Below are positions 1 to 64,000 of a stretch of 64,000 nt of DNA, in pieces. Position 1 is the first letter of the stretch. Each line of letters opens with the position of its first letter. The DNA is from Liolophura sinensis (lineage: Eukaryota > Mollusca > Polyplacophora > Chitonida > Chitonidae), in the NCBI RefSeq assembly GCF_032854445.1, contig NC_088306.1, positions 562,501 to 626,500 of the forward strand, in the 5' to 3' direction. The translations under genes and the position numbers were made by a program. Below the pieces are notes generated by a model that had not been told where the DNA came from, ran no database searches, and saw only the letters and a list, made by a program, of their open reading frames with translations.

Positions 1-579
1 GCTTGAGAAAGGTACAAGTCTAGATCCGGGGTAAAAGGCCTGACGCCATTAAAATATTTAAAATCTGTGAAAGAAACGCCGATAACGTTGTCGCGTGCCG
101 TTTTGAATTCAGATTCAGCTCTGTAATTGAATGAAAGGAACAATATGCTCTCGATTATCACGTGATGGGGTTAATTTGCCGTTATACAGACTTGCATAAT
201 TTATCATGCTCTCCGCACGATTGGCAGGCATTATGGAGAGCGTACATATAGACAGCGTATACGCACTCTACGAACCAAAATGTGACATCTGAAATTCTGT
301 GGGAATGTCGTCTTGTCGTATTTCACAGAGCAGAAAAGGCTTTCATTAAATTTAAGTTTTAGTCTGAACTTTATTACAGATATAAATATTTTATACCGAA
401 TCACTCCTCGATGGCCTGTGATGTAAAAATATATACAACTGAGTTAATGCTGTTTGCGTCATATGTGAATGGGTTATACCCATTCCCGCAGGTACCAAGC
501 GTCAACAGTTCAAAGTTGGGGGGAAAAAGCGGTTTACAAATTACAAAATGATTGAATTGCCATTTATGAATTCGAGTTG

Positions 580-864
580 AAATTTTTTTTTTTTTTTTTT
601 TTTTGATTGGTGTTTTACGCCGTACTCAAGAATATTTCACTTATACGACGGCGGCCAGCATTATGGTGGGCGGAAACCGGGCAGAGGGGAAAACCTCTGG
701 GGGAAACCCACGACCAACCGCAGGTCGCTGACAGACCTTCCCACATACGGCCGGAGAGGAAGTCAGCATGACCTGGTCTTGAACTCACAGCGACCGCATT
801 GGTGAAAGACTCCTGGGTCATTACGCTGCGCTAGCGCGCTAACCAACTGAGCCACGGAGGCCCC
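580..864 (-). mobile_element. tRNA-headed SINE, near full length, MetaSINE-like tail
   Basis: Read on the minus strand: ggggcctccgtggctcagtt ggttagcgc (A-box-like), gttcaagacc (B-box-like), a central domain ending caccataatgctggccgccg, then tgaaatattcttgagtacgg cgtaaaacaccaatc and a poly(A) tail (the T run at 583-604). An 8-bp target-site duplication tcgagttg flanks it (572-579 and 865-872). The family name is from memory of molluscan elements, not a search. Confidence 0.85.
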
Positions 865-909
865 TCGAGTTGTCATTTACGTTTGATAATATATGAAACA
901 TGAAACATC

Positions 910-1660
910 ATAAGGCATTTCTCAATGCGACGAGATGTTTACACGCACATAGAGAAATGAGGTATAAATAGTGGTGCTTATACGCCACATAGGGAAATGC
1001 CTTATAACTAGTGATGGTTATATGCCACATAGGGAAATGCCTTGTGAATAGAAAAGCTTATACGCAACATAGAGAAATGCCCTATAAATAGTGATTCTTA
1101 TATGCCACATAGATTTATTTTTTTATTTGATTGGTGTTTTATGCCGTACCCAAGAATATTGTCTCGACGTCTGCGATCGTATTTATTGTGATAAGTGAGT
1201 AAAGTTCTGCCAGTGTCACTCTGATGCAAACGGTATTCCCCATCAAGACTTCAGTGAGCATTGCGCTTCTACTAAGTTCACTCAGCCGATGAGTGAGAGA
1301 CGCTCAGTAGGAACCCATTAGGGGGCGTGCCCCCAACCATCTACAGGATGCCTGTCCGAAAAATCTGAAGTAGGCGAAATGAGACTCATAAAGGTGTGAA
1401 AGTAGGCGAAATGAGGCTAAACCCTGGAGGGAGGCTCCTGTGTAATCGCGCGACGCTGGTGTGCTAATCCCTTCGGCCACTTATTCGCTACACAGGGAAA
1501 TGCATTTTGAAGGCCATATAGAGAAATGAATAATAATGCTTATACGCCATATAGAGAAATGAATAATGAATAATAATGCTTATACGCCATGTAAAGAAAT
1601 GAATTAAGAATAATGACGTTTCCATTACAGAGCAAACAGAGAAATGCATTATGAATATCA
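910..1660. repeat. About 41-bp degenerate tandem array, split by a SINE
   Basis: Units such as cttatacgccacatagggaa atgccttataactagtgatg g recur before (910-1109) and after (1483-1660) the SINE at 1110-1482. The core acatagrgaaatg also occurs in the following 70-bp array. Confidence 0.75.
1110..1482 (-). mobile_element. SINE with a different tRNA-like head but the same tail
   Basis: The plus-strand left end (tttgattggtgttttatgcc gtacccaagaatatt) is the tail of the first SINE. The body and head differ: on minus it starts aagtggccgaagggattagc acacc, an A-box-like stretch, and contains agggtttagcctcatttcgc. It interrupts a tandem array that continues on both sides. Confidence 0.7.
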
Positions 1661-2330
1661 ATGCCTGTGCCTTACATAGGGAAATGTGTAATGCATGTTA
1701 GCCACACAGAGAATGGCATTATGAATATCAATGCCTGTGCCTTACATAGGGAAATGTGTAATGCATGTAAGCCACCCAGAGAATGGCATTATGAATATTC
1801 ACAAATACCAATGCCTGTGCCTTACATAGGGAAATGTGTAATGCATGTAAGCCACCCAGAGAATGGCATTATGAATATCAATGCCTGTGCCTTACATACG
1901 GAAATGCTTAATGCATGTAAGCCACACAGAGAATGGCATTATGAATACCAATGCCTGTGCCTTACATAGGGAAATGTGTAATGCATGTAAGCCACCCAGA
2001 GAATGGCATTATGAATACCAATGCCTGTGCCTTACATAGTGAAATGCGTAATGCATGTTAGCCACACAGAGAATGGCATTATGAATATCAATGCCTGTGC
2101 CTTACATAGTGAAATGCGTAATGCATGTTAGTCACACAGAGAATGGCATTATGAATATTCACAAATACCAATGCCTGTGCCTTACATAGTGAAATGCGTA
2201 ATGCATGTAAGCCACCCAGAGAATGGCATTATGAATATCAATGCCCGTGCCTTACATACGGAAATGCGTAATGCATGTTAGTCACACAGAGAATGGCATT
2301 ATGAATAGTGATGCTTATACACCGTGATAG
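1650..2330. repeat. 70-bp minisatellite, about 9.5 units
   Basis: Unit atgcctgtgccttacatagg gaaatgtgtaatgcatgtaa gccacccagagaatggcatt atgaatatca. Two units carry an extra tcacaaatac. The 102-residue frame on the plus strand is only repeat read-through. Confidence 0.92.
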
Positions 2331-2707
2331 AAATGGTTTGCGGATAGTGAATGCCCTGACTTTTGAATGGCATTTATACTTGAGTGGTCACACGAAACAG
2401 TAGGTGTATGTGCAATAGAAATGGTGTTACATATTGTCACATACACACACACCCACCAGTAAGCACATATAACAAACGATTTGTAATAACAAAGATACTG
2501 ATACATTCTAATAAGGTGCACTTTGTATCTAACTCATATAGTTGAAAAGTTACTAAAGCAGGTTTTCTTAAAGAGCCATTTACTTTGTGTAAATGTGCAC
2601 ACGTAGTACTTCAGTGTATTATTAGTGCATTTAGACGCTATCTACTTAACCTGTCTCTTATAAAATGTTAATGGTGTCTTATTATCTAACATTCAACTAG
2701 TCTAATT

Positions 2708-2735
2708 GAATTATCTAATTTTAATTAGATAATTC
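2708..2735. repeat. 13-bp-arm inverted repeat
   Basis: gaattatctaatt, two-base loop, aattagataattc: a perfect AT-rich hairpin in a stretch rich in ttatctaac (2690-2800). Confidence 0.6.
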
Positions 2736-2964
2736 TTTAATTATCTTTAATTTATCTAACTCTTTAACTATCTAACTAGTCTTATTATCTAACATTACAT
2801 TTTCTTTAACACCAAACCATTCTAATTAATTATATATCGCTGTTTATTAAACTGTGAGTCTGACTTTTAATGTGGCTTTTCCCCACCTCTGTCTTTGTAG
2901 AGAATTTTTTTGAACTTCGAAAGGAATATTATTTTTTATTAAGATTTTTGATAAGAAATTTGAA

Positions 2965-3136
2965 ACCATCCCTGTAACTCCCCAGGCCGTACGTGGGATC
3001 TCTCAGCAGCCTGTGAATGGTGGTGGGTTTCCTCCGGACACTGCCTGGGTTCCTCCCACCATAATGCTGGCCACCGTCGTATGAAGTGAAATATTCTTGA
3101 GTAAAACATCAATCAAATAATTAAATAAATAAATGT
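2965..3136 (+). mobile_element. 5'-truncated SINE (MetaSINE-like)
   Basis: Contains gggttcctcccaccataatg ctggccaccgtcgtatgaag followed by tgaaatattcttgagtaaaa catcaatcaaataattaaat aaat. The tRNA head is missing. Confidence 0.8.
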
Positions 3137-3139
3137 AAC

Positions 3140-5247
3140 TATCCAGGATATGCTCAAGATCTCTGCAATGGGGACTGTTTTTTACCGCTGATGAACACAA
3201 TACACCTTCGCAGGCTTTTTTTCCCTTTTTGTTCGTTTTTCTCCACTATTTACTTTTTTTACTCTAAAATTTTGTATCTGACTTAACATATATGTTTTCT
3301 GTTTCTTGGAATTTGCTTTCTATAATAATATGCAGATACATATCATTATAGGTTGGACTCTTGGTTTCATTGGCCCACCCTCCAGAAATAATTCGTTAAC
3401 TGGGTTAGTGCATGGTGACCAAAAAATGCGGAAGGCAAACGAATATATTCAGTTGTGTACATTGACAAATGTAGAGCGGATTCGGAAATTACCGGAGAAA
3501 GCCGTGTAGATGTTATAGCGCGTAGCACGTCTGGAGACTCACATGTGATGACGTCACGACGACTCTGATGCAGGTGTCGTCTGGACAACATATGGCAGGC
3601 GAGGTTATGGCGGAGACGAAGCGTTGAAGCACTCTGAGATTTCTATTAAATAAACAATCCAAGGGCATTCGTGGATAACGATCAATTTAAAACACATCCG
3701 CCGTTGACAAATGGAATTTACCAGAGCTGTTGAAAACATAGAAGCATGACTTTTGTTCGAGTAACGAAAAAGAACAAATAAACGGAAACAGATTCGCCTT
3801 TTGATGATATTTAAATTGATTCAAAACAGAACTGGTTTCGAAATTATGGAGACGGTAATTCAAAATCAAGTGCTTGAACGGAGACTTTTTTATCATTTAT
3901 CGGGTAGCCAAATATTTTTTTTAATTTCTATTTCGTTTTAACTTCTATACTGTATGCATACATTTACGCATGGAGAAAGAAGGGCTGTGTCTTACACACG
4001 CAGCCTTAGGCGTACATTAGACCTCAAACATCGTAGGACAGCCTACCAAGTCACGTGATGCAGGTGTTCACTGCTCGTAAAGACGCTCTTAGCGTAAATA
4101 TCAAGGTAGCCTACCACTCCCGCCCTCACATTGCAGGGCAGGCCATTTTAACCTACCTCAACGGTACACCTATTGCAACGATCAATAAGTTGCTTAATAT
4201 CAGAGATGTTGTTTATTTTTCCTTTTCGCCCTTTCAAAACAACATGTATTTTGCTGAACGGAATAGTCTTGACCACACCTACAGGCCAAGGATGCAGTGG
4301 CTGAAGGCCCCTTTGTCTTGTAACGCTCAGGAAATTCGCACGCACTTCCGGCCTATTCCACGCACCCTATAAATCATTGACCAGTGCACGGGCCTTCGTA
4401 GTGTTAATATGTACCTTTAACGCCATAATCAAGATTTTAGGTTTAGGTGTGATCAGCAGAAGTGTTTGTCTTCAAGCTTATATGAAGAATTCAGATATCA
4501 TACAAAATTATATACATTATAAGTTACATCTTACCTGCAAATTTAATACTGAATTTTTGTGTTGTTTCTTGGCACAGTTAACCGCTACATCTTCGAATGA
4601 TTATGTTAACGTAGACTGTTTGTGTTGTTTTTATGAGGGGATTTAAGAACTAAAGGAGTCACGGCTTTTTGGCGTGATCCAAATGTATCTTAACACAACT
4701 GTAAACAAGAGGAATGTTGTGAAATCGTAAAGAAAGGTACAATAAATCTATGTATTGGATATTTACAAATGTCGACTAAAGAAACCACACTTACTTTTCG
4801 AGTGGTGTCACTGATTAATTAAACCGACTAATTAAACAAATTTACTCGATGCCTGTTACCTTCAAAGGAAAAGAAAACATATGCAAATAAGCAACTTTGG
4901 TGTTTAATATTGTTTTCGATTTTTTCCCTTTTTTAGTAGAAAGTGGTATTTGAAAATATTTTTGTAGGGTGGGTAGTTGGAACCAATTCGTCTCTGCAAA
5001 ATAATGTTCTAAATAAAAATGTGATGTGTGTCTTACAAATTTTTTGAATGCAAATGTGTTGTTCATATCCAAACACAAGCATTTAATCTGAATTATGATA
5101 GTATTTATGAACATACTAAAAATATTAATATGATTGAAATTCATATTGAACATATTCTAGTTGTTTTCTTTCTAATATTTAAAATTTGCAAAAGTCAGAT
5201 ATATTGATTTTTGGCTAACTACAGATCTCAGAAATTACCTACTACGA
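3140..5247. other. Intergenic, no gene recognised
   Basis: AT-rich single-copy sequence. A 105-residue open frame at 4055-4372 (+) matches no family I know and has no supporting signals, so it is not called as a gene. Confidence 0.5.
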
Positions 5248-5640
5248 GTGGGCAGTGGTCAGGTGGTTAAAACGCTTGTCTTCCAATCGCTATGACCCAT
5301 GAGGTGGGGTTTAACCCTGGGTTCGGACAAGGAATTTGTGGTATCCTTATGCTCTCACAGTTGATGAAGAATTGGTGACAGTGAGTGGTAGACGAAACTC
5401 ACGAGGCCACGAGGCCACTTGTGCAGTCTAACTTTGTTTGAAGATCGCTCGTCTTCCACCAGTAAGGTGTGCGCATATCTACCTCATATGAGAAAAGATT
5501 TGTAGGTAACTCGCCAAAGGTTGGTGGTTTTCCTTGATTACTCCAGTTTTATCCATCCATAAAACTGACTTCAGAGTGTAGGGAGGGGGGTGGGGATTCT
5601 TGAGTATGATGTAAAAGAATGAAACACGTAAATAAATATT
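5248..5640 (+). mobile_element. tRNA-headed SINE of another family
   Basis: Starts gtgggcagtggtcaggtggt taaaacgc (A-box-like) and has gggttcggac (B-box-like) about 60 bp on. A long body with ggtaactcgccaaaggttgg tggttttcc follows, ending attcttgagtatgatgtaaa agaatgaaac. The end only partly resembles the other SINE tails. Confidence 0.65.
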
Positions 5641-5644
5641 CCCG

Positions 5645-7335
5645 TCTGCTGGTCGTTAAACCGAAATCTTATAATTGGCTGTTTTTTGGGAGTGAAGTAG
5701 ACTGCTAGCTGCTGTTGACCTCATTGTGTTTTAAGACGACGACTCTGAATTCCTCTCTATTCAAAAAGACTGATTAGTGGAAAGGTGTTAAGTCAGATAT
5801 GGTAAGTGTCGAAAGTAATGACGATGTCATAAGTTTAGGAGTCTCGGTGATTTTTGACACACCTTCGTCTGACGAAATTAAAGTGAGAGTGATAGAAAAA
5901 AAGTCGGAGAAAAATCGAAATATGACACCCTGACTTGTCTAGTTAAATTTGACAACACGTTTGCCTCTAAAGCCATTGTATTTGTACTTAACTAGCCACG
6001 AGTAGAATGGCACCAAAATGTGCAACCTTTAATAAAAAACAGCAATTAATACAGAAAAGAAAAATATCACGATAACAGTAATTCTTGCATAAAGATATTT
6101 AATGCATGTTTTCATCTTTCATGTGATAAACAAAATAAACAAACAAACACCACGACCCACACGCTCGCACGCAATCTGTGGGCACGCAATGATATTTAAG
6201 TTCGCAGGTCTGTAGTGAGCAAACGGGTAAATGTACCAAGTAATTAACCTACGACTTGTGTATTGTCAGTTTCAGAAGTAATTAATTATTGATGACCACG
6301 TGATTCCGCAGTTCATTAATGGCCGATCATGCAGGTATGAGAGCAATACACAAGAATGAATTATGCCCGGCCACGTAGTGATATCGGCAATCCTTATGGG
6401 CTACCGTTACAATGTGATGGGTAAACCATTTCACAAAATAGTGAACCTTTTATTAACAAGCGGCATTTCCAAATAACATGGAAAGCGCCTCCGTTGTGAG
6501 GAGCGTGAAAGTGTAGCCGAAAATTTTGGACGTTAATACCTACGCTGTGAGAAGAGTGGCCGACAGGGTAGTCGATGTAGACCCAGACCCCCGTTAAATT
6601 TCCATAAGCGGCAATGTTAACGTTTAATGCTGTAACTCAGTCCCAAACAACACGTGGCCAGTAAGTTTTGGTGCACACCTGACCCAGCCTGTGAGAAAGC
6701 ACCCACGAAAGTCTTGCCTATCAACGCCAATACGACATCTTACGCAGCCTCATTACCACCTATCTCCTTGTGTCCTCTCGCCCAGAGTTTCAAACCTGCC
6801 CAAAGTTCAGACAATTTCTACCATTTTGATACCGAGCATGAGCCCCTTCACCAAAAATGATAGGCTGGCAGTTAAAAAAGACTTCACACCATAAAATACA
6901 CAGAATTACATTCGTGTAATAGGGTACTGATTCTGCTTAAGCTACGCTGTGAGGAGAGAGGAAGTGTGGCGTGTGGCCGATAATGACAGGTACAGAAACA
7001 CGCGCTGTGAAGGGAACGACATTGTGGTCGAAAATGGCATTTCAGTTTTGTTCAAATCCAGGACAGAAAAAAACGAGAGAAGAAACAAGGGAAGACAAGT
7101 CACGTGTTTTATCTTTACTTATCCCTATGCTCACTCCCTCAGCCAGTTCCGATTTCCGACTTCCGCACCCTCACCATGTCACTGGATTACTAATTTGCAG
7201 TCATCGTTTTTCTCATTCAGTGTTAATAATTCCCAAAGCCACCTACTTATTCCACACTTAACCAACATCCCTGCACTGGTCCACCAGCTATTTCCCACGG
7301 CATGCCACGTAATGACCACTGTACTTATTTCCATA
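5645..7335. other. Intergenic, no gene recognised
   Basis: Short open frames near 6654-7338 overlap in several phases with no recognisable motif. tacgctgtgaggagagagga (6941) and gctgtgaagggaacgacatt (7005) hint at decayed dispersed repeats. Confidence 0.45.
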
Positions 7336-7337
7336 TA

Positions 7338-8405
7338 GGCCCACCACCACTTACTCTGTCTCACACACCACCAATTACTCTGTCTCACACTATCAATTAC
7401 TCTTTCTCAGACTACCTTCAATTAATCTGTCTCACACGACTTCCAAAAAAACCTCCAATTACTATGTCTCACACACCACCACTTACTCTATCTCACACTA
7501 CCTCCAATTACTCTGTCTCACATACCACCACTTACCCTGTCTCACACTACCTCCAATTACTCTGTCTCACATACCACCACTTACTCTGTCTCAAACTACC
7601 TCCAATTACTCTGTCTCACATACCACCACTTACCCTGTCTCACACTACCTCCAATTACTCTGTCTCACATACCACCACTTACTCTGTCTCAAACTACCTC
7701 CAATTACTCTGTCTCACATACCACCACTTACTCTGTCTCACACTACCTCCAATTACTCTGTCTCACACACCACCACTTACTCTGCCTCACATACCACCAA
7801 TTACTCTGTCTCACACTACCTCCAATTACTCTGTCTCACACACCACCAATTACTCTGTCTCACACGACCTCCAAAAACACCACCACTTATTGTGTCTCAC
7901 ATACGACCACTTACCCTGTCTCATACTACCTCCAATTACTCTGTCTCACACATCAATTACTGTGTCTTACACACCACCAATTACATTGTCGTCGGTTAGC
8001 GCGCAAGCGCAGCGTAATGACCCAGGAGCCTCTCACCAATGCGGTCGCTGTGAGTTCAAGTCCAGCTCATGCTGGCTTTCTCTCCGGCCGTAAGTGGGAA
8101 GGTCGGTCAGCAACCTGCGGATGGTCGTGGGTTTCCCCCGGGCTGTGCCCGGTTTCCACCCACCATAATGCTGGCCGCCGTCGTATACGTGAAATATTCT
8201 TGAGTACGGCGTAAAACACCAATCAAAAAAAAAAAATTACATTGTCTCACACACCACCACTTATTCTGTCTCACACACCACCATTTACTCTGTCTCACAT
8301 ACAACTACTTTCTCTGTCTCTCACTACCTCCAAATACTCTGTCTCACACTACTTCCAAATACTCTGTCTCACACACCACCAATTACTCTGTCTCACACAC
8401 CACCA
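7338..8405. repeat. About 24-25-bp pyrimidine-rich array (ctgtctcacac)n
   Basis: Alternating acctccaattactctgtctc acat and accaccacttaccctgtctc acact half-units, interrupted by the SINE at 7991-8234. The 263-residue frame across it is compositional only. Confidence 0.92.
7991..8234 (+). mobile_element. SINE inserted in a pyrimidine-rich array, 12-bp target duplication
   Basis: Same family as the element at 580-864, lacking about the first 17 bp of the head: starts gtcggttagcgcgcaagcgc and has gagttcaagtcc. It ends cgtaaaacaccaatcaaaaa in poly(A). The direct repeat aattacattgtc (7979-7990 and 8235-8246) flanks it and the array resumes after it, so the insertion is younger than the array. Confidence 0.88.
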
Positions 8406-8439
8406 GTAGTTCAGGTTGAGAATCAGTACTTGTCGAAAA

Positions 8440-9375
8440 CAAATGTGTGCTACCTGGATGAATTCTTACATAGGGCGAAATAATCATGAATTTTACCTGT
8501 AAGAATACTTACTTTGGGCGAAATAATCACGAATGTAACCTGTATGAACACTTACACTGGGGCAAATAATCACGAATGTTACCTGTATGAACACTTACAC
8601 TGGGGGACATAATCACGAATGTAACCTGTATGAACACTTGCACTGGGGGAAATAATCACGAATGTAACCTGTATGAACACTTACACTTGGGGAAATAATC
8701 ACGAATGTAACCTGTATGAACACTTACACTGGGACAAATAATCACGAATGTTACCTGTATGAACACTTACACTTGGGGAAATAATCACGAATGTAACCTG
8801 TATGAACACTTGCACTGGGGGAAATAATCACGAATGTTACCTGTATGAACACTTACACTGGGGGAAATAATCACGAATGTAACCTGTATGAACATTTACA
8901 CTGGGGGACATAATCACGAATGTAACCTGTATGAACACTTGCACTAGGGGAAATAATCACGAATGTAACCTGTATGAACACTTACACTTGGGGAAATAAT
9001 CACGAATGTAACCTGTATGAACACTTACACTGGGACAAATAATCACGAATGTTACCTGTATGAACACTTACACTTGGGGAAATAATCACGAATGTAACTT
9101 GTATGAACACTTACACTGGGGGAAATAATCACGAATATAACCTGTATGAACACTTGCACTGGGGGAAATAATCACGAATGTAACCTGTATGAACACTTAC
9201 ACTGGGGGAAATAATCACGAATGTAACCTGTATGAACACTTGCACTGGGGAAATAATCACGAATGTAACCTGTATGAACACTTACACTGGGGGAAATAAT
9301 CACGAATGTTACCTGTATGAACACTTACACTGGGGGAAATAATCACGAATGTAACCTGTATGAATACTTACTTTG
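8440..9375. repeat. 43-bp minisatellite, about 21 units
   Basis: Unit cacgaatgtaacctgtatga acacttacactgggggaaat aat. Variation is mostly tgtaac/tgttac, ttacac/ttgcac and ggggga/gggaca. A block of several units repeats in order (8690-8790 and 8965-9070), suggesting a segmental duplication within the array. Confidence 0.95.
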
Positions 9376-9384
9376 CATGGGCGA

Positions 9385-12300
9385 AGAGTAATTATTGTGG
9401 ACATATATTATCTAGACGAGCACTTTCTGTGAGTAAAACAATCGGGAATATTACCTGAAAGAGTATTCTAACTGTGGATTACACAGCCTCCTATGCACCT
9501 ATTCAGTGTGCAATACTCGTGAGGTCTGGAGCACACTCGGATTGTTGATTAACTCTTCTGGCGGAAACAGGCTGATTAACTCGGTCATTACATTCAATAT
9601 CCTGAGCTGTAATTCTGAGATGTTTATTCATTCTTATCTTGTTTTCTGCTTGGAAATAAGCCATCAATCAATTTACAACGGTTAATAATACAAACGGGTT
9701 AATTCTACGATTACAGGGCACACAGGTACGCTTTACTTTTAGGGCAAAAATTAATAAATCTGTTATGTGGAAATAACGATTTGCTCGAGGGGAGAAAGAG
9801 CGATCAAAGTTTTGGTAAGCATCAAATGCTCAATGTTCTAAATAGCGATTTAGATGATATATGGTAGGCAAAGCAATGTAAAGATCACTACTCGGGTTAC
9901 GAACGTTCTTCTCATCATAACAATTACTCCGCGTCTAAATGACGAGCTTGCATGCAGCTAATGTGAAACGTAAGCTTGATTTACTCGCTGCTTTGCACGG
10001 GCTCTTTTCGTCACCACCCTCGCCGCCATCCAACCAAGGGACATCCTTCACAAAAAAGCCGCATCAAAAATTCAAGACTCGCTCAAATCTTTTTGTCCTC
10101 CGCCGAGTTCGTCAAATATTCTCTTTCTTTCGATGTGGCCGAACGCTCACGGAGTTAACCGAGTGGCGCGATAGACTGGAGGCAACGTTGCGTGACCCGC
10201 CTGATTATCTGTCGGGTTCTCTACGAGGTTCGCTATCAAACTCCGACATTAACTGCCGCGATCTGTTTTGTTGAATATTTTACAAGGTGTGTTTGTAAAT
10301 TACCTCTGCTGCTTTTATATATGCCCACTGGTGCCCGATAGGACTTCACTTGAAAGTTAAACAATCTTTGGTTCTGTACATCCATTCCTTCAGAGTCCCG
10401 CAATCGATCCGTACACTCAGAGCACAATCAACTCCAGTCCGACGAGAGCCATTCGGAACTCCTATAGGATTCACTGCCAAAAGAAATAATCTCTGCCGGA
10501 TAGCAACCTCGATGACAAAACCCTGGCACTAAAGACAAAGTCAAACATTCTTTTTTTTATATTTCCTGGTGCATTCGCTGATATAAAGTTTTCCATATGG
10601 TCCTTCCTGTTCATTAGCGACAATGTTACCGTTTATTGCTGTTACTCAACCTCTAATATTCCATTGCCAATAAGCATTGATGCGCACCTTGCTGTACCTG
10701 TTTGCACAGAGGCACTGGTTGACCGTCAAACTCCGGACATTCCCTGGCCAGCTTCTCGGAGAACGTACCGTATCTTACAAGGCCAATGGGACGTCACTCG
10801 CAACGTCATCACCACCTGTCTGCTTGTGTGCTTTCGCCGAGAATTTCAGAATTTATCAATAAAACTCAATAAAAACTTTACTGTTTCCATACCAAACATC
10901 CACTTGTACACCAAACGGCTGGTAGCGAAAAAAAACTTTACACCCAAAAGTACAAGAATTACATTCGTTCTCCAGCAAAAAGAAAATAGTAATATAGGCT
11001 CCAAATTCTATTTGAGACTAAGCACTGTTTTGTAAGCGAAATCTATCCCTCCATATTGCAATAATTCCTTTATCCGTCAAGGTGCCCTGTTCTAACGCGG
11101 AAAACAACTGGCCTACAGCGGTGAGCCAGGAGTGACCTTATTTTACCCATTTGAATTCCACGTGACTGAGAGAAGATGGAACGGCTCAGTAGCAATTCTA
11201 TTTCAATTTTTCAATCGCCATTAACAATGTTATGTTTTTCCTGGCATTTGTGTGTCTATCTCTTTGTCAGATTTGATTTTGTTTTTCAGGAGCTATTCTT
11301 CGCCACTACAACCTAGGTCACAGCTGCAGAGTACTGTTTCTTCTTTTATTACAGGTAAACTTGTACATTTAGATTTTGTGGAACTCCTGGAGTGCCTTCG
11401 GCTTGTATCCGTTTTGACCACTCAACACAATCTCGCGATGTTGACCAGATATCGCGACAGCCCTAGCGAGAGGCAGGTTCACGTATTCGATTACAACACG
11501 TATCACTAACCCATTTTTCCAAGAACAAATTCGGTAAGCCTTAATGTAATGCTGTTCATCTCGAGATCAGTGTCTTGGAGTTAATCGATGTTGCTATATT
11601 TTTACGCACTTGCATTTGTGAATGAATTATCCAGTCGCACAGTAGACCATCATCTCAATCGTTTCAAATTGAAATCCAATATCCTTAACATAGGAAGGTT
11701 AAAAGAGTTGTTTGCCAAGCAAAAAACCATAAGTGCCCGTGCACTTTTGTTTGTAGATATGGACACCATTTATAACAATCGTATAATCATATTAAGTATT
11801 TCTTAAGAGACGTGATGCATGAAAATATTTAATAGCAAAGTTTCTCGAACTATGAACCCATATTAAATAAAAAAGGATACAGCATTTTTAAAAATACAAA
11901 CGGTCGATTTGTAATGTTCACCAACACGATATCATCCGGCTTACCCAAAAGCTATAGTCCGGTGAGACAGAGGCAGAAATTATAGTCTAGTCACTGCGTG
12001 GAGATCGACAGTCTGTAGGGAGTACGTATATCTCGCGCCGTGGTTTCACAAGAACAAACCACACGCACGTTTTTGCTCTGGTAGGACAAGAGAGCTATAG
12101 TCTGAGAGTGTTTGATTTGTTATCTCAGTCACAGACTCTCTCTTCGTGAATATTTTATCCGTTATCAGCTATGTAAGCTTATACAATAGGTCCAACAGAG
12201 AGAATTCCAGTGTTTTTCTGAGAAGTCTATCATATTCATTTTTATCCACGTGTGCACACGTTTTGTGGAAAAGATGTGGGAAATAAAATAAAAAGGCGTT

Positions 12301-13310
12301 TTGAGTGCGACTTTCATTCACCGTAAAATTGTTTTCAAGAGTATATGAATACATATTTACCCTGCAATCCATTTATGTAGCTGAAAGCCACACATGCAAT
12401 GTCAGCAAATACATATACGACGTTTTGAAGAGAAAGCCTTAAAAAAGGTTTCCCTATACCGAATACAAATGGCCACACGCGTTTTGGTTCTTTAGGGAAT
12501 CTTTAAATGAGTCCATGCGCTGACAGAATTTATAAGCAGCCATGGACCAAAATTAAAGATACTTTGTTTACACGGAAAGCGAATATCAAAATAAAGTAAG
12601 CAATTCCCTTTATGTTCAGGTGTGAATAAAATGTTTCTTCATGATTTTTCAAGCTTTAATTCTGCTGTCACAACATGTATCCTCATGTTTGTTGAACATA
12701 ACCTTTTCCGATATGTTTCATATTGTCTTATACGTTTCAATTCATTCGACTTTTACCTGCTTCGGCGCCACGCAACAATAGAATTCGTCCACATCAGCCC
12801 GTATTTATTCAATAACCTGTAAATACAGTTATGTTTTGAGGTAGTACAAATATATATATATGTCGAATTATTTCGAACAGCCGGCCGGTAAACAATGGGC
12901 ATATATTCCTTCTATATTTTGTAAACGAGTGATTCTTACAGAACCAAACTTTACAGAAACATTATAATATAAAAACTGCGACGCGGGATGTGGTTAACGA
13001 GGTATGGGTTCAATTCCAGTCTTAGAGAGAGAATTTCTGATTGTCAAGCGCCGTATATAACTAATAACATGAAGTTGGCCGTCTTATACGCACAAGTATT
13101 TTTCAATACAAGATGGCGGACAGGTTTACGAGTTAAAGGAGGAGGAGGGGGGAGCACCGCCCTTTGTTGGGTATCTGACAAACCACCTCATTTAAAGGCG
13201 CAATCGACGCGCCGGGACCTGGATTTCAACATTCGACCTCACGTCAAGTTCCGATCAGCACGGCGGGCACATTAAACATATGAGGCAGTGATGGGACGAT
13301 TCGTGTGGAA
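9385..13310. other. Intergenic, no gene recognised
   Basis: Small open frames (for example 9939-10274 and 10664-11035, plus) lack homology I can recognise. Paired stretches at about 6640-6900 and 10640-10980 (gttactcaacctctaa..., ccaataagcattgatgcgca cc) look like two decayed copies of one dispersed repeat. Confidence 0.4.
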
Positions 13311-13312
13311 GC

Positions 13313-13515
13313 ATGTATGTATGTACGTTTGTGTGTGTGTATGTATGTACATATGCGTGTGTATGTATTACGTGTGGATGCGTGTATGTATGTACGTATG
13401 CGTGTATGTGTATATATGCGTGTGTTTATGTATGCACGTGTACGTGTGCGTATGTATGTATGTATGTATGTGTGTATGTGTGTACGTGTGAGTATGTGAG
13501 TACATGTATGTATGC
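13313..13515. repeat. GTAT/TG-rich microsatellite
   Basis: Imperfect (gtat)n mixed with (tg)n and cgtg. It reads as low-complexity C/V/Y/M open frames in three phases, which are artefacts. Confidence 0.9.
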
Positions 13516-13527
13516 TTGGGACTTTAC

Positions 13528-13745
13528 GTGGTACTTACCAATTTTTTTTAGCCATATGACGGGAGGCATTAGATGGGTGTAGATATAATGTGACTTCTTG
13601 TGGCAGTGCGAGTCCATACCGCCAAAGTGCTGCTGTCACTGAAGTAGCGTGCCGAAGGCACCAGAAATGACATCCCACCCAGTCAACGGGCCAACCATGC
13701 GGTCCCGTTTCCATGGTCTTAACTCTCATGGCCAAATTCATAAAC
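13528..13745 (+). mobile_element. Interspersed repeat related to the 45.9 kb element
   Basis: ggtacttaccaattttttt ...agccatatgacgggaggc... tgctgtcactgaagtagcgt gccgaaggcaccagaaatga catcccacccagtcaac. A shorter relative (gtcgtacttaacaatttttc agtcatatgacaacgag) lies at 57019-57057. I recall similar sequence as common in molluscan genomes but cannot name it. Confidence 0.5.
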
Positions 13746-13759
13746 GTATTTTAGCACTA

Positions 13760-15610
13760 ACAAATGTGTAAAAGTACGACACAGGGGATCAACGTCTACT
13801 TAAAGTCAGCGATTCATGAAATGTGATAGGGAAACACAGGACTAAATGTTAAACATACACTTCTAAGTAACAAAATAAACTTTAATCGTCGGTGAGAGGT
13901 AGGTTATCTGTTTAGCTCGTTTCGGGATCCGAAAAGAATCCTTTGTTTGGTCACTAAATTGAATAGAAGCCGACCTAATTGAATAGAAGACGAGCAATTG
14001 TTGAGAGGTTTCACGATATTGCTCCTTTCACCCGGAGTTGTAGGTGCTATCCATGGCCAGCTTTATGATTTATGAACAGGAAAGAATATTACAGTCTGAA
14101 CTGCCAAGCTGTGAGTGACCATCAGCTTGACTTTATGAATATTGTTCCTAGATGGTGTGGTTCAGCACAGTTGAACATTTGAGGAGTCGAGCTCTTCCAT
14201 ACAATTCAGGCTGGAGAATACCAAGGCATTTTCACTTTGTCACCGGGTATATATGTGACGCTAATTCATTTTCACGCCAGTTCGCTACTCGAGGAAACCT
14301 ACAGAAATTTGTTACAACCAATGCACCTCATGTGTCCCGTAAGTCAGTGGCATCGTCCGTTTACCTCACTGGACTATATGGCGGCCTTAGTAATTGCCTC
14401 GATATAATCAAACCAAAACACATCATAATTTAGTACCGAACAATGACACGGCTGACGTTTATCCCCTCAAAGCTTAACTCCGGATCATCTGAACTCCTGA
14501 TTTACCGCGTAGACAGTAGTTTAGCACAATAGTGTAGAAGATAACCCCCCCCCCCCCCCCCCTCCACCACCGTGTAAAAGATAAGAGAGTTTTAAGAGCA
14601 CGCACCTTAACACACCTTTATGAATGCGGCCATAGTGTATCCCACTAAATAGACCCTAAACAATATTCTGCCCTACAATATGAAAGAAAAGCAAGTGACA
14701 TATACAATAACAATTATCCAAACCACCACTCTCCGCCATATATTTTGAAAAACATCCTGAATTAACACATCCGCCGAGTATAGAGCATAGCGTTATGGCG
14801 AGTCAGCACTTTAACCATCTCTGCCAGTGAAGGTAAGGTTTGAACAAACATCAAACAACAAACATATAAGTTGAGTTTGATTTTGTCGTGTTTTGGCACG
14901 TTGTCCACGAACTTTCCCACATGTGACCTACAGCCATGCACCCCATACTGGTGCAAGACGAGTGGTCGCGAACGAACGTACCCTCGACATCGAAAACGGC
15001 CACATGAGCGTCGTCCACTGTCTTTTGTAGACAAGACCCATCGGAACCTGATGCGTGTTAAGTTGACAAATCTGTAGCAAGACTGGCCACGGCTGAAACA
15101 AGTGCATGGATAACTGCTAGACTTGACGCAACATGTTTTAGACCAAACTCAAGAATACTTCTGCAATACGTCTGCAATGTATCTCAGCCATCCGTTCCTA
15201 GTTGTTCCGAAATGTATTAGCTAATAACTGGTATTAAGTCGTATTTTACATTTAATTTTTAGCCAAACTCAGCAGCCATTGCAAGTTAGAGTATAACAGC
15301 AGCAGTTTCAGTTCATACTTAACATAATGTTACACAATGTTTTTAGACTAAGTACAAAATCGAAGATTTGGATTAAAGTTAAATCTGGTATTAAGTCTTA
15401 AAACAGTTTTGAACAAGTGGGCCCTGTACACTACGTAGGAATGCTTGATGTCCAGTTAGCTATCTACCTTCAGTGTGGAGGGTAGGAATGCATTCACCCA
15501 CAGCACAGAACGCACGCAGATTCATCCTACGACACACATGTAACTATGACAGCACAGGAATGCCAAAGCTTCCCTTGACCCACACATATAGGCCATTGAG
15601 AGATCAGTGG
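13760..15610. other. Intergenic, no gene recognised
   Basis: Includes an 18-C run at 14545-14562. Open frames at 14152-14433 (+) and 14762-15034 (-) show no recognisable domain. Confidence 0.45.
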
Positions 15611-16539
15611 TTCTTTATTCAATAAAATAAAAGTATAGTATACGTTGTGACAAAAAATATATATACATATGCAAGGAAGACATAAGTACACATGTACGAG
15701 AATACTTTCCTAATCGTATTTCCTGGAAACAATGAAATAATAAAGACAAAGCTCAAATAGACTGAAAAAATGTTCCTGTATGTACAACCTGTACTATTTT
15801 ACAAGTTTGAACACACTGTGTAAATTTACAGATTACAGAGCTGGCAATTTTAGGATCAGTGAATTAGGCATTACATCTCCAGTATAACCAAATAAATTCC
15901 CATCATAAAGATGTAATATTGATGTACAGAAACTAGCAGCGTATAGACAGGATAACAGGTGTAACTCTGCTGATTATGTAAATTGATTTTAACGGGTTTA
16001 CATTCAGGTGCACAGATACGCCAATTTATTTGTATATACGAATAGCTGCTGTGTACTTACTTTACACCTTAGTACTTGAGTGGAGTTATAAGGCCACAGT
16101 CAAAATCAGTGGTCTCAAAATTGCAAGCAATGGGAACCTGTCCGGCAGTAGGACCTTGACGGCATTGTGTTGATGTCAAATGTTCGTTTCCCAGCTCATA
16201 CTGATGCCGCCACCAACAGAACGACGTTACAGTAGAAACTGATACGTTGTAACATTGTAGACAGTCAGTTACAAATAATTTATGACATAACAATGTCCCG
16301 CGGTCCTGCTTCACACTACCGCCACATCACAGGAATAACAAATATGGGGCTTCCATCCCAATTTGTAGCTCCAAATTTACAGCAGCTTTTGAGAGTGAAA
16401 GCTCTATTGTGTCATTCTGGCTCGATTTACCACAACAACACTTCAGTCTGACAAATATTCATTAAAATATAGTAATAACAATACAAAGAAAAAAAGAAAA
16501 AAACATTAACAGTTTGTGTACTGCATAGTTTACAATATT

Positions 16540-17216
16540 CATGTAGTACACTCACTTCAAAACTTTCCCTCACATCAATTACGGAATTACATTCACATGA
16601 AAATCTGTAAACCTGCATGTGCCGTAACTAACCACCATGTGACATCAACATCCATGTAGTACACTCACTTCAAAACTTTCCCTTACATCAATTACGAAAT
16701 TACATTCACATGAAAATCTATAAACCTCCATGTGGCGTAACTGACCACCACGTGACATCAACATCCATGTAGTACACTCACTTCAAAACTATCACTCACA
16801 TCAATTACGGAATTACATTCACATGAAAATCTGTAAACCTCCATGTGGCATAACTGACCACCATGTGACATCAACATCCATGTAGTACACTCACTTCAAA
16901 ACTTTCCCTCACATCAATTATGGAATTACACTCACATGAAAATCTGTAAACCCTCACGTGCCATAACTGACCACCACGTGACATCAACGTCCATGTAGTA
17001 CACTCACTTCAAAACTATCACTCACATCAATTACGGAATTACATTCACATGAAAATCTGTAAACCCTCACGTGCCATAACTGACCACCACGTGACATCAA
17101 CGTCCATGTAGTACACTCACTTCAAAACTTTCCCTCACATCAATTATGGAATTACACTCACATGAAAATTTATAAATCCCCACGTGCCATAACTGACCAC
17201 CACGTGGCATCAACAT
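16540..17216. repeat. 113-bp minisatellite, about 6 units, with E-boxes
   Basis: Unit begins catgtagtacactcacttca aaactttccctcacatcaat and ends near taactgaccaccacgtgaca tcaa. CACGTG palindromes occur about seven times from 16.75 to 17.2 kb, often in pairs 16-22 bp apart. Confidence 0.9.
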
Positions 17217-17360
17217 CCCTAAAAACATGTACACGGTCTTGAAAATGATTTACTACGTCCGATACCATAATGTACACGGAATCCAATTAAGACATAGGCC
17301 TACTGCACTTGTCTCACCATCCCGTGCTGAGACAATCGCTATTAAATAAAATTTCGTTGT

Positions 17361-17363
17361 GTA

Positions 17364-17395
<32 letters not shown>

Positions 17396-17402
17396 TTATA
17401 AA
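17361..17402. repeat. TA microsatellite
   Basis: taatatatatatatatata... with one gtatatatat interruption. Confidence 0.9.
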
Positions 17403-18607
17403 TAAAACGAGACAGATTATGCCACAAAATAAATCGAGGCAATGCAGCTGAAGTTTATAAGGTGCATTTAGAGTTTGAAACAAATCCAATGACAGGATAG
17501 GATTGGACACTCGAACATCCATTTTGGCGATGTCTTCAACATCCTTACCTGTATACTACAGGAAGACACGGTCAAAGACAAAATGGTGCATATACAGATG
17601 TTCTGCACAACCACATGCATGCAAAAAATATACTGTACACAAGAGTAAAAGAAAAACAAACAATGAATTCATTTCAGTAGAATGAAATAATCCAACTTGA
17701 GTGGAAAACTCATATGGACATAGAAGTTAAAACCTTAAAATATATATCACCTGACAAGAAATAACATGACTGCACTTCTCAGCAAAAGGTAAATTTCACG
17801 TTGTATATTATATATGGTCCCCATAATATCATACTGAACATCTGCTAGACTAGCAATGAAATAAGAACTTCAGTAAAGATTTCAAATAATACTTCATTAT
17901 GCAACAGGAAAGGATGATGTACAGACGATACTTAACATGATCTCTAAAAACACAATAACCTATTTTCAGATTCTCTTCAACACCATTAAATGGAATGAAA
18001 TGTTTGGATTGTAAGGTGGGCCACGACAGTGTGCAGTTTATTAGTTATATATGTCACCTGACCAATGACGTTACTTAGGCGATATACATGTCAATATCGT
18101 CCATCAAGCCCACCATACAACTGGCAGCAATTAGTTCAGTGAAAACCCTTAACCTTTACATCCCACGCAGCGCCCTCTATATTCGCTTTGCTTTACTGCC
18201 ACCACTAGCAAATACTGTAAAGAAATCTTGAATGCCAAGTTCACTGGTGTCACAGCGATGAGGCAGGAAGTGACATAAGAAAATACTCTCTCACAATACT
18301 TTATATACATGCATCCCCTTTATCTAGAGTATTCACAACACGATTCTAACCAAAACCTGAAACAATTTTATAGATGAATGCTCGTTACATAGTTCCGCAC
18401 GGGGACACCAGTGGTGAGGCTAAGCCTAAACAAGCCTTCGTGCATCACAAGTCTAAGCCTGTCTTGAGACTAGAGAGTTGAATATACGCTGTAAAGGGTA
18501 TGGTGGAAGCCATCATTTAAAAAAAAAAGACGAAGTAATGGTATTTTCAGACAGTTTTCAGTGTTCTTTCGGCTGACCATAATGCTAAAATTACACATCC
18601 ACCGATT

Positions 18608-18738
18608 CGATCACTGATTGTGAGGATGCTCCCACTGATTGTGAGGAAGCGCCCACTGATTGTGAGGTTGCGCCCACTGTTTGTGAGGATGCGCCCACTG
18701 ATTGTGAGGTTGCGCCCACTGTTTGTGAGGATGCGCTC
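18608..18738. repeat. 21-bp minisatellite, about 6 units
   Basis: Unit gattgtgaggatgcgcccac t with gaggtt and gtttgt variants. The 21-bp period leaves repeat frames open on both strands. Confidence 0.9.
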
Positions 18739-19945
18739 ACCTTCAAGATCTTTCCTGGTCCAAGGCAGTTTACAGCAAAAAACCTCCACTGGCTGGTCAA
18801 ACATCAAGTAATTAGCAGGTTTAACTTGGTGATGTGAAGCTTTCCAAGTGACTGGATAATAATACAGTACATCCTTAAATCTTTAATTATTAAGATGGAA
18901 TGGGATGGAATGGTGGAAATGAACCTCAAATTTCATTTTGGCAACCTTATTTATAATGCAACCATATGAACCACCAACATATTCGAACCACCAAAATATA
19001 TGAACCACATGACCATGATTGTAATCCCCTCAATTCAAAATCCCCTAACTTCCTCACACAAGTATGGCAAATGTAAAGTTTAACAAAAAATACTAATAAA
19101 AAGTATACACTGTATATTGAATACTTTCCCCAATACTTGGTTTTGTATACACACAATACCTTATATAAGCTACTACAGGTGTAAAAATATATCAAGTTTC
19201 ATAAAAGTGTCTTTCTGAGCAAAACAGTTAATATTTCATTAACATGTAAATTCAGACAATAGTGTAATGTTATTACAGGTCCTAGCAAGAAAATGAAAGT
19301 GAAACCAATGACACAATATTTAACCTTTGACATGTACTGGTAGTGAGCGTCCAATACCAGAAAATTAATATCTTCTCTGACATACTTTGTTACGGCATCT
19401 TGGAATCTTAAAGATGTTAGAGGAACACACAACTGCTGTAATTATGCTCGTGGTAAAAACTGTTCAGCCTAAAATCTGGATGTATTATCAATTTCAAACA
19501 AACAAATATCATAAATCTGATAAATGCTACCAAATTCCCAGATTTTGGAAGTGGTGGGAGAAACAACAAAATCTTGTTATCGCAAAGGAAGATTAGGACC
19601 TGAAGTCATAAGATTGGTGTTATTAGAAACATGAAATGTCCTACGCACAGCATTCTCCCATAAAACATGCATTGGTCATTTAAAAAACTGACTAGAACTT
19701 TATGAGTGAGCGTTTGACAGCTCGTTTTCACCAGGCATCAAACAAAATGATGTTTCTGAATAGTATCTAGGAAAGTTTTGTCAGCTGTCATTTCCTTCAA
19801 CCAATCCAGAGTGGGTTTCATTTCAACCCTGAACTTGTGAGGATGTGCACTAAGTCTGACATTTAGTGACAATACTGGGAAAGCAAGCGCTAAACAGAGA
19901 TCCAGTCAAATAAGAGATTAAAATCAGTATCACCGCTGTGTTGTG

Positions 19946-22900
19946 CTACACTCTTGTGACATTAACAATGTCCCTGATCATTACATATACATCAAACCCC
20001 ACAGCGAACCCGAAATACAAAGGCAGTAAATACTGGAGGTAGTAGACCCAGCCTGGCAACGGCAACGGGATCTGGAGATTCCTGCAACAGCAAAAAAAAC
20101 ACAATTTATTGTTTAATTATTTATTTATTTACTCAAGACCCTTTTCACTCATGCAATAGTGGTCCCTTTTATGGGTGAAGGAAACTGGAGATTCAGTATA
20201 CATAACACCCATGTCAATACCCAAATTCTTCAAACTTTGCAAACGCCTGTGCAACCACGATTTTGAAACATTCTGCGAGATCTATGAGGTGTAGAGAAAC
20301 AATTTGCACAGTTCTATGGAGCTTGCATATTTAATGTCAAAAAAATATCATTTTTAGCATGATTTTAATAACAATTGTATACCTAAATAATACAGAAAGA
20401 AGTGCTTCAGTAGTTGAAAAAGCTGAAGATTTACAGCATATTAACTATAACACTGGTTACGATGGTAGTCATGCACAAATGAAAAACGTTACAAATAATT
20501 AAAAAAACTGGTTCTAAAACCAGATGTCTTCAGGCTGCAGCATGGAAACAATGAACAATTGCTCTTTTGGGGGGGGGGGGATGAGGTTTTGTGCTAGTCA
20601 GCCAGTCCTCACCTTATACCTCAGCCAAAACCACGCTTAACTCACGAGAATAAGACATACATTTAAATAAGAGAGAGAACAAGCTTTAATAAAACTGATC
20701 TAATTTCACATCCTTTAAGGACATAATAGGGAACATTCAGTAATATTTATAATTCCTATTGATTGGATTTTGGAGACAAAGCTACACTGGTTGGGTTAGA
20801 GGATTTCAGGACAGAACAAAAAGTATAATTTTCATACCACACAGAATAACACAATCAGAATATGGTTGAATAAACATCTTGCAAACATGTGAAACGTCTG
20901 AAGTATTATAGTAGCTAGATTTGTACATGAGTCAAACCCGTTACAACGTATACGGAGGTAGCTTGTATCTTACCCAAAACAGTTCCTTTTCGTAGCTTTA
21001 TGCATCATGAGGAAGAGGAAAAAGCCACTCTGAATGTTGAGACTAAGGGAAGCAAACTTCTCTAAAATCTGAACAAAGCCCTGCGGATACAAAAACAAAT
21101 CAGTGATATCACATAACAAGCTGAAAAAAGTCAGCATCACATGGATTTGAACACATGGCTTCATTGGTCATTGGTTTTATTTATTTATTTGATTTGATTG
21201 GTGTTTTACGACATACTCAAGAATATTCCACTTACTCGACAGAGACCAGCATTATAGTGAGAGAAAACCCTGCAGAGCCCTGAGAGAAACCCACGACCAT
21301 TTGCAGGTTGCTACCAAATCCAAATTGGTATTAAAGTGTATGGCCAATGGCTTTATATCAGTACAACAAACGATTTATCTTTGTGTTTTTAAGATATATC
21401 CCACATGTAACTTTGCACAGATAAGCAGGTTTTATCGCAGACAATTCTAGCAGTTAACACACTGTTTCATCATGATTTAGTAGATACAGAAAAGTATTTT
21501 CCCTGGAGAATACAAAGTGTTTTCATGTACCAGTACTTTTACTTTCACTTTCAATATGTCCAGTAACTTACCTTAGGATTTGCCATAGCTATACAAAACA
21601 CAACACTGAAGGCTAGAAGTGAGAGAAAAGAGCCACATACACTGAAAAGAAAAAAAAAACAGCAATCCACTAAAGTGTTAATAAAATCACTTAAATATGT
21701 AAATCTATTTTCTCTGAAAGTATTGGTTGTCTATTTTTAAGTCAAGTTGTCAAATTTTTAAGATTTGCACATATGCTGTGTTCTAAAGTCTGTGATTTGC
21801 CCCAATTTAACTTGACTGCTTCTGGGCCATTTTGACACATGCCCTTATACTTTATACTTTAATCATCCCCATAACACACAGTGTTTACTGCTACTGTCCT
21901 GCTGGTCAAATATTAGCAGCAAAATCAAGACATTTGTGAGGAGAATTAAATCCAAACAAATTACTTAAAACTGAATGACATAGTGTGAAGTTACGCTGTA
22001 GACCAGAAAAAAAAAAATGTTTTTTTTTTTCCAAATCTCAAACTGATAAACAGTTGAAAGCTGACCACATACAAGTCCAGATTTCACTTTTCACGTGCCA
22101 GTTAGGAACGTTCCTAGTCATGATGTTTACCAAGTGACACACAATATTTCTTACCACCCATAATAGTTCACAATTTCAATACCAGAATATTTTCTCACAC
22201 AGTTTTCCTTCCTTTTCAGCTTTTTCAACCACTGCACAATAAACAATACCTAGTTTAAAATCCCATAATACCCACATATAAAGTCTTCAAAGTGTGCTGA
22301 AAAAAGTTGTCTATCATGGTCACTGTAACCGCCCACTTTGAACATTTCTATCATGGTCAATGTAGCCATCTACTTGGAACATTCCTAACATGGTCACTGT
22401 AACTGTCTACTTTGAACATTCCTATCATGGTCACCGTAACCGTCTACTTGGAACATTCCTATCATGGTCACTGTAACCGTCTACTTGGAACATTCCTATC
22501 ACGGTCACTGTAACCGTCTACTTGGAACATTCCTATCATGGTCACTGTAACCGTCTACTTGGAACATTCCTATCATGGTCACTGTAACCGTCTACTTGGA
22601 ACATTCCTATCATGGTCACTGTAACCGTCTACATTGAACATTCCTATCACGGTCACTGTAACCGTCTACATTGAACATTCCTATCATGGTCACTGTAACC
22701 GTCTACTTTGAACATTCCTATCATGGTCACTGTAACAGTCTACTTTGAACATTCCAATCATGGTCACTGTAACCGTCTACATTGAACATTCCTATCATGG
22801 TCACTGTAACCGTCTACATTGAACATTCCTATCATGGTCACCGTAACCGTCTACTTGGAACATTCCTATCATGGTCACTGTAACCGTCTACATTGAACAT

Positions 22901-25900
22901 TCCTATCATTTAATCCAAATGTCACAACTCATTTCAGTTCTGCTCTTTACATTTGATGTTTTGGCTGTCCTCTCCGGTTATTACTGAAAAACCAGATAAC
23001 CATGTAGAGCTTACCATTTTGTATTGCACCATTCGCAGAGTCTCTTACTGCGCGCCTGGAAACGTGCCTTGTAGACCGCAAACTTGTCCTGACTCCACAG
23101 AGAGTCCACCCAGCCAGAGACTGAAACATAGCAGGGGAGATAACTCAGAACTAGGACACTATACCACCTGACCAGAGAGGGAGAGAGCGAGAGAGAGAGA
23201 GAGTCTCTATTCACACTGTACACTTACTGGTGTGATGTAGGGCAGCTCCAATGGTCAGGTAGGACACTGTGGTGCTGATGACAATAAATACCTCCACTAA
23301 TACAGCTATCCACATGTATGAGGGGCAGGGGTCTCCACTAGGACACTGTATACCACTTGACCAGAGAGAGAGAGTCTCTATTCACACTGTACACTCACTG
23401 GTGTGATGTAGGGCAGCTCCAATGGTCAGGTAGGACACTGTGGTGCTGATGACAATAAATACCTCCACTAATACAGCTATCCACATGTATGAGGGGCAGG
23501 GGTCTCCACTAGGACACTGTATACCACTTGACCAGAGTGAGAGAGTCTCTATTCACACTGTACACTTACTAGTGTGATGTAGGGCAGCTCCAATGGTCAG
23601 GTAGGACACTGTGGTGCTGATGACAATAAATACCTCCACTAACACAGCTATCCACATGTATGAGAGGCAGGGGTCTCCACTAGGACACTGTATACCACCT
23701 GACCAGAGAGAGAGTGTCTCTATTCACACTGTACACTTACTGGTGTGATGTAGGGCAGCTCCAATGGTCAGGTAGGACACTGTGGTGCTGATGACAATAA
23801 ATACCTCCACTAATACAGCTATCCACATGTATGAGGGGCAGGGGTCTCCACTAGGACACTGTATACCACTTGACCAGAGAGAGAGAGAGTCTCTATTCAC
23901 ACTGTACACTCACTGGTGTGATGTAGGGCAGCTCCAATGGTCAGGTAGGACACTGTGGTGCTGATGACAATAAATACCTCCACTAACACAGCTATCCACA
24001 TGTATGACGGGTAGTGATCATGGATAATCTACAAGACAACAGAAAAACAAAATTATTTACTTGTGCAACTAACACTTCACAAAGGAAGGAAACCATTATG
24101 ATTCATTTTTGAAAAATGATTTAACTGTCATTAAAGGCCTATTATGTGGTCTTTTGTTTCTGATTAACAAAAAATTAAATAGAATCTGGTCAGTCATGTA
24201 CCACATGTACAGTCTAGCCGGATGGTCTGTCTATCATACACTCACTCTATGCCGAACTTGGCCACACCCTGATCAAACACGCAACCATCCTCCACTTACC
24301 ACCCGTCGGTTCGGCCCACGGGCCACTGTCATGGTGGTGCCATGGTCCGTGTATCATACGCCCATTGTACGCCAACCTTGGCCAGACCCTGATCAAACAC
24401 ACCATCCTCTTCCGCTTACCGCCTGCGCAGGGTAAGCCCACGGTCTGACGACAGTCCGTCTATGGCGGTGCCATGGTCCGTGTATCATACGCCCATTGTA
24501 CGACAACCTTGGTCAGACCCTGATCAAACACACCATCCTCTTCCGCTTACCGCCTGCGCAGGGTAAGCCCACGGTCTGACGACAGTCCGTCTATGGCAGT
24601 GCCATGGTCCGTGTATCATACGCCCATTGTACGACAACCTTGGTCAGATCCTGATCAAACACACCATCCTCCTCCGCTTACCGCCTGCGCCCATGTATCA
24701 TACGATCAGACACACCATGATCCTCCGCTTACCGCCTGCGCAGGGTAAGCCCACGGTCTGACGACAGTCCGTGCATAATGGCACCATGGTCAGTGTATCA
24801 TACGCCCATTGTATGCCAACCTTGGTCAGACCCTGATCAAACACACCATCCTCTTCCGCTTACCGCCTGCGCAGGGTAAGCCCACGGTCTGACGACGGTC
24901 CGTCTATGGCAGTGCCATGGTCCGTGTATCATACGCCCACTGTACGCCAACCTTGGTCAGATCCTGATCAAACACACCATCCTCCTCCGCCTACCGCCTG
25001 CGCCCATGTATCATACGCCCATTGTATGCCAACCTTGGTCAGACCCTGATCAGACACACCATGATCCTCCGCTTACCGCCTGTGTAGGGTAAGCCCACGG
25101 TCTGACGACAGTCCGTCTATGGCAGTGCCATGGTCCGTGTATCATACGCCCATTGTACGCCAACCTTGGTCAGACCCTGATCAGACACACCATGATCCTC
25201 CGCTTACCGCCTGTCTAGGGTAAGCCCACGGTCTGACGACAGTCCGTCTATGGCAGTGCCATGGTCCGTGTATCATACGCCCATTGTACGCCAACCTTGG
25301 TCAGACCCTGATCAGACACACCATGATCCTCCGCTTACCGCCTGCGTAGGTCTAGCCCACGGTCTGACGACAGTCCATGCATGATGGCACCATGGTCAGT
25401 GTATCATACGCCCATTGTATGCCAACCTTGGTCAGACCCTGATCAAACACACCATGATCCCCCGCTTACCGCCTGCGTAGGTCTAGCCCACGGTTTGACG
25501 ACAGTCCGTGCATGATGGCACCATGGTCAGTGTATCATACACCCATTGTATGCCAACCTTGGTCAGACCCTGATCAAACACACCATGATCCCCCCGCTTA
25601 CTGTCTGCATAGGTCTAGCCCACGGTCTGACGACAGTCCGTGCATGATGGCACCATGGTCAGTGTATCATACGCCCATTGTACGCCAACCTTGGTCAGAC
25701 CCTGATCCAACACACCATGATCCCCCGCTTACCGTCTGTCTAGGGTAAGCCCACGGTCTGACGACAGTTCGTGCATGATGGCGCCATGGCCAGTGTTTCA
25801 TCATACGACAGTTCGATGTAACAACATCAGACGTACACTGTAGGCCTTGTATCGAGTCTCGAGCCTTACAGGCCAGGCTCGTACCATAAAGTTATGATGT

Positions 25901-28900
25901 ATCTTGCTCTATAAATTTTTGAAACTTTATCACCTATTTTGAATGTAACATTTGATGAGGCTGATATTTGATGGGCTATTCTAAAGTAACAGTCAAAACT
26001 GGATTGGAATTGGGCTTATCTTCATAATTAACATATTAATGAGTTGAGGGATATTCTCAAAATATCCAACATATTTTACACCTTGTAAGATTTAGGATAT
26101 ACACTTACACTGGCCTAGGGCCAACATCCCATTTACTCACGCGTAGGCGTATATAAACGCTACATATGATTGCGCTTGTCGTGTGCAAACTAAATAAGCA
26201 GATGTTTGAGCTCATAAAATTTAATAAACGACAGGCCCTACAATTCTGAAATTGGGAATATCATAAATAGACTTGATGTTAAAAGGAAAGACATGCTGAC
26301 CTTTATATGCGCCAGTGGTTTGAATTTTATAAACTGTAGGCCATGTGGGATGTACAGATATAATTCAGGACAGATACAGTTTCAATACAGACTTTTGAAA
26401 GCGCCTTTTGTTGTATATAAGCACACACATTACACACACCAATGCCAAATATTCCTGCGTAATTTTGTAGTCAACATGAAACTGTCATAAATTTATCAAA
26501 TGATAAGCCAAAGACCTTGAGTCTGTTTCCAAATTCTGAAATTCTATACCGCCACAGCTGTATACAGCAGTGCAGCGTGGGTTTCAGTGATGCAATGTGC
26601 TGCACATACATATCTGCCGGTACCTAACTCTGCCATATATGCCTCTAATGAGGCTTGCTGTTTAAGAATTAGTGAAGTAATTTATGTCATATACAAAATA
26701 TTGCATACTCAAGATGCAAACTTGAAGCCTCTGTCCTCAAGAGAACAGTACGTATGGGTGGCAGACCAAAACAGTTGGGGTCCCAAACAGTAAGCCCTTA
26801 AAACTCGAATATTGTGCACAATTTGTGTGGTACCCATATGAAGGTACCTGGTCGGCATATTGTACGCTGACCGTGGGCCGCCCATCAACATATCCTTCAG
26901 CCACACTGGGTGTAGGATTGAGGCTAGGATCTGGCTGTAGTGTCAGGGTCGGCATACTGTATGCTGACCGTGGGCCAACCGTCAGTGTATCCTCCAGCCA
27001 CATTGGGTGTAGGATTGAGGCTAGGATCCGGCTGTACTGTACAGGGTTGGCATACTGTATGCTGACCGTGGGCCAACCGTCAGTGTGTCCTCCAGCCACT
27101 TTGGATGTAGGATTGATGGCTAGGATCCGGCTGTACTGTGCAGGGTCGGCATACTGTATGCTGACCGTGGGCCAACCGTCAGTGTATCCTCCAGCCACAT
27201 TGGGTGTAGGATTGAGGCTAGGATCCGGCTGTACTGTACAGGGTCGGCATACTGTATGCTGACCGTGGGCCAACCGTCAGTGTATCCTCCAGCCACATTG
27301 GGTGTAGGATTGAGGCTAGGATCCGGCTGTACTGTACAGGGTCGGCATACTGTATGCTGACCGTGGGCCAACCATCAGTGTATGCTCCAGCCACATTGGG
27401 TGTAGGATTTAGGCTAGGTTCCGGCTGTACTGTACAGGGTCGGCATACTGTATGCTGACCGTGGGCCAACCGTCAGTGTATCCTCCAGCCACATTGGGTG
27501 TAGGATTGAGGCTAGGATCCGGCTGTACTGTACAGGGTAGGCATACTGTACGCTGACCGTGGGCCAACTGTCTGTGTGTCCTCCAGCCACATTGGGTGTA
27601 GGATTGAGGCTAGGATCCGGCTGTACTGTACAGGGTCGGCATACTGTATGCTGACCGTGGGCCAACCGTCAGTGTATCCTCCAGCCACATTGGGTGTAGG
27701 ATTGAGGCTAGGATCCGGCTGTACTGTACAGGGTCGGCATACTGTACGCTGACCGTGGGCCAACTGTCTGTGTGTCCTCCAGCCACATTGGGTGTAGGAT
27801 TGAGGCTAGGATCCGGCTGTACTGTACAGGGTCGGCATACTGTATGCTGACCGTGGGCCAACCGTCAGTGTATCCTCCAGCCACATTGGGTGTAGGATTG
27901 AGGCTACGATCCGGCTGTACTGAACAGGGTCGGCATACTGTACGCTGACCGTGGGCCAAACGTCTGTGTATCCTCCAGCCACTTTGGGCGTAGGATTGAG
28001 GCTAGGATCCGGCTGTACTGTACAGGGTCGGCAGATTGTATGTTGACTGTCGGCCGACCGTCAGTGTATCCTTTGGCCGCAGTGGGTGTAGGATTCATGG
28101 CTTGGATCCGGCTGTAATCACAGTACATGGTCGGCAGATTGTACGCTGACCGTGGGCCAACCGTCTGTGTATCCTCCAGCCACATTGAGTGTAGGATTGA
28201 GGCTAAGATCCGGCTATACTGTACAGGTTTGGCATATTGTATGCTGACCGTGGGCCGACCGTCAGTGTATCCTTCGGCCGCAGTGGGTGTAGGATTCATG
28301 GCTTGGATCCGGCTGTAATCACAGTACATGGTCGGCAGATTGTACACTGACCGTGGGCCAACCGTCTGTGTATCCTCTGGCCACATTGGGTGTAGGATTG
28401 AGGCTAGGATCTGGCTGTACTGTACAGGGTCGGCATACTGTATGCTGACCGTGGGTCAACCGTCAGTGTATCCTCCAGCCACATTGGGTGTAGGATTGAG
28501 GCTAGGATCTGGCTGTACTGTACAGGGTCGGCATACTGTATGCTGACCGTGGGCCAACCGTCAGTGTATCCTCCAGCCACATTGGGTGTAGGATTGAGGC
28601 TAGGATCCGGCTGTACTGAACAGGGTCGGCATACTGTACGCTGACCGTGGGCCAACCGTCTGTGTATCCTCCAGCCACTTTGGGTGTAGGATTGAGGCTA
28701 GGATCTGGCTGTACTGTACAGGGTCGGCAGATTGTATGTTGACTGTGGGCCGACCGTCAGTGTATCCTTCGGCAGCAGTGGGTGTAGGATTTAGGCTAGG
28801 TTCCGGCTGTACTGTACAGGTTTGGCATATTGTATGCTGACCGTGGGCCGACCGTCAGTGTATCCTTCGGCCGCAGTGGGTGTAGGATTCATGGCTTGGA

Positions 28901-31900
28901 TCCGGCTGTAATCACAGTACATGGTCGGCAGATTGTACACTGACCGTGGGCCAACTGTCTGTGTATCCTCTGGCCACATTGGGTGTAGGATTGAGGCTAG
29001 GATCCGGCTGTACTGTACAGGGTCGGCATACTGTATGCTGACCGTGGGCCAACCGTCAGTGTATCCTCCAGCCACATTGGGTGTAGGATTGAGGCTAGGA
29101 TCCGGCCGTACTGTACAGGGTCGGCATACTGTATGCTGACTGTGGGCCAACCGTCAGTGTATCCTCCAGCCACACTGGGTGTAGGATTGAGGCTAGGATC
29201 CGGCTGTACTGTACAGGGTCGGCATACTGTATGCTGACCGTAGGCCAACCGTCAGTGTATCCTCCAGCCACATTGGGTGTAGGATTGAGGCTAGGATCCG
29301 GCTGTACTGAACAGGGTCGGCATACTGTACGCTGACCGTGGGCCAACCGTCTGTGTATCCTCCAGCCACTTTGGGTGTAGGATTGAGGCTAGGATCCGGC
29401 TGTATGTACAGGGTCGGCAGATTGTATGTTGACTGTGGGCCGACCGTCAGTGTATCCTTCGGCCGCAGTGGGTGTAGGATTTATGCTAGGTTCCGGCTGT
29501 ACTGTACAGGTTTGGCATATTGTATGCTGACCGTGGGCCGACCGTCAGCGTATCCTTCGGCCGCAGTGGGTGTAGGATTCATGGCTTGGATCCGGCTGTA
29601 ATCACAGTACATGGTCGGCAGATTGTACACTGACCGTGGGCCAACCGTCAGTGTATCCTCCAGCCACATTGGGTGTAGGATTGAGGCTAGGATCCGGCTG
29701 TACTGAACAGGGTCGGCATACTGTATGCTGACCGTGGGCCAACCGTCTGTGTATCCTTCGGCCGCAGTGGGTGTAGGATTCATGGCTTGGATCCGGCTGT
29801 AATCACAGTACATGGTCGGCAGATTGTACACTGACCGTGGGCCAACCATCTGTGTATCCTCTGGCCACATTGGGTGTAGGATTGAGGCTAGGATCTGGCT
29901 GTACTGTACAGGGTCGGCATACTGTATGCTGACCGTGGGCCAACCGTCAGTGTATCCTCCAGCCACATTGGGTGTAGGATTGAGGCTAAGATCCGGCTGT
30001 ACTGTACAGGTTTGGCATATTGTATGCTGACCGTGGGCCGACCGTCAGTGTATCCTTCGGCCGCAGTGGGTGTAGGATTCATGGCTTGGATCCGGCTGTA
30101 ATCACAGTACATGGTAGGCAGATTGTACGCTGACCGTGGGCCAACCGTCTGTGTATCCTCCAGCCACATTGGGTGTAGGATTGAGGCTAGGATCTGGGTG
30201 TACTGTACAGGGTCGGCATACTGTATGCTGACCGTGGGCCGACCGTCAGTGTATCCCCCAGCCACATTGGGTGTAGGATTGATGGCTAGGATCCGGCTGT
30301 ACTCACAGTACATGGTTGGCGTATTGTATGCTGACCGTGGGCCGACCGTCAGCCCATCCTTCGGCCACAGTGGGTGTAGGATTGTCGGCTAGGATCCGAC
30401 TGTAATCACAGTACATGGTCGGCAGATTGTATGTTGACCGTGGGCCGACCGTCAGTGTATCCTTCGGCCACAGTGGGTGTAGGATTCATGGCTTGGATCC
30501 GGCTGTAATCACAGTACATGGTCGGTATATTGTATGCTGACCGAGGGCCGACCATCAGCACATCCTCCGGCCACAGCGAATGTAGGACTGATGGTTAGGA
30601 TCCAGCTGTACTGCATGTATACCTGTCTCAATCTAAACCTATCTGACTGTTGTGTATTTGCACTCACTAACTCACCATTGTTAAAGGCACTGTAGAAATT
30701 TCACCATTTTCATTCGAGCTGGAAAAGGAAACAGACTGAATCATTAAGAGAATAAATTCCTCTACATATTGTCATGGCCGTTACGTTTTCCAGTCATACA
30801 TTTATTCAAAAAAATAAATCACTATGCACAGAAACATACCAAAAATTGGCCAAAACACTAAAACTTTAAGTCAAAACACATGCATTCGTAATATCAATTC
30901 AAAATCACACATTAAATGTTCATAACTGTAGTTAATTTGACATCTTATTTACTTATTTATTTGATTGGTGTTTTATGCTCTAAGAATATTTCACTTATAC
31001 GAGGAAACCGGGAAACCCACAACCATCCACAGGTTGCTGACAGACCTTCCCATGGAGAGGAAGCCCGCATGAGCTGGACCTGAACTCACAGCGAACGCAT
31101 TTTTTAGGAGGCTCCTGAGTCATTGTACCATGCTGGCATGCTAACCCCCTCAACCGTGGAGGCCCCTTGAAATTTTAAATGTTGTAACTACACACGTGTA
31201 ATTAAATAACAAGTTTGCATTAGAACAAAATGATCCAAATTTTTGATGGAGGAATATGATACAAGATAACATAGAAACATTCTGTATACAAACATAAACA
31301 GAACACAACTCACTGTTGTAGAGATATATTTGAGTGACAGCTGATAGCATTTTGCGCATAGATTTCTTTGATGGCGGATGTGTTGAGAGAGTGACCAGTG
31401 TCCACTCCTGCTGGACACTCACTTGTCTGAGGAACGATGTCCAGCACTGCCCAGCACCTATAGGAAGGCAGGTGAGAAACATGTCAACCTTGAGACAACC
31501 TACACCATGAAGAGGAAACAATGATGCATCCAGAAATTTTCTCAAAATTCTTGTATCTTTTTTTCTTTGTTTTTGATATCAATAACCAAATGATATAAGA
31601 AAAAAGTTAGCACGATCTAAAGCAAATCCAGTTTGAGAGCGCAAAACCATCCAAATGTTATGTTCAAATGCAGAACAATTTGACTTTCTTACATAAGTTT
31701 TGGGCCTTTCAAGTTTTTGGACGAGTCCTTCTGACAAACACAACAAGGCCCTGTATTGAACAGTGTCACAATGCAAATACTTATAATTTAACAATGTTAA
31801 GTCTATACGTTACAAATATCTTACAAATGTGATTAGACAAAAGCAAAAGTGAGAAGACTATTTGTGTGTGTGTGTGTGTAACCCAAACAAGACATTATAC

Positions 31901-34900
31901 ACGCTGAATCTAGAGAAACACATTTAACGTTTATTTTTTGCTTTAAATTATAAAAATCACTACTCAAGATAATCAAATGTTTCACTCACCATAAAATATT
32001 CAAACCTGTACAGGTTATAATGCCCAATAGCACAGATCTTCTGTAGTTTATCACCTGAGAACAACAACAACAACAACATCTGGGTTAAGTTTTCTTTTTT
32101 TAGGATTTATTCTGCGTCTTCCTGTCATACTTATACGATTACCATTGGCAATGTTTAGAATTCCTTTTTTCCGCGAGTCATTCTGATGCCTGCCTGTGAA
32201 GCCCACAGTATGCTAAGTACCAAGCCTGGAGGGACCTGAGTCCCGAGTCCCATGCCACAAATAAGTCAAAGGCAATAATTGTAACTACAGTAAGTCTTCA
32301 ACCTTTTAGCATGTTTGCAAGGTGTTTATCCATGCAAATTCTGAAGATAATGTTTTGATTTATTTGATTTATTTATTTGATTGGTGATTTATGCTGTACT
32401 CAAGAATATTTCACTCATATGACGGCAGCCAGCATTATGGTGCGAGGAAACCGGGCAGAGCCTTGGGAAACCCACGGCCATCCGCAGGTTGCTGCTGACC
32501 TTCCCACATACGGATAGTATTTTATGTAGACTGACAAATTACATATTTTGTGATTCCATGAAACTGGCCAACCAATGTGGTTTGGTCTACAGAATCAAAT
32601 TATAAACGTGCATAAATTACACTGAAAGTTGCTCTTTGATGGTGGAAAGGGTTAAGGAATTAGGGTTTAGGGTACTTCAATAACATGTAATACAGAGTAT
32701 TCTAACAATATACAGACTTCAAATACAATTGCTATGGTTTCCTCCCACCAAATAATGTTCTCAGCCATCGCTTAAGTGAAGAAACACAATTCAGATAAAT
32801 AAATACACCTGTTAGGTGGAAGCATGTCCTGGTGCAACATACACCCCTTGCTACAATACTGTTTTATTTAAACCATGGTAACAACGTGTCAAAGATGGAA
32901 AACAGAACTTCAAATACAATGGTAAACTGTAGCAGGAAGCAATAACCTGGAATGTGATTCAATGTTCTGTCTCACCTGGTTAGGAACTGGTTGTATTTTC
33001 TCATACAGCATCGGCATTGTCTGGAATATACCACCTGTGTATGGAAAAGAACCATTCATATATGTTAGTAACACTGTCCTCCTTTGTTTGTTTGGGTGTT
33101 TGGGTGTTAACGTTAACATAGTGTTAGCCACAAATTGTTAAACTAGGAGTGCAAAGGAAATTTTAGGGAGTGCATCGCCTTCGACCGAGTGTTCAGGCTG
33201 GGGTCCAGAGGTCACCTAGGTCCCTGTAAGCTCTTGCTTTCTAGATTTTCTCTGATGCATTTGGGGTAAATTTAGTGATCAAAAATACACAAGACATCAA
33301 CTTTTTGAGGAAAGAATGAAGAGTTACCACACCTTATTAATAATTAGTTATTTATTTATTTGATTGGTGTTTTACGCTGTGCTCAAGAATATTTCACTTA
33401 TATACGACGGCGGCCAGCATTATGGTGGAAGGAAACCGGACAGAGCCCGGGGGAAGCACACAACCGTCCACAGGTTGCTGGCAGAGCGCTCACCACGGCT
33501 GACATCACCATGCCAGCTGGCCCAGTTGGAGTATAGGCCTACCCTGGCCTATAAAGAGAGCCTTTCCTGACAGCTTGTACAAGGCAACTCATGATGTCAT
33601 TTTGCAGTATACGCGCTTGTTTTAAAAAAAGAAACAGATAAAAATATTCATACCGGAACATCAATCTAGTGAAAATATATCTTTGCAATTTCCCTTCCCA
33701 AAACATTTACCATGCCGTTTTCTGGGTTGTGTTCTACAAACTATGCTATCCAATATTTAAAGTCGATAGTTGTGTGGCATTATTTACAGGGAAGCATTCA
33801 ACACCCCATCGCATTAGGCTTTATATTCGCAGGATTGCGTTGAATCTACCGATCGCTTGTCTTCCTCCCCACTCGCATATGGGGTCCATACAAGAATGGA
33901 ACATGGATGATTGCCGTTGGATCACTGAAATAATAATGTTCAGTTGAACACAGCTAATCACCACATATGTTACAAATGAGATGTACCCACCATTTACAAG
34001 CCAAAATTCTGGAAACATCTGTTTTTCTGCAATTTTTGTACTTTATATAGGTCTACCAATGTGTGCAGAGTTTTAAACAACTTTGGCAGTATTGAAAAAC
34101 AGCCGTCCAATCACACAAAAACTTAAATCTTTTCAAAACGCCTCTTGCCAAGTGGGTGAGGCTCACTGAGGTGTGACAATGGCACCATGGTATACATTTT
34201 CTAAAAATGCACCTGAAATTATTGAAAATGTATGGTAAGAATAAAAATTTGATGAAAATTGATATTTTTGTTTCGTTTCATGGTCTTGCCAAATGTAAAC
34301 TATCACCTTTGACATATTTACACATTTATATCAGCGCATGATACATGTATATATAAAATTAAATGACAGAAACAGTGACAGTATTCAGAGAAAATTAATC
34401 CAGTAAGCCACACAGAAAGATTAACTGGGGTAGACTCAAACTCCCAGTATCAAGAGGCCAGCAGGGCTTGTTGACAGGGAAATCAACAGGCCCTTCCTCG
34501 AAATAGAAAAAGCAGCACACGAATAAGATTTAACATTGTAGGTTGTTCTGATATGCCCCCATTACAGTGTGTTACTATCTTTTTTCAAAGAATTACATGT
34601 ACATGTGCCTGGTTACCAATGACATGAAAATAGTCAAGAAGAAGTTCATGTAGCAGAGAATTGTAGCCAGGAAGTCAGCTGTGAACTTTTAATGTTGTGT
34701 AAGATGTTTGGAGGTTCCTCGCACAGACCCATCTATAAATACCGGTAGTTAAATATAAGCCATCCTTAGACCAAAGCTTTCAGGTAGAGCAGACTGAAGT
34801 CAGCTGTAGCTTATCAAGATGCTGGCACTCGTAATGGATTTGCTACATCGCTGTGACCTTTAGTTCCAAAACTCCAGTGCAGATGGAATCAAATTTACAA

Positions 34901-37900
34901 GCAACCTTTTATTTTTAAAGTCATCTTCTTATGTAACTCCTGCCAGCTCGGCAAAGTTGTTACTATCAACGGGCCAGCCTATGAACGGTTATTTCGACCA
35001 GTCAAACTACATCTGATTGGAAAACAGCCGTTTTACTATCCAACAGATTAAATTCCAATCAACCAAAGACCGTACATTATGACCGTACATTATGAGTCAA
35101 GTCCCCCGTGAAGCTGGCTCCTTGCACTGTTATTGTTGCTGACAACATTGAAGTCAGTCTTCAGTGAATTCCATGCTTGGTTACTTACTCTAAATTAAAC
35201 ACTCTACATGCCAACACAGTGAAGTAAAAGCTACAGGGCTTGTTACAGGAACAGCTGAGCTATGCATGAAATATTTAACCGTGTTTTCTCAGATCTGACC
35301 ATGCAAATCACGGCTCCACTGTTCGCTAGCTAAATGCATGAACATAAAGCAATGAGATTTCATCTGATTTGTCACCACCACAGAAAATTACAGCAATTAG
35401 TTCGCAAAAACATCTATTACAATATAAATTCCTTAAAATTATATATGATTAATTGTAAATAAATACATGAAATGTTGCTTAAATTGTGCCAATAAGTGAG
35501 TAAGAAAATTGGGGGAATCTCATGAATTTTGTTCCTGCATCTGTTTGATCATTTCCGCACAAAGATAACTCACCCAATGCCACAGTGCCCATCAGAAAAG
35601 GGTCTCCAACAGCGGAGAAATCATTGCTAATGGAATTGTGGATTTTGGTGCCTAACAAAAATGTCACAACCACCTGGAGAATGAAGAGAAAGTACACACA
35701 TACATGTACAGCTGATCAACATTTCCGAACAGAAATAAAATCTCAAACAAGTCTAATAATCTAACAACTAACAACCAGTCTCCTACAGCCAGAGAGACTT
35801 GTTAAAATTACCTTTTGGTGATAACTCTCTGGAATTGGAGTCAAAAATACATGTACTGACAAAGGAATAGATGTACTCAATACAAACTTTAGTAAATACA
35901 AGTACATGTAGTAGATATGGGAAAATCTGCAACGTCACCGAAACTGACCAAAAAGTTCCGAAACATCATCACCACTGTAATTTATGTAGCAAGTAAAATT
36001 ACAACCGCACATTCAAAACCTGTGAAGTTATACATGTAGCTGGACAACGGAGACAGACAGACAAAATCACAATGACCAGACAGAAGTTGGGCATATGTAA
36101 ATATAAATATGGCAATGATATTCTCTAAATTTTAGCTTTTGGTTGGCTGATGACAAAATTTTTGTGAAGAACATTATGTAATGTATACCCGCACATATAA
36201 AACAACTCTTTTCACTGTAACCAAATGGCTTTAGGGCAAATAAGAAAAGCTTGGAGTATCATGGGCTCCAAACACACTGAATATTGCCCACAATTCTCCC
36301 AATAGAATTCAAGTATTTGAGTGTGCATTAAATTCAGCTGGAGAAAGTGAAAAGATCTCAGATACAGTTATCAGTGGTCTGTCTGATGATTATTTTATGT
36401 TGTTCTTTGCTTTAATAAAACAGCAGGAAAAAACATAATTCTGGGGATGGGGGACTAAGGGGAGATAAATCATGACTCACTGTTCCCAGGAGTACTGTCC
36501 CTTTGAGGAAGGTGAGCACTGACACCACCGGCTGGATCAGTTTCAGGGCAAACACAATAGAGACAGTCAGTACACCGACAAACACAGGAATCACGTAAAA
36601 GTGACTGAAAATAAACACAACATACCCAACAGTTGGCTTAACTCAGAACCTGTCAGCAATAACCCATGAGTTATTGTCTACCAGAAGTCATACTCACTTT
36701 GTGTGTAAAATGTACATAAAATGAATCTGTTTAGGAGACCTTGTGTTAGTAAAACTAACAGACCTTGTCAAACAACACAGATTGTCTTATAACAAATTGT
36801 GACAATTTTCTTGTCAATGTACATATGAAAAAAATATATGATAGTTTTGTAAAACTGTGTAACGAAGAAAGCTTCTAGTGGGCTAAGGAAGAATTTGACA
36901 AAAAATACAGAGAATTTTCAACAAAGAACTTTTTCTTTCATTTCCAGACGACAGTATTTAGTTTATCTAAGAAAAAAACAAAAAATGCAATCTAAGTGAA
37001 TACAATCTGCAAGTATTCAATGTTTTATATGAACGCCTGAGATCTGTTAAATAACATTTAACCTTGTCAAACACACTAGACCTTCTTAACAAAAGTTAAG
37101 AACAGTTTAATAAAAACAGCAATAGAAATTATCTCAAACTGAAATTTTAAAGCAAATTAAATACTCTAAAGAACAGTTCTAAAACACATCCAAAAACTCA
37201 GGTAAAACAGCTACCAAAGAGCTTGCCTGTAAATGTAGGAGAAACTTGAATGCAAAACAGAGACATTCTGCTTTTGGTATATGTATGATGTAAACCCTGA
37301 GCTCAATATATGCAATACTTCTTGAGATACCACGTCTAACATCTACCTATACCTTGATTTCAATAAACAAGATGCTAAGTTGTGAATTTTGTGATTTACG
37401 ATAATTATTATACACGCGTGGGACGTGGGCAAAAAACATCCCCCTCCTGTTCCTGTGCATTACATCATGACATGTATGCAAAACCTGGGACATAGGCAAA
37501 AAACATCCCCCTCATGTTCCTGTGCATTACATCATGTCATGTATGCAAAACCTGGGACATGGGCAAAACACATCCCCCTCATGTTCCTGTGCATTACATC
37601 ATGTCATTTATGCAAAACCTGGGACATGGGCTAAAAACATCCCCCTCAAGTTCCTGTGCATTACATCATGCCATGTATGCAAAACCTGGGACATGGGCAA
37701 AAAACATCCCCCTCCTGTTCCTGTGCATTACATCATGCCATGTATGCAAAACCTGGGACATGGGCAAAAAACATCCCCCTCCTGTTACTGTGCATTACAT
37801 CATGTCATGTATGCAAAACCTGGGACATGGGCAAAAAACATCCCCCTTCTGTTACTGTGCATTACATCATGTCATGTATGCAAAACCTGGGACATGGGCA

Positions 37901-40900
37901 AAAAACATCCCCCTCCTGTTCCTGTGCATTACATCATGCCATGTATGCAAAACCTGGGACATGGACAAAAAACATCCCCCTCCTGTTACTGTGCATTACA
38001 TCATGTCATGTATGCAAAACCTGGGACATGGGCAAAAAACATCCCCCTCATGTTCCTGTGCATTACATCATGTCATTTATGCAAAACCTGGGACATGGGC
38101 TAAAAACATCCCCCTCAAGTTCCTGTGCATTACATCATGCCATGTATGCAAAACCTGGGACATGGGCAAAAAACATCCCCCTCCTGTTCCTGTGCATTAC
38201 ATCATGCCATGTATGCAAAACCTGGGACATGGGCAAAAAACATCCCCCTCCTGTTACTGTGCATTACATCATGTCATGTATGCAAAACCTGGGACATGGG
38301 CAAAAAACATCCCCCTTCTGTTACTGTGCATTACATCATGTCATGTATGCAAAACCTGGGACATGGGCAAAAAACATCCCCCTCCTGTTCCTGTGCATTA
38401 CATCATGCCATGTATGCAAAACCTGGGACATGGACAAAAAACATCCCCCTCCTGTTACTGTGCATTACATCATGTCATGTATGCAAAACCTGGGACATGG
38501 GCAAAAAACATCCCCCTCATGTTCCTGTGCATTACATCATGCCATGTATGCAAAACCTGGGACATGGGCAAAAAACATTCCCCTCGTGTTACTGTGCATT
38601 ACATCATGTCATGTATGCAAAACCTGGGACATGGGCAAAAAACATCCCCGTCCTGTTACTGTGCATTACATCATGTCATGTATGCAAAACCTGGGACATG
38701 GACAAAAAACATCCCCTCCTGTTACTGTGCATTACATTATGTCATGTATGCAAAACCTGGGACATGAACAAAAATCATGTCATGTATGCAAAACCTGAGA
38801 CATGAACAAAGACCATCCCCCTCGTGTTACTGTGCATTACATCATGTCATGTATGCAAACCCTGGGACATGGACAAAAAACATCCCCTCCTGTTACTGTG
38901 CATTACATCATGTCATGTATGCAAAACCTGGGACATGGGCAAAAAACATCCCCGTCCTGTTACTGTGCATTACATCATGTCATGTATGCAAAACCTGGGA
39001 CATGGACAAAAATCAGATACCTCGTTTTCCTGTGCATTACATCATGTCATGTATGCAAAACCTGGGACATGGACAAAAAACATCCCTCTCATGTTACTGT
39101 GCATTACATCATGTCATGTATGCAAAAGCTGGGACATGGACAAAAAACATCCCCGTCCTGTTACTGTGCACTACATCATGTCATGTATGCAAAACCTGGG
39201 ACATGAACAAAAAACATCCCCGTTCTGTTACTGTGCACTACATCATGTCATGTATGCAAAACCTGGGACATGGACAAAAATCATCCACCTCGTTTTCCTG
39301 TGCATTACATCATGTCATGTATGCAAAACCTGGGACATGGACAAAAAACATCCCTCTCATGTTACTGTGCATTACATCATGTCATGTATGCAAAACCTGG
39401 GACATGGACAAAAAACATCCCCGTCCTGTTACTGTGCACTACATCATGTCATGTATGCAAAACCTGGGACATGAACAAAAAACATCCCCGTTCTGTTACT
39501 GTCCATTACATTATGTCATGTATGCAAAACCTGGGACATGGACAAAAAATATCCCCCTCGTGTTACTGTGCATTACATCATGTCATGTATGCAAAACCTG
39601 GGACATGAACAAAAAACATCCCCGTTCTGTTACTGTGCACTACATCATGTCATGTATGCAAAACCTGGGACATGGACAAAAAACATCCCCTCCTGTTACT
39701 GTCCATTACATTATGTCATGTATGCAAAACCTGGGACATGAACAAAAATCATCCCCCTTGTGTTACTGTGCATTACATCATGTCATGTATGCAAAACCTG
39801 GGACATGGACAAAAATCATCCACCTCGTATTACTGTGCATAACATCATGTCATGTATGCAAAACCTGGGACATGGACAAAAAACATCCACCTCGTGTTAC
39901 TGTGCATTACATCATGTCATGTATGCAAAACCTGGGACATGGGCAAAAATCACCCCCCTCGTGTTACTGTGCATTACATCATGTCATGTATGCAAAACCT
40001 GGGACATGGACATAAAACATTCCCCTCGTGTTACTGTGCATTACATAATGTCATGTATGCAAAACCTGGGACATGGACATAAAACATCCGTCCTGTTACT
40101 GAGCATTACATAATGTCATGTGTGCAAAACCTGAGCTCAATATATGCAGTACTTTCAGATAGCACCCCTATTATTTACCTCAACATTGGTTTCACTGTTA
40201 CTGGACAATGACGCCTACACTGCGGTTTGACAATAGTTACACTAGTACATTCAGTTACAATACATATGTCATTCTAACTAAGATGTAGAAAAAGAGTTCT
40301 AGGGAAAAAAAAAACAAATTTGTAACATTAAATAATTTAGTAATTCTCTATGTAACAGCCATTTTTCATTTTAATCTGGTCAAAATCATTTTGAAATAAT
40401 CTTGATTTAAAAATTCTGAGTAATCTGTTTTATCAGGTGATACATAGTTTTAGGTCTCTGATAAATTTATCCACTCAGGATAAGCCTACAAAACGCATAA
40501 CTAGAGCTTATTTCTACAGATTAAAGTCTAGCAAATTTCATGGCACTGGATGAATATTCGATATAATTAATATCTACTGCTTAACAAAAAGGTGTAAAAT
40601 TGCTACAATAGGGCAAACAAGAACAAACTAACAGAAGTGAATAAAGACGAAAATGTCTACAAAAACTGAGAAGAACTCAACAAGTCAGAATGTAAGGGTT
40701 TACACACAATGAGAGAAGTGAACAGGCATACCCCACCTCCAAGAACTACTTTTCTCCGAAAATTCTCCTGGAAAAGACCGATCCTCATTGACAAAAGATA
40801 AAAACTGAGATCCATATACACACATGTGTACACAGCAATTATCTGAATTGCTCATACTGATATACTGATCATGTGTATCGTTTTTTAAGTTTGAGTTTTT

Positions 40901-43900
40901 GTGCTTTATTTTATTTCAACCAAAGATTTTCTAAAAGGATTAGAGTTAAATAAGTAATTAATTTCATGACAGGTCAATTTACGAAGTCTCTACACAATGC
41001 AATGCCCAGGTAGGTGATCGCTATAGTTACCTGATTCCAATAATCTCAGCATAAGCTTCACTTCCAGCCAAAGCATAGCTGATGAGAATTGCAATACTGA
41101 AAAAAACAAAACAAAACAGAATTCTTTCAAAACAGAACACCAAAGTTATTATTTTTATTAATGAAAGTAATTTTTCCTCTGTTCAAGTTCTGTTGCACAA
41201 GTGGGAAAATTTTATATTACATGAAACTAAACCTCCATGTATAATAAGGAAACCAGTTGACATTTCTTTAAGCACCTTTAACCTTCACGGAATCACATGT
41301 TCAATCATGCCTTCTTCCTGGTTTTGAGTAGGTATGTGATTATCACTGAAGTATCAACAGTCTGATGAATGAAAGGCCATCTTCCAAAATCCAATAGAAC
41401 AAACCCTGATAGTCTGAGCAAAACACAGGTATTGACCGCTCAGATTTGAGCAGTTTATTTCAAGCCAAACACAAGCCACACACTGCAAACATGTACATAC
41501 GTATACCAAGTAAAAGAAAACTGTTACCATGCCATTCCCAGCATAACTTTCAGTGTCAGATCAAAAACCTTTCCAGTCCACCATTAAGGGAGCTAAACTA
41601 ACACAAGCTAAGTCAATAATTAAGCAGTAGAGTTGTTAATTTGTGTGACAAGTACAGACTTACAACAACAACAGAATGGAGACATCAAAAAACTGTCGTA
41701 TCCCACAGAGGAGGAAGTATTCTCCCAGCATGTGCAGGTTGGGCGGTTTGATGGCATCCTCTGCTGGAAGAATCACATGTCCTGCCAAATCAGGTACGGA
41801 GTCTGAGAAACAAGAGGAAAAAAAACACTCAATGATATCTTCACAACATACCTATAGGTGTGCTAAACAGTTCATCCTGGCCACACTCCTGTATCAACAC
41901 AGGACAAATGGTAAAGTGTAGAGAGGCATGTGTTTAATCAGGTACGGAGTCTGAGAAACAAGAGGAAAAAACACTCAATGATATCTTCACAACATACCTA
42001 TAGGTATACTAAACAGATAATGTTTTCACACGCATCATGATGTGACATATACATGCAGCTGTGCAGTGCATGTCAACTGCTTTCACTGCAGGTCACATGC
42101 ACGATTCATACAATACTTTCCAAGATTTGTCTCTGAACTGAAGAGTGCGGGGCACTGATTTGATCATATTGCCACACATCATAGTTTGTTAATACACTAT
42201 AAATTTCTCCTCTGCAGTCTTGCACAAGGATAAAATATATCAGAATTTTCTCTGTTTTGGATAGAACTATGTCTGTTTTTGGATAGAAATTTTTGGCCCT
42301 GTGATGTTACCCGTCTCCAAGGACATGACAGAGGTCAGAAAATGCCATTTATATGTAGACAAAAGCGCAAGTTGGATGTGGCAGTATGACATTACACTGC
42401 ACGGATGTTAGGGGATAATTATATATTCGCGATTGAAGACAACATTTACTGCATAAATAGTAAGGAAAATCAATGTATTATGTTGGTAATACACACAATT
42501 ATATAGCCAACTGACTAGGCAATATTCACACAAAAACACAAAATGAATCAAAGACCAGAACCACAAAGAACTGCATGTATTTTCAGGCTTTACAAAAACA
42601 AGGGTCAAAGGTCATATTAACATATATATGTATCACAAGGAAGGACAAAAAACACCCCTCTTCTAGACAAACACCAAACACTTTTTAAAGAATGTACCCA
42701 CCTTGGATTTCTTTTTCATTAATTTCCTCTTCCTCTAAGGATTCTTCTTCATCTATTATTGAGTAGAGAGGCAAGTGTTCACCCCGGCCACACTCCTGTA
42801 TCAACATAGGGCAAATCGTAAAGAGTAGGGAGGCAAGTTTTCATCCCGACCACACTCCTCTACCAACATAGGACAAACAGTAAAAAGTAGGGAGGCAAGT
42901 GCTCATCCCGACCACACTCCTCTACCAACATAGGGCAAATGGTAAAGAGTAGGGAGGCAAGTGTTCACCCCAGCCACACTCCTGTATCAACATAGGACAA
43001 ACGATAAAGTGTAGGGAGTCAAGTGTTTACCCCGGCCACACTCCTGTATCAACATAGGACAAATGGTAAAGAATAAGGAGTCAAGTGTTTACCCTGGCCA
43101 CACTCCTGTATCAACATAGGCCAAATGGTAAAGAGTAGGGAGTCAAGTGTTTACCCCAGCCACACTCCTGTATCAACATAGGACAAATGGTAAAGAGTAG
43201 GGAGTCAAGTGTTCACCCCGGCCACACTCCTGTATCAACATAGGACAAATGGTAAAGTGTAGGGAGTCAATTGTTTACCCCGGCCACACTCCTGTATCAA
43301 CATAGGACAAATGGTAAAGAGTAGGGAGTCAAGTGTTCACCCCGGCCACACTCCTCTACCAACATAGGACAAATGGTAAAGTGTAGGGAGTCAAGTGTTT
43401 ACCCCGGCCACACTCCTGTACCAACATAGGACAAATGGTAAAGTGTAGGGAGGCAAGTGCTCACCCCAGCCACACTCCTGTACCAACATAGGACAAATGG
43501 CAAAGAGTAGGGAGTCAAGTGTTTACCCCGACCACACTCCTGTATCAACATAGGACAAATGGTAAAGAGTAGGGAGTCAAGTGCTCACCCCGGCCACACT
43601 CCTGTATCAACATAGGACAAATGGTAAAGTGTAGGGAGTCAAGTGTTTACCCCGGGCCACACTCCTGTATCAACATAGGACAAATGGTAAAGTGTAGGGA
43701 GGCAAGTGTTCATCCCGGCCACACTCCTGTATCAACATAGGACAAATGGTAAAAAGTAGGGAGGCAAGTGCTCATCCCGACCACACTCCTGTATCAACAT
43801 AGGACAAATGGTAAAGTGTAGGGAGTCAAGTGTTTACCCCGGGCCACACTCCTGTATCAACATAGGACAAATGGTAAAGTGTAGGGAGGCAAGTGTTCAT

Positions 43901-46900
43901 CCCGGCCACACTCCTGTACCAACATAGGACAAATGGTAAAGTGTAGGGAGGCAAGTGTTCACCCCGGCCACACTCCTGTATCAACATAAGACAAATGGTA
44001 AAGAGTAGGGAGTCAAGTGTTCATCCCGGCCACACTCCTGTATCAACATAAGACAAATGGTAAAGTGTAGGGAGTCAAGTGTTCATCCCGGCCACACTCC
44101 TGTATCAACATAGGACAAATGGTAAAGAGTAGGGAGTCAAGTGTTCACCCCAGCCACACTCCTCTATCAACATAGGACAAATGGTAAAGAGTAGGAAGGC
44201 AAGTGTTCACCCCAGCTACATTCCTGTACCAATATAGGACAAATGGTAAAGTGTAGAGAGGCACGTGTTCACCCTGGCCACACTCCTGTACCAACATAGG
44301 ACAAATGGTAAAGAGTAGGGAGTCAAGTGTTCACCCCAGCCACACTCCTCTATCAACATAGGACAAATGGTAAAGAGTAGGAAGGCAAGTGTTCACCCCA
44401 GCTACATTCCTGTACCAATATAGGACAAATATAATACAGCAAAGTGTTTAACACCCTCCACCCCTGAAATCTCTCCCCATTCCCTCCCATACAAGGCAAA
44501 GGAGACAAAAAATTCAATATGGCTGCTGATCTGCCAGTAGAATTCTTGGGTTGAAATGATGCCAGAAGTATTTAGCTGTGTGAGCCATTAAATGAAAGAC
44601 ATCATGTGGATGTGCTATAGTGTTATCAAACGAGGGAATGTGTAAATATGACAATTTGTCCAAAAAAAGACCAAACAGCTACACTCTAACTTCAACCTAC
44701 CGTAACAGCCTCCAGTTGTACAGCATAGGCTCTCTGTAACAAGTCAGTCATGAAGTAGACCACTAACCCCTGTAAAGGAGAGAGGATTTGGGGAGGATTT
44801 AATAGCAACAAGGTTTGTCACGTTATCATTGACTGAATTGCATATGTAACTGTAACCGACTTTCCCACATACATGACATACATGTAGTTATGAAATACAT
44901 GTAAGCTTTGTAACAATGGTCCTACAACTAGCTACCAAGACACAGCTTGTGAAACCCACACATTTAGTAGCAGATATGTCCATTCAGAGTACAGGAACTG
45001 TTTATATTGAACTCACTCGAACAGGTGGAGACCATCTGAATATTATCAACTCCTATGATTATAATACGACAAATGGAGAACATTTGGGTCCATGAGCAAG
45101 TGTCAGTAATACACTGCCGGGAAAACGAAATACTGATTAAAACTGTACCACAAATAAATACCTGCATAAAAAACCCAACACCAAACGAGACCAGAAATGG
45201 GTATAGCCCTGCATATGTCAATGTGACTGGTAAACCTGAAATGAAAACAAGAAATGAAACAATTACCAAGTCACAAATGTATTATCTGTTTGTTGTTAAA
45301 TGCTAACACTGTAGAGCTTTTCACTAACATGGCAGTCAGTCTTATTGCTGGAGGAAGCTGGAGTGCCCGGGTAAACCAATGACCTTTGGCGAGTTGAAGA
45401 TCACACAAGAATACTTTTTGCTGCTAAGTCCTACAGAGCTATCAAAGCATGGTATTGTAGAAAATTCTGTTCTAAAGTAGGATGGAACCGACATCTCACA
45501 TGACCTTAACGAAGCAGTCAGGTTTAAGGGTTATAAAACCAGACGCCAAAGGAGTCTGGTGGGCCTAATTTTGGAGGGTTAGTCAGGCTGTCTACAACAA
45601 ACATGTTTTTAATAATGGCCTTAGCATCACACATCCAAGTTCAGTCTCACCTAATATGCCAGTTCCCAGGATAGTTGCTATGGTGACAAAGTCTGAAATG
45701 AAAAGAAATAATGCATGAGTCACATATCAAAACCACACATTATAATAAAATTGTATGCTGTACTTTACCAAGAATTACCCATTTGAACTTTAATAATTAC
45801 GGAAACAGCTATTAGAGTATCACTTACTAATAAACTTTCCATCAAGGTGTTATCCAATTTCGATAAGGTTTATACCCATGAGGGGTTAAAATCTTTTTTT
45901 TTTTCACCACCTGCATGATTTTCCCCATAGGGAACCGCTGAAAATAATCCCCCTGGTGTCTATCATAACCAAAGCCACTTGCCACTGAAGTATCATGTCA
46001 AAGACACTAGATATGACACGCCACCTTGTCACGTTATACTGACACTGGGACAACCGGTGTGGTTTCATTGCTCTAACCTTTCAGAGCTGCGTGTTAAGCC
46101 TTAGGTATCACCTGACCCATGTTTGATCCCAAATCTCCAGACATCGAGCCAGACAATCTAACCATAAGGCCACCGAAACCATCACAGCCAAGCATTTGCA
46201 CATGCGTGTTGTAATCCATGCTAGTTAGTCCGTCTTTATCTTTGATAAGTCGGCCAACACATAGATGTGACCAAACACATGCAGAATACTTGTTTGTGAT
46301 TAGTTTCCCTTGAGTAACCTGCATCATGCAATGTGCGAACACGTCAGCGAGACAAGGAAAAGCAGGAATGGAATCCTCAACCTCGATGACAGTTACAACA
46401 CATGCTGAGTGCACACAGCCATGTACAAAAATTTATATAACTTCAAACATGTAAAAACATGTCAAACAATTTGAGCGGAAGAGTGAAACGACACAAATCT
46501 GTCCTAGAATATTTCCCTCTGTCTCTGCGCAAAAGTCTGGTACCTGACCTAAAATGAGCTCTTCGGCGGTAGCTGTGAAAAAAAGAGTCGGGATCAAAAA
46601 AAAAAGAGCGTTACAATTTTCAGAAAAATGAGAAAATTTGAAAATAAAGACTTGTCAGTGGGATTAATTTCTCCGAGTGGTAAGTGCTGTGACACAGGCA
46701 CTGCTTTTTATTTGAAGAAATCACATGGAAAATATGCTCCACAACTGCGATACATCAGAAAGCGTTTCACACTGTCACTTTTGATCCTGGCTGCGCCACT
46801 TGATTCAAAGTTACGTATTTGCAACTACTTCCATCCATCACTTTGAGAGCACCCAGTCTCATCTGGATCTGCGTGAACCTGCAACTCCTGCAGTGCTGAT

Positions 46901-47262
46901 TTGGCTGATAACTATACAACACCGCAATCTGGAGATTAAGACTGTCTGATGGGCGAACATTGTCAGCGAACATGCAGTAATAGTTATAGTTATTTGGGAT
47001 AACCGAAATCTAACAGCAATTACATGAAATTTGCTAACCCCATCAACGAACAGATGAATTGACGTCACTCTAGCACATGACATCACCCGATTCCTTACAA
47101 CTTAATGATGCGGACATGTGGATTTCTGAGAAATGTAGGACAGTCTTGACGACGAACTGAATTTTTAGCCCATGCTACTGATGACGTAAACTTACAACAT
47201 TGAAGGTAAACTCCAAACATCCAGCCATTGGGCCGACGACGATTCGGTCCGCTCCCAAACAT
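19946..47262 (-). CDS. AAAP-like multi-pass amino acid transporter, 19 coding exons
   Basis: Coding exons in transcript order: 47196-47262, 46549-46572, 45651-45692, 45162-45235, 44701-44769, 42702-42795, 41664-41802, 41031-41096, 36481-36604, 35574-35673, 32976-33034, 31990-32054, 31314-31457, 30676-30718, 23914-24028, 23015-23120, 21572-21641, 20974-21080, 19946-20081. Every junction is AG/GT with matching phase; the sum is 1644 nt, 547 residues plus TAG. Helices read by eye lie near residues 31-50, 57-80, 161-181, 193-212, 218-241, 254-276, 293-316, 379-402, 445-464, 468-492 and 514-538, the 11 typical of AAAP carriers. Residues 40-47 are GTGILGLP, the usual helix-1 signature of Aa_trans proteins. 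An acidic stretch (107-116) lies in the 2-3 loop. The 7-8 loop has sequons at N333 and N351 plus C322 and C348, suggesting a glycosylated luminal or extracellular loop. The start (MFGSGP...) has A at -3; an in-frame ATG at 47388 is less likely. Substrate and membrane are unknown, and I recall no vertebrate symbol. Confidence 0.88.
20569..20580. repeat. G12 run in transporter intron 18
   Basis: Twelve consecutive Gs on plus (C on the transcript) about 490 bp downstream of the final coding exon start. Confidence 0.9.
21177..21322 (-). mobile_element. SINE tail fragment in transporter intron 17
   Basis: Plus strand reads tttgattggtgttttacgac atactcaagaatattccact ... gaccagcattatagtgagag ... aaacccacgaccatttgcag gttgctacc. 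It is diverged and lacks the tRNA head. Confidence 0.75.
22300..22912. repeat. 37-bp minisatellite, about 16 units
   Basis: Unit catggtcactgtaaccgtct acttggaacattcctat, in the transporter intron after exon 16, ending about 100 bp from that exon. It contains no exon sequence. Confidence 0.95.
23228..24028 (-). repeat. 171-bp tandem array of transporter exon 15 (one original, four extra copies)
   Basis: Exon 15 (23914-24028) encodes helix 8. Downstream in the transcript are four near-identical exon-like copies at 23741-23858, 23570-23687, 23399-23516 and 23228-23345, spaced 171-173 bp. Each keeps the coding frame from SYMWIAV through ALHHT and a donor (GTAAGT or GTGAGT). Each has an acceptor ACAG giving a 118-nt exon that starts phase 0 and ends phase 1, as exon 15 does. 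The copies begin CPSGDPCP where exon 15 begins IIHDHYP, so only the segment before helix 8 differs. A second AG eight bases further (CCTAG) would give a 110-nt version in phase with exon 13 instead. CT-rich tracts precede each copy. The 0-1 phase means that including two copies shifts the frame, as for mutually exclusive exons. Splicing itself is not shown. Confidence 0.85.
24205..25800. repeat. About 131-bp minisatellite, about 12 units
   Basis: Unit includes gtgtatcatacgcccattgt acgccaaccttggtcagacc ctgatcaaacacaccat, cttaccgcctgcgcagggta agcccacggtctgacgacag tccg. Some units are shortened (about 24660-24720 and 24990-25010). It lies in intron 14, about 180 bp from exon 15. Confidence 0.92.
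26840..30610. repeat. 98-bp minisatellite, about 38 units, two interleaved subtypes
   Basis: Canonical unit: ggatccggctgtactgtaca gggtcggcatactgtatgct gaccgtgggccaaccgtcag tgtatcctccagccacattg ggtgtaggattgaggcta. A second subtype has ttcggccgcagtgggtgtag gattcatggcttggatccgg ctgtaatcacagtacatggt cggcagattgtac. Each canonical unit has a BamHI-type GGATCC and two adjacent 13-bp palindromes. Serial 83-residue minus-strand frames 98 bp apart are repeat artefacts. Confidence 0.95.
30676..30718 (-). CDS. 43-nt exon 14 of the transporter
   Basis: Short exon between ttttccag and gtgagt encoding SNENGEISTVPLTM in the loop between helices 7 and 8. It enters in phase 2 (CA+C, H356) and leaves in phase 0, which exon 15 and its 118-nt copies require. 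The 98-bp array begins about 70 bp downstream in the transcript, within the following intron. Confidence 0.85.
30946..31167 (-). mobile_element. Diverged SINE in transporter intron 13
   Basis: Tail tttgattggtgttttatgct at the left and a degraded tRNA head (gaggcccc..., plus-strand end at 31167) at the right, with internal deletions in the central domain. It sits between exons 14 and 13. Confidence 0.8.
32357..32515 (-). mobile_element. SINE fragment in transporter intron 11
   Basis: tttgattggtgatttatgct gtactcaagaatatttcact ... ggcagccagcattatggtgc ... ccgcaggttgctgctgacct tcccacatacgg. The head is missing. Confidence 0.8.
33345..33495 (-). mobile_element. SINE fragment in transporter intron 10
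   Basis: tttgattggtgttttacgct gtgctcaagaatatttcact ... cggcggccagcattatggtg gaaggaaaccggacagagcc ... ccacaggttgctggcagagc. The head is missing. Confidence 0.8.
37412..40130. repeat. 67-bp minisatellite, about 40 units, with 469-bp higher-order copy
   Basis: Unit tgttactgtgcattacatca tgtcatgtatgcaaaacctg ggacatgggcaaaaaacatc cccctcc, in transporter intron 8. Variants such as catttatgc...gggctaaaaa recur exactly seven units (469 bp) apart (37604 and 38073), so a block of about seven units was duplicated. The 67-bp period cycles all three phases without stops, giving spurious 380-417-residue frames. Confidence 0.96.
41787..42020. repeat. Duplicated exon 7 acceptor segment flanking one stray 62-bp unit
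   Basis: About 80 bp containing the first bases of exon 7, its acceptor (ttctcag|actccgtacctg on the minus strand) and adjoining intron occurs at 41790-41867 and again at 41939-42017. Between the copies (about 41871-41935) sits one unit of the 62-bp repeat, although the main array is on the far side of exon 6. The upstream copy is a second potential acceptor for exon 7. Its coding part diverges after about 15 bases. Confidence 0.8.
42771..44435. repeat. 62-bp minisatellite (about 27 units) built from the exon 6 acceptor
   Basis: Unit on the plus strand is roughly ggccacactcctgtatcaac ataggacaaatggtaaagtg tagggagtcaagtgttcacc cc. It lies in the transporter intron upstream of exon 6, and its last unit is exon 6 itself. 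On the minus strand each unit reads ...gttgatacag|gagtgtggcc ggggtgaacacttg, matching the exon's acceptor and first codons (ECGRGEHL). Units vary at gtcaag/ggcaag, gtgtag/gagtag and tatcaa/taccaa, and a few carry an extra g (43660, 43838). Confidence 0.93.
45890..46183 (-). mobile_element. tRNA-derived SINE of a second interspersed family
   Basis: On minus it starts near 46183 with ggtttcggtggccttatggt tagattgtc (A-box-like) and gggatcaaacatgg (B-box-like). The body shares ccactgaagtatcatgtcaa agacac...atgacacgccacc with the element at 13.54 kb. It lies in transporter intron 2. Confidence 0.6.
46549..46572 (-). CDS. 24-nt microexon 2 of the transporter
   Basis: The minus strand shows tttttcacag|ct acc gcc gaa gag ctc att tta g|gtcagg. 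Phase 1 in from exon 1 (TCT, S23) and phase 1 out (GAC, D31) match both neighbours. It encodes TAEELIL just before helix 1. The donor GTCAGG is weaker than the others. Skipping it would keep frame and remove eight residues. Confidence 0.8.
   Translation of the reverse strand, partial: LPPKSSF
47060..47067. promoter_or_regulatory. CRE-type palindrome TGACGTCA in transporter intron 1
   Basis: A perfect 8-bp cAMP-response-element palindrome, with a variant TGACGTAA at 47182-47189 just inside the first donor. Both lie within 200 bp of the start codon, a plausible proximal regulatory position, but such motifs also occur by chance. Confidence 0.3.
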
Positions 47263-48722
47263 GGTTATTCCTTCAAAAACAATCCGGTACAAGCGTTCAT
47301 TTTGTTTAACGGAACAAAAGAATAACAAAGATTTCCAGTCCAACGTGTCTGTATTTATGACAAAGCCGCACAAAAAACAGCTGTTCAAAGAAAATCCTGT
47401 GGTAACTTGGCTGGTCCAAAGTGCCTACTTGTTGATAGCCGGTCACGTGTCAGAGGTCAACTTTTTGTAGTTCATGTCATTTCACATCGCCCCGTTATAC
47501 ATAGATTTATTCTCCCGCCTCAAAAAATGTATGAATATCACTTAAAGAAGGTCTATTGATGTGTGGAAATAAAGTGACCGCTTGAGGTATTAAGATGCAA
47601 AACTATAATTGGAAGAAATCAAAACTGCTTCGCATTATTGACGTACTATTTATTGCTCTTTCACAGGAAGTAGCGTTGGTACTTCCTCTCGGATGTTGTT
47701 AGGTCACAGGGGCGGTCATCTGCAAAGTGGGACAAACTTGAATTCGCTTTTATTGGCGTACGTTGTCTTTTTAATATCAACAGGTTTACTGAAACAAATA
47801 TTTGATGTATATTTGATATATCATTCAGACATTGCCGGACCTGTCATGATTTGTTTTGGACTGTTATTGGTTTTAAACGGGTGGTCTGTACCTGTTTGTA
47901 AGGGCTCATGTTTGAAATTCGAATGTCTTATCTTTGTACATGTGTAGCTCTTAAGACTGATATAGATTGTAGTGTAAATATAACCAGGCTAAACAAGCTG
48001 CGAATAGACGCCAGCACTGCTGTAGCTTAATAATAGTTTTGAACGAAACAAGACAGTTTTGGATATCAAGTAATTTACAAATTATTTGGTTTTGATGCAC
48101 AGATAAAATGTTTGAAATGAAACCTTATTATCCACAACTGAGGTATTGCTACGTTACATTCTTGTGAACAAATGAAAACTTTTGAGGTTGTTTGCCCAGC
48201 CAGTTTCTTCCATCCATAAGTCTTAATTACTGCAGTTAGAAATATTTGTGATTATGGCACCTATAAAATGTTCATACTAGATGTTAAAAATCTAGTTAGA
48301 CCTGGTTTCCTCCCACCAAAAAGCTGGCCACTTTGGTATAAATGAAATATTCTTTGGTGTAAAACATCACTCAAATAAAGTCTGGCTGAAGAAAAAGAAA
48401 CATGCCAAAAAATTTGGCGTAAACTACAGTGAAATCAAATGAATAGTATGTATTGTTATAGGGTACTAGCCATTGCTGGCAGAGTTGTATAATGGGATTG
48501 ATGTCCTGATGTTAAGAGTGGGAGCCAGGGGAAAAGCAATGTTATACCAATTGCCCATACACCCAAATGTCAACTCTTGGAGTTTCCATGCACATTTGGT
48601 ACATTATGTAGCCATTGCTGAAGAACAGGGGTTCATCTTTATTGATGTTATCAGTTTAGTTGCAAGTTTTATATCCCATGAAACAGTTTTTAAAAAGAAT
48701 ATTTTTTGGTTTTTGTTTACAG
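47263..48722. promoter_or_regulatory. Divergent promoter region and ESD 5' intron between the two genes
   Basis: The two start codons face away from each other 1.48 kb apart. Sites visible by eye: GTCACGTGTC at 47442-47451 (one mismatch to the palindromic CLEAR/E-box consensus GTCACGTGAC), and two opposed ETS-like motifs, CAGGAAGTA at 47665-47673 and ACTTCCTC at 47682-47689. No TATA box is placed convincingly. The ESD 5' non-coding exon probably starts near 47.65-47.75 kb and splices to 48723; its donor is not resolved. Everything here is motif inspection only. Confidence 0.45.
48297..48380 (+). mobile_element. SINE tail fragment upstream of ESD exon 1
   Basis: tggtttcctcccaccaaaaa gctggccactttggtataaa tgaaatattctttggtgtaa aacatcactcaaataaag, a degraded MetaSINE-like 3' end. 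Confidence 0.65.
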
Positions 48723-48740
48723 GTAAAAGAAAAAATCACC

Positions 48741-51700
48741 ATGAGCCTAAAAGAAGTTACTAGTGTGAAGTCCTTTGGAGGCTGGCAAAAAGTTTTCAGT
48801 CACGAAAGGTCTTTAATTAAGTGTATCATTATCTCCTGCTTGTATTAATTATAATCACTAATATTTCATGAGGCCAGAAGAGACAGTTTTTTTTTAGAAA
48901 CTGCACTTGTAGCATCTGTACTTAACAAAAGCATTTATTGCCTGGTGTCTTTGCCATGTTCCTTTTGCCTAGCCAGCATTCTAACAAATGCACATTATCC
49001 TGCATTCAGACATGTGAAGGCTGTGTAGTCCAAAAGGAATTAAAAAAACTTCTTTGACACTTCAGTGAACGTATTATTAGTTACAGTACATGTAAGTGTC
49101 TTTGACATGATTCTGAGAATATTGTAACTGCTTACATTGGAGATTGGGAAAAGAAAGGTTTTCAAATGAGACATTTATTATTAATAATCTTGAAAACAAA
49201 GACAACACTAAAAGGAAGTATTTCAGATGAAAGACCAATGAAAACAGCTCAGGAAAATATTTGAATTTATGTTTTAGAATTTTTGTAAACAAGTAAAATG
49301 GTGTCAATAGATCAGATTCTGTGGTAGTCTGTTGTGACCGAAAGGGTATCAGGACAGTCACATCTATACTTTTTTCCTGAAATCGGTGAATGCATTCATA
49401 TATCTATATAGAAATGTGTGTTGAGTAGCAAAAACCTTGCGGCGTCATTGATCCCAATGTGATCAGAAAAGACCACCAGAAAAAGTAAAATGTTCAAATG
49501 CATTTTACTAGAATGAAGAAATGTTGAAAAACAATCTTTGCCTTCAACTGGATTAAATTAGGAATTGCTTAATTGAATTTTTGAATCTAGACACTCTAGC
49601 TTCTCCTTTTCCTAATTAACATGATTAAACTTTGTTCTCTGCATTCTCCAAAAGTATTTCCATTAACAGATTTCTCTATGTACATGTTTTATTTTTAAAC
49701 ATAAGAATAGATTCGGTATTAATTTCTTATTTTCAGTTCTGTATTGAAATGCTCCATGAATTTCGGGTTATACTTACCGCCTCAATCCGATTCTGGCAAA
49801 GTTCCCGTACTTTACTGGCTCTCAGGTAAGCTCTATTTTCTTTTGACTGGCTGAAAGAGGTGTGGGTGAAAGGAAGTGGTACTGTAATTCTTCAACCTTT
49901 TTGCAAGTTTGCAAGGTGGTCATTCAAGCATATTCTAAAAACATTATTGTGTGTAGACGGGATAAATTACTTTTTTTGCGAAGCCCTAAAACTGACCAAT
50001 CTAACTAATTTAGTTTTGTCTAAAAATCAACTGAAAATGTGTATAAATTGCACTGAAAGTTACTCTTTCATATGCGAAAATGTCGAGGAAAGAACTATCT
50101 GTAAATAACAGATAACTATCTGTAAATTTTATCTGGTAATGAGTGTAGCTAAGACTGTCATCAGACACGTATGATGTTGCAACATTGCAATATTCCTCTG
50201 TCGTCGGACAAATACACATGTTCCATCATTGCAATATTCTTCTGTCATCAGACAAATACACATGTATGCTGTTCCATCATTGCAATATTCCTCTGTCGTC
50301 AGACAAATACACATGTATGCTGTTCCATCCTTGCAATATTCCTCTGTCGTCAGACAAATACACATGTATGATGTTCCATCATTGCAATACTCTTCTGTCG
50401 TCAGACAAATACACATGTATGGTGTTCCATCATTGCAATACTCTTCTGTCGTCAGACAAATACACATGTATGATGTTCCATCATTGCAATACTCTTCTGT
50501 CGTCAGACAAATACACATGTATGATGTTCCATCATTGCAATACTCCTCTGTCGTCAGACAAATACACATGTATGGTGTTCCATCCTTGCAATACTCTTCT
50601 GTCGTCAGACAAATACAGATGCATGGTGTTCCATCCTTGCAATACTCTTCTGTCGTCAGACAAATACAGATGCATGGTGTTCCATCCTTGCAATACTCTT
50701 CTGTCATCAGACAAATACAGATGCATGGTGTTCCATCATTGCAATACTCTTCTGTCATCAGACAAATACACATGTATGGTGTTCCATCATTGCAATACTC
50801 TTCTGTCGTCAGACAAATACACATGTATGGTGTTCCATCATTGCAATACTCTTCTGTCGTCAGACAAATACACATGTATGATGTTCCATCATTGCAATAC
50901 TCTTCTGTCGTCAGACAAATACACATGTATGGTGTTCCATCATTGCAATACTCTTCTGTCATCAGACAAATACACATGTATGCTGTTCCATCATTGCAAT
51001 ACTCTTCTGTCGTCAGACAAATACACATGTATGATGTTCCATCATTGCAATACTCTTCTGTCGTCAGACAAATACACATGTATGGTGTTCCATCATTGCA
51101 ATACTCTTCTGTCATCAGACAAATACACATGTATGATGTTCCATCATTGCAGTACTCTTCTGTCATCAGACAAATACACATGTATGCTGTTCCATCATTG
51201 CAATACTCTTCTGTCATCAGACAAATACACATGTATGGTGTTCCATCATTGCAATACTCTTCTGTCATCAGACAAATACACATGTATGGTGTTCCATCAT
51301 TGCAATACTCTTCTGTCATCAGACAAATACACATGTATGCTGTTCCAACATGGCAATACTGTCATCACACCAGTAGACATGTATGATGTTCCATCATTGC
51401 AATACTCTTCTGTGAAGATCTCTAGTCATGCTAGCACTTAACCAATCAATACCACGCTACCGCTGTCATTGGTGTGAATTTGTATCAAAGCTTGACAAGC
51501 TGTGGTGTGGAGTCTGCCAAGTTTCCATCACCCAGCCGATAGCAGTAGCATAGTGGATAGAGCATCTGCCTCTGCAGTTCATTCTCCATTCTGCCAAACT
51601 TAAGACGTCACAACAGATAATCTGGTATTTCCTAGTCTGTGTACAATGACCAGACGTACATTTAGTGGGGGAAATATGTGGAGAAGTTATAATCATGGCT

Positions 51701-54700
51701 GCTAAAAATTCAGTCTGGACCCTGGCTGTTGTGGCTAGGCACAGATTGCGGCACAAATAATTACATCACTTACATATGTCTAGCTAGTGAAATGCAGGTC
51801 ATAACATCTACCCTTCCAGTCATCACTTATGTGTGTCTAGCTAGTGAAATGCAGGGCATAACATCCACCTTTCCTGTCATAACTTACGTGTGCCTAGCTA
51901 GTGAAATGCAGGTCATAACATCCACCCTTCCAGTCATCACTTGCGTATGTGTAGCTAGTGAAATGCAGGTCATAATATCCACCCTTCCAGTCATCACTTA
52001 TGTGTGTCTAGCTAGTGAAATGCAGGTCATAACATCCATCCTTCCAGTCATCACTTACATATGTCTAGCTAGTGAAATGCAGGTCATAACATCCATCCTT
52101 CCAGTCATCACTTACATATGTCTAGCTAGTGAAATGCAGGGCATAACATCCACCTTTCCTGTCATAACTTACGTGTGTCTAGCTAGTGAAATGCAGGTCA
52201 TAACATCCACCCTTCCAGTCATCACATGCGTATGTGTATCTAGTGCAATGCAGGTCATAACATCCACCCTTCCAGTCATCACTTGTGTATGTGTATCTAG
52301 TGAAATGCAGGTCATAACATCCACCCTTCCAGTCATCACTTGTGTATGTGTATCTAGTGAAATGCAGGTCATAACATCCACCCTTCCAGTCATCACATGC
52401 GTATGTGTATCTAGTGCAATGCAGGTCATAACATCCACCCTTCCAGTCATCACTTGTGTATGTGTATCTAGTGAAATGCAGGTCATAACATCCACCCTTC
52501 CAGTCACCACACACAATTTTGTTACCGAATAAATCACCTCTCTCAATAAGCTCATTTGCTTCTTGATAGGCTAAGGTATATTTGCAAAATTAAAGCCATG
52601 ACAACAGGATTTCAAACTATGGAACACAGTAGTTACACGTACATGCTTGTCATACCATACTGAACCAAATGAAATGTTAACATATTTTGACTTCAGGTTT
52701 GACGTGCACGGAACAGAATTTTATAACAAAGGCTGGAGCCCAGAAATATGCAGCAGAGCATGGCCTCATCCTTGTAGCCCCAGACACCAGTCCACGTGCG
52801 TATTGAATCGACCAAGATAATGGCTTCCTTTTCTGTGGGTCTTTTGGTGAGAATCGCCAGAGGCCCATTATAGAGGCGTGAAAGAATGTGAAGAAATTGT
52901 TGGAAGTAGTTTCACCCAAGTACAGCATGTCAGTGCACTTAACGACATTGACTGTGCTATGGTCAATTATTACCTTCCTTTCGTGATGTTTTCTTCATTG
53001 TTTTGTAGGATTTATATGTTATGATTATACATTTTTTTTTTCAGGATATTATACTGCCATCTGGGCTGGAATTTTCTACAATTTCTGGTTTTTAGGAGCA
53101 GAAAAATTAGCCCATTTTATGCCGATGGCATTGTTTTAGCTGTCTTGTCTGTCATTATACATCTTGTGAAGCTCTGAAATTGGGCAATCCAAACAATGTA
53201 GTTTTGTGTCCAGGAAGCTAATAAACAATGTGCACAGATTGCACTGTAAGTTTCACGTGCCAAAGGTTGAGGAGTTGGGAGTGGCCAGATTGTAAAAGGT
53301 TTACCTACAAGACTACTCTACTTTTTGATAGGAGTGGGTTTTATAGTTCATTTTATCAAATCATTCTCATGCAGGCCTACATGTCCCAATTAGAGATGGT
53401 AACAGCGGAACAGTGAAATATCTGATGTAGACCATTGTGAAAAGTCCAAATATTTGAAACTCTGATATATATGTAACACATATCGTTTTCAGAATTTAGC
53501 ATACCACTAACACAGAGGATTAAGGATGGCCTTAATATTATCTTATGTTAACCAGAAAAGCAAGCTTTTATTTTTTATGCCTTATTTATATATTTGTTAT
53601 TGTTTATTTGTGATTTCTATGTTCCTCACTTGCCTTGTTGGTGTGTAGGGGGGTGTAACATAGAGGGTGAGGAAGAGAGTTGGGATTTCGGGACAGGGGC
53701 GGGGTTTTATGTGGACGCTACAGAGGAGAAGTGGAAGACAAACTACAACATGTACAGCTATGTTACCAAAGAGGTAAGGGCCAGGGCTGTCAACAGGAGT
53801 GGCCTGAGGCTAACATTAACCAAGTATACTTTTGAATAAAGCTGTATTGTTTAGTCACTGGGGAGGGGGCACAATTTTTAACCCTGCGAGGTGGCGCTAG
53901 TGTAAAGCAGGACCTCCAGTCATTGTCACCTCAAGAAATGATTGTAACACTGTATATACAGTGTTACAGTGTATTAGTTTCTGCTGTAATGTCGTTCTGT
54001 CTCTAAAAAATGGTATCAAGGTCCTACTACCTGTCGTTTTACAGGTCTCCATTCATGACACTGCCATTTTTAAAAAGAGAACCATTTTAGATCTGCTTCG
54101 TCCGTATTGTGCTGCGTGATTAGAGAGTTATATTTTTTTCATAAAATATACGCTATCAAAGATTTTCATTTTATCAGTAACCATTTTCTTTTGTTTTTCC
54201 AGCTCCCAGAGCTAATAAATGCTAACTTTCCAGCCAATCCTTTGAAGCAAAGTATTTTTGGACACAGGTAAGGTTAAAAATAGGAGCAAAGGCAACTTCA
54301 TTAAGCTGGCCATAAACAGCAGTGAAAGTCCAGGGTCCTAATCTTGATTACTTCAGTTTGTATGCATCATTACAAGAGAAAAACAGGCCATGATTCACAA
54401 TACCATCCAGATTTTACACCTGGTTGAGCTATACCATCCAGATTTTACAGCTGGTTCAGCTATACCATCCAGATTTTACAGCTGGTTCAGCTATACCATC
54501 CAGATTTTACAGCTGGTTCAGCTATATGATCCACATTTTACAGCTGGTTCAGCTATATGATCCACATTTTACAGCTGGTTCAGCTGTACCATCCAGATTT
54601 TACAGCTGGTTCAGCTGTACCATCCAGATTTTACAGCTGGTTCAGCTGTACCATCCAGATTTTACAGCTGGTTCAGCTGTACCATCCACATTTTACAGCT

Positions 54701-57700
54701 GGTTCAGCTGTACCATCCAGATTTTACAGCTGGTTCAGCTATATGATCCACATTTTACAGCTGGTTCAGCTATACCATCCAGATTTTACAGCTGGTTCAG
54801 CTATACCATCCAGATTTTACAGCTGGTTCAGCTATATGATCCACATTTTACAGCTGATTCAGCTGTACCATCCACATTTTACAGCTGGTTCAGCTGTACC
54901 ATCCAGATTTTACAGCTGGTTGAGCTATATGATCCACATTTTACAGCTGGTTCAGCTATACCATCCAGATTTTACAGCTGGTTCAGCTATACCATCCAGA
55001 TTTTACAGCTGGTTCAGCTATATGATCCACATTTTACAGCTGGTTCAGCTGTACCATCCACATTTTACAGCTGGTTCAGCTGTACCATCCACATTTTACA
55101 GCTGGTTCAGCTGTACCATCCACATTTTACAGCTGGTTCAGCTGTACAATGTAGATTTTACAGCTGGTTCAGCTATATGATTTTACAGCTTTGTGTATTG
55201 TGGACACTGTTCGGTTTCCAGTGCAGTTTTACTTAATTTTATCAGTGTTATATAAATATGTGTGTGACATGAACTTGTTCCTGTTTCTGTGTCAGATATC
55301 TGTATTGTATCAGAAACACCTGTACATCTCTCTAGGAACGTCTTTTATCCATGATTCCCATGCAGCTTTGTGATGGAAAATTTGTTCGTAGGAAGCTAAC
55401 CAATACGTACTTGGTGAAATCTACCCAGTATGTACTTGGTGAAATCTACCCAATACGTACTTGGTGAAATCTACCCAATACTTACTTGGTGAAATCTACC
55501 CAATACGTACTTGGTGAAATCTACCCAATACGTACTTGGTGAAATCTACCCAATACGTACTTGGTGAAATCTACCCAATATGTACTTGGTGAAATCTACC
55601 CAATAAATACTTGGTGAAATCTACCCAATACGTACTTGGGGAAATCAACCCAATACGTACTTGGTGAAATCTACCCAATATGTACTTGGTGAAATCTACC
55701 CATTATGTACTTGGTGAAATCTACCCATTACGTACTGGGTGAAATCTACACTATACGTACTGGGTGAAATCTACCCAATATGTACTTGGTGAAATCTACC
55801 CAATACGTACTTGGTGAAATCTACCCAATACGTACTTGGTGAAATCTACCCAATACGTACTTGGTGAAATCTACCCAATATGTACTTGGTGAAATCTACC
55901 CAATAAATACTTGGTGAAATCTACCCAATACGTACTTGGGGAAATCAACCCAATACGTACTTGGTGAAATCTACCCAATATGTACTTGGTGAAATCTACC
56001 CATTATGTACTTGGTGAAATCTACCCATTACGTACTGGGTGAAATCTACACTATACGTACTGGGTGAAATCTACCCAATATGTACTTGGTGAAATCTACC
56101 CAATATGTACTTGGTGAAATCTACCCATTATGTACTTGGTGAAATCTACCCAATAAATACTTGGTGAAATCTACCCAATACGTACTTGGTGAAATGCACC
56201 CAATATGTACTTGGTGAAATCTACCCAATACGTACTGGGTGAAATCTACCCAATACGTACTGGGTGAAATCTACCCAATACGTACTGGGTGAAATCTACC
56301 CAATATGTACTTGGTGAAATCTACCCAATAAATACTTGGTGAAATCTACCCAATACGTACTTGGTGAAATCTACCCAATATGTACTTGGTGAAATCTACC
56401 CAATATGTACTGGGTGAAATCTACCCATTATGTACTTGGTGAAATCTGCCCAATACGTACTTGGTGAAATCTACCCAATACGTACTGGGTGAAATCTACC
56501 CCTGCAGCCATATGTCACACATGTGACAAAGACACCACAGACAAAACAGTTAATCAAGTATCCATGTATGTATATTAAAGACTAATACATGTTCAGACAT
56601 GGGAAACGTACATGGAGATATGCACGTATGTACGCAGATACTCAAACATGTACATGTTCACCTCTCTGTCATGATAAATATGCAGCATTGTAACTGAGGA
56701 GAGGTGTATATACCCATGTCAGTCAGCCAAGCTGCACTCTTCCTAAATCCTGTCATTCCAGTATGGGGGGTCACGGGGCCCTGGTGTGTACCCTGAAGAA
56801 TCCTGGGAAGTACCAGTCCGTCAGCGCCTTCTCCCCTATATGTAACCCCATCAACTGCCCCTGGGGTCAGAAAGCTTTTGCAGGGTACCTGGGTGAGAAG
56901 AAAGAGGCCTGGGATGTAAGGATATCTTACTGCATGGAGTTAAAGCATTTTCCTATTTCCCCAGAATACCCGCACGAATTTGGTGTAAACACTTGAGTGA
57001 ATGAGTTCTTGAGGTTTAACGTCGTACTTAACAATTTTTCAGTCATATGACAACGAGTAAACACTTGAGCAAAGCTTTTAGCAGAACTGTAAATGACCTA
57101 AAATTTGGCCTGGAAAAGTGCATTATGGCAGACAAGTGAATGTCATAAAATATTATTTTTGATGTTTGAAAGTACATACTTCCAGTAGGATGTCATCTCC
57201 ACTTATCTTCTGAACAAACCTCAAAGCACCTTTCTGAGGAGAATAGGACTGTCAGAATTTATAATGAAAAATGAAGAACAAAATTTTAGGCCTTCTTAAT
57301 ACAGTATTTTGTATCTTCGCTTTGCTGGCAGAATTCAGGGGAGATTACATTACATTACAGAATAGGTCAGGTTGGGTTAGTGTCAGTATAATGTGAGAGG
57401 AATGTTGTGTCTGGTGTCAGTATAATGTGAGAGGAGTGTTGTGTCTGGTGTCAGGATAATGTTAGAGGAGTGTGGTGTCTGGTGTCAGTGTAATGTGAGA
57501 GGAGTGTTGTGTCTGGTGTCAGTATAATGTGAGAGGAGTGTTGTGTCTGGAGTCAGTATAATGTGAGAGGAGTGTTGTGTCTGGTGTCAGTATAATGTGA
57601 GAGGAGTGTGGTGTCTGGTGTCAGTATAATGTGAGAGGTGTGTTGTGTCTGGTGTCTGTATAATGTGAGAGGAATGTTGTGTCTGGTGTCAGTATAATGT

Positions 57701-60700
57701 GAGAGGAGTGTGGTGTCTGGTGTCAGTATAATGTGAGAGGTGTGTTGTGTCTGGTGTCTGTATAATGTGAGAGGAATGTTGTGTCTGGTGTCAGTGTAAT
57801 GTGAGAGGAGTGTTGTGTCTGGTGTCAGTATAATGTGAGAGGAATGTTGTGTCTGGTGTCAGGATAATGTCAGAGGAGTGTGGTGTCTGGTGTCAGTATA
57901 ATGTGAGAGGAGTGTTGTGTCTGGTGTCAGTGTAATGTGAGAGGAATGTTGTGTCTGGTGTCAGTATAATGTTAGAGGAGTGTCGTGTCTTGTGTCAGTA
58001 TCATTTGAATGAGTGGCATGTCATGTCTTTTGTCAGTATCATTTGAATGAGTAGCATGTCATGTCTTGTGTCAGTATCATTTGAATGAGTGGCATGTCAT
58101 GTCTTGTGCCAGTATCTGGTGTGTTGTATGCGGGGTGTCAGTTTAAAGTGAGTGGGTATCCTGTCTAGTGTCAGCATGATGTGAGTAGGTGGTGTGTTGT
58201 ATCTGGTGTGTCAGTTTAAAGTGAGTGGGTATCCTGTCTAGTGTCAGCATGATGTGAGTAGGTGGTGTGTTGTATTTGGTGTGTCAGTTTAAAGTGAGTG
58301 GGTATCCTGTCTAGTGTCAGCATGATGTGAGTAGGTGGTGTGTTGTATCTGGTGTGTCAGTTTAAAGTGAGTGAGTATCCTGTGTAGTGTCAGCATGATG
58401 TGAGTAGGTGGTGTGTTGTATCTGGTGTGTCAGTTTAAAGTGAGTGGGTATCCTGTGTAGTGTCAGCATGATGTGAGTAGGTGGTGTGTTGTATTTGGTG
58501 TGTCAGTTTAAAGTGAGTGGGTATCCTGTGTAGTGTCAGCATGAAGTGAGTAGGTGGTGTGTTGTATCTGGTGTGTCAGTTTAAAGTGAGTGGGTATCCT
58601 GTCTAGTGTCAGCATGATGTGAGTAGGTGGTGTGTTGTATTTGGTGTGTCAGTTTAAAGTGAGTGGGTATCCTGTGTAGTGTCAACATGATGTGAGTAGG
58701 TGGTGTGTTGTATCCGGGTGTGTCAGTTTAAAGTGAGTGAGTATCCTGTCTAGTGTCAACATGATGTGAGTAGGTGGTGTGTTGTATCTGGTGTGTCAGT
58801 TTAAAGTGAGTGGGTATCCTGTCTAGTGTCAACATGATGTGAGTAGGTGGTGTGTTGTATCCGGGTGTGTCAGTTTAAAGTGAGTGGGTATCCTGTCTAG
58901 TGTCAGCATGATGTGTGTATGTGGTGTGTTGTATCTGGTGTCAGTTTAAAGTGAGTGGGTATCCTGTCTAGTGTCAGCATGATGTGAATAGGTGGTGTGT
59001 TGTATCCGGTGTGTCAGTTTAAAGTGAGTGAGTATCCTGTCTAGTGTCAACATGATGTGAGTAGGTGGTGTGTTGTATCCGGTGTGTCAGTTTAAAGTGA
59101 GTGGGTATCCTGTCTAGTGTCAGCATGATGTGAGTAGGTGGTGTGTTGTATCTGGTGTGTCAGTTTAAAGTGAGTGGGTATCCTGTGTAGTGTCAGCATG
59201 ATGTGAGTAGGCGGTGTGTTGTATCTGGTGTTTCACTTTAAACTGAGTGGGTATCCTGTGTAGTGTCAGCATGATGTGAGTAGGTGGTGTGTTGTATCTG
59301 GTGTGTCAGTTTAAAGTGAGTGGGTATCCTGTCTAGTGTCAGCATGAAGTGAGTATGTGGTGTGTTGTAACTGGTGTGTCCGTATAATCTGAGCAAATGC
59401 CGTGTTCATATCGGTATGAAGTGTGTAGGTGGTGTGTTGTATCTGGTGTCATTTGTAATTTGGTAACCTATCTAGTGTCAGCATGATGTGAGTGGGGTGT
59501 CATACCTGGTGTCGGTATAATTTGAGTGAAGTGTCATATCTGGTCTCATTAAAATGTAAGGCAGTGATTCACGCCTGGTGTCAGTATACATGTGCATGTA
59601 TGAGGAGATAGGTCATAGGTCATAGTGTATGTACATATAGCTCAGGTGTGGAGGACAGATTTCTGCCATTATGAGGACATAGATCATAGTTGTGTATGTA
59701 CATATAGCTTAGGTGTGGAGGACAGATTTCTGCCATTATGAGGACATAGATCATAGTTGTGTATGTACATATAGCGCAGGTGTGGAGGACAGATTTCTGC
59801 CATTATGAGGAGATAGGTCATAGTTGTGTTTGTACAAGTAGCGCAGGTGTGGAGGACAGATTTCTGCCATTATGAGGAGATAGATCATAGTTGTGTATGT
59901 ACATATAGCGCAGGTGTGGAGGACAGATTTCTGCCATTATGAGGAGATAGGTCATAGTTGTGTATGTACATATAGTGCAGGTGTGGAGGACAGATTTCTG
60001 CCATTATGAGGAGATAGATCATAGTTGTGTATGTACATATAGCTCAGGTGTGGAGGACAGATTTCTGCCATTATGAGGACATAGATCATAGTTGTGTATG
60101 TACATATAGCTCAGGTGTAGAGGACAGATTTCTGCCATTATGAGGACATAGATCATAGTTGTGTGTGTACATATAGTGCAGGTGTGGAGGACAGATCATA
60201 TTTGTGTATGTACATATAGCGCAGGTGTGGAGGACAGATTTCTGCCATTATGAGGAGATAGGTCATAGTTGTGTTTGTACAAGTAGCGCAGGTGTGGAGG
60301 ACAGATTTCTGCCATTATGAGGAGATAGGTCATAGTTGTGTATGTACATATAGCTCAGGTGTGGAGGACAGATTTCTGCCATTATGAGGACATAGATCAT
60401 AGTTGTGTATGTACATATAGCTCAGGTGTGGAGGACAGATTTCTGCCATTATGAGGACATAGATCATAGTTGTGTATGTACATATAGCTCAGGTGTGGAG
60501 GACAGATTTCTGCCATTATGAGGACATAGATCATAGTTGTGTATGTACATATAGCTCAGGTGTGGAGGACAGATTTCTGCCATTATGAGGACATAGATCA
60601 TAGTTGTGTATGTACATATAGCACAGGTGTGGAGGACAGATTTCTGCCATTATGAGGAGATAGTTTTGGATCAGGAACTTTTTCTGCGCACAGAGAATCA

Positions 60701-62894
60701 GGATGTTTATAACAATATCAGTCACTGTATGACGCAATGACCTCTGTTGCTTTTGACCTCTGTTACAGGAGTATGATGCTTGCTCTCTGGTGAAGGGGTA
60801 CAATGGACCACCTCTAGAGATTTTAATTGATCAGGTAACCTACGTTGTACAAGTCAAAGAACATTTCATTATAATTTTTAATATTTTTCTCTTTTCTTTA
60901 TTTGCTATGTGTTTTGATTTACTACTGACATTGAACTTAATGAACACAAAATAAGGTGATCTATACATCAGAAGAACTTCATATACCAGAGAAGAACTTA
61001 GTTTTCTGTGATGGACTGCAACTGTCATGTTTGATACCTCCTAGGGTAAGGCCGACTCTTTCCTCCCCGCCGGGCCAGCTGCTCCCCGACAACCTGGTGG
61101 CTGCCTGTGCCAAAAATAAAGTGCTGTCATCCTCCGAATGCAAGAGGTAGGTAATCACTGGCTGCTGTTTGTCATCGTCAGAATGCAAGAGGAAGGTAAT
61201 CACTGGCTGCTGTTTACCTGGTAGGTAATCACTGGCTGCTGTTTGTCATCCTCCGAATGCAAGAGGTAGGTAATCACTGGCTGCTGTTTACCTGGTAGGT
61301 AATCACTGGCTGCCGTTTGTCATCGTCAGAATGCAAGAGGTAGGTAATCACTTGCTGCTGTTTACCTGGTAGGTAATCACTGGCTGCTGTTTGTTGTCCT
61401 CCGAATGCAAGAGGTAGGTAATCACTGGCTGCTGTTTACCTGGTAGGTAATCACTGGCTGCTGTTTGTCATCCTCCGAATGCAAGAGGAAGGTAATCACT
61501 GGCTGCTGTTTACCTGGTAGGTAATCACTGGCTGCTGTTTGTCATTGTGAGAATGCAAGAGGAAGGTAATCACTGGCTGCTGTTTACCTAGTAGGTAATC
61601 ACTGGCTGCCGTTTGTCATCGTCAGAATGCAAGAGGTAGGTAATCACTGGCTGCTGTTTGTCATCGTCAGAATGCAAGAGGTAGGTAATCACTGGCTGCT
61701 GTTTGTCATCGTCAGAATGCAAGAGGTAGGTAATCACTGGCCGCTGTTTTCCATCGTCAGAATGCAAGAGGTAGGTAATCACTGGCCGCTGTTTTCCATC
61801 GTCAGAATGCAAGAGGTAGGTAATCACTGGCTGCTGTTTACCTAGTAGGTAATCACTGGCTGCTGTTTGTCATCCTCCGAATGTAAGAGGAAGGTAATCA
61901 CTGGCTGCTGTTTACCTAGTAGGTAATCACTGACTGCCGTTTGTCATCGTCAGAATGCAAGAGGTAGGTAATCACTGGCTGCTGTTTGTCATCGTCAGAA
62001 TGCAAGAGGTAGGTAATCACTGGCTGCTGTTTGTCATCGTCAGAATGCAAGAGGTAGGTAATCACTGGCTGCTGTTTTCCATCGTCAGAATGCAAGAGGT
62101 AGGTAATCACTGGCTGCTGGTTGTCATCGTCAGAATGCAAGAGGTGGGTAATCACTGACCGCTGTTTTCCATCGTCAGAATGTAAGATGTAGGTAATCAC
62201 TGGCTGCTGGTTGTCATCGTCAGAATGCAAGAGGTAGGTAATCACTGGCTGCTGGTTGTCATCGTCAGAATGCAAGAGGTAGGTAATCACTGGCTGCTGG
62301 TTGTCATCGTCAGAATGCAAGAGGTAGGTAATCACTGGCCGCTGTTTTCCATCGTCAGAATGCAAGAGGTGGGTAATCACTGGCTGCTGTTTAATTGTAA
62401 AGCTTACCAGCTCCGGTGGCGTAGTGGACAGAATTTCTGCCTCGTAATAGGTAATCAGACCCGAGGATCACAAAGTCAGACTTAAGTCTTGCCTTGCGGT
62501 GTGATTCCTGAGCTTATTTTTTAACTTAAGCGCAAATTTTCAGTTTGTTCAAGAATGTCTATGACAGCTCTTAAGTATTAAAGTAGAAATCCCTAAGATA
62601 AGTAACAATTTTACAGCGATAAACTGTTTTGAAGTTAAGACCATGAAGTCTGACTTAGTTGTAGGTGCTTCGTGATGTGCTTGGGGCCAGTGTTAAGTCC
62701 TGAATTGAGTCATTACTTTGGTTTGACTGTCAGTAGAAATATAAGTCTGAAAATAGACCACTCATCACTGAACTTGTAGTGTTCCTATAAGTTTTGTTTT
62801 GTTTTGTTTACAGGGTTATGATCACAGTTATTATTTCATTTCTACGTTTATGGAGGACCACATTAAACATCATGCAAAGTATCTCCTCAACTGA
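48741..62894 (+). CDS. ESD: S-formylglutathione hydrolase (esterase D), 9 coding exons
   Basis: Cytosolic serine hydrolase that splits S-formylglutathione to glutathione and formate, the last step of glutathione-dependent formaldehyde detoxification. Coding exons: 48741-48808, 49737-49825, 52697-52795, 53649-53773, 54203-54267, 56762-56915, 60769-60834, 61045-61146, 62814-62894 (TGA). Phases agree at every junction; the total is 849 nt, 282 residues, the length of human ESD. Landmarks: [14 protein letters not shown] (47-60), [11 protein letters not shown] (78-88), [15 protein letters not shown] (95-109), nucleophile in GHSMGG (S149), D226 in GKAD, H260 in GYDH. The exon 1 donor (GTCTTT) is weak but the only one that keeps frame. 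The ATG has A at -3 and sits 18 nt inside an exon with acceptor at 48722, so a 5' non-coding exon must lie upstream. Exon 8 has two compensating indels (separate entry): as written, the frame stops at 61117. Confidence 0.93.
50170..51412. repeat. 51-bp minisatellite, about 24 units, ESD intron 2
   Basis: Unit gttccatcattgcaatactc ttctgtcgtcagacaaatac acatgtatggt. The period is a multiple of three and stop-free in two plus frames and one minus frame (about 17 residues per unit), so frames of 385-418 residues appear on both strands. Confidence 0.96.
51762..52515. repeat. 57-bp minisatellite, about 13 units, ESD intron 2
   Basis: Unit tcatcacttatgtgtgtcta gctagtgaaatgcaggtcat aacatccacccttccag. 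Units in the second half have tgtgtatctagtg in place of tgtctagctagtg. It ends about 180 bp before exon 3. Confidence 0.95.
54405..55186. repeat. 31-bp minisatellite, about 25 units, ESD intron 5
   Basis: Unit ctggttcagctataccatcc agattttacag, with gtacc/tatga and cagatt/cacatt variants. The 31-bp period cycles all frames without stops. Confidence 0.95.
55398..56502. repeat. 25-bp minisatellite, about 44 units, with a 300-bp higher-order duplication
   Basis: Unit gtgaaatctacccaatacgt acttg. Twelve units with shared variants (aaatac, ggggaaatcaa, actgggtgaaatctacacta) at about 55560-55790 recur 300 bp later at about 55860-56090. Confidence 0.95.
57004..57057 (+). mobile_element. Short fragment of the same interspersed family
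   Basis: gagttcttgaggtttaacgt cgtacttaacaatttttcag tcatatgacaacgag, 90 bp after the ESD exon 6 donor. Confidence 0.45.
57370..57985. repeat. 34-bp minisatellite, about 18 units, ESD intron 6
   Basis: Unit gtgtcagtataatgtgagag gagtgttgtgtctg, grading at about 57990-58110 into a short run of tgtcagtatcatttgaatga gt units. Confidence 0.93.
58115..59480. repeat. 73-bp minisatellite, about 18 units, ESD intron 6
   Basis: Unit gtatctggtgtgtcagttta aagtgagtgggtatcctgtc tagtgtcagcatgatgtgag taggtggtgtgtt. It shares ctggtgtcag and gtgtcagyat with the preceding 34-bp array, so the two may be related. Confidence 0.93.
59595..60660. repeat. 67-bp minisatellite, about 16 units, ESD intron 6
   Basis: Unit catagttgtgtatgtacata tagctcaggtgtggaggaca gatttctgccattatgagga catagat, with gagata/gacata and cgcagg/ctcagg variants and one shortened unit near 60185. 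It ends about 110 bp before exon 7. It is unrelated in sequence to the 67-bp array at 37-40 kb. Confidence 0.95.
61045..61146 (+). pseudogene. ESD: ESD exon 8 with +1/-1 compensating indels and in-frame TAA
   Basis: The exon is 102 nt, exactly the 34 codons expected here. From 61045 it reads GKADSFLPA in the frame set by exon 7. From about 61073 the conserved [16 protein letters not shown] continues one base later, as if one base had been inserted in the GGGCC run at 61072-61076. From 61123 the expected VILRMQE returns to the original frame, as if a base were missing near AAAGTG (61118-61123). Read without correction, TAA at 61117-61119 ends the protein before His260. A normal acceptor, the donor GTAGGT and intact flanking exons argue against an old dead gene. 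A local consensus error or a very recent lesion is more likely. I label it broken because that is what the bases say. Confidence 0.7.
61147..62396. repeat. 45-bp minisatellite carrying the ESD exon 8 donor
   Basis: Starts at the exon 8 donor. Later units read aggtaatcactggctgctgt ttgtcatcgtcagaatgcaa gaggt. The earlier part alternates with a variant containing tttacctggtaggtaatcac. The piece gtcatcctccgaatgcaag|ag plus gtaggtaatcac equals the last codons of exon 8 (VILRMQE) and its donor. In many units cctccg has become cgtcag, which also creates an acceptor-like tgtcatcgtcag. The 45-bp period is a multiple of three, so 15-residue repeat frames ([15 protein letters not shown]) run on both strands without being genes. 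Confidence 0.93.
62408..62520 (+). mobile_element. tRNA-derived SINE head in ESD intron 8
   Basis: ccggtggcgtagtggacaga atttctgcctcg (A-box-like) then gacccgaggatcac (weak B box) and aaagtcagacttaagtcttg ccttgcgg. A related fragment, agcatagtggatagagcatc tgcctctgc, is at 51549-51577. The boundaries are approximate. Confidence 0.45.
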
Positions 62895-64000
62895 TGGCTT
62901 TCGTGACAGATCAAGCTTACAGACAAACAGAATATGATGGGGACTGTCATTTGATTGGAAAATGCTGGTCATAAAAATTGGCTGTTAATAGCTGTTGTTA
63001 ATTGTTCAGGAAATGAAGGGTGAAACAAAATTAAAATCTGAGATAGATATCTGTTGCAAAAGATCAAATAACAATCAGATGAAAGTACATGATTTTATTG
63101 AATTGATGAAAACCTTTATATGAAAGACTTCCATTAATGGTTTTGATGATTGGCAAGTAAGCTGTTATTACTTGTTGTTGTGATCAATAGCATAATGACT
63201 TCTGTAAGAAAGAAGGAACTGTAGAAGTTGATGTGGAAAATGATGACATGGCTGTTGATGGGTTTGCTAATGTATATGTAGCTTGGGCTAAAACCTTCAT
63301 GTCGGTAATCCTACCTTTATGGTAAACACTACACGTATACTTGTGCAGTTATTGATTTGCTCAGTGTGTTAGTTTGAGTTGATCGCGTAAAAATGGTGCT
63401 AATACCGGTGTACAAGGAAAGGAACTGTAATACTGGCACCCGTAAGCCACGCTTAAAAGTTCAGCTGCAGTAGAATCGGACTCGACGCTGTCCAGTGCAT
63501 AAAATGTACAATCAGTCCTTGATGTCACTGATGGATACATATGTATGTAGGGCCTACGTGTCAGGATACATGGTTTGCATTTCTGTAAATATGCTAGAAT
63601 GTAAAATACAGTGTGGATCAAAAGGCATACGGCTAAATATCTGGGAAGTGGGACATATTGCGTGATTTCAGTGACGGCTGAACCTTCTAATGGAGCGTCA
63701 TCAGTGTGACGTCACAGTAAGAAGACCATACTCATGTACACATAAGCGCATGTCCCTTTTTTCAATATTTAACACTAAATTTAACAATTTATACAGGGGA
63801 AGATAATTATGAGTAAATAATAAATCTGGACAATAATTCTTTAACATAGGGCAACGAAAGACACATGATCTGGAAGTCCAAAAATTCACCATCTCAGTAT
63901 TACGAGAGGAAATACTGACGGTACCTCATTCCTGTTATGGTTCATGCCTCCTACCCGTGGATCCTTATTTCTGCAAACTTCAAGCCGTACCTGTCGTTTC
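62895..64000 (+). other. ESD: ESD 3' flank / UTR
   Basis: No coding signal follows the TGA. An AATAAA at 63819-63824 is a candidate poly(A) signal. The rest is unremarkable AT-rich sequence. Confidence 0.35.

Follow-up and report, generated by a model that had tools for sequence, protein, structure and literature searches.

Tandem copies of an exon raise the question of whether they form a set of alternative exons or a repeat which the splicing machinery passes over. Such copies lie in a window of 64,000 nt (the whole stretch of DNA analysed here, to which positions refer) from the genome of a chiton, whose assembly was issued under the name Liolophura japonica (PMC11068029), since corrected to L. 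sinensis (PMC12441733). The original prediction, made from the letters of this window, had described five tandem segments, each with an open copy of one exon of a putative transporter gene. It had left two readings side by side, namely a cluster of mutually exclusive exons for helix 8 and a neutral array which the spliceosome must ignore.

The host gene encodes a multi-pass membrane protein (Table 1). Its exons were read by hand, and an automatic exon scan at a strict threshold gave only three candidate rows. Translation of the joined exons yields 539 residues with 11 hydrophobic peaks. The predicted product looks like a multi-pass transporter, without assignment to a family: searches of Pfam and the PDB with parts and hand-joined stretches of the protein, one of them containing small joining errors, returned nothing above cut-off. 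With these approximate hand-joined queries, the best weak Pfam match was DUF2456 (E of 0.03, below the cut-off of that family) and the best PDB matches were two chains with E of 1.6. The C-terminal 356 residues have 14 matches in the genome, all of them inside the host gene. N-glycosylation motifs are found at residues 325 and 343 of the predicted protein, in the stretch preceding helix 8, which agrees with the claim that the leader encoded at the start of the exon faces the glycosylated loop.

Repeat analysis of the window recovered the array, and the start-to-start spacing of its five units (173, 171, 171 and 171 bp in transcript order) bears out the period of 171-173 bp. Each unit combines the 3' part of the genuine exon with its donor and some 70 bp of intronic sequence. 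About 98 exon nt plus the donor of the genuine exon are taken in, so that the unit straddles the exon-intron boundary. Within the shared exon part, 92-94 of 94 nt are identical and the peptide is the same in the genuine exon and the four copies, as expected from the near-identical helix 8 that had been described. The units have very few variable sites and are told apart by distinct substitutions. From the donor of one copy to the next ACAG there are 53-55 nt. The 901-bp region from 23200 to 24100 has a single match in the assembly of 632 contigs, namely itself.

Table 1. Features of the host gene and of the arrays used for comparison (window positions unless preceded by an L label)
Feature	Position	Strand	Characteristics and basis
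Host gene, multi-pass membrane protein	19946..47262	-	18 hand-read coding exons, joined open frame, phases consistent
Genuine exon (15 in the original prediction; no. 14 among the 18 coding exons read)	23914..24028	-	phase 0 to 1; acceptor 6.8, donor 2.8
Next exon (16 in the original prediction; no. 15 in the hand count)	23015..23120	-	joined frame
171-bp tandem array	23192..24011	-	period 171, 4.8 copies, 97% matches; repeat analysis of the window
Copy 2, from ACAG	23741..23858	-	118 nt; leader CPSGDPCP
Copy 3, from ACAG	23570..23687	-	118 nt; leader CPSGDPCL
Copy 4, from ACAG	23399..23516	-	118 nt; leader CPSGDPCP
Copy 5, from ACAG	23228..23345	-	118 nt; leader CPSGDPCP
Remaining intron ahead of the next exon, from whose single copy the intron part of the unit derives	23121..23227	-	107 nt; unit alignment
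62-bp array carrying the acceptor and first ~35 coding nt of exon 5	42761..44430	-	26.9 copies; repeat analysis
Exon 5, following the last unit of the 62-bp array	42702..42795	-	joined frame
Myosin array	L048		72 exon nt and donor; period 104; 2.0 copies
Myosin array	L045		115 exon nt and donor; period 124; 4.3 copies
Myosin array	L052		113 exon nt and donor; period 140; 3.7 copies
Further arrays over a splice site (acceptor or donor) of exons from myosin or kinesin genes	L004 1646-3006; L007 6777-7332, 9318-9842; L001 7542-7733; L038; L080; L090; L105		
Presumed mutually exclusive myosin exon pair	L001 5217-5300 and 6304-6387		64/84 nt identical, ~1.1 kb apart

The coordinates given for the acceptors of the copies (23858, 23687, 23516 and 23345) and the arithmetic built on them proved right. 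Any one copy replaces the real exon in frame, from phase 0 to phase 1, and the resulting protein of 540 residues has its sole stop at the end. A second AG, with its first base at 23850, 23679, 23508 or 23337, leaves the frame open when placed after the exon numbered 13 in the original prediction. Several details needed correction. The leader CPSGDPCP, ascribed to all four copies, is present in three of them and ends in leucine in the copy at 23687. Two exons together do break the frame, yet four together would restore it, each being 1 mod 3 in length. Use of a copy would alter the leader only, which would grow from 7 to 8 residues translated from old intron. Helix 8 would stay as it is whichever unit was used, because the encoded helix is the same in all five.

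The alignment of the units indicates which sequence was duplicated. On their 5' side the copies are incomplete: exon homology begins at TCATACATG, 21 nt into the genuine exon, and neither the genuine acceptor (ttgtttttctgttgtcttgtag) nor the first 21 exon nt are among the duplicated sequence. The intron remnant holds ggtcaggtggtatagtgtcctag and, downstream, cccctgc, and the copies hold ggtca(a/g)gtggtatacagtgtcctag and cccctgc. The ACAG of the copies is thus former intron sequence, and the single-copy remnant has TATAG at the same place. As the part of the copies upstream of the exon homology is old intron, the genuine acceptor was left uncopied and the ACAG is a by-product. The chance of an AG in the wanted phase is 1 in 3 by arithmetic, and because the in-phase acceptors of the four copies all go back to one site, this coincidence counts once and not four times.

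Splice sites were scored with a generic matrix. On this scale the 17 real acceptors of the host gene reach 3.5 to 11.5, and within the array only the genuine exon has a strong one (6.8). The ACAG sites of the copies score -1.4 to -1.8, corresponding to the 64th-68th percentile of the 1411 intronic AGs in the host gene. Each of the four copies has a further AG between the CT tract and the ACAG, with scores of -1.3 to 2.6. Hence the claim of an in-phase ACAG acceptor in each copy holds for phase and open frame, but the site is weak and intron-derived, and the genuine acceptor is absent. The donors, which the copies had been said to possess, are present and intact in all five units (2.8 to 3.4 in the copies versus 2.8 in the genuine exon). 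On the same matrix, the acceptor of a myosin exon in this genome that is presumed to be alternative reaches only -2.4, and therefore weakness of the acceptor alone cannot decide against use of the copies. The exon pair to which it belongs is called alternative, presumptively, only because two exons of the same gene match one part of the myosin profile.

The host gene carries a second array of this kind at exon 5. Sixteen units of the 62-bp array have one common anchor, and the last of them runs on into the exon. The 15 decoy acceptors among these units score 4.2 to 6.9 versus 5.1 for the genuine site. As the decoys score like the real acceptor, local strength cannot explain the choice of site. 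When the six arrays of the host gene were placed randomly, 51% of trials had at least one of them over an exon and 14% had two or more, in a simulation based on first-pass exon borders, some of which later moved by up to 10 nt.

Other repeats were also observed in this gene. An extra copy of the acceptor and first bases of exon 6 lies just upstream of that exon (~41790-41960, reverse strand), and between the two lies part of the repeat unit found at exon 5. Related interspersed repeats at ~30930-31130, 32343-32530 and 33350-33560 share accaatcaaataaataaa, and we take them to resemble a repeat common in molluscs.

How often arrays span splice junctions in this genome was estimated from other genes. 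Junctions were assigned to the site with the highest matrix score close to a profile hit, and not by RNA, and junctions with no site above 0 were dropped. For myosin, 148 of 156 possible junctions were kept, derived from 78 of 81 rows (three rows lay beyond the sampled stretches and one was cut by an end), and 8 of these 148 are located inside tandem arrays. The gene in the window contributes 2 of its 34 junctions, giving 182 junctions together with the myosin set. An independent ABC/kinesin set comprised 58 rows and 97 of 116 possible junctions, 3 of them inside arrays. It included 18 of 19 ABC rows, with one omitted that contained many stops, and 40 of the first 49 kinesin rows (132 in total), with nine omitted that contained two or more stops. 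Outside the gene in the window, 11 of 245 sampled junctions are consequently found in arrays.

Array coverage climbs smoothly from about 5% at the junction to 18% at a distance of 300-400 nt into the intron in the first sample. In the ABC/kinesin set it rises in the same direction, from 3% to 13%. The myosin cases had suggested that splice junctions might be favoured starting points for arrays. Neither coverage by distance nor the distribution of array edges pointed to such a hot spot, and the idea was dropped. In the window, arrays with a period of at least 10 make up 36% of the sequence, compared with 18% in 118 kb taken from elsewhere, of which 73 kb had been selected for myosin exons. The repeat table published for the assembly lists 0.08% for simple repeats, microsatellites and RNA together and 14.04% for unclassified repeats (PMC11068029).

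Three of the myosin arrays include long exon fragments together with the donor (L048, L045 and L052 in Table 1). The non-exon part per period amounts to 9 to 32 nt, which would be too little for separate exons. Among the long exon-fragment arrays seen, only the 171-bp array leaves 53-55 nt from the donor to the following ACAG.

Taken together, the 171-bp array is very probably a mirage, that is, a minisatellite whose unit spans an exon-intron boundary, and is most likely ignored by splicing. The truncated copies, the low ACAG scores, the further AG ahead of each ACAG, the near-identical units, the second array in the same gene and the recurrence of such arrays elsewhere all fit this explanation. 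Of the two readings originally offered, the neutral array thus matches the data best. Counting against it are the intact donors, the in-phase AG with an open frame, the myosin acceptor with its score of -2.4 and the spacing of 53-55 nt. In the course of events that we envisage, intron (...CCCCTGC) and exon (at ...TCATACATG) would have become joined through a single tandem duplication. Slippage or unequal exchange would then have raised the number of units to five, and the downstream intron, about 107 nt long at first, would have reached 793 nt. Splicing of the pre-mRNA would proceed from the acceptor at 24028 through the exon and from the first donor at 23914 to the next exon at 23120. Copies 2-5 would be removed with the intron, because donors are present in them but no good acceptor.

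An alternative-exon cluster at its birth, in which a mirage with a weak in-frame acceptor gives minority transcripts carrying the eight-residue leader with its two cysteines, appears improbable. If it were true, exon choice would here be arising from the growth of a minisatellite, and this in a genome with roughly one sampled junction in twenty inside an array.

We likewise give little credence to a mutually exclusive cluster, working or newly born, in which one of the five exons is chosen and the leader before helix 8 changes. The units do share one phase, open frames, similar lengths (115 and 118 nt) and donors of their own, and the gap between a donor and the next ACAG might hinder the joining of neighbouring copies. 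The same short spacing, however, would leave copy 1 free to join copy 3, at the cost of a broken frame. The cluster originally proposed for helix 8 is further opposed by an uncopied acceptor, by ACAG sites scoring like ordinary intronic AGs, by a helix identical in all units and by the recurrence of arrays. Moreover, human tandem-exon substitution events are described as mostly ancient (PMC9741552), and neighbouring exons of high similarity are reported to be often not mutually exclusive (PMC5740500).

The copies might instead serve as decoys through which the gene is tuned, with spare donors and poor exons leading to unproductive, frame-broken transcripts. Intact donors, the loss of frame when two exons are joined and the stop reached after six residues when the real exon is translated on into the intron would suit such a role, but no sign of selection for it was seen and such arrays are common in this genome, which makes it a doubtful explanation. 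Least probable of all is an assembly artefact by expansion of the repeat or mixing of haplotypes: the sequenced individual is heterozygous at 1.24% (PMC11068029) and two amphioxus haplotypes carried 6 and 3 units of a globin mirage (PMC3087553), but the HiFi reads, with a mean of 8,347 bp according to the assembly report (PMC11068029), can span the 820-bp array, the units carry distinct substitutions and the array region has one genome match.

The mirage reading has consequences beyond this gene. The papers considered here describe mirages gene by gene, in amphioxus (PMC3087553, PMC3902484). If the sampled rate were extrapolated to the whole genome, thousands of real splice sites would lie beside near-identical decoys. 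Arrays at junctions provide natural tests of how the spliceosome selects among many equal sites, and pairing across the exon would select the site nearest its partner. They may also be a source of new introns or exons. In addition, they are a warning for searches of alternative exons based on homology, phase and length. No report of a mirage in a mollusc was found among the open-access papers searched, as judged by titles and the start of abstracts, and minisatellites and tandem repeats do not come up in the part of PMC12005716 considered here.

Compared with known systems, the chiton units resemble the mutually exclusive exons of myosin heavy chain or Dscam in being homologous neighbours of one phase and similar length with no in-frame stops, two of which together break the frame. 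They differ in that the acceptor was not copied, the DNA is near-identical and the helix is the same in all five units, with the leader of 7 or 8 residues alone varying. The presumed myosin pair of this genome, diverged and well separated (Table 1), likewise contrasts with the near-identical, adjoining units of the array. Intron gain via tandem duplication of segments containing AG/GT has been proposed as an outcome of mirages (PMC3087553). The chiton duplication similarly creates new potential splice sites, but it sits within an existing intron and these are candidate sites only.

The closest parallel is provided by the amphioxus mirages, minisatellites across exon-intron boundaries in the Adh3, troponin C, globin and PGBD5 genes, with units of 150-160 bp in globin (PMC3087553, PMC3902484). 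RT-PCR suggested that regular splicing is undisturbed there (PMC3087553; see also PMC3902484). In both animals the unit spans an exon-intron boundary and its copies contain AG/GT signals, in the chiton as donors in five units and weak AGs in four copies. Either exon boundary can be hit, as seen from the donor side in the 171-bp array and the acceptor side at exon 5. Unlike its amphioxus counterparts, the chiton array lies in an unrelated gene of a mollusc, with about 98 exon nt per unit. Most likely, it adds a molluscan case to the known mirages.
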